64,000 bases of DNA from Bacteroidota bacterium (GTDB lineage: Bacteria; Bacteroidota; Bacteroidia; Chitinophagales; Saprospiraceae): the NCBI GenBank assembly GCA_030147525.1, contig JASBVF010000002.1, forward strand, positions 124,001-188,000. Reading direction: 5' to 3'. A program made the translations under genes and the position numbers. The notes under the pieces are model-generated. The model searched no databases, was not told where the DNA came from, and saw nothing but the letters and a program-made list of their open reading frames with translations. Each line of letters begins with the position of its first letter. The stretch's first letter is position 1. Positions 1 through 64,000 of the stretch are shown piece by piece.

Positions 1-980
1 TTTTCGGCGCAGCCCCGGAGATCATGGCGGCCGCTTTGGATGAAAATAAAAAACTTGGCCTGCGCTCCGCCTGTCACCACGCCCAGATGGACGTCGCCGG
101 CTGGAACGTGCTCAACTCCGCCCGTGCCGGCCTCACCTCGATGGAACACTGGTACGGCCTGCCCGAAGCCCTCTTCGCCGACCGAACCGTGCAGCACTAC
201 CCGCCCGGCTACAACTACCTCAACGAACAAAACCGCTTCGAGGAGGCCGGCAAACTCTGGAAACAGGCCGCCCCGCCTTACTCCGATCATTGGAACAAGG
301 TCATGCAGGAACTGCTCGACCTCGATTTCACCCTCGACCCCACGTTCAACATTTACGAAGCCAACCGTGACCTGCACCGGGCTCGCCGGGCCGAGTGGCA
401 CGAGGAGTACACGCTGCCTTCGCTCTGGCGGTTTTACGCTCCGAACCGCATCTCGCACGGCAGCTACTGGTTCAACTGGGGCACCGAGCAGGAGGTCGCC
501 TGGAAGGAAAACTACCGCCTCTGGATGACCTTCATCAACGAGTACAAAAACCGGGGCGGGCGGGTCACCGCCGGTTCCGACAGCGGTTTCATCTACCAGC
601 TCTACGGCTTCGCCTACATCCGGGAACTGGAACTGCTGCGGGAGGCCGGTTTTCACCCGCTCGAAGTCATCCAATCCGCCACACTCAACGGCGCTGAAGC
701 GCTCGGCATGGCCGACCAGATCGGAACGGTGCAGGTGGGTAAACTCGCCGACTTCGTGATCGTGGAGGAAAATCCGCTGGCCAATTTGCAGGTACTCTAC
801 GGCACCGGCGCTGTAAAATTGAACGAAAACAACGAAGCCATCCGGGCCGGTGGCGTGAAATACACCGTGAAGGACGGCATCATCTACGACGCTAAAAAAC
901 TACTGGCGGACGTGCGGGAGATGGTACGGAAGGCGAAGAGCGAGGAGAAGTTTGAGATTAAACAGCCGGGGTCGGAATAA
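1..980 (+). CDS. Amidohydrolase family protein, C-terminal part (5' end outside window)
   Basis: The frame is already open at the left edge (in frame from base 3), so the true start and the N-terminal metal-binding HxH of the family lie outside; the internal ATG at 24 is not the start. Visible hallmarks are an SACHHAQ segment with histidines placed as metal ligands, a TAGSDSG motif holding the late catalytic aspartate of amidohydrolases, and the C-terminal GKLADFVIVEENPL strand typical of imidazolonepropionase-like and prolidase-like members, where the chain returns to the beta-sandwich. The family hydrolyses amide or cyclic amide bonds with bound metal. The substrate cannot be told from this part, and export cannot be judged because the N-terminus is missing. 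Confidence 0.85.
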   Translation, partial: FGAAPEIMAAALDENKKLGLRSACHHAQMDVAGWNVLNSARAGLTSMEHWYGLPEALFADRTVQHYPPGYNYLNEQNRFEEAGKLWKQAAPPYSDHWNKVMQELLDLDFTLDPTFNIYEANRDLHRARRAEWHEEYTLPSLWRFYAPNRISHGSYWFNWGTEQEVAWKENYRLWMTFINEYKNRGGRVTAGSDSGFIYQLYGFAYIRELELLREAGFHPLEVIQSATLNGAEALGMADQIGTVQVGKLADFVIVEENPLANLQVLYGTGAVKLNENNEAIRAGGVKYTVKDGIIYDAKKLLADVREMVRKAKSEEKFEIKQPGSE

Positions 981-1033
981 AAACCGGTTTAACCGGCACA
1001 AAATTGAAGTGAGCAAAACTCCTTCGCCTTTGT

Positions 1034-1041
1034 TATTTTTG
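1034..1041 (+). promoter_or_regulatory. Bacteroidota -7 promoter box
   Basis: TATTTTTG matches the Bacteroidota -7 consensus TAnnTTTG exactly and lies 16 bases before the ATG at 1058, so the 5' leader would be about 10 bases. No TTG is seen at the usual 19-21 base spacing; the nearest, at 1004-1006, is 27 bases upstream. Confidence 0.45.
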
Positions 1042-1057
1042 TAAAAAAAATTTCAAA

Positions 1058-1297
1058 ATGAATGCACTGGAATTACGTGGCGCTTTCGTCAGCCTGCTTT
1101 CAGAAGTTGAAGACGTCGAGTTGCTTCGGCGGATGCTGGAAAGTTGTGTTGAAATCCTGAAAAAAGTGGACGCACTCGACGACCTGCCGCCCGAAGTGAT
1201 CGAAGCCCTCGAAAAAGCTGAGCAAGATGAAGACCTCAGCGATACCATCACGAATGAAACAGCCTTCAAAATGTTCCGTGAATGGCAAAAACAATAG
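1058..1297 (+). CDS. Small acidic protein, probable antitoxin of a type II toxin-antitoxin pair
   Basis: A 79-residue, Glu/Asp/Leu-rich, probably all-helical protein starting MNALELRGAFVSLLSEVED and ending in a Trp-Gln-Lys tail. Small Bacteroidota proteins that begin this way are commonly found just ahead of RelE/ParE-type toxins. Immediately overlapping its 3' end is an ATG opening an 11-codon stub that reads like the start of such a toxin, which supports the antitoxin reading. The conspicuous -7 box fits an independently transcribed unit. No DNA-binding domain is obvious. The antitoxin role is inference; the coding call rests on composition, promoter and context. Confidence 0.6.
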   Translation: MNALELRGAFVSLLSEVEDVELLRRMLESCVEILKKVDALDDLPPEVIEALEKAEQDEDLSDTITNETAFKMFREWQKQ

Positions 1298-1317
1298 TCT
1301 GGAAACGGAAAGCCTAA
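1282..1317 (+). pseudogene. Stub of a RelE/ParE-like toxin start (11 codons)
   Basis: An ATG 16 bases inside the end of the antitoxin-like gene opens MAKTIVWKRKA and then meets TAA. The pattern M-(A)-K-x-I-V-W-x-x-K-A resembles the first beta strand of RelE/ParE toxins, and a short overlap with the antitoxin is their usual layout. The frame stops one base before the 3' end of the convergent gene, so the rest of the toxin appears deleted. A chance short frame is possible. Confidence 0.4.
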
Positions 1318-1318
1318 C

Positions 1319-2737
1319 TCACACCTTCCCCAACAACCACTCCCGCTCCGCCAGCGCCTTCGCCTCCATGATTTCGCTCCGCAATTTTTCCCTCGCCGCC
1401 CGGTCGCCTGCCGGTGTTTGCAGCAGTTTTTTGGTGAAACGGATCAGGTTCAGGTAATTCTGCCGCAGGTAGCCCACGTCCCGGCGGCGGCGCAGGAAAG
1501 CCTGGAAACTATCGAGCAACGAGTCGAGAGCGGTGAGTTCGCCGAGTTCGAAGTAGCTGCGCAGCAGCATGCGGCGGGCATCGAGCTGGTGCAGCAGGTC
1601 GTCGAATTCCGTTTGCGTGAGCAGCTCCAGCACCCGGCCGTAGTCCGAGCGGCGGAAGTGCAGCGAGGCGAGGTTGAACAGGTAAGCGCTCTCCCGGTGG
1701 CGTGACTCCAGCGAGTCCCTGTATTTTTTTAAAAAATCCTCCACCCAGTCGAAAGCTTTCAGGCCCAGCCCGGCGTTGGCGATGTTGTTGTAGGTGAAAC
1801 GGGAGAGCACGCCGCCATCCGTAAACACTTCATTTTCAAGGCCTTCCCGGTAAATTTCAAACACTTGCCGCAGGTAAAATTCATGCCCGCCCGCTTCCCG
1901 CTGCGTGTTGATCTGCCGGATGCAGTAGTTCACAGCCAGCGTGTAAATGTCCCGCATTTCCGCCTTCGGGAACTGCTGAAAATGTTGCCGCATCTCCTCC
2001 CGCAGACACCCGAACCAGGGCTTCGAATCCTCCTCCGTCAGCGCCCGGTAGGCATAGTAAAAAATGCCGATGGCCGGCACCGACTGCAACTCCTGCCGCT
2101 CCACCTGCGTCAACACCTCGCCGAGCAGGTCGAGGCGGTAGCTGGTCTCCGAGACAGCCTTGTGCATGAGCGCCGTGCAGCCCTGCCGCAGTTTGGTAGC
2201 GATGAAATACAGGTCCGTTTCACCGGCCATCTCCTGGAAACTGCGGGAGGCAGTGCGCCGTTCGCTCACCCCCGATTCGTACTTTTCAAGGTGGAGCAGG
2301 TGGCTGAGGTAGTGGAAATCCGTGTTGCGGTGAGGCTGGTTGGCGAGGGCGTCCTCCGCCTTTTTCAGCGCCGTTTCGAAGGGCCGGGAAAGACCCCGCC
2401 TGCGCATCGCACGGGCGAGATGGATTTGAAACGCCGCCTCGCCGCCGCCCATCAACTCGTTGTAAACCAGAAAATTCTGCGCCGCCTGGTAGAGAAAGGA
2501 CATGGCGTAGCTGAGTTGCTTTTGGTCAAATTTTTCACCGGGAAAAATGCTATCGAACACCGTTTTTTTATCAAAAACACCCGCCGTCCGTGCCTCTTTT
2601 TTTTCAAAAAAATAATCGAACAGTCGCACCACGTCGTCCCGGTGATTAAAGAAAGGCGAGCGGAGGTACTTGCCGAAGGCGGTGAGTTCGGCAGGGGTGA
2701 GGGTGCGGAGGAGTTCGAGGAGTCGGCTGGATTGCAT
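1319..2737 (-). CDS. Conserved helical protein of unknown function (472 aa)
   Basis: No signal peptide or membrane segment. The N-terminus (MQSSRLLELLRTLTPAELTA, followed by a GKYLRSPFFNHRDD segment) is a compact helical domain. From about residue 110 to the end the chain is Leu/Arg/Glu-rich with regularly spaced aromatic residues, like a helical repeat (TPR-like) scaffold, but no clean TPR consensus can be read. It is probably a cytoplasmic protein; I do not recognise a function. It converges with the antitoxin-like gene, one base separating the stub stop from its own stop. Upstream it is divergent from the T9SS cargo gene. Its coding strand is secure: the GC skew and a long competing frame on the other strand are the normal shadow of a GC-rich gene. 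Confidence 0.75.
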   Translation of the reverse strand: MQSSRLLELLRTLTPAELTAFGKYLRSPFFNHRDDVVRLFDYFFEKKEARTAGVFDKKTVFDSIFPGEKFDQKQLSYAMSFLYQAAQNFLVYNELMGGGEAAFQIHLARAMRRRGLSRPFETALKKAEDALANQPHRNTDFHYLSHLLHLEKYESGVSERRTASRSFQEMAGETDLYFIATKLRQGCTALMHKAVSETSYRLDLLGEVLTQVERQELQSVPAIGIFYYAYRALTEEDSKPWFGCLREEMRQHFQQFPKAEMRDIYTLAVNYCIRQINTQREAGGHEFYLRQVFEIYREGLENEVFTDGGVLSRFTYNNIANAGLGLKAFDWVEDFLKKYRDSLESRHRESAYLFNLASLHFRRSDYGRVLELLTQTEFDDLLHQLDARRMLLRSYFELGELTALDSLLDSFQAFLRRRRDVGYLRQNYLNLIRFTKKLLQTPAGDRAAREKLRSEIMEAKALAEREWLLGKV

Positions 2738-2872
2738 TTGCGATTTACGATTTGGAATTTTCGATTGCGAAGCAAGTTAATTTTTTTGAAACAATTTTAC
2801 TTTATTTAACTGAAAATCAACGGTCTAAAATTTTTTTCAAAAAAATAATCTTGAAAAAACCCCGATTTTGTC

Positions 2873-2904
2873 TTTGCAAAGCTAAACGCCGCCCCGCACT
2901 TTTG
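2873..2904 (+). promoter_or_regulatory. Bacteroidota -33/-7 promoter for the T9SS cargo gene
   Basis: TTTG at 2873-2876 and CACTTTTG at 2897-2904 are separated by 20 bases. They match the Bacteroidota pattern TTTG-N19/20-TAnnTTTG with one mismatch. Transcription would begin near 2911, about 90 bases before the chosen ATG at 3001. Confidence 0.5.
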
Positions 2905-3000
2905 TACCGTCCTTAAAACCGAAGGAAAAAAACCCTTTTCACCGAAAAAACACAAGACATGAAACGGTTGGCAATTTTCAATTTCAACAATGGTAAGGCT

Positions 3001-5886
3001 ATGAAAATGATGCGATTTGTACTGGCGCTGGGAGCGCTGGTTTTTGCTTTGCAGGGGCAGGGGCAGGGGTGGTTAAGGACATATGGAGGAATTAAAAATC
3101 ATGGTGGTGCTACTCCATGGATTCCTAAAACGATAGAAACAAATGATAGAGATTATCTTGTACTTAGTCATTTGTTCGATTCTTTTGGAGATCACGTGGA
3201 TTCAACAGTTTTAATGAAAATTGACACATTAGGTACCTTACTATGGTTAAAAAACTATGTCGATGGTTTCAGCCGGATTGGTAAAAATTTCATAAAAACT
3301 CAAGATGATAACATAATAATTGGTGGTGACTCCGGAGGGAGTGAAAGCCAGATTTTTCTTTCCAAGCTTAATAATCAGGGAGATGAATTGTGGTCAAAAC
3401 CGTATGAACTAATTCCCGATAAGTGGGAGGCTATGATTGGATTAATTGAAACTTGGGATGGAGGGTTTTTAATAACTGGATATGCTGGCTACACAACAAC
3501 AGGTAATCAAGGAATTGTAGTTAAAATCGACATTGATGGTTCTTTGGAATGGTACAAACCCTTTCCTCCACCATTCGGGTTTGATAAAATATACCTTCAC
3601 AACGCTCTTCAAACATTTGACTCCTCATACATTCTCGTAGGTAACAAAGTAGACACCCTGTCCTATCCATTAGCGATAAAAATTGACATGGCAGGGAATA
3701 TCCTGTGGGAACTTGAAATTGGGCAATCAGTTAATGGCCGTGGAGTAAGAAAGGTAGTTGCATGCCCCGATAGTTCCTACATTCTTGCGGGACACGCATC
3801 AAACGGAACTCAAGCAGAGATTTATCTAACAAAAATAAGTTCAGATGGCAGTTTAATATGGGAAAAAAGTATTGGCCAGCCAGACAAAAGTATGATTTTC
3901 AGTGACATGATCATTGACAACGAAAGTCTGATCATTGCAGGTAATTCTAAATCACCTGGATTAGCTAACTGGCAAGTATTACTACTAAAAACGGACTTTG
4001 AAGGGAATGTAATCTGGGAAAGGAATTATGGCGATTTATTACATGATGAAGTAAGTTTTAGCATGATAATCGACTCAAACAAAAACCTAATAATTACAGG
4101 ACAAAAAAATCTTCCCGCAAGTTCTGCTCCAAGAGATTTGCTCCTAATTAAGACCGATTCTTTGGGAAACATTTACGGCTCCACACTCGAAGGCCACGTC
4201 CACATTGACTCCCAATCCGACTGCCTTCCCGACCCCACCGAACCCGCCCTCGCCAACTGGCTCGTCCAGGCTACCGGCAACTACTCCTTCGCCACCCTGA
4301 CCGATGCCAACGGTCACTTCACCCTGCCGGTGGACACGGGCAGCTACCAGATCACCGTCACGCCGCCGGGACCGTACTGGGACGTATGCAACAGCCCCGC
4401 AAGTGTCACGATTTCAGCGTTTTACGATACGCTGGCGCTCGACTTTCCCGTGCAGGTGGACGAGGAATGCCCCTACCTCGAAGTGGACATTTCCGCCCCC
4501 TTCCTCCGCCGTTGCTTCGACAATACCTACGCCGTCCACTACTGCAACTACGGCACGGTGACGGCGGAAGATGCCTACGTGGAGGTCACGCTCGATCCGT
4601 TTTTGACCTATCAATCCTCGACCATTCCTTTTTCAACGCAAAACGGAAACACGCTCACTTTCGACCTCGGCGACGTGGCGGTGAACGAATGCGGCGACTT
4701 CCAGATCACCGCCTACCTCGACTGCGACTCGACGGTGCTGGGGCAGACGCACTGCACCGAGGCGCACATTTTCCCCGATTCGCTGTGCATCCCCACGAAC
4801 GCCGCCTGGGACGGCTCCAGCATTGAGGTGGATGTGGAATGTGCGGGCGATTCGGTCGTTTTCATCATCACCAACACGGGCACTGGCAACATGGCCCAAC
4901 CGCTCGACTACATCATCATCGAAGACCAGATCGTGCTGTTGCAGGGCGATTTTCAGCTCAACAGCGGCCAGACCACCACCGTCACCGTGCCGGCCAACGG
5001 CGCCACCTTCCACCTCGAAGCGCAGCAGTCGCCGGAGCACCCCAGCGGCACGGCCTCCGTCGGGGCGACCATCGAGGGCTGCGGCGGCTGGATGAGCCTC
5101 GGTTTTTTCATCCAGTGGCCCACCGGCAACCCCAACCCCTTCGTGGACGTGGACTGCCAGCCCAATATCGGCAGCTACGACCCGAACGACAAAACGGCCT
5201 TCCCCGAAGGCTTCACCGAACAGCACCTCATCGAACCCGGCACGGACATCGAGTACCTGCTCCGCTTCCAGAACACGGGCACGGACACGGCCTTCAAGGT
5301 CGTGGTGGTGGATGTGCTGCCGCCGGAACTCGACCTCGCCACCGTGCGGCCCGGCGCTTCGAGCCATCCGCACAAGTATTCGATTTCACCGGAGGGCTGG
5401 CTGATTTTCACGTTTGAAAACATCCTGCTGCCGGACAGCACGACCAACGAACCCGGCTCGCACGGCTTCGTCCGCTTCCGGGTATCGCAGCGGCCGGGGC
5501 TGGGCTGGGGCAACGTGATCGCCAACTCGGCGCTGATCTACTTCGACTTCAACGCTCCCATCCAAACGAACACGACCATCCACCGCATCGGGCAGGTTTT
5601 CCCGTGGACGCTGGTGGGAACGACGCCGCCTGTTTTTTCACCAAAAAACCAAATCCACATCCTGCCTAACCCGCTGACGAATAGCGCCTTGCTGCAAGTG
5701 GAAGGTATCGAACCGGGTAACCTGCGCCTCATTTTGACCAACACCGCCGGGCAGGTGCTGCGGGAGGAACGGACCTTCGGCACGGGCTTCGAGTTCCGGC
5801 GGGGCGAGCTGGCGAGCGGGGTGTACTTTTTCAAAATTGAAAAAGACGGGAAGTGGGTTGGTAGCGGGAAGCTGATGGTGAAGTAA
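3001..5886 (+). CDS. Secreted T9SS type A cargo: beta-propeller-like domain, repeat stalk, C-terminal sorting domain
   Basis: I chose the ATG at 3001 over 2959 because it gives a clean signal peptide (MKMMRFVLALGALVFALQGQ). Residues about 25-390 are repeats of the type KIDxxGxxxWxxxxG and LLxKTDxxGNxxW, a PQQ-propeller-like fold common in Bacteroidota exported proteins. Residues about 395-850 contain a CarboxypepD_reg-like domain and a YDPNDKTAFP segment followed by an uncharged beta repeat that usually precedes the sorting signal. The last ~80 residues (ILPNPLTNSALLQVEG ... GVYFFKIEKDG) are the T9SS type A domain that directs outer-membrane passage and cell-surface attachment. Base composition drops sharply between about 3076 and 4170, matching the propeller. 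Ligand unknown. Confidence 0.85.
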   Translation: MKMMRFVLALGALVFALQGQGQGWLRTYGGIKNHGGATPWIPKTIETNDRDYLVLSHLFDSFGDHVDSTVLMKIDTLGTLLWLKNYVDGFSRIGKNFIKTQDDNIIIGGDSGGSESQIFLSKLNNQGDELWSKPYELIPDKWEAMIGLIETWDGGFLITGYAGYTTTGNQGIVVKIDIDGSLEWYKPFPPPFGFDKIYLHNALQTFDSSYILVGNKVDTLSYPLAIKIDMAGNILWELEIGQSVNGRGVRKVVACPDSSYILAGHASNGTQAEIYLTKISSDGSLIWEKSIGQPDKSMIFSDMIIDNESLIIAGNSKSPGLANWQVLLLKTDFEGNVIWERNYGDLLHDEVSFSMIIDSNKNLIITGQKNLPASSAPRDLLLIKTDSLGNIYGSTLEGHVHIDSQSDCLPDPTEPALANWLVQATGNYSFATLTDANGHFTLPVDTGSYQITVTPPGPYWDVCNSPASVTISAFYDTLALDFPVQVDEECPYLEVDISAPFLRRCFDNTYAVHYCNYGTVTAEDAYVEVTLDPFLTYQSSTIPFSTQNGNTLTFDLGDVAVNECGDFQITAYLDCDSTVLGQTHCTEAHIFPDSLCIPTNAAWDGSSIEVDVECAGDSVVFIITNTGTGNMAQPLDYIIIEDQIVLLQGDFQLNSGQTTTVTVPANGATFHLEAQQSPEHPSGTASVGATIEGCGGWMSLGFFIQWPTGNPNPFVDVDCQPNIGSYDPNDKTAFPEGFTEQHLIEPGTDIEYLLRFQNTGTDTAFKVVVVDVLPPELDLATVRPGASSHPHKYSISPEGWLIFTFENILLPDSTTNEPGSHGFVRFRVSQRPGLGWGNVIANSALIYFDFNAPIQTNTTIHRIGQVFPWTLVGTTPPVFSPKNQIHILPNPLTNSALLQVEGIEPGNLRLILTNTAGQVLREERTFGTGFEFRRGELASGVYFFKIEKDGKWVGSGKLMVK
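3076..4170 (+). other. AT-rich domain cassette inside the T9SS cargo gene
   Basis: By hand count, 3121-3180 is 28% GC while 4201-4260 is 65% GC. The low-GC stretch begins just after the signal peptide and ends where the propeller repeats end. Both edges are GC-rich and the reading frame is unbroken. This fits exchange or recent acquisition of the exposed domain, while secretion signal, stalk and sorting domain stayed native. Confidence 0.7.
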
Positions 5887-5994
5887 ATTGAAATTCTTGC
5901 AATTATTCAATTTCCAAAACCATTCCCGCCGGGCGCAGTTTCCCATTTTTCAAAAAACCGCCTAATTTTAGGAACCAATGAAAAAACTGCCGCC

Positions 5995-7938
5995 ATGCCA
6001 GCTTTTACCCTCCGTTTTTTGATCAAAATATGCTGCTTTGCCTGCCTTACCGTGCAAGTTGGGGCACAGCAGCCGTTCGAGTGCGACGGGAAACTGTACT
6101 TCGTAGCTTCCAACGGCCCCAATTCCAGCCTGCTGCTCGGCATTTCAAAAGACAGCAGCCTGAAAGCTCAGCCGGTCATTTCGACCGTCGCTCCGGACAT
6201 TGCTCACAAGATCACGGCGATTGGCTACAACGTGCGGGATAATTTCATCTACGGCCTCGAAAGATTCTCCCTGAACCTGATCCGCATCGGCTCCGACGGC
6301 ATCGTCCAAAACCTCGGCGTGCCGCCAAACCTTGACCAGAACCTTGAATACTTCGCCGGTGATGTCAGACCGCAGGGCGGCGCATTGCTCGTCATCGGCC
6401 GGGAGCCGGGCGGCAACGACAAAGCACTCTACACGATCAACCTCCAACCGCCGCACTACGCCGGGCTGGCTTCCATCGTGAGCGATGAACCGGTTCGCAT
6501 CGCCGACATGGCCATCGACCCCGTTTTTGGCAGTTTTGTCGGTTTTGATGAAATCAAAAAACGGCTGGTGAAGTTGACAACCGGCGGCAACGTGACCAGC
6601 ATCCACTACGAACCACAGGCCCAGCTCGGAGCACTCGGAGCCTTGTTTTTTGACCGCTGGGGCAACCTCTACGGTGTGGACAGCGGCGGCGACCAGAACG
6701 AGCGGCTCGTATTTTTCAACAAATTCAACGGCACGGTAAAAAAATATTTCGAAGGTCCCGGCGGCAGCACAACGGACGGCTGCTCCTGCCCCTACCGCAT
6801 CGAGTTATATAAAAAAATCGAACCCGAATTCGTCGTACCGTGCAGCGACGTGACGGTGACTTACCAGTTTCACAACACCGCCGGCATCCCCTACGGCCAG
6901 CTTACGATGGAGGATGAATTCCCGCCCACCTTCGTCGTGAAGGACGTCGTGAAGGCGCTGCCGTCCTCCGGCACGATCGACGGTTTTGGAACTAACACAC
7001 TGGAAATCAGCGGAATGGAAGTCCTGCTCGACTCCAACTTTTTTTCCATCCGGGTAAACGTGGGCGAATTTTCAGGCACCTACGCCGGGCAGGCCTGGAC
7101 GAGCGGGCTGCCGCTTGGGCTGGGCGTCGATTTGCCATCCGACAACCCCCGGACGTTCGTAATTGACGACCCGACCCCGCTCACCGTAGCAGACACGGGC
7201 AGCGTCATCCTCGAACGAGAGCCGAAAATCTGCCCCGGCAGCGTTGCCACGCTCACCGCCGCCGCAGGTGGGCAAAGTTACCTCTGGAGCAACGGCGCTA
7301 CCACTGCCACTACCACCGTTAGCGAGCCGGGCCTGCACTGGGTGGAAGTGCAGGGCGACTGTGGCATCTACCGGGACACCGTGCTCGTGGAACTGGCCAC
7401 ACCGCCAACCATCAACCTCGGCAACGACCTTACCGTGCCTTTCGGTCAAACGATCACGCTGACTTACTCCACCAACGCCACCGGTATGCCCGCTTTTTTT
7501 TGGAGCGCCTCCGGCGCAACGCTCGGCTGCACCGCCTGCCCGAATCCGCAGGCGGAGTTGCTGACACCGGCCACCTTCTCGGTTACCGTCACCGATGCGA
7601 ACGGCTGCACAGCCACAGACGAGTTGAACGTAACCGTTAACGAGACCCGGAAAATATTTTTCCCGAATGCCTTCAGCCCCAACGGCGACGGCCTCAACGA
7701 CACATTTTACCCGCAGGCAGCCGGCAACTTTTTGATCAAACACCTGCGAGTGTATGACCGCTGGGGCGGGATGATTTTTGAAAAAACGGACGGGCAGGTG
7801 AACGATCCTGCCGCCGGATGGGACGGCACGGCACGGGGAAAGCGGGTCGATTTTGGCGTGTATCTGTGGGAGGCGGAGATTGAATTTCCGGATGGGAAAC
7901 CGGAGCGATTTGGGGGGGATGTGATGCTGGCGAGGTGA
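5995..7938 (+). CDS. Secreted T9SS type B cargo with gliding-motility-associated C-terminal domain
   Basis: Signal peptide MPAFTLRFLIKICCFACLTV ending near VGAQQ. Residues about 30-260 form a propeller-like domain (GKLYFVASNG, YNVRDNFIYGLE, FFDRWGNLYGVDSGG) similar to DUF6923. Then follow a DUF11-like beta domain with a conserved Cys pair and Ig/PKD-like segments (GGQSYLWSNGATT). The C-terminal ~95 residues carry IFFPNAFSPNGDGLNDTFYP and YDRWGGMIFEKTD, the hallmark of the CHU_C sorting domain (T9SS type B). An ATG at 5978 is out of frame, so 5995 is the start. It follows the other T9SS cargo gene by 108 bases and converges with the ATPase gene 15 bases after its stop. Probably surface-attached or released; ligand unknown. 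Confidence 0.88.
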   Translation: MPAFTLRFLIKICCFACLTVQVGAQQPFECDGKLYFVASNGPNSSLLLGISKDSSLKAQPVISTVAPDIAHKITAIGYNVRDNFIYGLERFSLNLIRIGSDGIVQNLGVPPNLDQNLEYFAGDVRPQGGALLVIGREPGGNDKALYTINLQPPHYAGLASIVSDEPVRIADMAIDPVFGSFVGFDEIKKRLVKLTTGGNVTSIHYEPQAQLGALGALFFDRWGNLYGVDSGGDQNERLVFFNKFNGTVKKYFEGPGGSTTDGCSCPYRIELYKKIEPEFVVPCSDVTVTYQFHNTAGIPYGQLTMEDEFPPTFVVKDVVKALPSSGTIDGFGTNTLEISGMEVLLDSNFFSIRVNVGEFSGTYAGQAWTSGLPLGLGVDLPSDNPRTFVIDDPTPLTVADTGSVILEREPKICPGSVATLTAAAGGQSYLWSNGATTATTTVSEPGLHWVEVQGDCGIYRDTVLVELATPPTINLGNDLTVPFGQTITLTYSTNATGMPAFFWSASGATLGCTACPNPQAELLTPATFSVTVTDANGCTATDELNVTVNETRKIFFPNAFSPNGDGLNDTFYPQAAGNFLIKHLRVYDRWGGMIFEKTDGQVNDPAAGWDGTARGKRVDFGVYLWEAEIEFPDGKPERFGGDVMLAR

Positions 7939-7953
7939 GGTAGCCTGTCCATT

Positions 7954-9093
7954 TCAAATATCAAGTCCCACAAACGAGAGGTAATTTTCTTTTGAGATAA
8001 CTTCAGTTTCACTGCCCGGATATGCTTCGAGGAAGGAATTCGGGAATCTGATTTTTTTAGTGATTTTCCACTTGAATTCAAAAGCTGTAAGCTTGCCACC
8101 TGCCTCTTCGACGTAATCAATCTCTTGCTGAGTTGTCGTACGCCAAAAATAGGCATTACAAAAATGGTCGAAGTAGGTGTTTCGTTTCAACCGTTCTGCA
8201 AGCAGAAAATTTTCCCAAAGGGCACCGGTATCTATCCGCAGAGAAAGCGGGTTGAAGTTTTTGATAATTGAATTTCGAATGCCGTTATCGAAGAAATAGA
8301 TTTTACGGCCTTTTTTGATTTCATTCCGGGCATTGCGGCTTAACGACGGCAATCGAAACAGGACAAACGATTGCTCCAGCAGATCGACGTAACGCTCCAC
8401 CGTCGCAGGATCTGCGCCAATGAGTTGCGCTAATTCATTGTAGCTTACTTCGTTGCCAAGTTGTAAAGCCAACGCTTGTAATAATTTCACCAATAAAGAT
8501 GGTTTTTTCAGTTGATCGAAAGTCAGCAGGTCTTTGTACATCAAGCCATCCGTCAAATCATTCAGGAGTTTCTGTGCTAAATTTTGTTCTGCTTCAACAA
8601 CTTCGGGATAATAACCATAAATCATCCGGTGTTCAAGCAGCGATTGCTCGGAAAGAAGGCCGTGATGTGCCGTCATTTCAACAAAAGAAACCGGGTAAAG
8701 CGGAAACTCGAACTTCCGGCCTACCAGACTTTCCTTGGTTTCTGCGGCCAGATCAAGTGAAGACGAACCTGTGGTGACCAGCAGTTGAACGCCGGGCAAA
8801 TGATCGGTTACCAATTTGAGTGTCAGGCCTGCATTGTGTAAACGCTGCGCTTCATCCACTACAATTATCTCATGCTCGCCAACAACGGCTTTCAGCCTGG
8901 CAAGTGAAATATTTTCCAACAAATTGCGAGCTTCGGGATCGTCACCACTTAACCAAAGCGTTTTTGTGGCCTGCTCCTGAGTGATCTGCCGCATCAACGT
9001 TGTCTTACCCACCTGCCTTGGGCCGATGACGATGATGGCTTTACCCTTACCTAACCATTGCCTGATATTCTTTTCCTGAATGCGCTTTATCAT
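7954..9093 (-). CDS. AAA+ ATPase with DUF4143 domain
   Basis: A start at 9093 (MIKRIQEKNIRQWLGKGKAI) is preferred; a frame upstream to 9144 only adds a Lys/Asn-rich tail that overlaps an inverted repeat. The Walker A motif is GPRQVGKT and the Walker B motif is IIVVDEAQR, followed by a sensor-like TTGSSS. The C-terminal half has the DUF4143 pattern (winged helix around YNELAQLIGADPATVERYVD, a nuclease-like fold around YFFDNGIRN and FEFKWK). These Bacteroidota/archaeal ATPases are widespread accessory genes, often linked to transferred DNA, with no agreed substrate. Somewhat lower GC than the surrounding genes fits acquisition. Converges with the T9SS type B gene. Confidence 0.9.
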   Translation of the reverse strand: MIKRIQEKNIRQWLGKGKAIIVIGPRQVGKTTLMRQITQEQATKTLWLSGDDPEARNLLENISLARLKAVVGEHEIIVVDEAQRLHNAGLTLKLVTDHLPGVQLLVTTGSSSLDLAAETKESLVGRKFEFPLYPVSFVEMTAHHGLLSEQSLLEHRMIYGYYPEVVEAEQNLAQKLLNDLTDGLMYKDLLTFDQLKKPSLLVKLLQALALQLGNEVSYNELAQLIGADPATVERYVDLLEQSFVLFRLPSLSRNARNEIKKGRKIYFFDNGIRNSIIKNFNPLSLRIDTGALWENFLLAERLKRNTYFDHFCNAYFWRTTTQQEIDYVEEAGGKLTAFEFKWKITKKIRFPNSFLEAYPGSETEVISKENYLSFVGLDI

Positions 9094-9116
9094 CTTTTTC
9101 GGAAAAATAAGTCGAT

Positions 9117-9170
9117 TTTTTCGATTCAAATCCAAAAATTCCATGTTTTTTTTCGATTTGAGTCGAAAAA
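9117..9170. repeat. Inverted repeat, 16-base arms (15/16)
   Basis: Arms 9117-9132 (TTTTTCGATTCAAATC) and 9155-9170 pair with one mismatch around a 22-base loop. It lies after the rluF stop in the minus direction and before the ATPase start, so it could act as a terminator-like or processing hairpin. There is no clean T-run. Confidence 0.6.
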
Positions 9171-9179
9171 GTCAAACAC

Positions 9180-9896
9180 TCACTCCGCCGTTCCCGCCAG
9201 CCGCTCCCGCAGCACCCGTAGTTCTTCCGTCGTCAAATCCCGCCATTGGCCTTGTTTCAAATCGCCCAATTCCACGTTCAGGATGCGCACCCGTTTCAGC
9301 GTGACGACTTTGTAATCGAGGTACTCGCACATCCGCCTGATCTGGCGGTTCAGGCCCTGGGTGAGGATGATTTTAAAACCGTGATTGTGCAGTTTTTGCA
9401 CGATGCAGGGTTTCGTGACGGTGCCTAAAATCGGCAGGCCGTTGCTCATGCGTTGGATGAAATTCTGCGTGACAGGACGGTCCACGGTGACGATGTATTC
9501 CTTTTCGTGGTTGTTTTCCACCCGCAGGATTTCGTTGACGATGTCGCCGTCGTTGGTCAGGAAAATCAGGCCGGTGGAGGCCTTGTCCAGTCTGCCGATG
9601 GGGAAGATGCGTTTGGGGTGTTTCACAAAATCAATGATGTTGTCCTTGTCTTTCAGGTCGGTGGTGCAGGTGATGCCGGGTGGCTTGTTGAGGGCGATGT
9701 AAACGGGCGCTGGTTTGGCTCTCAGCGGTTTACCGTTGATGGTCACCTCGTCGTTTTCCCGCACCCGGTTGCCTTTTTGAGCCACCTGACCGTTGATTTT
9801 CACCTGACCTGCCTCGATCCAGGTGTCGGCTACCCGGCGGGAGCAGATGCCCGTGCTGCTGATGTATTTGTTGAGACTTACGGAATTGTCTGACAT
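9180..9896 (-). CDS. rluF: 23S rRNA pseudouridine synthase RluF
   Basis: Start at 9896 (MSDNSVSLNKYISSTGICSR) gives the standard N-terminal S4 RNA-binding domain (residues 1-60: SLNKYISSTGICSRRVADTW, INGQVAQKGNRVR). A catalytic domain follows with IGRLDKASTGLI (catalytic Asp104), then the LTQGLNRQIRRMCEYLDYKV block characteristic of the RsuA/RluF group. RluF converts U2604 of 23S rRNA to pseudouridine in E. coli; the same position is inferred here. Length (238 aa) is close to the catalytic core of the family, shorter than E. coli RluF, which has a C-terminal extension. Transcribed apart from its neighbours. Confidence 0.9.
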   Translation of the reverse strand: MSDNSVSLNKYISSTGICSRRVADTWIEAGQVKINGQVAQKGNRVRENDEVTINGKPLRAKPAPVYIALNKPPGITCTTDLKDKDNIIDFVKHPKRIFPIGRLDKASTGLIFLTNDGDIVNEILRVENNHEKEYIVTVDRPVTQNFIQRMSNGLPILGTVTKPCIVQKLHNHGFKIILTQGLNRQIRRMCEYLDYKVVTLKRVRILNVELGDLKQGQWRDLTTEELRVLRERLAGTAE

Positions 9897-10010
9897 GCTG
9901 GACAAAAATTGTTGGATAATTTTGACCGACAAAGGTAGCCACATCGCCGGAGAGTAGCAGATATTTGAGGCCGTCCGATTGCCATTTTCTTCAAAATCCC
10001 AAAACCTTCC

Positions 10011-10018
10011 TACCTTCG
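10011..10018 (+). promoter_or_regulatory. Possible -7 box TACCTTCG
   Basis: TACCTTCG lies 25 bases before the ATG at 10043. It differs from TAnnTTTG at one base and is the same octamer seen upstream of the 22711-25479 TonB receptor gene. No convincing -33 box. Confidence 0.25.
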
Positions 10019-10042
10019 AACTTCGAATTCAACTTCTACTGC

Positions 10043-13000
10043 ATGACTTTCATTCACCTGGTAAAAAAACTTACGCTCCTGCTCCTGATCACGCTGTCGC
10101 TGCGATGCCAGACCGGTAGTGGCGATCAGCTTTTCACACAACTCTCCGCTTCAAAAACCGGTATCGGCTTCGCCAACAACCTGGACGAAAACGACCGTTT
10201 CAACATCATCAAATACCTCTACTACTACAACGGCGGCGGCGTGGCCACCGGCGATGTGAACAACGACGGTCTGCCCGATATCTTCTTCACGGCCAACCAG
10301 TTATCGAATAAACTTTACTTAAACAAAGGAAATTTTGAATTCGAAGACATCACCGAAAAAGCAGGACTGGACGACCTCGTTAACCGGGAAAATGAGACCG
10401 GGAAATGGACTACCGGCGTCACCATGGCCGATGTGAACGGCGACGGCTGGCTGGATATTTACGTTTGCGAAGTAGGTTTTTACAAAAGTGTGAACGGCCG
10501 TAACAAACTCTACATCAACAACCAGGACGGTACTTTTTCAGAAAAAGCCGAAGCCTACGGTCTCGCATTTAAAGGATTTTCCCAACAAGCCAGCTTCTTC
10601 GACTACGATCTCGACGGCGATCTGGACATGTTTCTGGTCACGCACTCGGTGCATTCGGCTGACAGCTACGACAAAGCGGAAAAAAGAAAGCGCAGGGACG
10701 ACATGGCTAAAGACCTGCTCTTTCGCAACGATGGCGGCCACTTCACGGACGTCAGCGAGGAGGCCGGCATTTACGGTGGGCCGATGGGCTATGGACTCGG
10801 TCTGGTGACTTCCGACCTGAACAACGACGGCCTGCCCGATGTGTACGTAACCAATGATTTTCATGAAAACGACTACCTGTACCTGAACAGCGGGCAATGG
10901 TCAGCAGCCGGTAATCTTCCATCTGCCGGATTTCAGGAAAAAATAAGCTCCTCCATGGGTTACACCAGCACCTTCAGCATGGGCGTGGACGTGGCCGATG
11001 TGAACAATGACGGCCTGCTGGACGTGATGACACTTGACATGAAACCGGAGGATGAAATCGTGCTGAAATCCAGTGCCGGCGCCGACCACTACAACCTCTA
11101 CCAGATGAAACTGACCTATGGCTACTACTACCAGTTCCCCCGGAATTGCCTGCAACTCGCTGCTTTTCAGGTAGATAGCCTGATTTCAAAAAATGATTCT
11201 CCGAACCAGTTCACGGACACTTCAGCTTACCAAGTGCCAGTTTTCAAATACTCCGAAGTTGCGGAGATGGCGGGCATTGCCGCCACTGACTGGAGCTGGA
11301 GCACCCTGCTCGCCGACCTGGACAACGACGGCTGGAAGGATATTTTCATCACCAATGGCATCTGGCGCCGCCCCAATGACTACGACTACCTCCGCTACGC
11401 CTCCAGCGAAGAGGTACAAAAAGCTGCCTCAGACCTGGAACTGGCCTCCAAAATGCCGCAGGGACTGGTGCCGAATTATGCTTTTCGAAACATGCCCCCG
11501 GAGCAGGGAATGTCCTCATGGGGAGTGCCCAGCTTCGAAAATGTTTCGAAAAAATGGGGCCTCGACCTGACCGGCTCTTCCAACGGCGCTGCCTACGCTG
11601 ACTTCGACGGCGACGGCGACCTGGATCTGGTGCTGAACAACCTCAACGCACCGGCAACGATCTACCGGAACAACTCGGAAGTTTTTTCAAAAAATAAATA
11701 CCTGAAAATCAGACTGGAAGGTGAAGGAGCCAACCGTTTCGGTGTCGGGGCAAGGGTGAGCGTGACGGCCGGTGGCGTGACGCAGGTGCAGGAACTTTCG
11801 CCCACCCGTGGGTGGCAGTCCTCGTCGGATTTTGTACTGAATTTTGGTTTGGGTAAAAATGAAAGTGTGCATGAGGTGAAAGTCACCTGGCCGGGCGGCA
11901 AGGCTCAGGTTTTAACACAAGTCCAAGTCAATCAGACACTTACCCTACGTCAATCCGACGCTGCAAAGACGAACAGTCACATCTCACCCAATTCCCAATT
12001 CCTAATTCCCAAATTCCCTACCCCCCCGATTTACCACCGTGAAAACCGCTTCACCGACTTCAACATCGAGCCACTGATGCCGCACATGCTGAGCACGCAA
12101 GGCCCGAAAATCGCCGTGGGCGACGTGGACGGCGACGGGCTGGACGATTTCTACCTCTGCGGAGCGAAGGCGCAGGCGGGGCAGTTGGCGATGGGCGGCA
12201 GGCAGTGGTCGGTGAGCAATCAGCCGGCTTTTGAAGAGGACTTCATGAGTGAAGATGTGGATGCCCATTTCTTCGATGCGGATGGCGATGGCGACCTCGA
12301 CCTGTTCGTGGTGAGCGGAGGCGGCGAGTACCGGGATGGTGCTGCGCAATTGCAGGACCGGCTCTACCTCAACGACGGGAAGGGTAATTTCACAAAAACA
12401 ACAGGCGATTGGCCGGCCACTAATGGCGCTTGCGCCGTGCCCGCAGACTTCAACGGCGATGGAGCAGTGGACCTGTTCATCGGCAGCCGCTCCATGACCG
12501 GGAGTTTCGGCCTTGCTCCGCAAAGTTTCATCTACCTCAACGACGGGAAGGGTAATTTCCGGGATGCCACCAGTGAGATTTGCCCGGAAATTTCGAGGGC
12601 AGGCATGATCACTTCGGCAGTCTGGCTGCCCAACGAGCGCCGGCTCATCGTAGCCGGAGAGTGGATGCCCGTCACCGCTTTCGATTTCTCCCAACTCAAT
12701 GCGAAGGCACAACAATTCACCGGCTCACACGGCCTCTGGAACACCCTTGCCGCTGCCGACTTCGATGGCGACGGCGACCTCGATCTGCTGGCCGGCAACC
12801 TTGGCCTGAACTCCGTTTTCACGGCTTCGCCGGAGGAACCGCTTGAGTTTTTTATCAAAGATTTCGACAACAACGGCGCCACCGACCCGGTGATTACCTA
12901 CTACCGGCAGGGCAAGCGCTACCCCTTCGTTTCGAAGGATGAACTGCTGAGTCAGCTGCCCGACCTGAAGAAGTCGCTGGTCAAATACACCGACTACGCT

Positions 13001-13450
13001 AACCGTACTTTTGATCAGATTTTTAGTGAAAAAATGCTGGAGGACGCCGTTCATCACCGGGCGGAAACGCTTCAGTCCATGTATTTTGAAAACCTCGGCG
13101 GCGGGAATTTCAAGGCAACGCCCCTTCCCTTGGCCGCCCAAATCGCACCAATCTATGCCTTCCTGCCCGGCGACTTCGACGGAGACGGGCGGCAGGATGC
13201 ACTGGCCGTGGGTAATTTCTATGCAAACCAGCCCAGCATCGGTCGCCTCGATGCGTCGTTCGGATGGTTTTTGAAAGGCGATGGCAAAGGTAATTTCACC
13301 CAAATACAACCCCGGGAAGGCGGGTTTCAGGTGCCGGGTGAAGGCAGAGATTTAAAACTGCTGAAAAACCGGAGCGGAAAGCAGTGGGTTCTGGCAGGAA
13401 GGAATAATGATGCTGTGCGCTTTTTTGAAATCAAAGTGCCGGAAAATTAA
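10043..13450 (+). CDS. FG-GAP/VCBS repeat lipoprotein with ASPIC/UnbV domain
   Basis: I start at 10043 because it gives a lipoprotein signal (MTFIHLVKKLTLLLLITLSL then R-Cys); upstream codons have no such feature. The protein holds at least a dozen Asp-rich calcium-loop repeats, such as DVNNDGLPDIFF, DVNGDGWLDIYV, DFDGDGDLDLVL and DFNGDGAVDLFI, expected to build one or two beta-propellers. Near residues 570-650 is an ASPIC/UnbV segment (NRFGVGARVSVTAGG, SPTRGWQSSSDF, VTWPGGKAQV). A lipid anchor on the outer membrane is expected. Such CRTAC1-like proteins are common in Bacteroidota and often sit near nutrient-uptake genes, but here it stands alone. Two internal copies of a Leu-Asn-Asp-Gly-Lys-Gly-Asn-Phe coding block (near 12370 and 12540) are almost identical DNA. 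Confidence 0.88.
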   Translation: MTFIHLVKKLTLLLLITLSLRCQTGSGDQLFTQLSASKTGIGFANNLDENDRFNIIKYLYYYNGGGVATGDVNNDGLPDIFFTANQLSNKLYLNKGNFEFEDITEKAGLDDLVNRENETGKWTTGVTMADVNGDGWLDIYVCEVGFYKSVNGRNKLYINNQDGTFSEKAEAYGLAFKGFSQQASFFDYDLDGDLDMFLVTHSVHSADSYDKAEKRKRRDDMAKDLLFRNDGGHFTDVSEEAGIYGGPMGYGLGLVTSDLNNDGLPDVYVTNDFHENDYLYLNSGQWSAAGNLPSAGFQEKISSSMGYTSTFSMGVDVADVNNDGLLDVMTLDMKPEDEIVLKSSAGADHYNLYQMKLTYGYYYQFPRNCLQLAAFQVDSLISKNDSPNQFTDTSAYQVPVFKYSEVAEMAGIAATDWSWSTLLADLDNDGWKDIFITNGIWRRPNDYDYLRYASSEEVQKAASDLELASKMPQGLVPNYAFRNMPPEQGMSSWGVPSFENVSKKWGLDLTGSSNGAAYADFDGDGDLDLVLNNLNAPATIYRNNSEVFSKNKYLKIRLEGEGANRFGVGARVSVTAGGVTQVQELSPTRGWQSSSDFVLNFGLGKNESVHEVKVTWPGGKAQVLTQVQVNQTLTLRQSDAAKTNSHISPNSQFLIPKFPTPPIYHRENRFTDFNIEPLMPHMLSTQGPKIAVGDVDGDGLDDFYLCGAKAQAGQLAMGGRQWSVSNQPAFEEDFMSEDVDAHFFDADGDGDLDLFVVSGGGEYRDGAAQLQDRLYLNDGKGNFTKTTGDWPATNGACAVPADFNGDGAVDLFIGSRSMTGSFGLAPQSFIYLNDGKGNFRDATSEICPEISRAGMITSAVWLPNERRLIVAGEWMPVTAFDFSQLNAKAQQFTGSHGLWNTLAAADFDGDGDLDLLAGNLGLNSVFTASPEEPLEFFIKDFDNNGATDPVITYYRQGKRYPFVSKDELLSQLPDLKKSLVKYTDYANRTFDQIFSEKMLEDAVHHRAETLQSMYFENLGGGNFKATPLPLAAQIAPIYAFLPGDFDGDGRQDALAVGNFYANQPSIGRLDASFGWFLKGDGKGNFTQIQPREGGFQVPGEGRDLKLLKNRSGKQWVLAGRNNDAVRFFEIKVPEN

Positions 13451-13530
13451 TTGAAAATCAGCGAGTTACACACCAACAAGATCAGTACATGTCTTTATTT
13501 TAACTTTTCTGACTTCAGAAAGTTGCTGTG

Positions 13531-14220
13531 TTAAACTCTCCCTTTTAAAAAACTGTCCAGGTCTTCCTTTTTTGAAAAAACCACCAGCAGGTCGCCGGTT
13601 TCCAGCATGGTTTCGGGCGTTACAACGCCGATGGAGTCCCGCACTTCACGAGTGACACCGAGAATATTTTTTCTTCGTTTTTTGCGGATGATGGTGATAA
13701 TGTTCATGCCAAACTGCTGCCTGAAAGCGCTCTCCCCGATGGTTTTACCCACCAGTTCTTCGGGGACGGTGATCTCATAAATCGAGTACTTTTCCGAAAT
13801 TTCAAACGAATCGATGATCTGTTTGAGCTCCAGTCTTTTGGCCAGGCGATAGGCGGCCTCCTCCTCAGGATGGATAATTTCATCCACGCCCATCGCTTCA
13901 AGCACGTTGTGGTGCAGCACCGTAATGGCCCGGCTGATGAGGCGTTTCGGGTTGTTTTGCTTGATGAGCGCCGTGGTTAGGATAGAACTGCCCTCGTCCT
14001 CGCCAATGGCTACGATGACTACATCAGACTCCTCAACAGGCAGATTTTTAACCGCTGCCGGGTTGGTGGAGTCCAGGCAAATGGCAAAAGTCATACGGTC
14101 TTTGATGGCTTCCACCCGGTCCTGGCGTTTATCGACAGCGATGACTTCATGGCCCATTTCCGTGAGCTTGAAGCCCAGCGAAGCGCCAAAATTTCCCATT
14201 CCGATGATGATAAATTTCAT
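13531..14220 (-). CDS. ktrA: Potassium uptake regulatory subunit KtrA/TrkA type
   Basis: Start at 14220 (MKFIIIGMGNFGASLGFKLT) puts the Rossmann glycine motif GMGNFG right at the N-terminus as in RCK-N domains; a longer upstream frame runs through a repeat and is not used. Residues 1-130 are the nucleotide-binding RCK_N domain (acidic VIAVDKRQDRVEAI, SDVVIVAIGEDE) and residues 140-229 an RCK_C domain (YEITVPEELVGKTIGESAFR). A single-RCK 229-residue subunit is the Ktr type rather than the double TrkA. It sits on the cytoplasmic face of KtrB and gates it with ATP/ADP or NAD(H). The ktrB gene lies just downstream, the spacer being one hairpin. Confidence 0.9.
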   Translation of the reverse strand: MKFIIIGMGNFGASLGFKLTEMGHEVIAVDKRQDRVEAIKDRMTFAICLDSTNPAAVKNLPVEESDVVIVAIGEDEGSSILTTALIKQNNPKRLISRAITVLHHNVLEAMGVDEIIHPEEEAAYRLAKRLELKQIIDSFEISEKYSIYEITVPEELVGKTIGESAFRQQFGMNIITIIRKKRRKNILGVTREVRDSIGVVTPETMLETGDLLVVFSKKEDLDSFLKGRV

Positions 14221-14226
14221 GGTAAA

Positions 14227-14294
14227 CGGTGGTCGGCAGACGGTTGACGGTAGACGGAGGCAGGATAAACCTGTCCACCGTCTGCCGACCACCG
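14227..14294. repeat. 18-bp perfect inverted repeat filling the ktrA-ktrB region
   Basis: Arms 14227-14244 (CGGTGGTCGGCAGACGGT) and 14277-14294 are exact reverse complements, 32 bases apart. The left arm starts 6 bases from the ktrA start and the right arm ends 12 bases before the ktrB stop. The arms contain repeated ACGGT words. A T7 run at 14301-14307 could make it a terminator on the plus strand, where no gene needs one. Confidence 0.85.
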
Positions 14295-14306
14295 CCAACC
14301 GTTTTT

Positions 14307-16091
14307 TTAAGTAATTGTCACATTCTCAACGGGATAGCGATACATTTTTGTCCCCGCTGCTTTTTTAAACATACCCAGCAAAAGCGTCAGAACACCAACT
14401 CTGCCTACAAACATGGTCAGAATAATAACCACCTTGCTCAAATCCGAGAGCAGTGGCGTGATGCCAAGCGAAAGCCCCACCGTGCCGAAGGCGGAGAAAC
14501 ATTCGAATGCAATTTTATCCAAAGATAGATCAGGGTTAAAAAACGTAACGGCCAACGTGGAAATCCCAAGCATCACCAAAGAAAGCGAGATGATGATAAA
14601 AGCCCGCATGATGGATTCTTTTGCAATTTCACGGTTAGCGAATTCAACTTGATCACGGCCACGGGCAAAATTGACAATGCCCAGCGCAGCCACCGCAATC
14701 GTACTTGTTTTGATGCCGCCGCCGGTCGAACCGGGCGAAGCACCGATCCACATCAGCAGCATGGTGATCAAGATACCCTCCCTCGAAAGCACGGCCATGT
14801 CGATGTTGTTAAAACCGGCTGTTCTGGGTGTCACACTACAAAAAAAAGCGGCCAGCCACTTCCCGATTCCGTCGTGTTCCCGGAGCGAAGTTGAGGATTC
14901 CGTAAAATAAAAAATCACTGTGCCAGCCACCAGCAGGATGGCAGTTGTGCGTAGCACAATCCGGCTGTTGAAGTTGATAACCCAGGGCGTATGGCGATAG
15001 CGTTCGCCCAAAAACAGATACCGGAACTGGCTCTGCAACCGCTGCCGGAAATAGCTGAAGATGTTGAAAGCAATGGCAAACCCAAGCCCGCCAAAAATGA
15101 TCAGGAATGCGATGGTCGTTTGAAAAAAGTAATTATTGCGCAGCACTTCGTCGTAGAGGCCGCTGGCTTTCAGCTGAAAACCTGCATTGTTGAAGGCTGA
15201 AATGGAATGAAAGATGGAAAAATAAAGCCGTTCGCCCAGCCCTCCGGGAAAATCGCCCGGAGAAAGCGAGAAAAAAAGCGTGGCAGCCCCTGCCAGCTCA
15301 ACACCCAGTGTGAACGTTACGATTTTGATGATGGTGGAAAAAACGTTGCGCATGTTTTCCTCGCCCATAAAATCCTGGTAGATTTTCTGGTTGCGAAAGG
15401 AGGTTTCACCTTTAAAAAAAAGCCCGAAAAAACTGGTGAACGTCATGACGCCCAAACCGCCCAGCGAAATGAGCACCAGAATCACATTTTGACCAAAACC
15501 GGTGAAGTAAGTCCCCGTGTCCACGACTGTCAGACCGGTAACACAAACGGCGCTGGTACTCGTAAAAATGGCATCAAGGAAGCCCAGTCCATCGTGCGTA
15601 GAAATGGGGAGCATCAGCGCAAATGCACCGATAAAAATCAGAATGAGAAAACTGAACATAAAGAGCAGCGGCGGATTGACCTTCAGCTTTTCAAGGCCAA
15701 GGCTACGCTTGGAAATTTCAACCATAAAAATCAGCGAGACAGCCAGCTGAAGGAATTCCCTCGAGTTAATGTCTTGCAGCAGCCGCACATCCCATTGCGC
15801 CAGCAACAAAGCCAGGATGAAAACGATCTCGAAAACCGTCACCCATTGCTCTCTTAACTTTTTGAAAATGAATCGATTAAGATAAAATCGAACTATAAAA
15901 AACAGGATAAAAAAAATCAGGCAGGTGTGGTAAAGAACATCGAACAGCGGGTGCCAGTCGCTGTGTATTCCACCCACATCGATAAAAACCGCAATAAAAC
16001 CGAGAATAGCAAAAACAAAAACTGCATTTTCAGTGAACTGCCCGGCTTGCAGGAGGTTATTTTTTTGGTTGAAAAACGCACGGAATTTCAC
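14307..16091 (-). CDS. ktrB: Potassium uptake channel subunit KtrB/TrkH type
   Basis: A 594-residue polytopic membrane protein. After an N-terminal extension with four or so hydrophobic segments (residues 20-150) come the four pore repeats of the superfamily, each with its filter glycine: TSAVCVTGLTVVDTG, SAFNNAGFQ, VTPRTAGFNNID and FSAFGTVGLSLG. The chain ends MFKKAAGTKMYRYPVENV. It moves K+ (with Na+ in Ktr systems) across the inner membrane under control of the RCK subunit encoded next to it. Here the channel gene is upstream and the regulator downstream in the minus direction. The N-terminal extension is longer than in B. subtilis KtrB. Confidence 0.92.
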   Translation of the reverse strand: MKFRAFFNQKNNLLQAGQFTENAVFVFAILGFIAVFIDVGGIHSDWHPLFDVLYHTCLIFFILFFIVRFYLNRFIFKKLREQWVTVFEIVFILALLLAQWDVRLLQDINSREFLQLAVSLIFMVEISKRSLGLEKLKVNPPLLFMFSFLILIFIGAFALMLPISTHDGLGFLDAIFTSTSAVCVTGLTVVDTGTYFTGFGQNVILVLISLGGLGVMTFTSFFGLFFKGETSFRNQKIYQDFMGEENMRNVFSTIIKIVTFTLGVELAGAATLFFSLSPGDFPGGLGERLYFSIFHSISAFNNAGFQLKASGLYDEVLRNNYFFQTTIAFLIIFGGLGFAIAFNIFSYFRQRLQSQFRYLFLGERYRHTPWVINFNSRIVLRTTAILLVAGTVIFYFTESSTSLREHDGIGKWLAAFFCSVTPRTAGFNNIDMAVLSREGILITMLLMWIGASPGSTGGGIKTSTIAVAALGIVNFARGRDQVEFANREIAKESIMRAFIIISLSLVMLGISTLAVTFFNPDLSLDKIAFECFSAFGTVGLSLGITPLLSDLSKVVIILTMFVGRVGVLTLLLGMFKKAAGTKMYRYPVENVTIT

Positions 16092-16248
16092 GCTGCAAAT
16101 TAACTTTTAAGCCTCGCTTGCCCTGGGTGCAACTACCCTTGCGGGAGCTTGTGCAGGAGACGATGGTTTTTCCGGTTTTTCCGGAATCAGCAACAAATGT
16201 AATAGATTGCGCATCGCTCTTCCAAACAATTATGCAGGGAGGCTCAGC

Positions 16249-17052
16249 TCACTTTCCGGCGGTCCGTTCCCTGAATTTTTTTTCAAAATCAGGGCTTTCC
16301 GTCCCCATCCACCGGTCCCAAAAGGTGAAATACAGCCCAAAATTAAACCTGAATTGCTTGTGATGCAGGTCGTGATGGGTAGCCCCGACTAACCATTTCC
16401 ATAGCCAGTGCCTTTCAGCGCCTTTGGGAAAAACCTCCACCGCTGCATGGTTCACCGTGCCGGAGATCGTCATAATAAAAAGCAGCAGGAACAGCGTGTA
16501 AAGGTGCATCGGTAAAAAAAGAATCAGCACCGGCACTACGATGGCTTGCAGCACTGACTCGATGGGGTGAAACGAAAAAGAAGTCAGCGATGAAGTTTCG
16601 ATGCTGTCATGGTGCCATTTGTGAATTTTCCGGTACACCTTAGGGAGGTGCATCCAGCGGTGAAGCCAGTAGTAGTAAGTTTCATGAAGCAGCAGTGCCG
16701 CTGCCAGGCTCAGGGGGTGGTACCAAACCGGGTATACCTCCCATCTGGTATAAATCTGCGTGTAACCCTGTTGCCAAAGTATGACCAGCACGGAGCCTAA
16801 AACAGCAAAAATGACAGAAGTGATGGCCGAACGGTAAACTTCCAGCCAGGCCTGTCGCTTCCCCAGCACGGGTTCGTGGATGATCCGCTGCTGAAAAACA
16901 GCCCTGAAAGCCACAAAAAACAAATAATGATAAGCTCCCGAAACCAGCAGGTAACGAACGAAAGTGACCATAAAAATAACTGCGCTCAGTGAAAAAAAAT
17001 AAAATGGTTCTGTGAAAGGTGTCTTCAAAAACGCTTCCATGCTGATTATCAA
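16249..17052 (-). CDS. Sterol desaturase / fatty acid hydroxylase family protein
   Basis: A 267-residue integral membrane di-iron enzyme with at least four hydrophobic segments. The histidine boxes are in family order: HETYYYWLHRWMH, HKWHHDS, NHAAVE and HHDLHHKQF. The family oxidises C-H bonds of lipids (sterols, fatty acids, carotenoids, alkylglycerols) with O2. The substrate cannot be read from sequence; no steroid or carotenoid genes lie nearby. Two starts are possible (17052, or 17040 giving MEAFLKTPFTEPFYFF). Upstream is a long gene-free stretch, so it is probably transcribed alone. Confidence 0.88.
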   Translation of the reverse strand: MIISMEAFLKTPFTEPFYFFSLSAVIFMVTFVRYLLVSGAYHYLFFVAFRAVFQQRIIHEPVLGKRQAWLEVYRSAITSVIFAVLGSVLVILWQQGYTQIYTRWEVYPVWYHPLSLAAALLLHETYYYWLHRWMHLPKVYRKIHKWHHDSIETSSLTSFSFHPIESVLQAIVVPVLILFLPMHLYTLFLLLFIMTISGTVNHAAVEVFPKGAERHWLWKWLVGATHHDLHHKQFRFNFGLYFTFWDRWMGTESPDFEKKFRERTAGK

Positions 17053-18018
17053 TAAAATTTTCTAACTCAGACCTGAGCCGGTTTTCCGTCTCTCCGGTAA
17101 CAACCGTCCGCCCGCCGGGTGGTTCAGCAATATACCGGCAAAAGATTCCGGAAACAGAATCTTTCGTCTTTTTGAATATCTTATGAGTGCTCAAGGCCAA
17201 AACACACCCGGGATGTAACAGAATTAACAGAGTCCGGAAAGCTTTGAAAATTTAAAATTTTTCACAAACAGTTGATTACAAATAATTTAGAGGCTGTTAT
17301 TTCTAACCTTTAAATATAGATTACTGCTTTCCGGACGGCTTAAAGATGTCACAGAAACAAGAAAGTCCGGAATACATACCCACCTGAGCACCTTAGTTTT
17401 ACGGCTGCTAAGCAAATGATTATCAAAATTTTATAAAATAATAAAGTGCTCACCGGGTAGTATTCATTTTTCCGGCACCAAGATAGCAATAAGAAGCAGT
17501 TGCCACCTTTGGACACATTTACGAGCACCAGGGACATTACTAAAAACAACAATTAAAGTACCTCTTCAAGGAATCGCTCACGCTGAACTCACCCGGCGGT
17601 TACGGGAGGAAAACAACAGCAATAATTTAAGCAAGCTTGCATATTAATTTGGTTGACACACGTTCAAATCCATTGTCCAGTAAACATGGCAGTGGATTTT
17701 TTCATTTGGGTAAATAAAGCCCAGGTTTGACAGTTGCGAGCAATGACGCCGGTGGTCAACCGTCAGCATTCGAGTACCGCTTTGATTGCTAAGCGTTTAT
17801 AAAAAACAGAAGTATCGTCTATTTCAAGCTGCATTTCTATATTTGCAAACCACACAAAAACAATACAATAGCACCTGTCTTCTATGTTTTCGCAATCTTC
17901 GTCTCTCCCCATCCAAGTGAAACAGGTCACCGGCTCAAAAACATTTCACCCAAAAAGACTGATGATTGTGGTCGCTTAAACATTTGAATCCATCGTTCAA
18001 TTCGCACACCTTTTGGTT
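17053..18018. other. Gene-free AT-rich stretch with alternative pairing segments
   Basis: No frame here looks like a gene; a 67-codon minus frame (17349-17552) and a 31-codon plus frame at 17884 have no support. The stretch is AT-rich. GTCCGGAAAGC at 17232-17242 is the exact reverse complement of 17326-17336, and TTCCGGAC within the latter can also pair with GTCCGGAA at 17365-17372, giving two mutually exclusive hairpins. A promoter-like box follows at 17838. Confidence 0.55.
17838..17845 (+). promoter_or_regulatory. Bacteroidota -7 box TATATTTG
   Basis: Exact TAnnTTTG match 174 bases before the serine hydrolase ATG at 18019; no TTG at the expected -33 spacing. If used, the leader is about 165 bases. 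Confidence 0.35.
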
Positions 18019-19188
18019 ATGATAAAACAAAACAGTGTTCTTGTCTTCACATTTTTCGCCGTTTTCCTGGTCGCTTCGCAATACCTGACCGCTCAAAAAA
18101 GCTACTACTTTCCGGAACGGAACGAAGCCTGGCAACAAAAAAATCCCGGAAGTTTCAAGATGGATGAAGGCAAGCTTCAAGCCGCAGTCAGTTTTGCGCA
18201 AGCCAACGAATACAGCGGCTCCCGGGACCTGCGGCAAGCCATCCTGGCTGGCTTTGAGCAGGAGCCGTTTCATGAAATTCTCGGCCCCACCCGAAAGCGG
18301 GGCGGGCCTGCCGGAATGATTTTGAAAAACGGCTACCTAGTAGCGCAATGGGGCGACACGAAACGGGTGGACATGACCTTCAGCGTCACGAAAAGTTACC
18401 TCTCCACCGTAGCGGGACTTGCACTGGAGGCCGGCCTGATCGCATCGCCGGACGACCCGCTGCGCCAATACATCTGGGATGGAAAATTTGACGGAGCACA
18501 CAACGCAGAAATTACCTGGGATCACCTGCTCACGCAATCTTCCGACTGGTCAGGCATCCTCTGGGACAGCCCCGACTGGGCCGACCGGCCGCCGTCTGAT
18601 GGCGGCCTCGACGACTGGCAATTTCGTCAACTCCACAAGCCCGGCACCCACTACGAGTACAACGACGTTCGGGTTAACCTTCTGGCTTACTGCCTGCTAC
18701 AGGTTTGGCGCAAGCCGTTGCCGGTTGTTTTAAAAGAAAAAATCATGGACCCCATCGGCGCTTCCACCACCTGGCGTTGGTTCGGCTACGACAACTCCTG
18801 GGTGGATGTGGACGGCCAGCGCATGCAATCCGTCAGCGGTGGCGGGCATTCAGGCGGCGGGCTTTTCATCAGCACCGAAGACCATGCGAGGTTTGGGTTG
18901 CTTTTTTTAAACAACGGAAAATGGAAAAACCAGCAGTTGATTACCCCTCAATGGATCGATAAAGCCACCACCCCTTCAGCTGCAAACCCCAGCTACGGCT
19001 ACCTCTGGTGGCTCAACGCTGCCGGGAGCCGCCAATGGGAAGGCGTGCCGTCTTCGGTTTTTTATGCAGCCGGTTTTGGGGGCAATTTTATTGTCATCGA
19101 CCGTGATAACAGCCTCGTAATTGTCACGAGGTGGCTGGAACCTTCAAAAATTGGTGAATTGGTAAAGATGGTCGAGGACGCTTTGTAG
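18019..19188 (+). CDS. Exported serine hydrolase, class C beta-lactamase-like
   Basis: The ATG at 18019 is preferred over a TTG at 18013; it gives the signal peptide MIKQNSVLVFTFFAVFLVAS ending near YLTAQ. The nucleophile motif SxxK is SVTK (Ser122, Lys125), the Tyr motif is YEYND with YxN-like spacing, and an HSGGG near residue 280 stands in for the KTG-type third motif. This architecture covers penicillin-binding esterases, D-aminopeptidases and 6-aminohexanoate-oligomer hydrolases; beta-lactam hydrolysis is not implied. The protein should act in the periplasm. It is followed 27 bases later by the DUF2891 gene, likely one transcript. Confidence 0.88.
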   Translation: MIKQNSVLVFTFFAVFLVASQYLTAQKSYYFPERNEAWQQKNPGSFKMDEGKLQAAVSFAQANEYSGSRDLRQAILAGFEQEPFHEILGPTRKRGGPAGMILKNGYLVAQWGDTKRVDMTFSVTKSYLSTVAGLALEAGLIASPDDPLRQYIWDGKFDGAHNAEITWDHLLTQSSDWSGILWDSPDWADRPPSDGGLDDWQFRQLHKPGTHYEYNDVRVNLLAYCLLQVWRKPLPVVLKEKIMDPIGASTTWRWFGYDNSWVDVDGQRMQSVSGGGHSGGGLFISTEDHARFGLLFLNNGKWKNQQLITPQWIDKATTPSAANPSYGYLWWLNAAGSRQWEGVPSSVFYAAGFGGNFIVIDRDNSLVIVTRWLEPSKIGELVKMVEDAL

Positions 19189-19215
19189 ATTTATTTTTAA
19201 ACCTGATCCGAACAC

Positions 19216-20337
19216 ATGAAAACTCCTTTTTTAAACCTGATACTGCTGCTCATGACAGCCATGACCACCGCCCAGGAAGGCGCTGCCCCACACCTGCAGA
19301 CCACAGCCACCGGCAGGCTCCAACTCACACCGGCAGGCGCCTCCCACTTCGCTGACCTGGCGCTCTCCTGCCTCCAGCAGGAGTATCCGAACAAATTGAA
19401 CCAAACCCTCGAAAATGAGGAAATGCTGAAGCCGCCGAGCCAATTGCATCCGGCTTTTTACGGCTGCTACGACTGGCACTCGGCAGTGCACGGGCATTGG
19501 ATGCTGGTGCGTTTGCTGAAGCAATTCCCGGAATTGCCGGAGGCCCCTGAAATCCGGAAAAAACTGGCCGAAAGCCTGACCGAGGAAAACATCAGGATGG
19601 AAACCAAACAATTCAAAATCGCCGGAAAATCTTGGGAGCGGATGTACGGCTGGGCCTGGCTGCTAAAGCTGGCCGAAGAACTCTACACCTGGGACGACCC
19701 GCAGGGGCAAAAATGGTTTGAAAACCTCTACCCGCTCACGGATGCCATCATCGGACGCTACACGGAATTCCTTCCGGTACAAACTTACCCCGTCAGGACG
19801 GGTGTGCACCCGAATACGGCTTTCGGCCTCTCTTTCGCCTGGGACTATGCGAACACGACAGGTATGCGGGGCTTTCGCACCATGATCGAACAGCGGGCAA
19901 GGGATTACTACCTCAACGACAAAAACTGCCCCGCCGGCTGGGAGCCAAGCGGTGAGGATTTTCTCTCAGGTTGCCTCGAGGAAGCCAATCTCATGCGACG
20001 GGTGCTGCAAAAGGAAGAATTCAGCGAGTGGTTCCGGCTGTTTTTACCAAAAAAACAATTAAAAAAACTCACCACCCCCGCCGATGTTTCCGACCGCTCC
20101 GATCCCAAAATCGTACACCTCGACGGGCTGAACCTGAGCAGGTCCTGGTGCCTGTACGGCATTTATCGATTGATTGATAAAAAACGGCAGCGTAAAATGA
20201 TGCTGGCTGCCGCCAAACGCCACCTGGAAACCACCGTACCAAACATCGCCAGCGAACACTACGAAGGTACGCACTGGCTGGCGACGTTTGCGGTGTATGC
20301 CTTATCGATGGATCTGAAGGGAGGAAAAAAGGATTAA
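19216..20337 (+). CDS. DUF2891 family exported protein
   Basis: Signal peptide MKTPFLNLILLLMTAMTTAQ, then a 350-residue (alpha/alpha)-toroid-like helical domain with the DUF2891 signature YGCYDWHSAVHGHWM, GKSWERMYGWAWLL, HPNTAFGLSFAWDYA and GWEPSGEDFLSGCLEEA. The fold and the Trp/His/Glu-rich conserved face resemble glycan-processing toroid enzymes, but no activity is established for the family. It follows the serine hydrolase closely. Its last four bases overlap the end of the convergent reductase gene. Confidence 0.88.
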   Translation: MKTPFLNLILLLMTAMTTAQEGAAPHLQTTATGRLQLTPAGASHFADLALSCLQQEYPNKLNQTLENEEMLKPPSQLHPAFYGCYDWHSAVHGHWMLVRLLKQFPELPEAPEIRKKLAESLTEENIRMETKQFKIAGKSWERMYGWAWLLKLAEELYTWDDPQGQKWFENLYPLTDAIIGRYTEFLPVQTYPVRTGVHPNTAFGLSFAWDYANTTGMRGFRTMIEQRARDYYLNDKNCPAGWEPSGEDFLSGCLEEANLMRRVLQKEEFSEWFRLFLPKKQLKKLTTPADVSDRSDPKIVHLDGLNLSRSWCLYGIYRLIDKKRQRKMMLAAAKRHLETTVPNIASEHYEGTHWLATFAVYALSMDLKGGKKD

Positions 20338-21200
20338 CGCACTTCCCAACAACTCGCATGATCCTTCGCAAAACTTTCAAAATCAATACCGGGGCGCCCA
20401 AGTATCATTTCGATATCCCGGCTGACTGCGGCCTCTTTTCCCATACGGACAATGCGATAAAGAAATACAGTATGCTCCGCTGAGGCCTGCGACCAGCCAC
20501 GTTTCACCATTTCTATTACAAATTCCTCTTCATTCAGGTGGACGTAGCGGATAGTGCGGCCGGCTGCTTCCGAAATTTTCTGGGCTACTTCGAAATGCGT
20601 CAGCGCTTCAAGACCAGTGAGTTCGTAAATCTTACCGGAATGACCGCTTTCGGTCAATGCCGATGCTGCAACTGCCCCCACATCCCTTACGTCCACAAAA
20701 GCCGTTCTTGAGTCGGCAGCGGGGAGGTAAAATGCATCCTCCGAAGGAATGGTGAAACCGACCCAGTTCAGGAAATTCTGCATAAACCAGCCGGGGCGAA
20801 GGATGGTCCAGTCAGCGCCGCTTTTTTTGATCAAACCCTCCGTGACGTGGAGCGGCTCATCTTCGAGGTCGCCGGTGGTTCGGCCGGAGTTGAAGACGAG
20901 GTGTTTCACCCCGGCCTGGATGGCTGTTTCAAAAAAAAGCTCCACCTGCAGCGGGTTCGTCGTGCCGGGCGGTATGACGAGGAACATTTTATCCACACCA
21001 GCCAGCGCCGTCAGCCAGGTGGCAGGTTCGTTGAAATCGAATTCCCGGAATTCACCGGCGCCGGCGGATAGTTTGGAATAAAGCCGTATAGCTTTTTCAA
21101 CATCCCGAACACCTGCAACGACCGGTTGCCCATGTGTGGCAAGTTGCTTGAATACTTCAGAGCCAACATTCCCGGTTGCGCCAGTGACGAGGATTTTCAT
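20334..21200 (-). CDS. NmrA-like NAD(P)-dependent reductase (SDR superfamily)
   Basis: The N-terminal GATGNVGSE is the dinucleotide-binding glycine motif of atypical short-chain dehydrogenases. The body (VDKMFLVIPPGTTNPLQVE, GVKHLVFNSGRTT, WTILRPGWFMQN) follows the NmrA/HSCARG and quinone-oxidoreductase-2 (YtfG) pattern. There is no classical YxxxK catalytic pair, so it may be a redox sensor or quinone reductase. It is 288 residues, normal for the family. It lies 18 bases downstream of the aminotransferase stop on the same strand, so the two may share a transcript. Its 3' end overlaps the convergent DUF2891 gene by four bases. Confidence 0.85.
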   Translation of the reverse strand: MKILVTGATGNVGSEVFKQLATHGQPVVAGVRDVEKAIRLYSKLSAGAGEFREFDFNEPATWLTALAGVDKMFLVIPPGTTNPLQVELFFETAIQAGVKHLVFNSGRTTGDLEDEPLHVTEGLIKKSGADWTILRPGWFMQNFLNWVGFTIPSEDAFYLPAADSRTAFVDVRDVGAVAASALTESGHSGKIYELTGLEALTHFEVAQKISEAAGRTIRYVHLNEEEFVIEMVKRGWSQASAEHTVFLYRIVRMGKEAAVSRDIEMILGRPGIDFESFAKDHASCWEVR

Positions 21201-21218
21201 TTTTGAAATTTTAGAAGA

Positions 21219-22511
21219 TTAGCCGTTTAACCACTCCACCATCCTTCTCACGCCCTGCATGACCTTTGGAGCAAATTTTTCTGCGAGGTCAGCGGTATTT
21301 TTAAAATCAGCCTCGGACATTTCGTGGGCCAATTCCAGTGCCTTGTCGCCGTCGAAATCCACAAAGCTGAGCCTGGCGCCGAGGAATTCTTCCGGAAAGC
21401 CAAAGTCGCTCGAAGGCAGCAGGGCCACACCGGTTTCATCCAACAGCCGGGCACAGAGTTCTTCGGAGGTTTCGATGCCCCGCTTCGCCAGTTTTTCACG
21501 ATAAAAATCGAAGACCGGGAAAATGTAAAAGCCGCCCTCCGGCGTGGGGTGTGCCACGTGGTTTTTCAATAAAAAACCGGAAACGGCATGCCCTACCGTT
21601 TTCAACACGAGCCGGGAATCCCGCAAGTATTTTTCAATGCCGGTCCCTCCCTGAAAAGCTTTGATGGCCGCGTATTGTATCGGCGTGCTGGTGGAAGTGA
21701 ATGTTTCGCTTGCAGCCACAGCCATGGCGTCGAGCAGCCAGCGCAGGGAAGACGGGAAGGTGAACGTGCCGAGTCGCCATCCACCTGCGCCGCACCATTT
21801 GCTCAGGCCGCTGCTGATGATGGTGCCCTCGGGGTAGTGCGTGGCGATGGAGAGATGGACGCCGTCGTGGTGAACCTCGCCGTAGATTTCATCGGACAGC
21901 ACGACCACGTTGTAGCGGCGGGCAACAGCAGCCATGTTTTTCAATTCCTCCTCCGTGTAGGTGGAGCCGGTGGGGTTGGCGGGGTAGTTGAGGATGAGCA
22001 GCCGGGGCCGTGTCGGATCTTTCTGGCAAAAACGGTCGAGGCCCTCCGGTGTGAGAAGCCAGCGGTTTTCAGGCTTGGTGGGCAGCCAGTACACGTGCCG
22101 GGAGGCGATGCGGGCCTGCGGCGCATACGACACCCAGCTTGGCCGGGGGATGACGAGGTCGCCGTAGTACACCATTTGCAGCAGAAACATCAACTCCTTG
22201 GAGCCGGGCCCAACGAGCACATCATCGCCGGTGGTGTGGATGCCTGCATGACGGTTGTGAAAAAAAGAAACAGCTTCCCGCAGCACCCGAAGGCCTTTCA
22301 CGGGGAGGTAATCTTTTTCGTGGGCGTGCTTTTTTAATTCTTCCACGACCGGGACGGGCACGGGGAACGGCGACTGGCCAAAACCGAGGCGGAATACCTT
22401 CTGGCCATTTTTGGCTAAATCAGCGCAACGTTCGTTGATGCGGAGTGTGGCGGAAGGCTGGAGGCCACGGACGTTGAGGTTGAGCTGTACCGGGATCGAT
22501 TGATTTGACAT
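21219..22511 (-). CDS. PLP-dependent class I/II aminotransferase
   Basis: Fold-type I signatures are clear: NYPANPTGSTYTEEEL (substrate carboxylate-binding Asn), VVLSDEIYGEVHHDG (PLP-binding Asp and Tyr), and SGLSKWCGAGGWRLG, where the Lys forms the Schiff base and the Arg binds phosphate. A late RLSFVDFDG holds the carboxylate-binding Arg. At 430 residues it is typical of aspartate/aromatic aminotransferases; the exact amino donor is not readable. Downstream on the same strand is the NmrA-like reductase. Confidence 0.9.
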   Translation of the reverse strand: MSNQSIPVQLNLNVRGLQPSATLRINERCADLAKNGQKVFRLGFGQSPFPVPVPVVEELKKHAHEKDYLPVKGLRVLREAVSFFHNRHAGIHTTGDDVLVGPGSKELMFLLQMVYYGDLVIPRPSWVSYAPQARIASRHVYWLPTKPENRWLLTPEGLDRFCQKDPTRPRLLILNYPANPTGSTYTEEELKNMAAVARRYNVVVLSDEIYGEVHHDGVHLSIATHYPEGTIISSGLSKWCGAGGWRLGTFTFPSSLRWLLDAMAVAASETFTSTSTPIQYAAIKAFQGGTGIEKYLRDSRLVLKTVGHAVSGFLLKNHVAHPTPEGGFYIFPVFDFYREKLAKRGIETSEELCARLLDETGVALLPSSDFGFPEEFLGARLSFVDFDGDKALELAHEMSEADFKNTADLAEKFAPKVMQGVRRMVEWLNG

Positions 22512-22628
22512 GTTGTCCTGTGGTTTTGTGAAATATAAAATGGCTCGTTCAGGGCGCCGGAGTGACCGGGATGAAAAATTGCAAATCAGTTTCCGGTTGC
22601 CATTGTACGCATTTTTTTAAAAAATAAA

Positions 22629-22662
22629 AAAGCCGTCCACCTGCACACAGGTAAACGGCTTT
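22629..22662 (-). terminator. Intrinsic terminator of the 922-aa TonB receptor gene
   Basis: On the minus strand AAAGCCGT pairs with ACGGCTTT, with an inner ACCTG/CAGGT stem, followed by TTTTTATTTTTT. It lies about 50 bases after the receptor stop codon. Confidence 0.9.
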
Positions 22663-22710
22663 CATTTTTAACCAACTATTTGCGAAGCAAAAACTGCTGA
22701 TCGCACAGGC

Positions 22711-25479
22711 TTAGAAAGAAATTTTCACACCTGCATTCCAGGTACGGCCAAAGCCGTAGAAGCCCTGATTTTTAGTGTAAAACTCGTTTTCAGGCGTGTT
22801 GGGATCGTCAGCGACGTTGGTATCGAGCTCTGCAACGTAAGTATTGTTCATCAGGTTGTTGATGTTCAAACGGAAAGTTGCGTCGAGTTTATCCCAGTCA
22901 AACTTGTAGGAAATACCGGCATCGACCAGGCCGTAAGCAGGTAATTGTACCACCTGACCACCTGCAGACTTGAACTGGTCTTCAAGAATATTAAATTCTG
23001 CATAGAGGTTGTCGGCGTAGTAGTAGCTGCCATAGATGTTCAGACCGTACACCGGCTCTACATTTGCGCTCAACGAGAAGGTCGTCTGTGCAGCGTCTCC
23101 CACTTTGATTCCGTCGGCAAAAACTGTGATCCGGGTATCACCGATGAGCGGGTCCTGGGTATCAACGTTGGCCAGATTGGCAGAGAAGTTATCCTGAAAT
23201 TCCCAGTTGTTGATGGAGGCCATACCGGTGATGGTGATGGCTTTGATCGGGCGGTAAGAGAATTCCAATTCCACACCTGTGTGTCTTTCCTTCACGCCGA
23301 AGTAGGTAGCCAGGGCATCCACATTGATGGTATCACCGGCAGCATCGAGCGCCTGCGCCTGGAAACCTTCGTCGAACTGGCGGTTATCCCAGATCGTGTT
23401 GTAAAGGTTCAGGTTAGCTTTGAAATTGCGGTTTCTGAAACCGTAACCGGCTTCAATGGCATAGATATCCTGGTTTTCAACCACGGTACTCAACTGATTT
23501 ACGAAGTTGATGTAAACGTTATCAAAAATCGGCTGCTTGGAGAGGTAGCCACCGTTCACGAACACGTTGTGGTTGGCGTTGATGTTGTAGTTAAAACCAG
23601 CTTTGGTAGTGAGCCCGAGGAAGTTCTCCCAGTCAGTTTCCTGAGCAGGGTCGCTGTCCAGGTAGTTAAAATAATCAATCCGCTTGAAGCCCTGATTGGA
23701 ACCGGCGAGCGATATGAAAGCAGAGAGATTGTCTTTTTCGTACTCCACCTGACCGAAGAGGCCCATCCAGGAAACGAGGCCGTCGTTCCAGTAATTCAGC
23801 ACGTTGTTGCCGTCTTTGTAGCTGTTGTCGGAGAAATTACCGAAGTCAGCAGCAGAAGGCTCGGTGATGATGTTGTTCGGATTATTATCATTGGAGCGGG
23901 AGAGGTATCCGTCAGCGCCAAGCAGATTTTCCAGGCGGCGGTAGTGGATACCTTTGTAGTAGCGGCCATCGATACCGGCCACGACTGTCCAGTTGCTGTT
24001 CAGCTTGGAAGTCAGCGTTGAAAGCACCCCATACCAGTTGTGAGAGTTCATACTTGCCCGGCGGATGAAACCGCTGCCATTGTCAGATCGGGTGCCGTCT
24101 TCGTAGTAAATCCGGCCATCGCTGGTAACGAGGTACTGGCCATTTTCAGGGTTTTTGGCATCGCCAAAGCCGTCTACGGTACCACCCTGGTTGTAGCTGA
24201 CGATGTCGTCAAAACGAACCTGGCCATTGGCATCGTGAATGCCGGTGCCGTTTCCGCTGTATGAATCAAAAACGCTGCCCGGTGTACGCAGGCGGCCACG
24301 GGGGCCAGTACCACCGCCACGGCCAAAGGAAACATAAGCAGAGGTTTTCACGTCCGTTTTATCACTGATCGTCCAGTAGTGGTTGATGAAAGCTTTTGGC
24401 TTGTGGTAAAAGTTCCTTCTCCAGGAGAACTCTTCGCCGTTGAGCGTACCCCAGTTCGGGTTAAAACGAATGCCCTGATCCTGGTAAGTCTGAAGGAAAA
24501 GCCGGTCGAAGTTGCTGAATGTCCGCTGGTGGTGCCACTGAGGCGCACCCACGACCGTGAAGGCCAGCGTATGGCTTGGATTAAAGGTTTGGGACAAAGA
24601 AAGGAAGTAAGAGTAGGCACGGAACATCGTACCGTCCACGTAGCCATCGCCACGGGTGTGGGTGAGTTGCATGGTGGCAGCGAAACCTTTTTCGCTCAAA
24701 CCGCTGGAAAGCATCAAGCCATATTTTTGATAACCGTCGTTACCAATGCTCACACTTGCTTTTCCACCTTTGGCAAAATCAGCAGCATTTGTTACAATAT
24801 TAATGGAACCTCCTACAGAAGGTACAACCGTTTTTGCTGCACCCAAACCACGCTGCACCTGAAGCGTGCTGGTAACGTCAGAAAGACCGGCCCAGTTAGA
24901 CCAGTAAACCCAACCGTTTTCCATGTCGTTAACCGGAATACCGTTGATCATCACAGCGGTGTTTCTTTGGTCAAAACCACGTACGTTGATACGGGAATCA
25001 CCAAACCCGCCACCTGATTTTGTTACGTAGATGGAAGGCGTATTACGCAGGATTTCAGGATATTCCTGGTTGCCGACCAAAGCCTCAATTTGGGCGCCTT
25101 TGATGGTCGTCACAGCCACCGGTGTTTTCCGGTCAATGGCTACGGAGGCAATTACATTGACCTGGGCAAGACCGACCGAACCAAATTCCAGTTTGACGGC
25201 GCCAAGGTCAGTGTCGCCGGAGACGGTTACTTCCTGGGTTTTCGTTTCAAAACCCGTGTAAGTAATGTCCATTTTGTAAGTCCCGTTCGCCAACTGGACA
25301 GCAAAAGATCCGTCGATGTCAGTAATAGTACCAAATGTTTTTCCTGCAGCATCTTTCAGGATCACACTGGCACCGATCAGCGGTTCATTGCTGTCGTCGG
25401 TCACAACTCCTGTGAGTTTTTGCCCAAAGGCAGACAGCGTTAAAACTGTCGTGAACAAAAAGAGTAGTGCTTTTTTCAT
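22711..25479 (-). CDS. TonB-dependent receptor with N-terminal carboxypeptidase-regulatory-like domain
   Basis: Signal peptide MKKALLFLFTTVLTLSAFGQ, then a CarboxypepD_reg-like domain (residues 20-110: LTGVVTDDSNEPLIGASVIL, ITDIDGSFAVQL, YTGFETKTQEVTV). The plug domain runs about 125-240 (PEILRNTPSIYVTKSGGGFG, RGFDQRNTAVMINGIPVNDM, VPSVGGSINIVTNAAD), and a 22-strand barrel reaches the terminal Phe (TWNAGVKISF). It imports a large or scarce ligand across the outer membrane using TonB energy. No SusD partner gene is adjacent, so it is not a classic glycan-utilisation pair. It has its own terminator and a 5' leader of about 316 bases containing a conserved block and a short ORF shared with the neighbouring receptor gene. 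Confidence 0.92.
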   Translation of the reverse strand: MKKALLFLFTTVLTLSAFGQKLTGVVTDDSNEPLIGASVILKDAAGKTFGTITDIDGSFAVQLANGTYKMDITYTGFETKTQEVTVSGDTDLGAVKLEFGSVGLAQVNVIASVAIDRKTPVAVTTIKGAQIEALVGNQEYPEILRNTPSIYVTKSGGGFGDSRINVRGFDQRNTAVMINGIPVNDMENGWVYWSNWAGLSDVTSTLQVQRGLGAAKTVVPSVGGSINIVTNAADFAKGGKASVSIGNDGYQKYGLMLSSGLSEKGFAATMQLTHTRGDGYVDGTMFRAYSYFLSLSQTFNPSHTLAFTVVGAPQWHHQRTFSNFDRLFLQTYQDQGIRFNPNWGTLNGEEFSWRRNFYHKPKAFINHYWTISDKTDVKTSAYVSFGRGGGTGPRGRLRTPGSVFDSYSGNGTGIHDANGQVRFDDIVSYNQGGTVDGFGDAKNPENGQYLVTSDGRIYYEDGTRSDNGSGFIRRASMNSHNWYGVLSTLTSKLNSNWTVVAGIDGRYYKGIHYRRLENLLGADGYLSRSNDNNPNNIITEPSAADFGNFSDNSYKDGNNVLNYWNDGLVSWMGLFGQVEYEKDNLSAFISLAGSNQGFKRIDYFNYLDSDPAQETDWENFLGLTTKAGFNYNINANHNVFVNGGYLSKQPIFDNVYINFVNQLSTVVENQDIYAIEAGYGFRNRNFKANLNLYNTIWDNRQFDEGFQAQALDAAGDTINVDALATYFGVKERHTGVELEFSYRPIKAITITGMASINNWEFQDNFSANLANVDTQDPLIGDTRITVFADGIKVGDAAQTTFSLSANVEPVYGLNIYGSYYYADNLYAEFNILEDQFKSAGGQVVQLPAYGLVDAGISYKFDWDKLDATFRLNINNLMNNTYVAELDTNVADDPNTPENEFYTKNQGFYGFGRTWNAGVKISF

Positions 25480-25594
25480 CTGTTGAGTATTTATTTAATG
25501 AATGTTATAAAATCAATAGAATACGGCCACATTGCACGTGTGCAGGCCTGAGTATTTGATAGCGAAAAATTGAGTGGTTTAAAAAAAGAAGGCG

Positions 25595-25612
25595 CTGAAA
25601 TATGAGTTTCAG
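25595..25612 (-). promoter_or_regulatory. Weak hairpin plus T-run in the receptor leader (attenuator-like)
   Basis: On the minus strand CTGAAA-N6-TTTCAG is followed 7 bases later by T7 (25587-25581). The stop codon of the upstream short ORF lies inside the left arm, so a ribosome ending there would disrupt the stem. Only 6 bp, so the role is speculative. Confidence 0.3.
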
Positions 25613-25701
25613 TCGAGTATTCCGAAGGCGCTAAGAAGCAAGATCAGTGGAAGTTGAACGGTTTCGTTTGCCGGACAGAGAAGTTGCATTGATAGTTTCA
25701 T
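25609..25701 (-). CDS. Putative upstream ORF (30 codons) in the TonB receptor leader
   Basis: The ATG follows the conserved TTTGCAA by one base. It opens MKLSMQLLCPANETVQ and continues with a hydrophobic LPLILLLSAFGI-type tail. It ends in TGA inside a small hairpin about 130 bases before the receptor start. The position of its ATG relative to the conserved block is the same as in the other receptor leader. No homology claim is made; it may be a leader peptide or a chance frame. Confidence 0.35.
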   Translation of the reverse strand: MKLSMQLLCPANETVQLPLILLLSAFGILD

Positions 25702-25801
25702 ATTGCAAATCTTTTTGGCGCTCTTCAATGATTGAGGGATTGAGATTCGAAGTAGCAGTGAGGGCAATTTGCAAATGCCGATTGATTACGAGTGCGAAGG
25801 T
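25699..25801 (-). promoter_or_regulatory. Conserved leader/promoter block of the 922-aa TonB receptor gene
   Basis: Read on the minus strand it begins TACCTTCGCACTCG (a -7-like box) and ends TGAAGAG-N12-TTTGCAA-T-ATG. The last 42 bases align without gaps to the block at 29648-29689, with 29 identities by hand count. The spacing between the two landmarks differs by only 3 bases. Either landmark could be the promoter; AAGATTTG here and AATCTTTG in the other leader are each one base off TAnnTTTG. Confidence 0.5.
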
Positions 25802-26058
25802 AGTTACAAATGACCTATTGTCAAAAAATGAAGGTTAAGCGATTTTTAATTTTTCGCAAATTGGTAAAAGTTACTTTTAATCCTGAAAGCTATTTTTAAA
25901 ATCCCCGCCTTTCAAAATAAAATTTCCCTCATTCAAATTATTTTTTCCATAAAATATCATCGCTGGCCAATGATTTCGCCCCCCTCCGGTTTTTAACAAT
26001 AAACGACCTGATGATTTCCCGTTTACCAAATTTCGCCAGACCACCCTTTTTACGAAAA
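25802..26058. other. Spacer between the two receptor genes, no gene seen
   Basis: AT-rich sequence between the promoter block of the 922-residue receptor and the terminator of the 1096-residue receptor. A TTTTTG at about 25821-25826 on the minus strand could be a -33 element for the TACCTTCG box. A 79-codon minus frame running 25938-26177 crosses the terminator and the end of the next gene and is not credible. Confidence 0.5.
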
Positions 26059-26090
26059 AAGCCGCTTCCCCCGGCAGGGAGAAGCGGCTT
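26059..26090 (-). terminator. Intrinsic terminator of the 1096-aa receptor gene
   Basis: AAGCCGCTTCTCCC and GGGAAGCGGCTT pair on the minus strand, followed by TTTTTTCG. It lies about 50 bases past the stop codon. Confidence 0.9.
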
Positions 26091-26140
26091 ATCGATGTTC
26101 CTGTTTTTTTTAATAAAAAACGGGAAAACTTGATTTTTCC

Positions 26141-29100
26141 TTAAAAAATGTAGCGAACGCCCAATTGAGCCTGCCAAACACTGTTCAAAGAAATGTCTTT
26201 TGCCAATGCTTCCGTCGGGAAAGTACCGGCGCTGCTTGGCGCAAAAGTGTACACCGGCTGGTTGGTAGCGGCGTCAACTTTTGAGAACTTCAGCGGGAAG
26301 TTGTTAACCGGGAAGTCACCTACACCCCACTTGTTGTTGATCAGGTTGCCGAAGTTGTAAAAGTCGGCTCTCAACTGGATAGTGTGGCGGCGGTCTTTGA
26401 TGTTCACAAAGAATTCCTGCTGCACGGACAAGTCAAGCGTTGTCAGCCACGGCATGATGGCGCCGTTGCGCTCAGCGTACTGACCCTTGCGGGAGCTGAG
26501 GTATTCGTTGTTGTCAACAAAAGCCATGAAAGCTTCACGCTGCTGGTTCGCTGTGTAAACAGTACCGCTGACAGTGACATCTTCGAAGAGAATTTCGTTG
26601 CCGTTTTGCGGAATGTAAAGCAGGTCGTTGCTGGTCAGCTGATCGCCGTTCATGTCGCCGTTGATCAGGAAAGTGTAACGGCCCTGGTTACTGCTCTGAG
26701 CAAACAACGAGATCGTCGTTGAAGCCAGGTTAGCGTACTCGAGGCGGTAAGATACTGCACCGATGATACGGTGGCGCTGATCGAAATCAGAGAAAGCCAG
26801 GTCCGGACGGTTGTTGCCATTCACGGAGCTGTTGTCACGCCAGGAGGAGAAGGCGATTGATCCGGCCGTCATCAGGTCCTGAGACTCGCTGAAGTTGTAA
26901 GCCAGCATGGTGTAGAATCCTTTCTTGAACTGACGCTCCAACTTGGCTGTGAGGCTGTAAGTAGAACCTTTTCTCGTGTTCGTCAAAACGATTGCATCCG
27001 TGATCTTGTCATTGATGCGAAGTGCGTTGTTGGCTGCGCTGCCGCTCAGGCCAAGACCTGCGTAGGTAGGACGATCGTCAGCACCACTGTAAGAACCTTT
27101 CGCCGGTTCCTGGTTGGCGTTGATGTAGAAAACGTTGTTGATATTTTTATTGAAAATACCTTCTACCGTTCCAACAAATCCCAATGGAAGTGCAACGTCA
27201 ACAGCGAGGTTGGTTCTCCACAATTGCGGGAATTTGAAACCGTTGTCTGTCACAGCGATATTGAAAGAAGAAGGCGTAGTGGCATTTTCAGGAATATACG
27301 CAGTCACGTCAGGGCTGAAAGGATAATCCGTAGTGTTGTCAATACGCTGAGCACCGGTGAGGATACCGTTATTACCAACCTGGTTGGAAATCCAAACGAA
27401 AGCCGGACGGCCTGCGAACAAGCCTGTTCCACCTCTCAACTGGAGGGTGCGATCACCTTTCACATCGTAGTTAAAACCAACTCTTGGTGAAAACAGCGGG
27501 TTGGTCTTAGGCAGTTCATTCGTGCTATATCTAACGGAGTTGCCATCGGCATTGATGAAGTTCATGGTATCAACCACAGGGTTATTGAGCGCAGTGTTGC
27601 CGTAAATCGGCACATCCACCCGCACACCTACCGTTACCTTCATCTTGTTGTCCATCATCGCAATTTCATCCTGGATGTAAGCGCCCGGCTGAGCGACTTT
27701 TGTGGTAGCCGTTGGAAGCGCACCACCCGGAAGCGCAGAGTAAGTCAACTGGTAGCGTCTCAGCTGGATGTTACCAACACCGTTCACGTCGTCATAAAAA
27801 TCCTGGAGTGAGTTGTACACAAACTGGCCGTAGTAAGTCGGCGTGAAGGTGTTGTCAAATTTGAAATATTCAAAGTTGATACCCGCAGTGAAAGTATGTG
27901 CACCACTGTACATCGTAATGTTATCCTGGAACTGCCAGGTATCCGTGTTCAACCTGTTGTTTGGCGTAAAAGGCTCATAACCGAAGGTCGTATAGTTACG
28001 GCCGTCCTTCAGGATATCCACCAATGGGAATACGTTTCCACCACTGCTACGGTAGTCACGGTTAGCCGTGAAACCGAATTGAACTTTGTTGGAGAAACGG
28101 GTTCCGAACACCGAGTTCAACTCCACGATACCGGAATAGATATCGTTGTTGATGATGTAGTTGGAGTTCGAGAAGTTCATGGCGAAGTTATTACCTCTTC
28201 TGCCCTGGAATGACCCACTGTTGCTGCTCAAAACGTCACGGGAAGACTTCAGGTAGTTGTAGCGTACGCTCAGGCGGTGCGACTGGTTGATGTTGTAGTC
28301 GATTTTCGCCAGAATTTTATCACTCTTCGTGTTGAGCAGGTAGTTTTCGTACACGCCCGGATCGTAATCAAAACGATCCTTCAGGAACTGAGAAAGCTGA
28401 TCCAGATCGGAAGCTTCCACACGGGTCACGTTGTCGCCGGTGAGGCCCGGTCTTGCAGCGAGGAAAGAAGTAGCCGGGTCGTCACGGCGCTCGATTTCAC
28501 CGTTTACAAAGAAAAACAGTTTGTTCTGGATGAGCGGTCCGCCCAAACGGAAGCCGGTTTGCTTGATGCTGAAATCCGACTTGGCAACCGGCAAGCCGTT
28601 CGCTTCGTCGCCAGCCAATGATTCGCTGCGGGTATTGTAAAAAACAGAACCTTCGAAACGGTTGGTACCTGAGCGGGTCACTGCGTTGATGCCTGCGCCC
28701 GTAAAACCACCGTCACGCACGTCGTAGGGAGCCAGGTTCACCTGGATCTCCTCGATGGCATCCAATGAAATAGGCGAAGAGTTAGTCTGACCGGCAGGAG
28801 CAGATGCAAGACCAAAGCTATTATTGAAAATTGAGCCGTCCAGTGTAAGGTTGTTGAAGCGGCTGTCCTGGCCGGCGAAAGAAGTACCGCTGCCGGTAGT
28901 AGCTGCCACGTTGGAAGAGCGGCTTTGCGGCGTCAAACGAACGAAGTCGTTCAAGCTCCGGCTAAGCGTTGGCAGGGCGTTGATCGCTTCTTTTTTGATG
29001 TTCGTTGAAGCACCGGTGCGCTCCGAGTTCAGAATTTCATTTTCAACAGCAGTTACTACAATTTCACTGAGCACAGAGGCAGACTCTCTCAACTTAACGT

Positions 29101-29431
29101 CGAGGCGAAAGTTTTGCCCAAGGCTAAGGCTTACGTCATTGAGCCCGTAGGCTTCAAAGCCGGTGTAGGTCACCTCAATTTTATACGGACCGCCGATGCG
29201 GACAGCAGGCAGGTTGAAGCGGCCGTCTTCACGTGTAGAAGTACCGTAAAAAGTACCGGAAGGCTGGTGAGTTGCCACAACGTTGGCTCCAACAAGCGGC
29301 TCGCCATTTACATCTGTAATCTGGCCGAGGAAACTTGCGTTTTGCGCCATAGAAGTTGATTGCAAAACAACAGCTAACAACAGAACTGCGAACAGTTTTA
29401 GTGTCGTTAGACTAGTAAAAACCTTTTTCAT
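26141..29431 (-). CDS. Oar-like TonB-dependent receptor
   Basis: Signal peptide near MKKVFTSLTTLKLFAVLLLA ... MAQ, a CarboxypepD_reg-like domain (residues 33-125: FLGQITDVNGEPLVGANVVA, STREDGRFNLPAVR, YTGFEAYGLNDV), a plug (NEILNSERTGASTNI, SRSLNDFVRLTPQSR, GGFTGAGINAVTRSGTNRFE) and a barrel ending WQAQLGVRYIF. The Arg-Ser-Gly-Thr-Asn plug motif and the GGPLIQNKLFFFVNGE segment are characteristic of Oar-type receptors, known from Myxococcus development and from protein import/export in Bacteroidota. It encodes no SusD. It is upstream of, and independent from, the 922-residue receptor gene, with its own terminator and an ~309-base leader. Confidence 0.92.
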   Translation of the reverse strand: MKKVFTSLTTLKLFAVLLLAVVLQSTSMAQNASFLGQITDVNGEPLVGANVVATHQPSGTFYGTSTREDGRFNLPAVRIGGPYKIEVTYTGFEAYGLNDVSLSLGQNFRLDVKLRESASVLSEIVVTAVENEILNSERTGASTNIKKEAINALPTLSRSLNDFVRLTPQSRSSNVAATTGSGTSFAGQDSRFNNLTLDGSIFNNSFGLASAPAGQTNSSPISLDAIEEIQVNLAPYDVRDGGFTGAGINAVTRSGTNRFEGSVFYNTRSESLAGDEANGLPVAKSDFSIKQTGFRLGGPLIQNKLFFFVNGEIERRDDPATSFLAARPGLTGDNVTRVEASDLDQLSQFLKDRFDYDPGVYENYLLNTKSDKILAKIDYNINQSHRLSVRYNYLKSSRDVLSSNSGSFQGRRGNNFAMNFSNSNYIINNDIYSGIVELNSVFGTRFSNKVQFGFTANRDYRSSGGNVFPLVDILKDGRNYTTFGYEPFTPNNRLNTDTWQFQDNITMYSGAHTFTAGINFEYFKFDNTFTPTYYGQFVYNSLQDFYDDVNGVGNIQLRRYQLTYSALPGGALPTATTKVAQPGAYIQDEIAMMDNKMKVTVGVRVDVPIYGNTALNNPVVDTMNFINADGNSVRYSTNELPKTNPLFSPRVGFNYDVKGDRTLQLRGGTGLFAGRPAFVWISNQVGNNGILTGAQRIDNTTDYPFSPDVTAYIPENATTPSSFNIAVTDNGFKFPQLWRTNLAVDVALPLGFVGTVEGIFNKNINNVFYINANQEPAKGSYSGADDRPTYAGLGLSGSAANNALRINDKITDAIVLTNTRKGSTYSLTAKLERQFKKGFYTMLAYNFSESQDLMTAGSIAFSSWRDNSSVNGNNRPDLAFSDFDQRHRIIGAVSYRLEYANLASTTISLFAQSSNQGRYTFLINGDMNGDQLTSNDLLYIPQNGNEILFEDVTVSGTVYTANQQREAFMAFVDNNEYLSSRKGQYAERNGAIMPWLTTLDLSVQQEFFVNIKDRRHTIQLRADFYNFGNLINNKWGVGDFPVNNFPLKFSKVDAATNQPVYTFAPSSAGTFPTEALAKDISLNSVWQAQLGVRYIF

Positions 29432-29584
29432 GAAAGAAAATTTAGTGAATAATTAAATAAAAACGTAATGAACAATTGATTATCAATCAGTTAACCCATT
29501 GTTCAAAATTTAATATTTCAATACTGTGTTGGTGAAAAGAAATAAGCGAATCAGCTTTTGATCCTCCCTGAAGAATCAGTGATT

Positions 29585-29650
29585 TTAGAATAAAGCCAGA
29601 AAAGGAGGAATAGTGGAATCAGAAAGGAAAGTGATGATTGTTTGTTCCAT
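29585..29650 (-). CDS. Putative upstream ORF (21 codons) in the Oar-like receptor leader
   Basis: The ATG follows the conserved TTTGCAA by one base. It opens MEQTIITFLSDSTIPP, continues with a hydrophobic tail, and ends TAA about 150 bases before the receptor start. It shares its placement, and a proline-then-hydrophobic C-terminus, with the short ORF in the other receptor leader. Leader peptide or coincidence cannot be told from one genome. Confidence 0.35.
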   Translation of the reverse strand: MEQTIITFLSDSTIPPFLALF

Positions 29651-29750
29651 CTTGCAAAGATTTTAATGACTCTTCAGTGGCTTGGGGATATCAGATTTTG
29701 AAAAGCATCCTGTCTTTTGCATGTGTCTTAAATTCGGGTGCGAAAGTATA
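29648..29750 (-). promoter_or_regulatory. Conserved leader/promoter block of the Oar-like receptor gene
   Basis: Minus strand: TATACTTTCGCACCCG at the upstream edge, CTGAAGAG-N12-TTTGCAA-G-ATG at the downstream edge. It aligns with the block at 25699-25801 at both landmarks, with a 3-base length difference in between. Confidence 0.5.
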
Positions 29751-30081
29751 GACAATTGCCGGTTTCACAAAGCTTCCTGGTTAAGCCGGGTTTAATTTTT
29801 TGTAAACCCAAAAAAACCGGATTTTCATTGAAAATATTAATTCCGTGAACGCACCTTATTTTGAAATTTTTCAAGGAAAACGCCCCATCACACCCAACCA
29901 ATCCGGCCAGTTTGCCCGTCAGGCTTTTATCAGTGCTATTTTTTAAAAAAAATGGGTTGAGAAAAGAAAAAACGCAGCCCTTTACATACCCCGCCCTTCG
30001 ATATCAAATCCATCCCCGAAAGCCTGAAGGTGACATTTTTCACCGGACATCCTAAAACACTAGCCTGACAAATAGTTTTTT
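29751..30081. other. Intergenic stretch between divergent genes, nothing recognised
   Basis: AT-rich with several A/T runs. A 64-codon plus frame at 29861-30055 has no recognisable features. It presumably carries the promoter of the exported protein at 30082, but I see no clear box. Confidence 0.4.
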
Positions 30082-30666
30082 ATGAAAAAATCACTACTTC
30101 TTTCCATCCTTCTCACCACCACATTATCAGCAGCCGGGCAGAACAATCAACCTGAAACCTTCTCCCAACAATTCGGCTTCGACGCGGCCGGCTTCCTGAG
30201 CCGCTTCTTTAATTTCTCCGGCTCCGGCTCCGCCGAAACACCCTACTATCTTTCTTACCGCAAACTTGGCGAAAAGAAAAATACCCGCCTTGGCCTCGGC
30301 GCCAACCTCTCCGTGGAGGGCGATGGCAATGGCGGCACCAACTCGCTGAACGCCATCAATTTCAGGGTGGGAAGCGAACGCTTCAATGATTTCGGCAAAC
30401 GCTGGCGGGCATTTTATGGTTGGGATTTTAAAATGTTCTTCACTTACCTTTCTACGGGCGGCTCCGGCAATAACGCCACACAGCTCGGACTTGGCGTAGC
30501 TCCTCTGTTTGGCCTGCAGTGTCGGCTGAATGAACGGCTTTCATTTTCCACTGAAATCGCCTATAATCTTTTTTTTACCGTGCGGGACAGCAACGGCCGT
30601 ACCCGCTTCGGAGCCAATACTTCGTTCAGCCCACCGCTTGCATGGTACGTCAATTATGATTTTTGA
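30082..30666 (+). CDS. Exported protein, probable small outer-membrane barrel
   Basis: Signal peptide MKKSLLLSILLTTTLSAAGQ. The mature ~175 residues show alternating polar/hydrophobic strands (TRLGLGANLSVEGDGNGG, AINFRVGSERF, RAFYGWDFKMFFTY, LGLGVAPLFGLQCRL, SFSTEIAYNLFF) and end in a terminal Phe (WYVNYDF), as expected of an eight- to ten-stranded outer-membrane barrel. I do not recognise a family. It stands alone between two long spacers. Confidence 0.75.
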   Translation: MKKSLLLSILLTTTLSAAGQNNQPETFSQQFGFDAAGFLSRFFNFSGSGSAETPYYLSYRKLGEKKNTRLGLGANLSVEGDGNGGTNSLNAINFRVGSERFNDFGKRWRAFYGWDFKMFFTYLSTGGSGNNATQLGLGVAPLFGLQCRLNERLSFSTEIAYNLFFTVRDSNGRTRFGANTSFSPPLAWYVNYDF

Positions 30667-31014
30667 ACATCGGGGTTTTGGAATTGCAATTGCCTAAAAA
30701 TCAACGGGGAGAATGCCAGCCGGTCATGCATCAGTTGCTGATTCAGCAGAAAGGCTGCTTCACTGATGCAGACTTCGTATTTTTGGTTAAATTTTTGCGG
30801 CTTGCGGCCTGGTAGTTCAAAGAATTCACAGAGAAAACTTTTTAATATTTAAATAGATTTTAATTTTGCTCCATCCTCAGTGGTTCCTGCCAAAAGAAAA
30901 CCTAAATTCACCCCCACCTTTCATCCAATTGGTTTTACCTGCCGGTCTGTCGTCAGGAAGCAGTATCAAGAATCGAAAACTCGTTAAATTGTAATTCCAG
31001 AACGAACGTCACAC
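30667..31014. other. Intergenic stretch, nothing recognised
   Basis: 348 bases, AT-rich, without a credible frame, a strong hairpin or a clear TAnnTTTG box. Confidence 0.5.
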
Positions 31015-34000
31015 ATGAAAAAGCGTCTGCTGTATTCCATCATAGCCATTCTGGTCTTCTTCAGCCTCGGAGCCTCGCTCGATTTTGGAGTTTCCAAAGA
31101 AGATCACCTTGAGACTTATGTCCGGCGAATCGAACGAAGCCTGCACAAAAAAGAAGCGGAAGTTCAGGAATTTTTGTCCGATACAGGTTTTATTTTCAGG
31201 CAATTGAGAGGTGTCGAAAAGCTACCTTCACCTCAACAACAGACAGACCTGAAGCAATTGCTGGAATTAACCAAGAAGGAGTACAACATTCGTTTTTACA
31301 AGCAAGACTCTCTACTCTATTGGCTCAACAACAAGGCATTCCTTTCGGAAGAGGAGGTAAAAACAATACTTGACAACAGAGAAAGTAACTATCTGATACA
31401 CCTGCCCAACGGGTATTTTGAACTCATACGGGCAGACCTGCCTCAAGGCGTGACCGCTCTGGCCATGCTGCCCATCAAACGTCAGTTTTCACGGGAAAGT
31501 GAATTCCTGCCCAATGATTTTGTTACGGACGATTTTCCCATCCCCCCGGACGTTTTTTTTCGTGAAACACCTACCGATTTCCCCATTCACACGATGCAGG
31601 GCGCTCCGATCGCTTACATTGATGCTGCCGGGCCAGCCAAAGACAGGCTGCATCTTCAGTTTATATTTTTCATTTATGTGCTGGGCTTCATTGCCGTCGG
31701 AGTACTGATCAACGACATTGCCGTCATTCTCGTCCGGCGCTACCAGCCCTGGGTTGGGGCGGCATTTGTGCTGAGCATGGTCATCATCGTTCGGTGGTTG
31801 ATCATTAAGCTGGGCTTTACACAGCATTTTGCCAGCTTCCAAACCTTTTCAGATGTTTTCACCGACCCCATACTGGAGGGAGTGAATTCGCTGGGAGAAT
31901 TGCTGATCAATATCATTTTGCTGGTCTGGTTAATGGTTTTTTTCAACCGGGAGTTTCAGGTTAAAGAGTTTTCGCATGCTTCGCCGGCTATCCGTTTTGC
32001 GCTGACCACACTGAACTTTTTTGCCATTAACCTCGGCATTTTGATGGTGTGTTACATTTTCAAATCTATCGTTTTGGATTCGTCCATCGTGTTCGATTTT
32101 GAAAACGTATTCAACCTCAACTCGCAGAGCGTACTGGCGATGATTGGTGTGGTGTTGCTGCTGTTGGCCCTGTTTCTCTTCAGCCACCGCATGATGCTGG
32201 CCATTCACAAAGTCGGCTTGAATAAATACTGGCGGCTTGGGGCCGTTGGCGCTTCGATTTTACTGGCAGTTCCGGTTCTTTTGAATGGAGAATTCCACTT
32301 ACCGCTACCTTATTTTTTGGTGGCAGCCATGATTTACCTGATCGTTTTTGAGTTTTTCATCGAGGTTCGTTCCATGACGCTGGAGTGGCTCGTGATCTGG
32401 CTCATGCTTTACGCCGGGCTGACTTCTATGCTTCTTTACAAGTACAACAGTGAAAAAGATTACCTGCGCCGGGAAAAATACGCCGTTGCACTGACGAATT
32501 ACCAGGACTCAATCGCAGAGCCTTCCATTGCCAAAATCGGAGCTGCCATGCTTACCGATTCTATCATAGCTACATGGAATCCACTGGAAGACTATTTTTC
32601 ACCTGACCTCATCCCAAAAGATGAAGCAAGAGAAATTGTGGATCGGCAGCTGGCCACCAACAAATATCTTTTCCACAATTATGAGTTCCGACTCAACGGT
32701 TTTTACAAAAAAACCGGTAGAAGTGCGCTGACCGACCAGGAACAATCCCTGGGAGAAATGGAGGAGCAATTTCATAAGGCTAACCCCACGAAATTTCAAT
32801 ACCTGCATTTTAATCCTGAAAAAACACGGAACCCCGGCTACCTGATGAGGCTTGACCTGCCGACGAAAGAGCCCCTGATTATTTTTATTACTTTCAAACG
32901 CTCATTTTCAACCCCATCCAAGGTTTACACAGAACTGCTACTCGATAAAAAATATAAAAACCTTACTGAACTGGACAACTACGACTATGGGATCTACCAG
33001 GATGGCCAGCTTGTAGAGGAACGCAACCAGCCATACGGCAAACAGCTCAGTGACCCACTTCCGCCTGTGGGTGAATTTAGCATCGTAAAACAAACCAGCA
33101 CCCGCTCCGAATTGCTCTACCATGCGCCCAACAATATTGCCATAAAAATTGGACGGGAAACCGGTGGCTACATCAAGCCACTGTCGCTTTTTTCCTATGT
33201 CTTCACCCTCCTGACTATCGCCGTTTTATTGTTTGCAGGCATCAATTACTACACGAATGCGTTGCCCGGCCCGCTCAATTTTATGCGCACTACGAAGCCG
33301 TCTCTGCGCAACCAGTTTCAGTTTTGGGTAATCAGCATGATTTTGTTTTCCTTCCTCGGGATTGGATTTGTCACGGTTTGGTATTTTCAGCAATCCTCTA
33401 ACGATTACCACAAAGGCCGCCTCGACCGAAAGGTAACCTCGGCGCTTGCCAGTGTAACCTATGAAATAAAAGCCTGGCACCGGGAAAGAATAAGAGAATG
33501 GGAAAAAGAGAGAAGTCTGGCCGGAAATAAAAAACCAAACAGCACCGGCCAGGTCAGAATAAATCAGCCTCCTCATGATGAGGACAATATTAAAATCAAA
33601 CTTCAGGACGAAACAGAAGTCCCAAACCTCAGCGAGTACGATGACAAGCCGGATGCCTTTTCACTCAGTTCGCTCATCCCGCTCATATCTGAAGTACACC
33701 GGCTGGATGTGAATATTTACGACCTGAAAGGCAACCTCATTACTTCTTCAGAAGAAGACATTTTTAAAGGCGGCCTTATTTCCACGAAAATGGGCGCCCA
33801 TGCTTACCAGGTCATCACTCGCCTGGGTTACGAGCGCAGCGACCAGGACGAAGCCATCGGCAGCCTTGAATACACTGCAGCTTACCTACCGCTTCAGGAT
33901 TTAAACAATAATACCCTGGCATTTATGGGTATCCCGTACTACGCCCGACACCGGGAGTTGCGCAGTGACGTGACAGATTTCATGAGTACATTGCTCAACG

Positions 34001-34923
34001 TGTATGTTTTCCTGCTGCTGATTGCCGGCGGTTTGGCCATTTTTGTGGCCAACTCCGTCACCAAAGCCTTGTCAGAGTTGAGTGAAAACATTCAGCGGCT
34101 GCGGCTGGGCGGCAACCAGCCCATCGTCTGGAAACGCAAGGACGAAATTGGCGACCTGGTGGAAGCCTACAACCGGGCCGTCAAAAAAATTGAGGAAAGC
34201 TCCAAGCTCCTGGCCCAATCTGAACGGGAAGGCGCCTGGCGGGAAATGGCCAAGCAGGTAGCACACGAAATCAAAAACCCGCTGACGCCGATGAAACTGA
34301 GCATACAGTATCTGCTACATGCCTACCAGAACAACCCCGACCCGGAAAGTATCGAGCCTTTGCTGAAAAGGGTGTCCAACACACTCGTGGAACAAATCGA
34401 GTCGTTGGCGCAAATTGCTACAGAGTTTTCAAACTTCGCTAAAATGCCAAAGGCCCAAAACGTTGAACTTTCACTGAATGACCTGGCCGCATCCGTCCAC
34501 CACCTGTTCCGCAACGAACGACCTGACATGGACATCAGCATCCAGCTTCCGGAAAAAGAGTACGATGTTTTTGCCGACAAAAACCACGTAACGAGGGTAT
34601 TGAACAACCTGTTCAAAAATGCCATTCAGGCCATCCCCGACAACAGGCAGGGCCAGATCAAACTTTCACTCTACCAAAAAGATAATATGGCCGTTATTGA
34701 AGTGAGCGATAACGGCAGCGGCATCCCACCGGAAATCCGGGAAAAAGTTTTTACCCCAAATTTTTCTACCAAAACTTCCGGCACGGGCCTCGGCCTGGCC
34801 ATTTGCAAAAGCATCATCGAAGGCTTCAGCGGTAGCATTTATTTTACCACAGAAATGGGAACAGGTACTACCTTCTTCGTAGAATTGCCCATCATGGAAA
34901 TACGGGAAAAAGAGATGGCGTAG
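31015..34923 (+). CDS. Large membrane sensor histidine kinase (1302 aa)
   Basis: One N-terminal membrane segment (residues ~5-25), a ~185-residue extracytoplasmic region, a block of about seven membrane helices (residues ~212-470), another extracytoplasmic stretch, further helices near 723-745 and 765-790, a second sensor loop, a helix at ~990-1012 and a HAMP linker. The phosphoacceptor is His1084 in [15 protein letters not shown] (NtrB/NtrY-like). The ATPase domain has [24 protein letters not shown] and [15 protein letters not shown]. The overall plan is close to NtrY-type kinases but with many more membrane helices. No response regulator is adjacent, so its partner is elsewhere. Confidence 0.9.
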
Positions 34924-34927
34924 AAGA

Positions 34928-35032
34928 TTTTTGGGTTTTTGTTTTTTTGGGTTTTAGGGCTTTGAGTTTTTTGGGCAAGGCAATCTCTGCCTCCAGAACC
35001 CCAAAACCATAAAACCTCAAAACCATAAGCCA
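34928..35032. repeat. Degenerate T/G-rich versus A/C-rich inverted repeat
   Basis: Left side repeats TTTTTGGG/GGTTTT words, the right side CCAAAACC/CATAAAACC words, with a GGCAATCTCTGCC core between. It begins right after the kinase stop codon. Imperfect pairing. Confidence 0.5.
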
Positions 35033-35141
35033 AACAATTTCCCCCTTCCATACCTTAACCCTTTGTTCCTTCGTTGTGTTAAATACTGAATCTGTTTTTT
35101 ATAAAAACTTGAAACTCATCACTAAAAATCCACACCCTTTC

Positions 35142-36827
35142 ATGAAGCTTCCGGCAAACTTTTTCACGAAAATTTTCACCCTTGCTGCATTTATTTTTTT
35201 AGCAAATACCCTCCAGGCACAGTGCATTTCCGGTGATTGTAAAAATGGTACCGGCATCTACCTCTACCCCAGCGGCGCCAAATACATCGGCCAGTTCAAG
35301 GACGGTGAGATCCATGGCATTGGCACCTGCTACTACACCGACGGCAGCACGTACCGGGGCGAATGGGCCCACCGCTACCCTGAAGGCCACGGTATCAAAA
35401 CCCTGGAAGACGGCCGCACCTGGGAAGGCACCTGGAAGATGGGCCTACCGCTCGACGAAAATGGTAAGCCCATTGAAAACCTTTTCCCTGAAGAAAAAAT
35501 AGCGGAAGAAATTCAGTCCGGCTGCCTGGAAGGTGACTGTGACGGTGGCCAGGGGATTTTCGCTTACCCTGACGGCAGCAAGTACGAGGGCCAGTTCACG
35601 GCCGGCAAACCTGACGGTTGGGGCACTTTCACCTACACGAATGGCGACCGTTACGTCGGCACCTTTAAAAATGGCCTTAAAAATGGCAAAGGAACTTTCT
35701 TTTACGCTGACAACACCCAGGCAACCGGGGAATGGCGGGAAGGTGAGTACCTCGGCAACCCGCAAATCGAATACGGCCGGGTAGGCTGCGTCGAAGGTGA
35801 CTGCGAAAAAGGACGTGGTACTTACATTTACAAAGACGGTGTTGCCAAATATATCGGTACATTCTCCAACGGCTTGCCGGATGGCGAAGGGGTCATCTAC
35901 TACGCCAACGGCGAGCGATACAGGGGCCGTTGGGCGCTCGGCAGTTTTAACGGAAAAGGCACGCTCTACATGCCGGACGGCACGGAAGTCACCGGCTTCT
36001 GGAAGGACGGTTCGTTCATGGGCAACGAAAAGCCACAGCAAACTCAACCCACAGCCCCCAGCCTTTCTCCCGAAGATTACATTGCCATTCGCAAGGCCAG
36101 CGACATGAAGGTTTGGGCGGTCATCATCGGTATTTCATCCTACAACCACATGCCTACCCTGCGCTACACCGACGACGACGCCTACCGGATGTATGCCTTC
36201 CTGAAAAGCCCCGAAGGCGGCGCCTTGACCGACGACCAGATCCGGATTCTGATTGACGAGGATGCTACTTACGATAAAATCACCAGCTCCATGCAGGAGG
36301 TTTTCAGCAAAGCCGGAAAAGATGACCTCGTGATGCTTTACTTTTCAGGCCACGGTCTGAGGGGATCCTTCCTGCCTATCGATTTCAACGGTTACGATAA
36401 AAAACTTGAGCACGAGGAGATCAACAAAATACTGGATGCCAGCCCGGCCAAGTACAAACTTTGCATCGCCGACGCCTGCCACTCCGGCAGCCTGCTGGCC
36501 ATGGCTGAAAAAAGCGGTGAAATCCGCAACGTACTCGAAGATTATTACAAAACGCTGGCCCAGGCCGACGCCGGAACGGCCCTGATTATGTCTTCCAAGT
36601 CAGATGAAACCTCACTGGAAAGCAGCGGCCTTCGCCAGGGTGTGTTCAGTCACTTCCTCATTCGGGGCCTGAAAGGCGAGGCTGACAAGGATGGCAACAA
36701 AATCGTGACCGTCCAGGAACTCTTCGATTTTGTGGATCAAAACGTGCGTACGTACACGATGAACCGGCAGTCTCCGGTGATCAAGGGGGTGTATGACGGG
36801 AAGATGACGGTGGGAGTTGTCAGATAG
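35142..36827 (+). CDS. Exported MORN-repeat / caspase-family (peptidase C14) fusion
   Basis: Start at 35142 gives a signal peptide (MKLPANFFTKIFTLAAFIFL ... LQA); a frame further upstream lacks one. Residues ~25-300 hold about ten MORN repeats (YIGQFKDGEIHGIG, YEGQFTAGKPDGWG, YVGTFKNGLKNGKG, YRGRWALGSFNGKG) in three blocks, each headed by a C-x-x-GDC motif (CISGDC, CLEGDC, CVEGDC). Residues ~325-560 are a caspase-like domain (VWAVIIGISSYNHMPTLRYT) with catalytic dyad His404 in YFSGHGLRG and Cys446 in IADACHSGS. The Cys-rich block heads suggest disulfides and export. Specificity (Arg/Lys or Asp) cannot be judged. Followed by a strong terminator. Confidence 0.92.
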   Translation: MKLPANFFTKIFTLAAFIFLANTLQAQCISGDCKNGTGIYLYPSGAKYIGQFKDGEIHGIGTCYYTDGSTYRGEWAHRYPEGHGIKTLEDGRTWEGTWKMGLPLDENGKPIENLFPEEKIAEEIQSGCLEGDCDGGQGIFAYPDGSKYEGQFTAGKPDGWGTFTYTNGDRYVGTFKNGLKNGKGTFFYADNTQATGEWREGEYLGNPQIEYGRVGCVEGDCEKGRGTYIYKDGVAKYIGTFSNGLPDGEGVIYYANGERYRGRWALGSFNGKGTLYMPDGTEVTGFWKDGSFMGNEKPQQTQPTAPSLSPEDYIAIRKASDMKVWAVIIGISSYNHMPTLRYTDDDAYRMYAFLKSPEGGALTDDQIRILIDEDATYDKITSSMQEVFSKAGKDDLVMLYFSGHGLRGSFLPIDFNGYDKKLEHEEINKILDASPAKYKLCIADACHSGSLLAMAEKSGEIRNVLEDYYKTLAQADAGTALIMSSKSDETSLESSGLRQGVFSHFLIRGLKGEADKDGNKIVTVQELFDFVDQNVRTYTMNRQSPVIKGVYDGKMTVGVVR

Positions 36828-36847
36828 GTTTTGATTATTCCAAAAAA

Positions 36848-36881
36848 AAGCCTGCGCTGAAAATCTTTCCGGCGCAGGCTT
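36848..36881. terminator. Strong bidirectional intrinsic terminator
   Basis: AAGCCTGCGC (36848-36857) pairs with GCGCAGGCTT (36872-36881), flanked by A8 and T9 runs, so it can end both the MORN-caspase gene and the convergent Uma2 gene. Confidence 0.93.
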
Positions 36882-36891
36882 TTTTTTAAAA

Positions 36892-37368
36892 CTACCTGAA
36901 AATCTCCTTCAAATCCAACTCGATGCCCAGTTGCTCGTCCCGTAAAACTTCCCGGTAATTAAAATTTTCATACTCGCCAGGAGCGCTGAAAACGTAGATA
37001 CTTTGCAGCGACGGAAGCACCAGCCAATAGGATTTCACGCCTTTTTTGAAATATTCGGATGATTTCTGGATCAATTCTGTCAGGTCTTGCTTGGGCGAAA
37101 GGATTTCGATGACGCCCAGCGGCGTCTCAGTCATGTGGATCACATCCGCCTCAGGTACAAATTCAATCACCGGATAGATGGCAATGTCGGGTACACGGTC
37201 CCGGTTCGTAACGACTTCAACGTTAATCTCTGGTAGGATGCTGTATTTAGCCTTGTATTTCCAATCAAGCGTGGAAACAAGGTTTTTCTGAACGATGGCA
37301 TGGTTTAGACTTGGCGTTGGTTTTCCTCTTTCTGTTTCGTATTGTGATTTTGCGGCAGTCTCTTCCAT
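36892..37368 (-). CDS. Uma2 family (DUF820) PD-(D/E)XK nuclease-like protein
   Basis: 158 residues with the Uma2 core: INVEV, VPDIAIYP (metal-binding Asp), PLGVIEILSPKQ (Glu of the D/E-x-K site, Lys one position displaced), then QKSSEYFKKGVKSYWLVLPS. Family members are restriction-endonuclease-like and abundant in cyanobacteria and some Bacteroidota; their biological role is unsettled. It is slightly shorter than the usual ~190 residues. It stands alone and shares a terminator with the convergent gene. Confidence 0.85.
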   Translation of the reverse strand: MEETAAKSQYETERGKPTPSLNHAIVQKNLVSTLDWKYKAKYSILPEINVEVVTNRDRVPDIAIYPVIEFVPEADVIHMTETPLGVIEILSPKQDLTELIQKSSEYFKKGVKSYWLVLPSLQSIYVFSAPGEYENFNYREVLRDEQLGIELDLKEIFR

Positions 37369-37473
37369 ATTTGCTGCGTTTCATTATTTTTATAAAAGTA
37401 GGAATTAAACGTTATTTCAGCAACCATGACCTATCGCCCGGTTTGCCTTAACTTCGCCGAAAAAAAATCAACC

Positions 37474-38523
37474 ATGCCCACTATCCAGACCATCATTTCA
37501 CACCTCGAATCCATCGCCCCACCCTCTTACCAGGAAGGTTACGACAATGCCGGACTCATCACCGGCGATGCCTCCGTGGAAGCGACCGGGGCGCTCTGCT
37601 GCCTCGATGCTACCGAGGCGGTCATCGACGAAGCCATTGAAAAAGGCTGTAACCTCGTCGTGGCGCACCACCCCATCGTTTTCAAAGGGCTGAAACGGCT
37701 GAACGGCCGCAACTACGTCGAGCGAACTGTCATCAAAGCCATCAAAAACGACGTAGCGATCTACGCTATTCACACCAACCTGGACAACGTTTATTTTAAA
37801 GGCGTCAACAGCAAAATCGCCGAAAAGCTGGGGCTGAAAAATACCCGCATCCTTTCACCCAAAAAAGAACTGAAAAAACTGACCGCCTACGTATCCGCCA
37901 CTGAAGTGGAACCTGTGCGAACAGCACTTTTCCAGGCTGGGGCCGGCAGCGTCAACGGCTTCGATCGCATGAGCTACGCAGCGCTGGGCGTGGGCACCAC
38001 CGGCGGCAGTTCGGATGCGCAGATGAAACTGGAAGTCGTTTTCCCTTCCGGAGGACAGGGTGCGGTGCTTTCCGCTTTGCGCAGCCACGCACCTTGCGCT
38101 CACTTTGAAATCATCAGCCTCGAAAACAGCAGCAGGGAAATTGGCTCCGGAATGATCGGCGAATTGCCGAAGGCGATGAAAGCCATTGATTTTTTAAAAA
38201 ACCTGAAAAAAGTCATGGAAACCGGCACAGTCAAGCACACCAAACTGCTGGACAAACCTGTGAAAACCGTCGCACTTTGCGGCGGCTCAGGCAGTTTTCT
38301 TTTGCCGGCGGCCATTGGTCAGGGAGCAGATGTTTACATCACCGGCGACTTCAAATACCATGAATTTTTCGATGCGGATGGCCACCTTGTGATCGCTGAC
38401 ATCGGGCACTTTGAAAGTGAGCAGTTTACGATTGATTTATTGCATGAAATTATCTCCGAAAAATTTTCTAATTTTGCGGCCTTTAAAACAAGCGTGAATA
38501 CCAATCCTGTTCTTTATTTATAA
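37474..38523 (+). CDS. Nif3-like dinuclear metal centre protein (YbgI/YqfO family)
   Basis: Start at 37474 (MPTIQTIISHLESIAPPSYQ) matches the family; a frame from 37426 adds 16 unsupported residues. N-terminal metal ligands are in YDNAGLITGD, NLVVAHHPIVFKG and IYAIHTNLDN, and C-terminal ones in VYITGDFKYHEFF and ADIGHFESEQFT. At 350 residues it has the ~100-residue PII-like insert of the long, B. cereus YqfO type. It probably forms a hexameric toroid; related proteins are annotated as GTP cyclohydrolase I type 2, an assignment that is debated. Followed by a repeat-filled spacer and then the zinc-ribbon protein, a pairing common in Bacteroidota. Confidence 0.9.
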   Translation: MPTIQTIISHLESIAPPSYQEGYDNAGLITGDASVEATGALCCLDATEAVIDEAIEKGCNLVVAHHPIVFKGLKRLNGRNYVERTVIKAIKNDVAIYAIHTNLDNVYFKGVNSKIAEKLGLKNTRILSPKKELKKLTAYVSATEVEPVRTALFQAGAGSVNGFDRMSYAALGVGTTGGSSDAQMKLEVVFPSGGQGAVLSALRSHAPCAHFEIISLENSSREIGSGMIGELPKAMKAIDFLKNLKKVMETGTVKHTKLLDKPVKTVALCGGSGSFLLPAAIGQGADVYITGDFKYHEFFDADGHLVIADIGHFESEQFTIDLLHEIISEKFSNFAAFKTSVNTNPVLYL

Positions 38524-38530
38524 ATACTTA

Positions 38531-38601
38531 GATGGTTAAATGGCTGAATGGCTTCTCAATTGTAACCAACAACCATCCATCCATTTAACAATTCAACCAT
38601 C
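38531..38601. repeat. Inverted repeat of ATGG/AAATGG words
   Basis: GATGGTT...TTAAATGG on the left pairs with CCATTTAA...AACCATC (38581-38601) on the right, with an 8-base insertion in the right arm. It fills the spacer from the nif3-like stop to 8 bases before the next ATG. Confidence 0.65.
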
Positions 38602-38609
38602 AAAAAAAT

Positions 38610-39365
38610 ATGGCAGAACTGACCGTAGAGGAAAAACTCAAAAGCTTATATGAGTTGCAACTCATTGACTCCCAAACAGATGAGTTGGAAATTTTAAAAG
38701 GTGAACTTCCGATGGAAGTACGAGATCTCGAAGATGAAATCGTTGGTCTCGAAACCCGTTTCCGTCGTTTACAGGAAAACGTAGAAGACCTGGAAGGCGA
38801 AATCAGCCGTTATGAATCCAACATCGCAGAATCCAATGCGCTGATTGCCCGCTACGAAAAACAGGCAGACAACGTAAAAAACAACCGGGAGTACGAAGCG
38901 CTGACCAAAGAATTGGAAATGCAGCGCCTCGATATCCAGCTTTCTGAAAAGAAAATCCGGGAAGCAAAGGTCAACATGGAAGCCAAGCAAGGCACCCTGA
39001 CCGCTACGGAAGAGCGCCTGAATGCTAAAAAAGCTGACCTCGAGCGCAAAAAAGTCGAGTTGCAATCCATTCAGGAAAAAACAGAAAAAGACGAAGAAAA
39101 GCTTCGTAAGAAGAGCGATAAGGCACGCAAAAAAATTGAGGAGCGCCTCCTCAAAGCCTACAATAAAATCAGAGGCTCTTACCGCAACGGTCTCGCTGTT
39201 GTAACAGTGGAGAGAGATTCATGCGGTGGTTGCTTCAACCAGGTACCGCCACAGCTTCAGCTGGAAATCGGTATGCGTAAAAAAATCATCGCTTGCGAAC
39301 ACTGCGGTCGCATCCTTGTCGATCAGCACATCCTCGAAACCGAACCGGTTGAGTCGGAAAGCTGA
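38610..39365 (+). CDS. Coiled-coil protein with C4 zinc ribbon (zf-RING_7 / CT398 family)
   Basis: 251 residues. Residues ~10-190 are an almost uninterrupted Glu/Lys/Arg-rich antiparallel coiled coil (ETRFRRLQENVEDLEGEISR, NNREYEALTKELEMQRLDIQ). The C-terminus has two CxxC pairs, CGGC and CEHC, forming a zinc ribbon, in RDSCGGCFNQVPPQ and IIACEHCGRILVD. The family is linked with nucleic-acid or secretion-machinery binding (CT398 in Chlamydia), without a firm role here. Likely cotranscribed with the nif3-like gene and closed by a terminator. Confidence 0.9.
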   Translation: MAELTVEEKLKSLYELQLIDSQTDELEILKGELPMEVRDLEDEIVGLETRFRRLQENVEDLEGEISRYESNIAESNALIARYEKQADNVKNNREYEALTKELEMQRLDIQLSEKKIREAKVNMEAKQGTLTATEERLNAKKADLERKKVELQSIQEKTEKDEEKLRKKSDKARKKIEERLLKAYNKIRGSYRNGLAVVTVERDSCGGCFNQVPPQLQLEIGMRKKIIACEHCGRILVDQHILETEPVESES

Positions 39366-39398
39366 TTTTGGTGGCGCAGAATAGCAAGTAATTTTATC

Positions 39399-39436
39399 GT
39401 AAAAAGCCTCGTGGAACCGCTCCCGGGGCTTTTTAC
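39399..39436 (+). terminator. Intrinsic terminator after the zinc-ribbon gene
   Basis: GTAAAAAGCC (39399-39408) pairs with GGCTTTTTAC (39427-39436), followed by TTTTTATT. About 35 bases after the stop codon. Confidence 0.85.
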
Positions 39437-39509
39437 TTTTTATTAAAATGCAGATTTTTACCTTGCTCAACCCAACCAATGCCATCATCAAACTTCATCA
39501 CCACAAAAA

Positions 39510-40505
39510 ATGACCAACCTACGTCTCCGCTTGCTTTCCTACATCGTCATGGCCTACATGTTGCTCGCTTTCACCTGGTGGGCATTGCTGCTTTTTACCA
39601 AAAACCAGGACGCATTTAACGCCAAAAGCGAATTGATGAAAATCGGCATGGTGGCCGAAGGTCGGGTAACAAACAATCAGGAATTTGAGCAGACAATTGA
39701 TTACCAGGAACTTGCAAAAAAATACAAACGGCAGGAGTACATGATTTTCGGCGAAGCCTGCGTATTTGTGATCACGCTGCTCACCGGCCTTTGGTTCATC
39801 AACCAGGGCTACTTCCGGGAAGTGAAAGCCAACCAGCAACGCCGCAACTTCCTGCTATCCATCACCCATGAGTTAAAATCGCCCATCGCATCCATCCGGC
39901 TCGTACTGGAAACTTTGATGAAACGGCAGCTCCCGAAAGACAAAACCGACCACCTCGCCAACAGCGCCCTCAAAGAAAACGAGCGGCTGCACGAACTCGT
40001 GGAAAACCTGCTGCTTTCAGCCAAACTCGAAACTGCCTACCAGCCGCTTTTCGAAGCAGTCAACCTCGCTGAACTCCTCGAAGACCTGATGGCCAAGCTC
40101 GCCGACCGCCACCCCGAAGCAAATATTGCCCTTGAAAAAAAAGAACCCTTCCCGTTCGTTCGGCTGGATCGCTACGGCATGACCTCCATCGCTACCAATT
40201 TGTTGGAAAACGCCATTAAATATGCTGACGGCAAGCCTTCACTCGAAGTTGAGCTTTCAGCCGTTGATAAAAAAGTCACGCTCCAGTTCAAAGATCAGGG
40301 GCCCGGCATTCCGGATGAGGAGAAAAAACGCATCTTCGAAAAGTTTTACCGGATCGGCAGCGAAGAGACTCGCAAAACAAAAGGTACCGGTCTTGGTTTA
40401 TTTATCGTTCATCAGATCGTCCTGGCTCACAAAGGCCAGATTCAGGTACTTGACAATGAGCCGAAGGGGACGATTTTTAAAATTGAAATACCAATAGTTG
40501 AATGA
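39510..40505 (+). CDS. Two-component sensor histidine kinase
   Basis: 331 residues with two membrane helices (residues ~10-30 and ~82-100) bracketing a ~50-residue periplasmic sensor, no HAMP, then HisKA with His120 in SITHELKSPIASIRL and an ATPase domain (NLLENAIKYADG, FKDQGPGIPDEEKKRIFEKF, GTGLGLFIVHQIV). Matches the compact kinases paired with OmpR-type regulators in Bacteroidota (RprX-like). The regulator gene follows 66 bases downstream, after a hairpin that begins inside the stop codon of this gene. Confidence 0.9.
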   Translation: MTNLRLRLLSYIVMAYMLLAFTWWALLLFTKNQDAFNAKSELMKIGMVAEGRVTNNQEFEQTIDYQELAKKYKRQEYMIFGEACVFVITLLTGLWFINQGYFREVKANQQRRNFLLSITHELKSPIASIRLVLETLMKRQLPKDKTDHLANSALKENERLHELVENLLLSAKLETAYQPLFEAVNLAELLEDLMAKLADRHPEANIALEKKEPFPFVRLDRYGMTSIATNLLENAIKYADGKPSLEVELSAVDKKVTLQFKDQGPGIPDEEKKRIFEKFYRIGSEETRKTKGTGLGLFIVHQIVLAHKGQIQVLDNEPKGTIFKIEIPIVE

Positions 40506-40555
40506 TGAATCATGAGCGAAATGCCGCCTTGTTCTTCGTTCATCGTTCATCATTC
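40500..40555. repeat. Inverted repeat of GATGAA words between kinase and regulator genes
   Basis: GAATGATGAA (40500-40509) and TTCATCATTC (40546-40555) are exact reverse complements; an inner GAGCGAA/TTCGTTC pair has one mismatch. The left arm includes the TGA stop of the kinase gene. Confidence 0.7.
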
Positions 40556-40571
40556 ATAGTCCATAGCTACC

Positions 40572-41252
40572 ATGCGAATTTTATTTGTCGAAGACGAAGA
40601 AAACATCCGGGATGTCGTGAAACTCAACCTCGAAATGGAGGATTACGAAGTAGTGGCTACCGGAAATGGCCGTGAAGCACTGAAGTTTTTCAGGGAACAG
40701 CATTTCGACCTCATCATTCTTGACGTCATGCTGCCGGAAATCAATGGCTTTCAAATTTGCGAGCAGATCAGGCTCACCAACATGGAGGTTCCTGTCATTT
40801 TCCTGACGGCAAAAGACGGCACCACCGACCGGATCGCCGGCCTGAAAAAAGGCGCCGACGACTATCTAACCAAGCCATTTCACCTGGAAGAACTGCTGCT
40901 GCGGGTCAACAATCTCATCCGCCGTACCAGCAAGGGGACCGAAAATGCGATGGAAATCTATGAGTTTGGTAAAAACAAAGTCAACTTCCGCACCTTTGAA
41001 GCAGAGGGAAACGGCGGTACGTTTTTACTGACGAAAAAAGAAGCCATGTTGCTCAAACTGCTGATCGACCGGAAAAATGAAGTAGTTTCCAGGAATCAAA
41101 TTCTGCAATCCGTGTGGGGTTACGACGTGTACCCTTCCACCCGTACGATTGATAATTTTATTCTTTCTTTCCGGAAATATTTCGAGGAAGACCAGCGGAA
41201 TCCTGTGTTTTTTCACTCGGTGAGAGGTGTGGGGTATAAATTTACCGGTTGA
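40572..41252 (+). CDS. OmpR/RprY-type response regulator
   Basis: 226 residues: receiver domain with acidic pocket FVEDEEN, phosphoacceptor Asp51 in LIILDVMLPEINGF, Thr/Lys switch residues in FLTAKDG and YLTKPFHLEELL. It is followed by a winged-helix DNA-binding domain (LTKKEAMLLKLLIDRKNEVV, QSVWGYDVYPSTRTIDNFI, VRGVGYKFTG). It is the partner of the kinase just upstream. It resembles Bacteroides RprY, but the regulon is not readable here. Confidence 0.93.
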   Translation: MRILFVEDEENIRDVVKLNLEMEDYEVVATGNGREALKFFREQHFDLIILDVMLPEINGFQICEQIRLTNMEVPVIFLTAKDGTTDRIAGLKKGADDYLTKPFHLEELLLRVNNLIRRTSKGTENAMEIYEFGKNKVNFRTFEAEGNGGTFLLTKKEAMLLKLLIDRKNEVVSRNQILQSVWGYDVYPSTRTIDNFILSFRKYFEEDQRNPVFFHSVRGVGYKFTG

Positions 41253-41307
41253 CGGTGGACGACGAACTACCTGCCTGAGCCGTAAACCGTTAGCCGTAAA
41301 CCGTCAA
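41249..41307. repeat. Inverted repeat of ACGGT words between convergent genes
   Basis: TTGACGGT (41249-41256) and ACCGTCAA (41300-41307) are exact reverse complements, overlapping the stop codon of the regulator on the left and that of PaaD on the right. Inside are further GTAAACCGTTAGCC-type words. Confidence 0.7.
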
Positions 41308-41789
41308 TGACATTTGAAATAATCAAACGGCTCCAGGCACTCCCGGCACTGAAAGAGCGCCTTGCAGGCAGTGGAGCCAAACTGACTCACCATCTTGGTA
41401 TTGTCCGAACCGCACTGAGGGCATTCGATCTTTGACTCCTCACCCAACAGCGAATTTTTATCTGCTGATCCGACGGGTGGAGCGATGCCGTACGCTTTCA
41501 ATTTTCTTTTTCCATCTTCTGAAAGCCAGTCGGTCGTCCAGGCCGGGCTTAGCACCGTCGTGACTTTTACTTTTTCGTAGCCCTGCTCCTGAAGCGCCGC
41601 CCGTATGTTCACTTCGATCGTATGCATGGCCGGACACCCCGTGTAAGTCGGCGTAATGACCACCTCCACTTCCTCGCCTTCTCCGACTTTCACATCCCGC
41701 ACGATGCCCATATCGGAGATGGTAAGCACCGGAATCTCAGGATCGGTAACACTTTCGAGAATATTCAGAACCTCGTCTTTTTTAACCAT
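41304..41789 (-). CDS. paaD: PaaD-like protein (phenylacetyl-CoA epoxidase assembly subunit)
   Basis: 161 residues. The N-terminal MIP18/DUF59 domain (VTDPEIPVLTISDMGIVRDV, TPTYTGCPAMHTIEVNIRAA, VLSPAWTTDWLSEDGKRKL) is followed by a C4 zinc ribbon (CPQCGSDNTKMVSQFG, CKALFQCRECLEPFDYFKCH), the exact plan of PaaD/PaaJ. PaaD helps mature the epoxidase that activates phenylacetyl-CoA. Its usual companions paaA, paaB, paaC and paaE are not in this window, so the gene is either detached from its operon or serves in general Fe-S or di-iron assembly. Confidence 0.85.
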   Translation of the reverse strand: MVKKDEVLNILESVTDPEIPVLTISDMGIVRDVKVGEGEEVEVVITPTYTGCPAMHTIEVNIRAALQEQGYEKVKVTTVLSPAWTTDWLSEDGKRKLKAYGIAPPVGSADKNSLLGEESKIECPQCGSDNTKMVSQFGSTACKALFQCRECLEPFDYFKCH

Positions 41790-41836
41790 TTGATTTATTT
41801 TTTAACTCAAAAACAGCTACTGAAACAGCGGAGCCT

Positions 41837-43156
41837 TCAATCGGTTTTCGTCAAATCCAACTCCCTCATCATCCACAAATAAGATTCGGCGAAAGCCGGC
41901 ATTGAATTGAAAACGAGCATTTTCAGGTTGGGGTTGAGCCTGCCGTATGACTTTTTGTTTTTGGTCACAATTTCACGAATGGCTTTGCGGATGGCTTTTT
42001 CATCCGGCATGCCGCCTTTGGCGTAGGCAGGGAAACCAAGCTCTTCAAAATAATCTGACTCCAGAATTTGAAGCAGCAGGTGAAACAAATCTTTGTCAGG
42101 CTTCGGCACAGCGAAGTTAAACAGGCAGCGCCCGGCGATAAAGCCCGGAATGGACAGCGCAATTTTATCATGGCCGTGTTCTTTGTACCACTTCATATTC
42201 GGCAGCTCCTGATCAATGATGATGGCCACTTTGGGATGATCAACCGGACCGGTAATGCCGAAGGTGGCGCTCACCTCGTACATTTCTTTGAAAAATTTCT
42301 CCCTGGGCCGGTCGAGCAGTTTTTGAAATTCTTTGCGAAGCAACAGATTTTTCTGAGCTGCATTTTTGCCATCCTGGGCAAAAGTCAGGCGGTGAATGCG
42401 CTCCAAAGCTTCCATCATGTACCCTTCTGGCCTGGTGAGATAGTCCAGCTTATAACACAGGTACAGCAACAGGTAAGTGCCTGCCACCGGGTATTGATCC
42501 ATGTTGAGCCTGCCCTCGTCTATCTCTTTGAAAGTGGCCGAAATTTCCCGGACGATGTAGTTGTACTTGATTTCTTTTTCAGCCTCCGGCAATTCCCGGC
42601 GGACGTGCATGTCCGTCACTTCCAGCGCATCGAACTCATCTGTGAGCAAATCGTCGTGTTTATCGGCATGAACAGCCAGTTCTTTCAGAGCGCCGTAAAG
42701 CTTGTAAGGCGATCCATCGGTGGTATAGGTATCGAAAATGACGGTAATTTCATTATCCGGCGAAAGCGTAAAACGGCAGTACTTCAAATCAAAATTTTCC
42801 TCCAGCAACCGGCGCATAAAACTCGAGCTCAAAGTCTTGACCTTCGCCACCCGTGCCTCGGCAAACAGCTTCTGCTCCGTGGCATATCCTGTTACTTTTT
42901 TGGATCCCTGAAACAACTCGAAGCGCAGGAGGCCGTCCTCTTCCCACACCCGCACGTTGCGCTCGGAATCGTCGAGAAGGTAGTTGAAAAAGGCCACGTA
43001 AGCATTGAGGTATTGCTCTGCTTCAAACTCCCTGACCGCCACGTCGAAGGCACCCTCCTGCGTGGCAGTGCGGTAGCTGTCAGAGTAGCGCCCGAAGCGA
43101 ATTTCCGGCTGCGCCACCGGTTTGTTGTTGCCAAAAAGCCGTTCGAAAAGGTTCAT
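41837..43156 (-). CDS. Conserved cytoplasmic protein of unknown function (439 aa)
   Basis: No signal peptide or membrane helix. Begins MNLFERLFGNNKPVAQPEIR, followed by an alpha/beta body with blocks AEQYLNAYVAFFNYLLDD, IVREISATFKEIDEG and a C-terminal MPDEKAIRKAIREIVTKNKK. I recognise it only as a protein of the type kept in Saprospirales-like genomes, without domain assignment; the N-terminal ~130 residues resemble the YbjN-like fold in rhythm, which is a weak impression. Located between PaaD and RNase HI on the same strand, 47 and 27 bases away, so the three may form an operon. A 509-codon frame on the opposite strand (42068-43597) spans two genes and is a shadow. Confidence 0.7.
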   Translation of the reverse strand: MNLFERLFGNNKPVAQPEIRFGRYSDSYRTATQEGAFDVAVREFEAEQYLNAYVAFFNYLLDDSERNVRVWEEDGLLRFELFQGSKKVTGYATEQKLFAEARVAKVKTLSSSFMRRLLEENFDLKYCRFTLSPDNEITVIFDTYTTDGSPYKLYGALKELAVHADKHDDLLTDEFDALEVTDMHVRRELPEAEKEIKYNYIVREISATFKEIDEGRLNMDQYPVAGTYLLLYLCYKLDYLTRPEGYMMEALERIHRLTFAQDGKNAAQKNLLLRKEFQKLLDRPREKFFKEMYEVSATFGITGPVDHPKVAIIIDQELPNMKWYKEHGHDKIALSIPGFIAGRCLFNFAVPKPDKDLFHLLLQILESDYFEELGFPAYAKGGMPDEKAIRKAIREIVTKNKKSYGRLNPNLKMLVFNSMPAFAESYLWMMRELDLTKTD

Positions 43157-43183
43157 ATTTTCATTCGATTAAAGTATGGCCTG

Positions 43184-43813
43184 CTATTTTCTTCCAAAAT
43201 CAGCGGGAATCTCGCCCCAAGCTTCCGTTTCCCATTTCAGAATCGGGTTCTTCCAGGTGTGGGTTTTCAGCCACTTTTCCGCCCGCTCGATGAGTTCGTA
43301 CAACTGCTCGGTTTGGGCGTTGCGCTCCAGGGTGGTTTTACACTTTTTGTTTTTCACCCAAATCATGGCATTGCGGGAGTCGGTGTAGATCGGGGTACTT
43401 TTACCTTGTTTTTCAAACATGGCCAGTGCATGCACAATGGCCAGAAACTCGCCGATGTTATTGGTGCCGAGCTGGAATTTCTGGTGAAAAAACCGGGCGC
43501 CGGTTTTCGTGTCCACCCCCTGATACTCCATCACACCGGGGTTGCCGCTGCACGCTGCGTCCACGCTGATACTGTCCCAGATAATTTGGGATTTTGACGG
43601 CCTCGCCTTTTGAACATCTGCACTGCGGGAGGGTTTTGAGTAATAGTTGGCGTAGTTGCTCTTGAAAGCTTTTTCTGCTTCTGCCCTGCTTTCAAAACTT
43701 TTGTACTTCGCCTGAGGGAAACCCATGATTTGCCGTTGGCACTGCTCCCAACTGTCGTAAATCCCCGGCTTGGCTCCCTGCCAGACAACATAATATTTTT
43801 GCTTTTTTGCCAT
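43184..43813 (-). CDS. rnhA: Ribonuclease HI with N-terminal hybrid-binding (viroplasmin) domain
   Basis: Start at 43813 (MAKKQKYYVVWQGAKPGIYD) begins exactly at the RNA:DNA hybrid-binding domain, which continues MGFPQAKYKSFESRAEAEKA. After a Ser/Lys linker comes the RNase H fold with acidic active-site residues in SVDAACSGNPG (Asp), NNIGEFLAIVHAL (Glu) and IYTDSRNAMIWV (Asp), and a late Asp in EIPADFGRK. It removes RNA from hybrids such as R-loops and primers. The Bacteroidota-type SVDAACSGNPGVMEYQG motif and the C-terminus PADFGRK are diagnostic of this subgroup. Confidence 0.92.
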   Translation of the reverse strand: MAKKQKYYVVWQGAKPGIYDSWEQCQRQIMGFPQAKYKSFESRAEAEKAFKSNYANYYSKPSRSADVQKARPSKSQIIWDSISVDAACSGNPGVMEYQGVDTKTGARFFHQKFQLGTNNIGEFLAIVHALAMFEKQGKSTPIYTDSRNAMIWVKNKKCKTTLERNAQTEQLYELIERAEKWLKTHTWKNPILKWETEAWGEIPADFGRK

Positions 43814-44069
43814 AGTTTTTCCGATGGTGAAAGGCAAATGTAACAAGCCGCCGAAAGAAGCAGGAATTTTTGGATGAAAATTTAATCTAACTCATTGATT
43901 TTCAGGCAAAAAAAATACAAAAATAAATTTTTCCGCACACCCAACATTTGAACAAAAAAGCATGTTACTTTGAGCAGTTTTTTTCAATTATTTTTTCAAA
44001 ACAGTTTGGGTTTATTTGTGGCAATTCCGCTTCAGAAACCCGCTGAAATTGTTTAATTTATTTTCACCA

Positions 44070-44702
44070 ATGATCCATCCTCACACCCGCCTTCATTACA
44101 TCAACGATGAGATCGGCTATGGCGTTTTCGCCACGGAATTCATTCCGAAGGGAACTATCACCTATGTCAAGGATGCGCTCGAACCCGAGGTTAGCCCGGA
44201 AGAGTTTTCACAACACACCCCAGAAATGCAGGAAGTGATTGAAAAATATTCCTACATCGACGAGCGTGGCCTCCGCATCATCAGTTGGGATTTTGGCAAA
44301 TACGTCAATCACTGCTGCCACTGCAACACCATGAGCACAGGCTATGGTTTTGAAATTGCAATCCGGGACATAAACCCCGGCGAAGAAATTACGGACGAGT
44401 ACGGCATGTTCAACATCGAACGCCCCATGCAGCTTACCTGCAAATTCAACGATTGCCGGGGTTCTGTTTGTAAAAATGACATTGATTCCCATTATCGTGA
44501 TTGGGATGAAAAAATCAAACTTGCCCTTTCCGAAATGACAGAAGTCGAACAGCCGCTCATGTCTTTCCTCAATCCTCCGGTTCAGGAAGAGGTTCAGGAA
44601 TTTTTGAAAGATCCGGCGAAGTATAAATCAGTGTACGCCCTGAAACACCAGGGAGTTTCCAGCAACTCCAACCACGCTTTTGAGCCGGCTTCTTTTAAAT
44701 AG
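44070..44702 (+). CDS. SET-domain protein methyltransferase-like protein
   Basis: Start at 44070 (MIHPHTRLHYINDEIGYGVF) begins at the SET domain as in stand-alone bacterial SET proteins; the longer frame adds an unrelated hydrophobic tail. Motifs: GYGVFATEFIPKGTITY, YVNHCCHCNTMST (usual NHS-C, here NHCC) and GEEITDEYGMF (the conserved Tyr). After the core a CKFNDCRGSVCKND segment resembles a post-SET cysteine cluster. SET enzymes transfer methyl groups from SAM to lysines. It is closed by a terminator, so it is probably not in one transcript with the ATP-grasp genes that follow. Confidence 0.85.
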   Translation: MIHPHTRLHYINDEIGYGVFATEFIPKGTITYVKDALEPEVSPEEFSQHTPEMQEVIEKYSYIDERGLRIISWDFGKYVNHCCHCNTMSTGYGFEIAIRDINPGEEITDEYGMFNIERPMQLTCKFNDCRGSVCKNDIDSHYRDWDEKIKLALSEMTEVEQPLMSFLNPPVQEEVQEFLKDPAKYKSVYALKHQGVSSNSNHAFEPASFK

Positions 44703-44715
44703 AATTGCTGTGACT

Positions 44716-44751
44716 GAACTTTCCAGAGGGCTTATGCCTTTTGGAAAGTTC
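44716..44751 (+). terminator. Intrinsic terminator after the SET gene
   Basis: GAACTTTCCA (44716-44725) pairs with TGGAAAGTTC (44742-44751), followed by T8. Confidence 0.9.
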
Positions 44752-44854
44752 TTTTTTTTACGAAGATTTTTGCAATTTGCAATTGTTCTTCAATGGCGCC
44801 TGACCGTTTTGGTTAAAACGATTATTCAAAACCCAGGTCCGCAACCAAAGGCAC

Positions 44855-46315
44855 ATGCCCGCAACATTACAAAAGCTGAAAACAGCCGCAAAACTCATCC
44901 AGCCCGGCACCTTCGAAGCGCACGAGCACTGGTATCCCAAAGCGCTGAATGCCACCATTCACCCGATGGTCAATTTCTTCCTCAACCTCGACCAGGAACG
45001 GGTCATCAACCGGTATTGCCATCTCCACCCCATCGTCAAACCTGAAGTACTTTATTCCCTGCTCAACTACGAGCTGCGCCACTTCCTTTGGGCCGGCGCA
45101 GACCTCATCAACGTGACTTCCGCCAGCGGCCGCAGGCAAATGGTCGTCATCGAAAACAACTCCTGCCCCAGCGGCCAGAAATCCATGCCGCTGACTGACG
45201 ATCACCAGGAACAGGGAAACTACCGATGGCTGATCGAAAAAACCTTCAAACCGTTTTTAGAAAAAAAACGAAGCTCCGTGAAGGGCGGCCTGGCTGTTGT
45301 TTATGATAAAAACCCGGTAGAAACCTCCGGTTATGCTTCTGTCATTGCGGATGTTTTCGACGAGCCGGTCTATTTCACCACATTTTACAACGATGAAAAA
45401 GACCCGGCTGTAAAATTCGAGTCCGGCATCATGTACGTCCGGGACGAATGGGGCAAATGGCAACCCATCCGGGCCGCCTTCCGGTACCTGACCCAGAAGC
45501 CCTGGAACCGCCTCCCCCTGCACACCAAAACCCGCATCCTCAACCCCACCATTGCCTGCCTGGCCGGTGGTCGCAATAAAATGCTGGCTGCCAAAGCATA
45601 CGACCGTTTCAACGACGAACTGGCGGGCAGCGGACTGAAGATTCTGACTCCCGAAACCATCCGGGACGTACGAAAAGACGAAATTCCAGCATGGGTGGAA
45701 AAAATGGGCGGCCAGGCTGTCATAAAAGTACCCTACAGCAATGCTGGGCAGGGCGTTTTCACCATCGTTACCAGGCAGGAATTGGATGCGTTCATGCAAC
45801 TTGATTTCGATTACGACCGCTTCATCGTGCAGAGCCTCATCGGCAACTACAACTGGAGCTCCACCGGCGCCTCCGGCAAGCTTTTTCACGTCGGCACCAT
45901 ACCCAACGTCGCCGGAGAAACCTACGTCGCCGACCTTCGCATGATGGTCAGCTCCACCTCCAAAGGAATCCGTCCGCTTTGCGTATACGCCCGCCGGGCC
46001 GAGAAGCCCCTGGAAGACCAGCTTGCCGAAGGCAGCAACAGCTGGTCCATCCTCGGAACCAACCTTTCCTATAAAAAACCGGACGGCTCGTGGGACACGG
46101 ATACCAACCGCCTGATCCTCATGGACCGGCGTGATTTCAACCGGCTGGGCGTCGGACTTGACGACCTCATCGAAGCGTACATTCAAACGGTGCTCTCCAT
46201 GATTGCCATCGACAAGATAGCTCAGGAACTGACAAACAAAGAGGGGCGCTTCCGGATGAAGTTATTTAAAGAACTCAATGACGACAAGAGCTTGATCGAT
46301 GAGATTTTATTGTAA
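44855..46315 (+). CDS. ATP-grasp ligase-like protein (486 aa)
   Basis: A large ATP-grasp-type protein without signal peptide. ATP-binding features include RQMVVIENNSCPSGQKSM, RNKMLAAKAYDRFNDELAG, GGQAVIKVPYSNAGQGVFTI (lysine and glycine-rich lid) and RFIVQSLIGNYNWS. The catalytic acid and metal-ligand segments are less standard than in RimK. It probably joins a carboxylate to an amine with ATP. It precedes a second, GshB/RimK-like ATP-grasp gene and an aspartoacylase-like gene on the same strand, which points to a shared small pathway. Substrate unknown. Confidence 0.65.
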   Translation: MPATLQKLKTAAKLIQPGTFEAHEHWYPKALNATIHPMVNFFLNLDQERVINRYCHLHPIVKPEVLYSLLNYELRHFLWAGADLINVTSASGRRQMVVIENNSCPSGQKSMPLTDDHQEQGNYRWLIEKTFKPFLEKKRSSVKGGLAVVYDKNPVETSGYASVIADVFDEPVYFTTFYNDEKDPAVKFESGIMYVRDEWGKWQPIRAAFRYLTQKPWNRLPLHTKTRILNPTIACLAGGRNKMLAAKAYDRFNDELAGSGLKILTPETIRDVRKDEIPAWVEKMGGQAVIKVPYSNAGQGVFTIVTRQELDAFMQLDFDYDRFIVQSLIGNYNWSSTGASGKLFHVGTIPNVAGETYVADLRMMVSSTSKGIRPLCVYARRAEKPLEDQLAEGSNSWSILGTNLSYKKPDGSWDTDTNRLILMDRRDFNRLGVGLDDLIEAYIQTVLSMIAIDKIAQELTNKEGRFRMKLFKELNDDKSLIDEILL

Positions 46316-46396
46316 ACTGGTAAATTGGTAAAATAGTGAATTAGGCAGGGACTCAAACCAATTCGCCAATTCGCCAATTCACCAATTCACCAGTTT
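46314..46396. repeat. Inverted repeat of CAATTCACC words between the ATP-grasp genes
   Basis: AAACTGGTAAATTGGT (46314-46329) and ACCAATTCACCAGTTT (46381-46396) pair at 15 of 16 positions. The right side continues outward as tandem CCAATTCG/CCAATTCACC words. The left arm includes the TAA stop. Confidence 0.75.
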
Positions 46397-46414
46397 ACCA
46401 ATCCGCCGCTAAAC

Positions 46415-47419
46415 GTGTCAAAATACAAACTACTCGTACTTACCGACCACAGCACCCATTTCAACGAAAACTCCATCTACGCCCTGCTGCGGGAGATGCT
46501 AAAAAACAACCGTTGCAGCCAGGTCGACGTAGCGAGCCGTGGCAATGATATCAACCGCCTTTTTTTTGAAAAAATGGCGATAAAAAGCCTCTACGCCACC
46601 CGGGTGCATTCCAACTTCGACTTCACGGAGGACGGCCGTTTTTTCAAAAAAGACCTGAAAAAAATCGGCCTGCGCAGCTACGACGCCGTCCTGCTGCGCC
46701 TTCCCCATCCCGTAGCGCCGGGGTTCTGGCAGTTTTTAGCCGGCGAATACCCGAATACGCTTTTTGTCAATTCGCCAACCGGCATCGAAATCACCGGCTC
46801 GAAAGCTTACATGCTCAACTTCCCGGATCTCTGCCCACCGTTGCAACGCTGCAAAAATTTACAGGATATTGAGAACTTCCGGCAACGGTTCCCCATCGTG
46901 CTGAAACCGCTTAGAAGCTACGCCGGGTTGGGCATCGTGAAAATTGAAGGTGACAAAGTGCAAAAGGCAGAGGGCGGTGAAATGACATGGGATGCTTTCG
47001 CTGATTCGCTCAGAGGCAAATCTTTCGACTACCTTGGCGCCAAATTTCTGGAAAACGTACACCAGGGCGACAAGCGCATCGTGATTTGCAACGGCAAAAT
47101 CCTCGGAGCAGCTTTGCGCAAGCCCGCCCCCGGCAATTGGGTCTGCAACGTAGCTCGTGGAGGAAAATCTTCCGGCGCAGAAGCCGATGAGGACGAGCAG
47201 GCCATCATCGAGCGACTGAATCCGGTGCTGGCCGCTCATGGCGTTATTTTTTATGGAATCGACACCCTCGTCGGCGACGACGGAAAGCGTACACTTTCTG
47301 AAATAAATACGCTCAGCATCGGCGGTTTGCCGAAAATCGCAGAGTACAGCGGCAGGCCCGTCGTGCGGCAGGCAGCAGATTTGCTTTGGGAATACATTGT
47401 TTCAAAACTAGAAGGTTAA
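46415..47419 (+). CDS. RimK/glutathione-synthetase-like ATP-grasp ligase
   Basis: Starts with GTG (SKYKLLVLTDHSTHFNENSI). A 334-residue ATP-grasp protein: pre-ATP-grasp domain to ~120 (SYDAVLLRLPHPVAPGFWQF, FVNSPTGIEITGSKAYML), then RFPIVLKPLRSYAGLGIVKI (ATP-binding Lys), DKRIVICNGKILGAALRKPA and LSEINTLSIGGL (metal-binding Glu/Asn). This order matches glutathione synthetase (GshB) and RimK ligases, which add an amino acid to a carboxylate. gshA is absent nearby, so glutathione synthesis is not implied. It ends three bases before the aspartoacylase-like gene and is probably cotranscribed with it. Confidence 0.85.
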   Translation: MSKYKLLVLTDHSTHFNENSIYALLREMLKNNRCSQVDVASRGNDINRLFFEKMAIKSLYATRVHSNFDFTEDGRFFKKDLKKIGLRSYDAVLLRLPHPVAPGFWQFLAGEYPNTLFVNSPTGIEITGSKAYMLNFPDLCPPLQRCKNLQDIENFRQRFPIVLKPLRSYAGLGIVKIEGDKVQKAEGGEMTWDAFADSLRGKSFDYLGAKFLENVHQGDKRIVICNGKILGAALRKPAPGNWVCNVARGGKSSGAEADEDEQAIIERLNPVLAAHGVIFYGIDTLVGDDGKRTLSEINTLSIGGLPKIAEYSGRPVVRQAADLLWEYIVSKLEG

Positions 47420-47422
47420 TTC

Positions 47423-48397
47423 ATGAATGACTACTTGCAAACTCCCGTCATCCGGGAACTCAAACTCGACGAAATTCCGAACGGCACCATGCAACGCTTT
47501 TACTTCCACATCGTCAGCGACGGGATGGGCATGCCGGTTTACGTGCCGGTAATTGTTGCCAAAGGCAAAAAAGAAGGCCCCGTTCTCGGCCTTACCGCAG
47601 CCGTACACGGCAACGAGTTGAACGGGATTCCGGTCATTCAGCGCCTGTTCAAGGAACTGGACGTCAACACCATGAGCGGCACCGTCATCGGCGTGCCGGT
47701 TGCCAACGTGCCCTCCCTGCTGCGGCGCACCCGCCGTTTCCTCGACGGCAACGACCTCAACCACCTGATGCCCGGTAAGGAAAACGGCAACGTCAGCCAG
47801 ATTTACGCCTGGCGGCTGATGGATCGCATCATCAAACATTTTAATTACTTGATCGATCTGCACACGGCTAGTTTGGGACGGGTCAACTCCTACTACGTAC
47901 GAGCCGACATGATCAACCCGACGACCCGGCAGTTGGCCCTGCTCCAAAACCCTCAAATCATTCTCCACAACCCCCCTTCCGATGGGACGCTACGAGGCGC
48001 TGCCAACGAACTCGGCATCCACGCCATCACGCTGGAAGTTGGAAACCCTTCACGTTTTCAGCGGGGCATGATCCGGGACGGGCTGACCGGCATTCACAAC
48101 GTGTTGCACTATCTCGGCATCACGCCAAGCATGCTGGAAACAGACCAAGAGCAACCGGTTATTTGTAAAAATTCTTACTGGATTTACTCGGATAAAGGCG
48201 GCTTCCTGACTGTTCTACCGGAGCCGGCTACTTTTGTAAAAAAGGGCGAACCCATTGCGCAGCTACTCAATGTTTTCGGCGATCTGATCACGGAATATCT
48301 GGCGCCGGAAGACGGTATCATCATCGGAAAGGAAGTGAATCCGGTGAACCAGACGGGCGGAAGAATGCTGCACCTCGGGTTGCTAGGTGAGCCTTGA
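47423..48397 (+). CDS. Succinylglutamate desuccinylase / aspartoacylase family metallohydrolase
   Basis: 324 residues of the M14-like AstE/AspA family. Zinc ligands are in LTAAVHGNELNGIPVIQRLF (His and Glu) and FNYLIDLHTASLGRVNSYYV (His); ITLEVGNPSRFQRGM holds the catalytic Glu. A C-terminal beta domain (SDKGGFLTVLPEPATFVKKG, DGIIIGKEVNPVNQTGGRM) is of the lipoyl/biotinyl-like type seen in the family. It cleaves an N-acyl amino acid or amide bond. Coupled to the two ATP-grasp genes, it could trim or recycle the product they make. Confidence 0.88.
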   Translation: MNDYLQTPVIRELKLDEIPNGTMQRFYFHIVSDGMGMPVYVPVIVAKGKKEGPVLGLTAAVHGNELNGIPVIQRLFKELDVNTMSGTVIGVPVANVPSLLRRTRRFLDGNDLNHLMPGKENGNVSQIYAWRLMDRIIKHFNYLIDLHTASLGRVNSYYVRADMINPTTRQLALLQNPQIILHNPPSDGTLRGAANELGIHAITLEVGNPSRFQRGMIRDGLTGIHNVLHYLGITPSMLETDQEQPVICKNSYWIYSDKGGFLTVLPEPATFVKKGEPIAQLLNVFGDLITEYLAPEDGIIIGKEVNPVNQTGGRMLHLGLLGEP

Positions 48398-48415
48398 TTT
48401 GTATAGGTAGCAGGG

Positions 48416-49813
48416 TTAAGTTTTCAAATATTCACTTCCCCGCATTTCAGGACGAAGCCAGCTCCCTGCCAGCATACCGGCCACGCTTCCCAGCAAACCG
48501 TAGATCAAACTGGGCAGTTCTGTCGGAAAAATATATTCGCACCAAATCCACACGATCATTCCCATCGCCATCGCCAACAGAGCACCTGGGCCCGATGCCC
48601 GGCGCCAGTACAATCCGGCAATCAGGGGCACAAACAGCGAAACCAGGCTGAATACCGACGACCACGCCACCAGGCTGTAGATGCTTTCTCCTGAAAGTGC
48701 AATCACTGCGGACACGAGCGCAACGCCGAAGACAGAAAACCGCATGACTGCCAATAACTGCCGATCCGTAATTTTTTTAAAATATGGTTTGACCAGATTC
48801 TCGCCGATGACCGAAGCAGGCGCCAGCACAGCTCCCGAAGTGGTACTCAATATGGCCGACAGCAGCGCACCGAAAAAAAGGATCTGAATGGCGGTGCTAC
48901 CATATTTCAGCGCCATCATCGGCAACAGCTTCTGGGGATCATCCGCCAGCAGTTCCGGGTGGAGTATTTTACCGCAAAGCCCGATAAATAGCGGAATAAA
49001 ACCGATCGTCAGGTACATCGCACCGCCCAGGTAACTGGCTCTGACAGCAGTCCGTTCATCCTTGGCTGCCATCACCCGCTGAAATACATCCTGCTGCGGA
49101 ATGGAACCCAGCCCGATAGTTATCCAGGCAGCGATGTAGTGCACCACATCGTGCAGATTTCGGTCAGGAAAAAATTGAAAAAAACCATCCGGTTGCGCTT
49201 CGATGACTGCGACGAGTCCGCCTGCTTCTGTTCCCACGCTTACCGCCAGCACCAGCAGCCCGATGATGATCATGATTGTTTGTACAAAATCCGTGACCGA
49301 CACCGCCCACATCCCTCCAATCAGCGTGTAAAAAACCACCACTACTGAACAAATAACCACACCCAACACCATCGAAATTCCCAGCAGCACATGGAGCAGC
49401 AGCGCCATCGCTACCATTTGTGCAGCGATCCAGCCAAGGTAGGACGGCACCATCAGCAGGGCCGAGATGAACTCGGTCAAACGGCCATACCGCATCCGGT
49501 AGTAATCGTTGAAAGTAAGGATATTGAGTTTGTACAAAGGTTTGGCCACCAACAGCCCGGCCAGGAAAAGGCAAAGCGCAGCGCCGAACGGATCTTCCAT
49601 TACGCTCAGCAGCCCCCCGTCGACAAACTCGGAGGGAGCTCCCATCACCGTCTCGGAGCCAAACCAGGTAGCGAACATAGCTGCCCCGGCCACCATCAAC
49701 GGAAGCTTTCGGCCGGCAACCACGAAGTCCTGCGTATTTTTCACCCGGCGGGATGCCCAATAACCAATGAGTAGCGTCAGCAGCAGGTAGAGGACGATGA
49801 AAGTGAGTAGCAT
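48416..49813 (-). CDS. Sodium:solute symporter family protein
   Basis: 465 residues, about 13 membrane helices. Begins MLLTFIVLYLLLTLLIGYWA, followed by the SSS-family loop RRVKNTQDFVVAGRKLPLMV and the signature TWFGSETVMGAPSEF. Later segments include WAVSVTDFVQTIMIIIG (core helix), IPQQDVFQRVMAAKDERTA and SAILSTTSGAVLAPASVIGE (Na2-site serines/threonines). Family members import sugars, amino acids, proline, pantothenate or carboxylates with Na+; no substrate evidence here. Its 3' end lies 18 bases from the convergent aspartoacylase-like gene, so uptake of that pathway's substrate is possible but unproved. Confidence 0.9.
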   Translation of the reverse strand: MLLTFIVLYLLLTLLIGYWASRRVKNTQDFVVAGRKLPLMVAGAAMFATWFGSETVMGAPSEFVDGGLLSVMEDPFGAALCLFLAGLLVAKPLYKLNILTFNDYYRMRYGRLTEFISALLMVPSYLGWIAAQMVAMALLLHVLLGISMVLGVVICSVVVVFYTLIGGMWAVSVTDFVQTIMIIIGLLVLAVSVGTEAGGLVAVIEAQPDGFFQFFPDRNLHDVVHYIAAWITIGLGSIPQQDVFQRVMAAKDERTAVRASYLGGAMYLTIGFIPLFIGLCGKILHPELLADDPQKLLPMMALKYGSTAIQILFFGALLSAILSTTSGAVLAPASVIGENLVKPYFKKITDRQLLAVMRFSVFGVALVSAVIALSGESIYSLVAWSSVFSLVSLFVPLIAGLYWRRASGPGALLAMAMGMIVWIWCEYIFPTELPSLIYGLLGSVAGMLAGSWLRPEMRGSEYLKT

Positions 49814-49997
49814 CAGATTTTAGCTTTGGATGAATTTGAAGGAGGTAAAACTAAAATAAAATGAAATGCACCGGCCTTTTATCAATCTAAAATCCGGCAT
49901 CTCTGATGAGGCAGCGCTAAGATTCCATTCACGCCGAAGGGCAGGATTGCTTAATTTTGCAGCCTGATTTTTTGTTTCTTTTTCAAAAAAAACCATC

Positions 49998-50489
49998 GTG
50001 GATAAAAATTCAATTTTCAAAAAAACCGCCGAAAAACTTGAAAGTCAAAACTTTACCGTCGCAAAAAAGGACGACCAGCGCCCCTGGGGCGGCTTTTTCG
50101 TCATCGACGAATCGCAGGCGCCCCGTTTCATCGAAACCTACTTCCCTACCCTTTCTCCGGATGATTTTAAAGGTTTTGAAAAACTCAGTCCGAAGATACT
50201 CCTCGTGGCGCCCGGCAAGCGGCTCTCCTGGCAATACCATCACCGCCGCTCCGAAGTCTGGCGGCTGGTGGAAGGTGTCGCAGGCGTCGTGACGAGCCCG
50301 ACCGATGAGCAGGGCGAAGTGAAAAAACTGGCGCCCGGCGACCTGGTGCGGCTGGAGCAGGGCGAGCGCCACCGGCTCGTCGGCCTTGATGGCTGGGGCG
50401 TTCTGGCGGAGATCTGGCAGCATACCGACGCAAACAATCCTTCGGACGAAGACGACATCGTGCGGGTGCAGGATGATTTTGGAAGATAG
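49998..50489 (+). CDS. Cupin-domain protein, phosphomannose-isomerase type II-like
   Basis: Starts with GTG (DKNSIFKKTAEKLESQNFTV). 163 residues with RPWGGFFVIDES, the PGKRLSWQYHHRRSEVWRLV histidine motif (metal ligands His-His-Glu) and GDLVRLEQGERHRLVGLDG (fourth ligand His). This is the cupin half of type II mannose-6-phosphate isomerases, here as a stand-alone protein. Isomerase or regulatory sugar-binding roles are both possible. It precedes the HipA-like kinase by 54 bases with no terminator between. Confidence 0.8.
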   Translation: MDKNSIFKKTAEKLESQNFTVAKKDDQRPWGGFFVIDESQAPRFIETYFPTLSPDDFKGFEKLSPKILLVAPGKRLSWQYHHRRSEVWRLVEGVAGVVTSPTDEQGEVKKLAPGDLVRLEQGERHRLVGLDGWGVLAEIWQHTDANNPSDEDDIVRVQDDFGR

Positions 50490-50543
50490 TTCAGCAGCCG
50501 GGAGACGGCATTTCACAAAAAAAATCTAACCGGAAAAATAGGC

Positions 50544-51332
50544 ATGAGCTACACACCGCCTGAAATCAGAAAAGTCAACGTCCTGCGCTACGTGACGCCC
50601 CTCCGGGAGGGCGGTTCGCTGCCTGCCATCGTGGAGGCGGACGACGATTTTCTGTACGTGCTGAAATTCCGGGGAGCCGGCCAGGGCACCAAAGCATTGA
50701 TTGCGGACCTGATCGGCGCCGAGCTGGCCCGGGCTGCCGGTCTGAAAGTGCCCGAACTCGTTCTCGCCAACCTCGATGAAGCATTTGGCCGCACCGAACC
50801 TGACGAGGAAATTCAGGATTTGTTGAAATTCAGCACCGGCATCAACCTGGGCATTCATTACCTATCCGGCTCCATCAGCTACGACCCCGCCGTCAACCAC
50901 GCTGATCCCCTGATGGCATCCAAAATCGTGTGGCTGGACGCCCTGCTGACCAACGTGGACCGCACGGCCAAAAACACCAACATGCTCGTCTGGAACCGGG
51001 AACTGTGGATGATCGACTTCGGCGCCTGCCTGTACTTTCACCACAACTGGGACAACTGGGAGCAGCAGGCTTTGCAGCCTTTTTCTCTCATCAAAACGCA
51101 TGTTTTGCTGGCGCAAGCCAGTCAGCTCGCCGAAGTGAACGAGCAACTGACCGCCCTGCTGACACCCGATTTGCTGACCACCATCCTCAGCAGCATCCCG
51201 GACGACTGGCTGAACGGGCATGGCGCCCCGGACGAAATGCGCCGGGTCTATCACGAATTTTTAACCCGGCGCATCGCTGCATCCGGCATATTTTTAAAAG
51301 AAGCACAAAATGCAAGAGCTACACTTGTTTGA
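50544..51332 (+). CDS. HipA-like kinase (short form)
   Basis: 262 residues. ATP-binding lysine in YVLKFRGAGQGTKALIADLI, catalytic loop TNVDRTAKNTNMLV (N-x-D-R with Asn metal ligands) and the Asp of IDFGACL are those of HipA-type Ser/Thr kinases. It lacks the N-terminal subdomain of full HipA (about 440 aa). Its 3' end overlaps the DUF3037 gene by 23 bases, so the two are translationally coupled. HipA and DUF3037 pairs recur in bacteria; the target and purpose are not established. Full HipA is the toxin of the HipBA system, but there is no HipB-like gene here. Confidence 0.88.
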   Translation: MSYTPPEIRKVNVLRYVTPLREGGSLPAIVEADDDFLYVLKFRGAGQGTKALIADLIGAELARAAGLKVPELVLANLDEAFGRTEPDEEIQDLLKFSTGINLGIHYLSGSISYDPAVNHADPLMASKIVWLDALLTNVDRTAKNTNMLVWNRELWMIDFGACLYFHHNWDNWEQQALQPFSLIKTHVLLAQASQLAEVNEQLTALLTPDLLTTILSSIPDDWLNGHGAPDEMRRVYHEFLTRRIAASGIFLKEAQNARATLV

Positions 51333-51693
51333 ATATGCGGTCATCCGGATTATGCCCCGTGTGGAGCGGGAGGAGTTCCTGAATGCGGGGGTGATATTGC
51401 TTTGCAAACAGCAAAAATTTCTACAGGCAAAATACGAAGTAAACCCGCAGCGCATCCATGCGCTCTGTCCGAATTGTGACATCGAGGAATTGGCCAAACA
51501 CCTGGAAGCCTTCGCTCGCATCGCCGCCGGCGACCCTGACGCAGGCCCCATCGCTCAACTGGACATCGCCGGGCGCTTCCGCTGGCTCTCCGCCAAACGG
51601 AGTACGGTACTGCAACCTTCCCAGGTGCACCCCGGCCTTTGCCATGACGCTGCGCAAATGCTGGAACAGTTGTTTCGGGAAATGGTGCTGTGA
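51310..51693 (+). CDS. DUF3037 family protein
   Basis: 127 residues beginning MQELHLFEYAVIRIMPRVER, with the DUF3037 pattern EEFLNAGVILLCKQQKFLQA, NWx-type helix positions and IAGRFRWLSAKRSTVLQPSQ near the C-terminus. It overlaps the HipA-like kinase gene, from which it is translated in another frame. It may be the kinase's partner, substrate or antidote. The stop is followed directly by a 160-base hairpin. Confidence 0.85.
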   Translation: MQELHLFEYAVIRIMPRVEREEFLNAGVILLCKQQKFLQAKYEVNPQRIHALCPNCDIEELAKHLEAFARIAAGDPDAGPIAQLDIAGRFRWLSAKRSTVLQPSQVHPGLCHDAAQMLEQLFREMVL

Positions 51694-51854
51694 TGAGAGG
51701 CTATCTCATAAGTCACAGAAAAATCGCACCAAATTTTATTTGAACGCAGAGACGCTAAGACGCAGAGAAGCGAATCATCCTCTGTGTCTTAGCGTCTCTG
51801 CGTTCATTAATTTTGTTGGACGTTTCCAGATATTACTTCTGAGACTGTCTCTCA
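51694..51854. repeat. Nested inverted repeat filling the whole convergent spacer
   Basis: Inner arms 51742-51767 and 51780-51805 (CGCAGAGACGCTAAGACG words) pair at 25 of 26 positions. Outer arms 51694-51713 and 51835-51854 (TGAGAGGCTATCTCATAAGT) pair at about 16 of 20. The element begins at the base after the DUF3037 stop and ends 8 bases before the stop of the minus-strand gene. It may end transcription from both sides. Confidence 0.85.
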
Positions 51855-51862
51855 AAACCAGC

Positions 51863-54800
51863 CTAATCGATGAGCATTTTTCCTACCCCGACTCCCTGCG
51901 CCGTTTCGGCACGGTAGTACACCACGCCGGTCGTGGCGAGATCTTCCCGCCTGACAATCAGTTGATTGTAGCCCATTTCAAAATCAGCTTTCACCGATTT
52001 TAAAATTTTGCCGGAAGCATCAAAAAAGGTGAATTTCACCAGCCCAGCCTCCGGGAGTTCGAAGCCGATCGTCGTTTGCAGAGCGAATGGGTTAGGCTGG
52101 TTTTGATGAAAAACAGCCACCGGTTGCATGGCGGAATGCCCGAATTCCAGTTTCACCTCCATCAGTTCCTCCTCGTGGCTCCAGGCCATCGCAGGCGTGT
52201 AGCGGTTACTGACATGCAGGACTTCGCTGAGGTTGGTATTTTTCAAAACCCTGAATTCCAGGGTGAAATGCTTCAGCGATTCGTCGCCGAAATGCAGCGC
52301 CGTGAGCACGCCCTCGTCCGTGCGGCTGAGGCCGAAGACGGGGGACGTTTCACTATCTGTTTTTTTAACCTGCTGAAATTCAAGCGTTTGACGATCAAAT
52401 TCAAGCGTAAACTGCCAGGCTGCCGCATCTTCCGTTTCAAAAACCACTTCCACGACCTCGCCGGGCGAGAGCTGCCGCTCCGCTGTTTTCATCAAAAACA
52501 AAGCACCACTTCGCCCCGCTGTAAGGCTGCCGGGGGCAGACTGCCCGCCGCCTGATGCCAACTGTGCCGGGTCAGCATTGCCGTTCACGTCGCCGGTTTT
52601 GATGGCGGTGAAATGAGCAAATTCGTAATCCTCCATCACGTTTTGCAGGGACATGCTCTGCGGAAATGGAAACGGCGCTGCCGGATTCTGAAAAACATGA
52701 TCTGTTGGAACGAAACGCCATGATGGCGTGCCGTTTGGGAAGTTCGGGGTGCTGAATAAAATCACACTCTGAATGGCAACCAGGTCGGCAGCTGTCACTG
52801 AGCCGGAACTGTTGGCATCGGCTGCGATGTATTGCCAGGCATGCTGGAACTCTGTGTAACCAAGAATATGATCATTGATCAAAACGAGGTCGTAAGCTGT
52901 GACACCGTTGAGTTGAAATAAATTTTTCGAAGGTGTCAGGGTGAAATTACCGCCCTGCGGCAGGTTTTCAAACAAAAGCGCTCCATCCGCAGCAGTCGTC
53001 AGGGAGTTCGTCGAGGTACCGCTCAGGCTCACATTCACCAGATTAACGGGCGCTCCGAGCGGAGTTTGGATGAGTCCGGAAATATCCACGGTTGTCACGC
53101 CGGGGTCGCAAAAATCCTGATCGTCCAGTACCGTGAGGGTGGTTTGACAAACAGCCGTGTTGCCGCCCTGGTCCGTCACGTGAAGTTGAACCGGAATTTG
53201 CTGGCCCGCATCGTCGCAGGTGAATGTTTGTGAAACATCCGCCGGGTCAGAAGAAAAGCTGAACGAAAGACCGGACGCCGGGGTGCAGTTGTCCGTGCTG
53301 TTCAGATTGAGCTGGCTGGCAGCAACATTCACCTGGCCGCCCGCTTCGAGACTGACGGTCAGGCTGGTGCAAACGGCCACCGGTGGTTGCGAGTCGCCGG
53401 CTGTGACGGTGAAGGGATGCGAGGAGGTATTCCCGCAGCCGTCCGACGCCGTGTAGGTCATCTGGTACACGCCCGGTTGGACATTTTGAAAACTAAAACC
53501 GCTGCCCAACTGGCCGGAAACCGTGATCGTGATATGGTCGCTGCAATCGCTGACCGCCGGGAAAGGAATCGTGACGCTGGCTGTACAGCCGTTGCCGGTA
53601 GAGGCATTAAAATTTGAAATCGGGTTGGTAAAAACGGGCGGCTCGGTGTCGTTCACTTCGATGACTTGCAGGTGCACCCAAATGCCGGTGTTGCTGCCGG
53701 GTTGGAACTGACATTGATCGGTAATCGTCCACGTCCGGAAAATCTTGAAACAGGACGGCTCGGATATCCAGAAAATTTCATCTTCAAAATTGACGGACAC
53801 TGCCTCGCAGCCATTTTGACCGAAAAGAATCGGGCCGCCATAGCCAGCAGGCAGGTCGAACGGCTCCAGCGATACGCCGCAGCCGGAAGTCGCATAGTCA
53901 AGTGGCCAGACGATTTGGTCGCCGTCGAGGTTCCAGGGCGAGAGGTTGGTTAAATGGATGACCTGCTGGGCCGTGGTCGTGTTGCCGCCGGGATCGGTGG
54001 CCGTCCACGTGCGTGTGACGGCCCCCTCCCCGCAGCTGGTGAATGTTTGGTCAAAATTTTCAATCAAAATATACTGGCAGTTGTCGTACACGTTTGGCTC
54101 GCCGAATTGCGAGAGGTCGCTGATGTTGGTCGTGCAATCCACCGTTACATCGGCGGGCGGCGTGATGATCGGTGCGTGATTGTCCTGCACAATGACTTCC
54201 ACGTCGCAGAAATTGGAGTTGCCGTTGCAGTCGGTCACCTTCAGGCGCACCATTACATTTTGAGTCAAATCGTCGCAGGAAATCAGGAGCGTGGGGCCGT
54301 AGGCGGAGTTGGGCTGATTCTGGCGCTTGATTTCGTAGCTTGAAATGCAGCACCAATCGTAGCTGCCATCGTCCACCGAATTGGCGAAAACCTCCGCCAT
54401 GCCGTCCTCGTTCAGCGCTGCCACTGTGAAGCCGTCGCAGATGACAGTTGGCGGCACTTCGTCCTCGATCGTGACGGAGGTTTGGCAGTTAGCGACATTG
54501 CCGCAGGCATCCTCTGCCTGGTAAGTCACGCTGTAAGTGCCGGGGGCGATGTCGTCGAACGGCCCGTAGCCGCTGCCAAAATTCCAGACCGGCGTGATCG
54601 TCACCGTCGAAGAGCAGTCGTCGGTAGCCGTGGCCGGGGGCAGGTTGATGATGCCGAAACAGCCGAACTCCTCGGTGCTAAGCACGGTGGTGGGCGGGCA
54701 GGTCACCAGCGGCGGAGTAACGTCAAAAAGTTTAATCCACTGCGTATCCTGCGCAACCTGGCCAGAGCAATCGTCTACGATGGTCCATGTCCGAATGATC

Positions 54801-56080
54801 AACTCGCTGCCTTCGCAGGTCGGTATGACCTGGTCCTGATGAGTCAGGTTGAAAAAACAGTCGCCGTTGTCCACCGTGTACTGGTCGTCCGTTGTGCTGA
54901 GGTCGCCGTCTTCGTCGATGAAGGGCATGCCGGTAGCGGAAAAGTCTGCAGATGCGCCGCAGGCCAGCATGGGCGCTTCAATACCGTCATGGTCAGGCGG
55001 AAAAACGATCTGGGAAAGTTGCGCACGGTTCAGCGTGATGACCTGGGTTTTCACGGCCGTGTTACCCCACTCATCGGTGGCGGACCACTTGCGGTGGATT
55101 ACTTTCCAGGCAAGGGTATGGAAGTGAAAATTTGAAATGAGCGTGTTCACCACGTCGGCATTGCCGTCGGACATCTGCTCGAAGGAAAGCACGTCGCCCG
55201 GTTGAAGCAGCCCCGTGGTGTAAGAGCCGCTCTGAATGGTGTCATTCGTTAGCTGAATGCACCAATTATTGATGGTGAGGTAGAAGGCGTCAACATTAAA
55301 AGAGGAGCCCCCAAAACTACTCCAGTCAAAACTCACGAAACCCTCGGTAGGAATGACGATTTTGTATCTCGTCACGTACCTCGGCGTGAGGCTCAACGGG
55401 GAGTTGCCGGCCCCTTCAACCAGCACTGATTCGGGAGCTCCGTTGACATCTACCCCACCATCACCTGTATTTGGTAAGCACACCGTCCAATTGGACGGGT
55501 CAAAATATCCTGCAAAACCGGTGTAGCCGCAGCCAAAATCAATCACCGTGTCCTGATGACTTAGGGTGACGTTGCTGCTGCAATTATCCGTAACTGCCGG
55601 TTCACCGAGTGCCGCCACGCCGGGGTCGTCCGTACAATTCAGCGTAACATTATCCGTGCTGATCACCGGTTTTTTCTTGTCGGTAACATACACAGTCCCC
55701 CAGCAATCCAGCCCGGTCCAATTGTGCGTCACATGCACGCTGAGTGTTTGGCCGAGGTAATCACTGGTCACGGTGTTGCCGACCGTATTGCCGGCGGCAT
55801 CAAAATACTGCATCGTCATCGGCCCCTGACACGACCAGTTGTTCTGGATGATGTAGTAGGGATTGACAGAGCCGGTACAGTCATTGCCCAGCGGCAGTTG
55901 CACGTCCTGATTACAAATCAGCGTGTAACATTGTCCTTTCATCAATTGTGGAATGAGCAGTAGAAAAACTGCTGCAAACAGAGGGTAGAAGGTGTTAGTG
56001 GTCGTTGGCAGATAGTTTCTGGCAAATGCCGGAAACGCCCGTTGCCAACCCGGGCAATCGGTGTAAACCAGTCGTAACAT
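51863..56080 (-). CDS. Very large secreted protein: HYR/Ig-like repeats, dockerin-like region, T9SS type A domain
   Basis: 1405 residues. A hydrophobic signal-like segment lies at residues ~28-46 (FYPLFAAVFLLLIPQL), cleaved near KGQ; the long n-region suggests the real start might be further in, but no better Met exists. Residues ~110-1100 are repeated Cys-rich HYR-like modules (DKKKPVISTDNVTLNCTDDP, DNCSSNVTLSHQD, DVTPPLVTCPPTTV, GNVANCQTSVTIEDEVPPTV). Then come a CarboxypepD_reg-like domain (GAPVNLVNVSLSGTSTNSLT), a dockerin-like segment (LINDHILGYTEFQHAW, DANSSGSVTAADLVAIQSVI) and the type A sorting domain (QNQPNPFALQTTIGFELPEA). It is exported to and anchored at the cell surface, probably for adhesion or matrix building. 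Confidence 0.88.
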   Translation of the reverse strand: MLRLVYTDCPGWQRAFPAFARNYLPTTTNTFYPLFAAVFLLLIPQLMKGQCYTLICNQDVQLPLGNDCTGSVNPYYIIQNNWSCQGPMTMQYFDAAGNTVGNTVTSDYLGQTLSVHVTHNWTGLDCWGTVYVTDKKKPVISTDNVTLNCTDDPGVAALGEPAVTDNCSSNVTLSHQDTVIDFGCGYTGFAGYFDPSNWTVCLPNTGDGGVDVNGAPESVLVEGAGNSPLSLTPRYVTRYKIVIPTEGFVSFDWSSFGGSSFNVDAFYLTINNWCIQLTNDTIQSGSYTTGLLQPGDVLSFEQMSDGNADVVNTLISNFHFHTLAWKVIHRKWSATDEWGNTAVKTQVITLNRAQLSQIVFPPDHDGIEAPMLACGASADFSATGMPFIDEDGDLSTTDDQYTVDNGDCFFNLTHQDQVIPTCEGSELIIRTWTIVDDCSGQVAQDTQWIKLFDVTPPLVTCPPTTVLSTEEFGCFGIINLPPATATDDCSSTVTITPVWNFGSGYGPFDDIAPGTYSVTYQAEDACGNVANCQTSVTIEDEVPPTVICDGFTVAALNEDGMAEVFANSVDDGSYDWCCISSYEIKRQNQPNSAYGPTLLISCDDLTQNVMVRLKVTDCNGNSNFCDVEVIVQDNHAPIITPPADVTVDCTTNISDLSQFGEPNVYDNCQYILIENFDQTFTSCGEGAVTRTWTATDPGGNTTTAQQVIHLTNLSPWNLDGDQIVWPLDYATSGCGVSLEPFDLPAGYGGPILFGQNGCEAVSVNFEDEIFWISEPSCFKIFRTWTITDQCQFQPGSNTGIWVHLQVIEVNDTEPPVFTNPISNFNASTGNGCTASVTIPFPAVSDCSDHITITVSGQLGSGFSFQNVQPGVYQMTYTASDGCGNTSSHPFTVTAGDSQPPVAVCTSLTVSLEAGGQVNVAASQLNLNSTDNCTPASGLSFSFSSDPADVSQTFTCDDAGQQIPVQLHVTDQGGNTAVCQTTLTVLDDQDFCDPGVTTVDISGLIQTPLGAPVNLVNVSLSGTSTNSLTTAADGALLFENLPQGGNFTLTPSKNLFQLNGVTAYDLVLINDHILGYTEFQHAWQYIAADANSSGSVTAADLVAIQSVILFSTPNFPNGTPSWRFVPTDHVFQNPAAPFPFPQSMSLQNVMEDYEFAHFTAIKTGDVNGNADPAQLASGGGQSAPGSLTAGRSGALFLMKTAERQLSPGEVVEVVFETEDAAAWQFTLEFDRQTLEFQQVKKTDSETSPVFGLSRTDEGVLTALHFGDESLKHFTLEFRVLKNTNLSEVLHVSNRYTPAMAWSHEEELMEVKLEFGHSAMQPVAVFHQNQPNPFALQTTIGFELPEAGLVKFTFFDASGKILKSVKADFEMGYNQLIVRREDLATTGVVYYRAETAQGVGVGKMLID

Positions 56081-56721
56081 GGGATGAGTGTTGTATCGGT
56101 TTTTGTAAAAATGCTACCGGCTGTTCGCTATTGGCTTTTGGCTTTTGATGGAAAACCGGTAACGGCCAACGGCTAATTGCAAATAGCTAACTGCCTATGT
56201 CTTGCAGACGTGTGCACTTTAGCAAATCACGCTGCAAGCGAATAGTTATCGAAGGCATACGCCTTGCGATCGTTCAAAATTAGACTTAAACTTAAAGGGA
56301 AATATGATAGTGTGTGACTGGTCTGATTGAATGAAATGCCGGAGCAGTTCTGGTAAAATTCTTTTCATGGGATACAGTTTTTGGAACTTAGGCAACAAAT
56401 ATTTCGGATGCTGCAATTGCTGCCGTTTAAAATTTTACTCATGGCAAAGATAGAATATATATGTTCCTCCAAGACAAATGTGGGGAATTTTTAATGCATT
56501 TTATTTTAACAAATATTAAAGCCGGCCCCTTCAAAAAGTAAACTTCATGTTCGTGACAGTAATTTCCTTCCCATAGCCGGTTACCTTCTCCATTCAGATG
56601 ACGTAAAGTTTTTCAAAGCTCCGTCCGAGCGAATTCACACTGCCAAAAATCACCTGAAAAACAGGCAAAACTCCCTTAAAATCAATAAATTGCATCATTC
56701 GCTAAAAAATCAGCAACCCCT
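56081..56721. other. Gene-free spacer with a degenerate inverted repeat
   Basis: Contains a weak word-repeat hairpin at about 56118-56195 (GGCTTTTGGC words against GGCCAACGGC words; best 20-base arms pair at 14 positions) and a small AAGGC-ATAC-GCCTT stem near 56250. The rest is AT-rich without credible frames. Confidence 0.45.
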
Positions 56722-57741
56722 ATGGAAACATTTCTCGTAACAGGTGCGTCGGGCTACCTCGGCAGCCAGGTCGTGGAAGAATTATGGCGCCGCCAGCGTT
56801 CATCTCCAAGAGAGGCATTTCAAATCATCGCCCTCGACGTACGGCCCGTTTCACCTGAAAACCGGAAAGACGGCACCCTGTATTTGCAGGAAGACATCCG
56901 TTCGCCTAACCTGGCCAGTCTCTTTAAAAACAACCACGTCAACACGGTGGTACATCTCGCCTCTATCGTCAATCCCGGCAAAAAGAGCGACCGGGCTTTC
57001 GAATATTCCGTGGACGTCGAAGGCACAGCGAACGTCCTGCAGGCCTGCACCGATGCGGGCGTTGAGAAAATCATCGTCTCCTCCAGCGGAGCTGCCTACG
57101 GCTACCACGCCGACAATCCCGAATGGCTAACCGAGGACGATCCCATCCGGGGCAACGAGGAATTCGCCTACTCGTGGCACAAACGGCTGGTGGAAGAAAT
57201 GCTGGCGGAATACCGTGAAACGCACCCGCAATTGAAGCAGGTCGTGTTCCGCATCGGCACCATCCTGGGCAGCAGCACGCAAAACCAGATCACCGCCATG
57301 TTCGACAAACCCCGCATCATCCGCATCCGGCATTTCGTCAGCCCTTTCGTTTTCGTCTGGGACCGGGACGTGGTGAACTGCATCGTGCAGGCCATTTTTA
57401 CCAAAAAAACCGGCATTTACAACCTGGCCGCCGACGGCGTACTCACGCTGGAAGACATCGCCGGCATTTTGAATAAAAAAACCGTGGCGGTGCCGCTCTG
57501 GCTGCTCAAGGCAATTTTCTGGATGCTAAAAAAAGTCAGGCTCACGGTGTACGGACCAGAGCAGGTCGCCTTTTTGCAGTACCGGCCCGTGCTGGACAAC
57601 CGGCGGCTAAAAGTAGAATTTGACTACCAGCCAAAAAAAACGACGAGGGAAGTTTTTGAATACTACTGCCTGCATCACGGCAAAATCCGGCCAAAGCCCG
57701 AGCCAAGCCTCAGCCATAGGGCGGATGCACAAACTGTTTAG
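56722..57741 (+). CDS. NAD-dependent epimerase/dehydratase (extended SDR)
   Basis: 339 residues. Rossmann motif GASGYLGSQ at the N-terminus (METFLVTGASGYLGSQVVEE), NTVVHLASIVNPG, catalytic SSSGAAYG and YSWHK (Tyr-x-x-x-Lys), and FRIGTILGSSTQNQ. The C-terminal ~100 residues bind the substrate and include VPLWLLKAIFWMLKKVRLTV, which could sit at a membrane. This fits nucleotide-sugar epimerases or related reductases. No capsule genes are nearby. The TPP enzyme follows 169 bases later after a hairpin. Confidence 0.9.
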   Translation: METFLVTGASGYLGSQVVEELWRRQRSSPREAFQIIALDVRPVSPENRKDGTLYLQEDIRSPNLASLFKNNHVNTVVHLASIVNPGKKSDRAFEYSVDVEGTANVLQACTDAGVEKIIVSSSGAAYGYHADNPEWLTEDDPIRGNEEFAYSWHKRLVEEMLAEYRETHPQLKQVVFRIGTILGSSTQNQITAMFDKPRIIRIRHFVSPFVFVWDRDVVNCIVQAIFTKKTGIYNLAADGVLTLEDIAGILNKKTVAVPLWLLKAIFWMLKKVRLTVYGPEQVAFLQYRPVLDNRRLKVEFDYQPKKTTREVFEYYCLHHGKIRPKPEPSLSHRADAQTV

Positions 57742-57787
57742 CCAGTGCGGCTAACTGCAAGCCCGAAGCCTTGAATAAATAACGAGG

Positions 57788-57890
57788 AGGATTGGATCAC
57801 GGATTGGACGGATCTGACGGATTTACACGGATTTTGGCATTTCCCATCTGTGCAAATCCGTTAAATCCGTGTTATCCGTGATCCAATCCT
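57788..57890. repeat. Inverted repeat of ACGGATT words
   Basis: AGGATTGGATCACGGAT (57788-57804) and its exact reverse complement (57874-57890) flank degenerate ACGGATTT/AAATCCGT words that continue the stem inward. It fills most of the spacer before the TPP enzyme. Confidence 0.85.
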
Positions 57891-57910
57891 GTCCTATAAA
57901 ATCAAATTTC

Positions 57911-59659
57911 ATGAAAACCATTACCGGCGGCGAATTCCTGGCCCAAACCCTGCACGCCGAGGGCGTCGAAAAAGTCTTCGGCATCATCGACGGCACCTAC
58001 TTTGGCTTCTACTCCAGCCTGAGAAAATACGGCATCGAACTCATTTCACCCCGCCACGAAACCAACGCCCTGCACATGGCCGGCGCCTACGCCCGCCTCA
58101 CCAGAAAGCTCGGTGTCGCCATGGCCAGCAACGGCCCCGGCGTCGCCAACGCACTGCCGGGCGTGGCGGTCGAACAGGGCGAGGGCAACCGGGTGCTGCT
58201 CATCACCAGCTCCCGCCGCACGGGCATCATCTACCCCGACCGGGGCGGTACGTTCCAATATTTTGATCAAACGGGCGTCATCGGCGCCATGTCGAAACTC
58301 AGCCTCGCCGTGCCCGATTTCGAGCGGCTGCCGGAAATGACCCGCAAGGTTTTCCGCAAGGCGTGGCAGGGCCGCCCGGGCGTCGTCCACCTCGACGTGC
58401 CGGAGAACATCATGAATTCAAAAGCCAAAATGGAAGAACCCTGGGAACCCGCCAATTACCGCCGGACAGGCCCGGTCGTGCCGCCTCCCGAGCTGGTTGA
58501 GAAGGCGGCTGAGATGCTGGCTGCGGCCAAATTTCCCATCATCCACGCAGGCAGTGGCGTATTGCACAGCATGGCATTTGCGGAGCTGAAAAAAGTAGCA
58601 AACTTGCTGCACGCCCCGGTGAGCACGAGTTGGGGCGCACGGGGTGTACTACCGGAAACGGACGAACTGGCCGTGCCCATGCGCCACGTGGAGATCAATC
58701 ACCAACTTCGCAATACTGCCGACCTGGTGCTGGTGATCGGCTCCCGACTGGGCGAAACGGACTGGTGGGGTAAGCCGCCCTACTGGGCACATTCGTCGAA
58801 GCAGCAGATGATTCAGGTTGATTTGGACGAGGACATCCTCGGCGCCAACAAGCCCGCCACCCTGGCAATTTTGTCGGATGTAAAAATGTTCCTCGAAGCC
58901 CTCGCACGGGCGCTGGAAGGCAAGACCTCCTCCATTGACAAGGCCGCCCGGCAGAAGCAACTGGCGGTTTTTAAAAATAAAATGAAGAAGCACACCAACA
59001 AACTGAACCTGGCCCTGAAGGATTTCAAAACCCCCATCCACCCGGCGCAGACCGTCCACATTTGCCAGGAGTTTTTCAAAGAAGACGCCGTCTGCGTGGC
59101 TGATGGCGGCAACACGGCTGTCTGGGCGAATTTTTACACGGAGCTAAAAGTACCGCACACGTTCCTCGCTACTTTTAAACTGGGCATGTTGGGCGCAGGC
59201 ATCGGGCAGGCGCTGGGCGCAGCGGTGGCAAGGCCGGGCCAGCAGGTGTACTGCCTCATCGGCGACGGGGCGATGGGCTTCCACTCGCAGGAGGTGGAAA
59301 CGGCCATCCGCAACGGCCTCAAGGTTATCTTCATCGTTTTTTGCGACCGGCAGTGGGGCATGGTAAAAATCAACCAGCAGTTTGCGCTGAGGCCGCTGAA
59401 AACCATGATCAAAAAATCGCTCGACCCTTCCGAGACCATCAACACCGACCTGGGCGAGATTGCTTTTGATAAACACGCCGAAAGCATGGGCGGGCATGGC
59501 GAGCGGGTTTCCAGCGTGGAGGAACTGAAAGCTGCCTTGCAACGCAGCCTGGCCGCCGGCAAATGCGCCGTCATCCACGTGGACGTCGATCCGGTGAAAC
59601 ACATGTGGGCGCCGAGTTTGATCCATTTCAAAAAAATGCACGAGGAGCCGGGCGGGTGA
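57911..59659 (+). CDS. Thiamine-diphosphate-dependent enzyme, acetolactate-synthase-like
   Basis: Start at 57911 (MKTITGGEFLAQTLHAEGVE) matches the family and lies just after the hairpin; a frame from 57869 would read into it. Catalytic Glu50 in SPRHETNALHMAG, SNGPGVANALPGVA of the PYR domain, a middle domain around AAKFPIIHAGSGVLHSMAFA, and the PP domain motif GDGAMGFHSQEVETAIRNGL (Mg-TPP GDG...N). At 583 residues it belongs to the acetolactate synthase/benzoylformate decarboxylase group; FAD cannot be judged. No ilvH-type regulatory subunit is adjacent, so it is probably a catabolic or special-purpose member. Confidence 0.9.
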   Translation: MKTITGGEFLAQTLHAEGVEKVFGIIDGTYFGFYSSLRKYGIELISPRHETNALHMAGAYARLTRKLGVAMASNGPGVANALPGVAVEQGEGNRVLLITSSRRTGIIYPDRGGTFQYFDQTGVIGAMSKLSLAVPDFERLPEMTRKVFRKAWQGRPGVVHLDVPENIMNSKAKMEEPWEPANYRRTGPVVPPPELVEKAAEMLAAAKFPIIHAGSGVLHSMAFAELKKVANLLHAPVSTSWGARGVLPETDELAVPMRHVEINHQLRNTADLVLVIGSRLGETDWWGKPPYWAHSSKQQMIQVDLDEDILGANKPATLAILSDVKMFLEALARALEGKTSSIDKAARQKQLAVFKNKMKKHTNKLNLALKDFKTPIHPAQTVHICQEFFKEDAVCVADGGNTAVWANFYTELKVPHTFLATFKLGMLGAGIGQALGAAVARPGQQVYCLIGDGAMGFHSQEVETAIRNGLKVIFIVFCDRQWGMVKINQQFALRPLKTMIKKSLDPSETINTDLGEIAFDKHAESMGGHGERVSSVEELKAALQRSLAAGKCAVIHVDVDPVKHMWAPSLIHFKKMHEEPGG

Positions 59660-59700
59660 GTACTGAATGATGAAAGACAGACAATAATTCTTAGCTTTAC

Positions 59701-59714
59701 GGGAAGGCATTCCC
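59701..59714 (+). promoter_or_regulatory. Small hairpin directly before the barrel gene ATG
   Basis: GGGAA-GGCA-TTCCC forms a 5-bp stem ending one base before the ATG at 59716, covering the ribosome landing site; a TAGCTTTA box lies about 15 bases upstream. A start-site hairpin is possible, coincidence equally so. Confidence 0.3.
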
Positions 59715-59715
59715 A

Positions 59716-60870
59716 ATGAAAAACGCAAAACGCCAAGCCTTTTTTTTGTATTTCCTGATTGCGATTGGACTGAGCGCCCAATCGCAATCAGACTCCCTTT
59801 CCCTCCTTTTAAAAATACAGGGCCAGGCCTCCACTTTCCTCCTTTTCAACCCCGACAACTCACTGGAACTTTATTCCAGCGCCCGGTACATTCCACAGGT
59901 GAACCTGGAAGCGCAACTCCCGAAAAAGAACTTGCTGGACCTGGAAGCCTCCGCCAATATTTTCGGGACCCTCGGCGTGTCGCCTTTTGACGAATCAAAA
60001 AGCAACGGCGGCATCCGGCCGTACCGGGCCTGGGTGCGCTACTCCCGGCCTCAATTCGAGCTGCGGGCAGGATTGCAAAAAATCAATTTCGGCTCAGCCT
60101 CCATCCTGCGCCCGTTGATGTGGTTCGACCAGATTGACCCCCGTGACCCACTGCAATTGACCGATGGGGTGTGGGGCGCACTCGGCAGGTATTATTTTTT
60201 AAACAATGCCAACATCTGGCTCTGGGGGCTGTACGGCAACGACAACCGCCGGGGCTTTGACGCCGTGCCGTCCGACCCGAAAACGCCGGAGTTTGGCGGG
60301 CGATTCCAGTTCCCGACCAGCCGTGGAGAGGCTGCAATCACCTACCACCACCGGGAAGCGGACGTGTCCGGCCTAAACGGTTTTGGTTTTGAAAAAACGC
60401 CCGAACACCGCTTCGCCGTGGATGGGAAATGGGACCTGACCATCGGCCTGTGGGTGGAAGCCACCTGGCTTTACAAAACGGAAAACGTGGGCCTGCTGAC
60501 CAACCAAAACCTCATCAACTTCGGTACGGATTACACTTTTGCCCTCGGCAACGGGCTGCACGTGGTCGCTGAACAACTGATAATTGGCGCCGCCGAAAAG
60601 CCTTTTGGTTTTGAAAAAAAGAATACGCTGACGGCGGTTTTTGCCACCTATCCACTGGGGCTTTTCGATAACCTGGGCGCTATTTTTTACTACGACTGGA
60701 CGAACGAAAAAATTTACAACACCCTGCAATGGCAGCATATTTTTTCAAAATGGACCTTGAACGTGCTGGCTTTTTGGAATCCCAAAATCAACCAGTTGCC
60801 GCAGCAAAATTTTCAGGAGAATTTGTTCGGAGGGAAGGGCGTGCAGTTGCTGGCGGTGTATAATCATTGA
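59716..60870 (+). CDS. Exported outer-membrane beta-barrel protein (porin-like)
   Basis: Signal peptide MKNAKRQAFFLYFLIAIGLS ... SQS. About 16 amphipathic strands follow (SLELYSSARYIPQVNLEAQL, WVRYSRPQFELRAGLQKINF, RGEAAITYHHREADVSGLNG, VGLLTNQNLINFGTDYTFAL, NLGAIFYYDWTNEKIYNTLQ). The chain ends LLAVYNH rather than in Phe. It resembles alginate-export/phosphate-porin-like barrels in rhythm, but no family is certain. It is the first gene of a likely unit with the ABC transporter that follows, separated by a 31-base palindrome. Confidence 0.75.
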   Translation: MKNAKRQAFFLYFLIAIGLSAQSQSDSLSLLLKIQGQASTFLLFNPDNSLELYSSARYIPQVNLEAQLPKKNLLDLEASANIFGTLGVSPFDESKSNGGIRPYRAWVRYSRPQFELRAGLQKINFGSASILRPLMWFDQIDPRDPLQLTDGVWGALGRYYFLNNANIWLWGLYGNDNRRGFDAVPSDPKTPEFGGRFQFPTSRGEAAITYHHREADVSGLNGFGFEKTPEHRFAVDGKWDLTIGLWVEATWLYKTENVGLLTNQNLINFGTDYTFALGNGLHVVAEQLIIGAAEKPFGFEKKNTLTAVFATYPLGLFDNLGAIFYYDWTNEKIYNTLQWQHIFSKWTLNVLAFWNPKINQLPQQNFQENLFGGKGVQLLAVYNH

Positions 60871-60877
60871 GATTCAG

Positions 60878-60908
60878 GTCAGGCGGCAACTTGAAGTTGC
60901 CGCCTGAC
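60878..60908. promoter_or_regulatory. 31-base perfect palindrome before the ABC transporter genes
   Basis: GTCAGGCGGCAACTT (60878-60892) and AAGTTGCCGCCTGAC (60894-60908) pair exactly around one base. It begins 7 bases after the barrel stop, and there is no T-run after it, so a processing hairpin or protein-binding operator is as likely as a terminator. Confidence 0.75.
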
Positions 60909-60962
60909 TTGCTCCCAAAGTTTAGTAAACGTATTCTGCGAACGACTAAAACATTTTTCAAA

Positions 60963-61676
60963 ATGACAAGCGAAACCATCATCTCCATCGAAAACGTCTT
61001 CAAGCGCTACCCCGTCGGCGACGGCGAGTTTACGGCCCTGAAAGACATCAACCTCCAGTTCAAACGGAGCGAATTCGCCGGGCTGGTCGGACCCAGTGGC
61101 TCTGGTAAAACGACGCTGCTGAACATCATCGGCTCGCTGGACAGCCCGACGGAGGGCAGGGCGATGGTGCTGGGGAAAAATATTTCCGAACTCTCACACC
61201 GGGAATCGGCCTGGTTGCGTAACAAGCATATCGGATTCATTTTTCAGGTGTATAATCTGCTGCCGGTTTACACGGTGTTCGAGAACGTGGAGTTTGCGCT
61301 TTTGCTCCAAAACATCCCGGCGGACGAGCGGAAAAAAGCCGTCATGAAAGCGCTGGAATGGGTCGGGCTGGCGGACATGGCCGGCAAGAAACCCGACAAA
61401 CTCTCCGGCGGCGAAGGACAGCGGGTGGCCATTGCCCGTGCGATGGTGAAAAAACCGGAAATCGTCATTGCCGACGAACCCTCCGCCAACCTCGATGCAG
61501 CCAATACCCACGCCATTCTCAAGACCATGAAAAAATTGAACGAGGAACTGGGCACCACTTTTTTGTTCTCCACCCACGACGAAAAAGTGATGGGCTACCT
61601 GGAGCGCATCGTGCATCTGCGGGACGGGTATGTGGAGCAGGATGAAATTATTTCACCGAAAAGCATGACAACATGA
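60963..61676 (+). CDS. ABC transporter ATP-binding protein, LolD/MacB type
   Basis: Start at 60963 (MTSETIISIENVFKRYPVGD) is correct for the family; the longer frame from 60867 reads through the palindrome. Walker A GPSGSGKTTLLN, Q-loop FIFQVYNLLP, signature LSGGEGQRVAIARA, Walker B IVIADEPSANLD and switch His in FSTHDEKVM. The signature and the long A-loop with RYPVGDGEFTALKD are those of lipoprotein-releasing (LolD) and MacB-type ATPases. It energises the two permeases encoded right after it, whose gene overlaps it by four bases. Confidence 0.93.
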   Translation: MTSETIISIENVFKRYPVGDGEFTALKDINLQFKRSEFAGLVGPSGSGKTTLLNIIGSLDSPTEGRAMVLGKNISELSHRESAWLRNKHIGFIFQVYNLLPVYTVFENVEFALLLQNIPADERKKAVMKALEWVGLADMAGKKPDKLSGGEGQRVAIARAMVKKPEIVIADEPSANLDAANTHAILKTMKKLNEELGTTFLFSTHDEKVMGYLERIVHLRDGYVEQDEIISPKSMTT

Positions 61677-62836
61677 AACTCGCATTCCAACTGGCATATA
61701 AAAACCTCGTCGGCGCAGGTCTGCGTACCTGGCTCAACGTAGGCGTTTTGTCCTTTTCTTTTATCGTTATCATTTTTTACAACGGCTTGATTGATGGCTG
61801 GAACGAACAGGCCAAACGGGACAGCATCGCCTGGGAATTCGGCCACGGCCAATTGCGCAACGCCGGTTACGACCCGTTCGACCCGTTCACCATCCTCGAC
61901 GGGCATGGTGTTTTGGAACAAAAACAAGCCGAAAACCTGACGCCCATCCTCATCCGGCAAGCCTCCATTTACCCGCAGGGGCGCATGTTTTCCGTTGCGC
62001 TGAAGGGCATCGACGCCAACCAGACTACCCTCGAAATTCCCACGCAGGCGCTCCGGGAGAGCACGGCAGCCATGCCCGTCATTATCGGTAAAAACATGGC
62101 AGACGCCGCCAAATTGGAAACAGGCGACGAGGTCTTGCTCCGCTGGCGGGACAAGGACGGCACCTTCGATGCCTCCAGCGCCACCATCGTTCAGGTTTTT
62201 GAAACCAACGTGCCGACCGTGGACAACGGGCAGCTCTGGATTTCCATCGAAAAACTGTGGGAAATGACGGGCCTGCAAGGTCATGCGACCCTGTTCGTGG
62301 CCAATGAAAAATACCAACCCGAACAAATTCCGGGCTGGAAATATGAGAGCCAGACGGAACTGCTGAGCGATATCACGGACATCATCGCCACAAAAAAAGT
62401 CAGTGGTTCCATCATGTATTTGTTGCTGCTGGCCATCGCCCTGCTGGCTATTTTCGACACGCAAGTGCTCTCCGTTTTCAGGAGGCAAAAAGAAATTGGA
62501 ACCTATATTTCACTGGGCATGACGAGGGCACAAGTCGTCGGGCTGTTCACCGTGGAGGGCAGCATGTACAGCATTTTTGCTATGACGGTGGGCAGTATCA
62601 TCGGCATCCCATTGTTTACTTACCTGGCCACCAAGGGCATTGCGTTCCCGACCGCCTCAGCATCGAGGGACATGGGCGTGGCGATGGCGGAACGGATATT
62701 TCCCGTCTTCGGGATTCAACTGATTTTGGGCACTATTCTCCTCGTGGTCATTGCGGCCACCATCGTGAGTTTTTTGCCGGCCCGGAAAATTTCCAAAATG
62801 GACCCGGTTCAGGCACTTAAAGGAAAATTGCAATGA
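61673..62836 (+). CDS. ABC transporter permease, FtsX/LolE-like (first subunit)
   Basis: 387 residues: an N-terminal helix (TWLNVGVLSFSFIVIIFYNG), a ~220-residue periplasmic MacB-PCD domain (ESTAAMPVIIGKNMADAAKL, GDEVLLRWRDKDGTFDASSA), and three C-terminal helices with the FtsX motif FRRQKEIGTYISLGMTRAQV and EGSMYSIFAMTVGSIIGIPL. Typical of type VII ABC permeases that move lipoproteins or push outer-membrane partners. Start overlaps the ATPase stop (ATGA), and the next permease start overlaps its own stop in the same way. Confidence 0.92.
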   Translation: MKLAFQLAYKNLVGAGLRTWLNVGVLSFSFIVIIFYNGLIDGWNEQAKRDSIAWEFGHGQLRNAGYDPFDPFTILDGHGVLEQKQAENLTPILIRQASIYPQGRMFSVALKGIDANQTTLEIPTQALRESTAAMPVIIGKNMADAAKLETGDEVLLRWRDKDGTFDASSATIVQVFETNVPTVDNGQLWISIEKLWEMTGLQGHATLFVANEKYQPEQIPGWKYESQTELLSDITDIIATKKVSGSIMYLLLLAIALLAIFDTQVLSVFRRQKEIGTYISLGMTRAQVVGLFTVEGSMYSIFAMTVGSIIGIPLFTYLATKGIAFPTASASRDMGVAMAERIFPVFGIQLILGTILLVVIAATIVSFLPARKISKMDPVQALKGKLQ

Positions 62837-64000
62837 TAAAATTTCTCTTAAAAGGCATCCTCCGTGATAAAACCCGCAGCCTGCTGCCCATCGTCGTGGT
62901 GAGCATCGGCGTAATGCTTACCATTGCGCTGAGCGCCTACATGAAGGGGGCTTTCGGCGACATGATTGACCAAAATGCCCGCTTCGATACCGGGCATGTG
63001 AAAGTCATGACGAGGGCTTACCTCGAAAACAAAAACCAGATGCCCAACGACCTGGCCCTGCTGGGCGTGGATTCGCTTGCGCAATCACTGCGGCAGGATT
63101 TCCCCGATTATCAGTGGGTGCAGCGCATACGCTTTGGCGGGCTGATTGACGTGCCGGACGAGAACGGCGAATCGAAAGGCCAGGGTCCGGCTTCGGGCAT
63201 GGCCATCGACCTGCTGAACGAAAGCAGCGGTGAAGCCAAACGCCTGAACATCGAGACTTCGCTGGTGAGCGGCGCACTGCCCACGCAGAGCGGGGAGGCC
63301 ATCATCGGCCATGATTTTGCGGAAAAGTTGGGCTTGAAAGTGGGCGATGAAATCACCTATTTCGGCTCGACGATGAACGGCAGCATGACTTTCCAGAATT
63401 TTAAAATCAGCGGCACCATCCGCTTCGGTGCAGCGGTCATGGACCGGGGCGCTGTGGTGGTGGACATCACCGACGCACAGCAAATGCTGGACATGCAGGA
63501 CGGCGCCGGTGAAATACTCGGTTTCTCCAAACTCAATGTGTACGACGATGAACAGGCGGGCAGGATGGCCGAAAAATTCAATGCAAAATATGCCGGGGAC
63601 AGCGACGAGTTCGCCCCGGTCATGCTGCCCCTGAAACAGCAGAACAACCTCGGCGAATGGTTGGACTACGCCGATATGATGTCCGGCATTTTTGTGTTCA
63701 TTTTCATTCTGGCCATGTCCATTGTGCTGTGGAACACAGGCTTGCTCGGCGGGCTGCGTCGCTACCAGGAGTTTGGCATCCGGCTGGCGCTGGGCGAGCC
63801 GAAGGGCCGGATTTACCGCAATTTGATTTTGGAGGCGGTACTCATCGGCGCCATTGGTTCGGTGGTGGGTACCATCCTCGGGATGGCGATTTCGTATTAC
63901 GTGCAGGTGGTTGGCATCGACATCAGCGGTTTTTTGAAAAACTCCACGATGCTGATGCCCTCGGTGCTGCGGGCGAAGGTGACGCCGGAACTGTTTTACA
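62833..64000 (+). CDS. ABC transporter permease, FtsX/LolC-like (second subunit), cut by the window edge
   Basis: The ATG at 62833 overlaps the stop of the previous gene (ATGA), and the frame stays open to the right end, so at least 389 codons are seen. It begins MIKFLLKGILRDKTRSLLPI, has the first helix (VVVSIGVMLTIALSAYMKGA), a periplasmic domain (AKRLNIETSLVSGALPTQSG, EAIIGHDFAEKLGLKVGDEI) and, near the edge, the FtsX core helices with RRYQEFGIRLALGEPKGRIY and EAVLIGAIGSVVGTILGMAI. It forms a heterodimer with the first permease. The real end lies outside. Confidence 0.92.
   Translation, partial: MIKFLLKGILRDKTRSLLPIVVVSIGVMLTIALSAYMKGAFGDMIDQNARFDTGHVKVMTRAYLENKNQMPNDLALLGVDSLAQSLRQDFPDYQWVQRIRFGGLIDVPDENGESKGQGPASGMAIDLLNESSGEAKRLNIETSLVSGALPTQSGEAIIGHDFAEKLGLKVGDEITYFGSTMNGSMTFQNFKISGTIRFGAAVMDRGAVVVDITDAQQMLDMQDGAGEILGFSKLNVYDDEQAGRMAEKFNAKYAGDSDEFAPVMLPLKQQNNLGEWLDYADMMSGIFVFIFILAMSIVLWNTGLLGGLRRYQEFGIRLALGEPKGRIYRNLILEAVLIGAIGSVVGTILGMAISYYVQVVGIDISGFLKNSTMLMPSVLRAKVTPELFY

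Follow-up and report, generated by a model that had tools for sequence, protein, structure and literature searches.

In a Saprospiraceae genome, two tandem genes for TonB-dependent receptors that have little in common beyond their N termini are preceded by homologous leaders. As a whole, this arrangement is best explained by one ancestral promoter-leader module, of which each receptor gene has a copy, with the receptor exchanged behind it, an explanation that we consider on balance probable. The promoter-leader module is real and, in this sample, restricted to one genus. Both receptor genes lie on the minus strand of the window, by which we mean the whole analyzed stretch of 64,000 nucleotides (assembly GCA_030147525.1, contig JASBVF010000002.1, positions 124,001 to 188,000). 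The preliminary description of this DNA had suggested that the leader is a shared regulatory module, and the suggestion holds in the sense that a homologous promoter and leader stand ahead of two little-related receptors (Table 1).

Homology of the two leaders

The 1,096- and 922-residue receptors are 33% identical in an alignment confined to 184 N-terminal residues, and further aligned pieces over the remainder are at chance level. Upstream of the genes, about 185 bp are common to both leaders (positions -375 to -190 for the 1,096-residue receptor and -381 to -194 for the 922-residue receptor), with a local alignment score of 51; 1,000 dinucleotide shuffles gave a mean of 15.9, a standard deviation of 2.4, and a maximum of 27. 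This pair ranked first in all 2,016 pairwise comparisons of the upstream regions of 64 receptor genes in this genome, for a few of which the start codon is uncertain. The second-best pair (score 42) looks by eye like coding sequence of two AraC-like genes, and the next one matches related receptors through AT-rich DNA.

The common stretch runs from TTTACAAAAAATTAAA through CTTAACC and a TTTG 19 nt before TACTTTCG or TACCTTCG to just past the ATG of a short open reading frame (ORF); the similarity reaches about 60 bp farther upstream than had first been seen and stops soon after that ATG. From the start of the -7-like block (29748 and 25802) to the start of TGAAGAG (29676 and 25727), the distance is 72 nt in the 1,096 leader and 75 nt in the 922 leader, and to the ATG (29650 and 25701) it is 98 and 101 nt. 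The reported 3-base difference in block spacing was thus reproduced, while the reported interval of about 95 bases between the blocks was not, that figure being closer to the separation of the -7 block and the ATG; recounting also gave a spacer of 11 rather than 12 nt between TGAAGAG and TTTGCAA and 26 rather than 29 identities over the last 42 bases. No description of this leader came up in a literature search, although one may have been published.

The surroundings hold several other genes. A 1,302-residue sensor histidine kinase is encoded on the opposite strand upstream of the 1,096-residue receptor (31015-34923, plus strand), with a 194-residue gene lacking a Pfam match between the two. 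The gene at 35076-36827 (plus strand) encodes a caspase-like Peptidase_C14 domain fused to MORN repeats, and a gene for a DUF2891 protein (19216-20337, plus strand) adjoins one for a Beta-lactamase-family protein (18013-19188).

Table 1. Receptor genes and leader features in the window, grouped by leader
Feature	Position	Strand	Remarks
TonB-dependent receptor, 1,096 aa	26141..29431	-	CarboxypepD_reg; Plug, marginally below the cut-off; OMP_b-brl_4
Upstream box, TTTACA-N5-TTAAAC-N5-TTAACC (1,096 leader)	29779..29806	-	Three hexamers at 11-bp steps; PHO-box-like by form only
-33 element TTTG, 19 nt ahead of -7 element (1,096 leader)	29768..29771	-	From sequence; consensus in passages of PMC6847099 and PMC7366714
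-7 element TACTTTCG and following bases (1,096 leader)	29735..29748	-	Putative promoter of the 1,096-aa receptor
TGAAGAG-N11-TTTGCAA-N-ATG block (1,096 leader)	29648..29676	-	
Short ORF, 21 codons (1,096 leader)	29585..29650	-	Coding role unsupported
Weak stem near short-ORF end, CTGA-TTCT-TCAG (1,096 leader)	29568..29579	-	Predicted by eye
CGCTTATTTCTTTT (1,096 leader)	29535..29548	-	Corresponds to CGCC-ATTTCTTT in relatives
Hairpin ahead of receptor start, UGAACAAU...AUUGUUCA (1,096 leader)	29469..29505	-	
TonB-dependent receptor, 922 aa	22711..25479	-	CarbopepD_reg_2; CarboxypepD_reg; Plug
Upstream box, TTTGCG-N5-TTAAAA-N5-TTAACC (922 leader)	25833..25860	-	
-33 element TTTG, 19 nt ahead of -7 element (922 leader)	25822..25825	-	From sequence
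-7 element TACCTTCG and following bases (922 leader)	25789..25802	-	Putative promoter of the 922-aa receptor
TGAAGAG-N11-TTTGCAA-N-ATG block (922 leader)	25699..25727	-	
Short ORF, 30 codons (922 leader)	25609..25701	-	Coding role unsupported
Stem CTGAAA...TTTCAG with short-ORF stop, then CGCCTTC and T7 (922 leader)	25581..25612	-	Terminator-like
Hairpin ahead of receptor start, GGCCTGCA... (922 leader)	25525..25548	-	

A promoter of primary-sigma form and an upstream box

Promoters for the primary sigma factor of Bacteroidota have a -33 TTTG element and a -7 element of the TAnnTTTG type, according to passages of PMC6847099 and PMC7366714. The first block of the leaders, taken with TTTG-N19, has this form: TAnnTT(T/C)G is present in all 12 leaders of the set described below, and both window leaders, in which the spacing was counted, have the -33 and -7 elements 19 nt apart. 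The window copies differ from the consensus by a C in place of the third T of TTTG; among the 10 other leaders, eight end in TTTG and two (G302 and G303) in TTCG. Transcription would begin at this predicted promoter, and because TTTG-N19-TAnnTT(T/C)G has the primary-sigma form, the leader would be about 310 nt. Such a leader would be long for this phylum, given mean 5' leader lengths of 33 nt in Flavobacterium johnsoniae and 65 nt (median, 24 nt) in Flavobacterium psychrophilum in passages of PMC6847099 and PMC9723704.

The box directly above the promoter consists of hexamers at 11-bp steps, the last of which stops 30 nt short of the -7 element in the two window leaders. In seven others this distance is 30 to 32 nt, making nine of 12 leaders, two of which have one hexamer off. 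Direct repeats at 11-bp steps are typical of PhoB/PhoP/OmpR-type sites, and their presence beside the promoter is a likeness by form only. When up to one mismatch was allowed, the box pattern matched 12 times in 14 genomes of the genus, nine of these at the leaders, with eight matches for a reversed-pattern control; all six exact matches were at leaders. Relatives of the 1,096-residue receptor numbered 55 in named genomes, three of which lacked a start codon or upstream DNA. Scoring of the upstream regions of the other 52, some with uncertain starts, gave a strong box in four (score above 30, the next being 11.7), all of them congeners already counted.

One could also suppose a plain tandem duplication of the promoter region, the box being an A-tract, UP-like element with no specific regulator. 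The box is A/T-rich and adjoins the -33 element, and no wider regulon is visible, but the fixed steps and position of the hexamers and the similar half-sites in four of seven phoX promoters, described below, argue otherwise, and we regard such a duplication as unlikely. The module reading has evidence against it as well, in that the G303 leader has no upstream box and the leaders of G292 and G304 have diverged.

The conserved block and the short open reading frame

As first described, the short ORFs of the two leaders comprise 21 and 30 codons; they end 153 and 129 nt ahead of the receptor starts. The TGAAGAG-N11-TTTGCAA-N-ATG block is probably the stretch ahead of the short-ORF start and not a promoter. 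The preliminary description had named a lack of enrichment of this block ahead of TonB receptor genes as evidence against its interpretation, and no enrichment was found. Only two of the 64 Plug-domain ORFs of the same genome have it, the next best match having 14 of 17 letters, a value that shuffled sequences reach; a general TonB-gene leader was therefore rejected. Elsewhere among 298 genomes of the family, nine carry an exact match, one each, of which eight sit within open frames of at least 120 codons on either strand, and none of the nine has a receptor ORF within the following 600 nt.

Of the 12 leaders, all but G292 have an ATG that aligns with the short-ORF start, and CAAACA or a near-match soon follows in most. 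TTTGC ahead of the ATG is kept in four of 11 leaders, the others having GCAGTT, GGCTTT, or other letters. A second promoter, whose TTTG would lie 4 nt upstream of the ATG, with the short ORF translated from a leaderless mRNA, would fit the fixed spacing of TTTGC-N3-ATG in those four. It is missing from the remaining seven, however, while the upstream TAnnTT(T/C)G is found in all 12; both window copies lack T-12 of TAHHTTTG, and leaderless mRNAs are a minority in flavobacteria in passages of PMC6847099 and PMC9723704. We disfavor this reading, put forward in the preliminary description, as very improbable.

Attenuation by a leader peptide, in which ribosomes on the short ORF would set termination at a stem near its stop codon and a T-rich run, draws on the aligned ATG and CAAACA, on a stop codon that by eye falls within or close to a stem in several leaders, and on the T7 of the 922 leader. 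The reading frame itself argues against it. Open-frame length does not exceed chance (Fisher combined P = 0.29 over nine lineages, individually 0.15 to 0.42 against shuffled sequence, with G292 left out of the test and G305 and G061 out of the combined value), and it ranges from 18 to 52 codons. No peptide is conserved past the first residues, and the sequence varies freely between close relatives; G298 and G305, with receptors 98% identical, have mostly different short-ORF residues after MNQTL. In addition, CAAACA lies in another frame in G300 and G061, an A at -3 was read in four of 11 leaders, and z-scores for the stems are modest. The leader peptide first proposed thus fares poorly, and we consider attenuation through it distinctly unlikely.

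Base composition and structure of the leaders

Putative hairpins were found in several leaders near the 5' end, the short-ORF stop, and the receptor start, with weak statistics. In the 922 leader, the short-ORF stop lies, as had been noted, inside a small stem (25595-25612). CGCCTTC and T7 come next, a terminator-like arrangement with a U-run that is plain by eye; hairpin peaks are modest elsewhere. Windows at -300/-245, -150/-95, and -60/-5 have a mean z-score of about -1.1 in nine leaders (G305, G061, and G304 being left out of this and the other nine-leader tests), and scores for whole leaders range from -3.3 to 0.6. Compared with 62 other receptor genes, the window at -75/-20 is marginal (P = 0.04 for 12 leaders and 0.046 for nine). 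An Rfam search of positions 20000 to 31000 of the window returned six matches at an E value of at most 1, none over its gathering score and none in the leaders.

Over the 75 nt after the ATG, C is more frequent than G in all 11 leaders (mean, 27% C and 13% G). When 75-nt windows in the last 300 nt were scored for C minus G, the top values were greater than those at 62 other receptor genes of the same genome (P = 0.0006 for 12 leaders and P = 0.003 for nine). A C-rich, G-poor stretch here would suit a Rho-loading site. Rho-dependent attenuation, in which this stretch would serve as a rut site whose accessibility depends on short-ORF translation or on leader structure, gains from both results, but C-rich upstream regions occur at other receptor genes too, with a highest value of 26 compared with 21 for the leaders. 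We give this explanation the same low probability as attenuation through the peptide.

Distribution of the leader

Orthologues in congeners have leaders with the same order of parts. A sequence-only model (R1) was built from 10 leaders, the divergent G292 and G304 being left out. In the 14 genomes of the genus there are 10 strong copies in nine genomes, two in the genome of the window and one in each of eight others, every one upstream of a receptor gene; these are the very sequences from which the model was built, and the next match has an E value of 0.0018. Of the five genomes without a strong copy, G292 and G304 have a diverged leader before the orthologue of the 1,096-residue receptor gene.

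Among 298 genomes of the family, R1 matched at E values of at most 0.001 in 21, and four matches were strong (E < 1e-30), two in the genome of the window and one each in G061 and G261. No strong copy was found outside the genus in these 298 genomes, in a search whose stricter filters may lose weak copies. A spread beyond the genus was considered and rejected: by eye in the ORF list, none of the 19 weak loci has a receptor start, and the best of them (4.5e-6) precedes an ORF that we take to resemble a proton-pumping pyrophosphatase.

Different receptors behind homologous leaders

The receptors of G302, of the 922 family, and G303, of the 1,096 family, stand behind homologous leaders (E = 2.7e-23) and have no mutual match at 1e-8. 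The gene directly before the G302 leader, which encodes DUF3857 and transglutaminase domains, has a counterpart of 52% identity two genes upstream of the G303 leader. Pairwise gapped identities, for which the baseline is near 65%, were set aside.

In G299, a 1,096-type receptor body, 75% identical to that of the window, is found where G300 and G061 carry a 922-type receptor. G299 has a common upstream gene with G061 (43% identity) and, at the end of its contig, the last part of a convergent 1,115-residue gene in common with G300. A 50-nt patch in the start-codon region of G299 is 86% identical to G061 (E = 2e-10), and 12 nt after the stop codon of the 1,096-type receptor lies a decayed 38-residue C terminus of the 922 type (L237, 5539-5652), which matches residues 885 to 922 with one stop inside. 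The simplest reading is that the receptor body was replaced between 922-type ends. For some genomes, loss from an older tandem pair, such as that in the window, is possible, and it could be part of what appears as exchange.

Candidate phosphate regulation

The box may be bound by an OmpR/PhoB-type response regulator that would make the receptors phosphate starvation inducible, a guess we hold tentatively; our confidence, never as much as even, was lowered a little because the phoX gene of the same genome is without the site. phoX was found in seven of the 14 genomes of the genus. In four of these (G217, G261, G292, and G298), a TTAAHN hexamer ends 31 to 32 nt before the sole -7-like site, and in the other three, whose phoX differs in type, judged by its start, and among which is the window genome, the phoX promoter has no such half-site. 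Other receptor loci of the genome served as the control, with the half-site at two of 63 -7-like sites by a loose -7 pattern, which two of the phoX sites need, and at two of 52 by a strict one. The resulting Fisher value for four of four phoX sites (P = 2e-5) takes no account of orthology, which makes the four promoters nonindependent, or of the fact that the test came after the feature had been noticed. In G261 and G298, moreover, the -7 spacer of phoX has GG, contrary to the TAHHTTTG rule. Within the window, two of 40 -7-like sites have the half-site, and these are the two leaders. TTAAAM-N4-CTTAACS is not enriched genome-wide (14 matches in 14 genomes compared with 37 for the reversed control), and no PstB over the family cut-off was found in the genome of the window, which has 58 weaker matches.

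In G292, phoX, a CCP_MauG gene, and the 1,096 orthologue lie in a row, with the first two directly upstream of the receptor (L186, 8282-15893); this is the one case of phoX adjacency among 55 receptor loci with flanks of up to 4 kb. When F. johnsoniae is depleted of phosphate, several TonB-dependent transporters are induced, one of them with PF13620, as is a MauG-like gene of the phoX cluster (passages of PMC8115612).

The window also encodes, at 39510-41252 (plus strand), a histidine kinase and an OmpR-family response regulator, a candidate regulator of the box. PnpS/PhoR and RpaB/PhoB are among their best NCBIfam matches, below cut-offs, and the pair is under the cut-off of every family among the best 25 of 82 and the best 25 of 97 matches. 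Should the box prove to be a PHO box, it would provide a sequence handle on phosphate regulons in the Saprospiraceae, known here mainly from metagenome-assembled genomes (by record titles).

Proposed model and comparison with known systems

In the model we favor, a single ancestral module, now present in separate copies, would drive transcription of each receptor gene; it is made up of a box of three TTnANN-like hexamers, TTTG-N19-TAnnTTCG directly below it, and the leader. In each of the eight sampled congeners, the module would control a single receptor gene. Promoter and leader would have remained in place as receptors of unrelated families were swapped behind them, and the genome of the window keeps two receptors in tandem with one copy each. 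The long leader would add control after initiation through structure or Rho, and not through a defined peptide. We regard the module as ordinary in its promoter and unusual in its leader length and receptor exchange.

The F. johnsoniae PHO regulon, with its phosphate-induced transporters, PusCD, and MauG-like gene, resembles the present case in receptor domains (PF13620; PF13715 with PF07715), in the phoX-mauG pairing of G292, and in the candidate 11-bp repeat site (passages of PMC8115612). It differs in that the genome studied here has no PstB over the cut-off and no site at its phoX, in that regulator and induction are predicted here from sequence, and in that those passages do not mention a long leader. 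Long 5' untranslated regions with short ORFs in Bacteroides thetaiotaomicron (passages of PMC7366714) share with these leaders the length and the short ORF, whereas a coding role for the short ORF lacks support here.

The substrate of a receptor is often guessed from its regulation or its neighbors. Where the control region is constant while receptors change, one signal can come to govern unrelated receptors, and the constant region offers a way to seek alternative receptors for the same nutrient. It is quite possible, if short of probable, that this is a receptor-exchange locus, in which promoter and long leader form a stable socket that outlasts the receptor and unrelated TonB receptors inherit the same regulation; similarity between leaders and between signal-peptide codons may guide such exchange. 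Bacteroides fragilis has invertible susC-type and promoter regions. The likeness to these lies in one expression site serving alternative outer-membrane receptors; the difference is that the change of receptors described here is seen between species.
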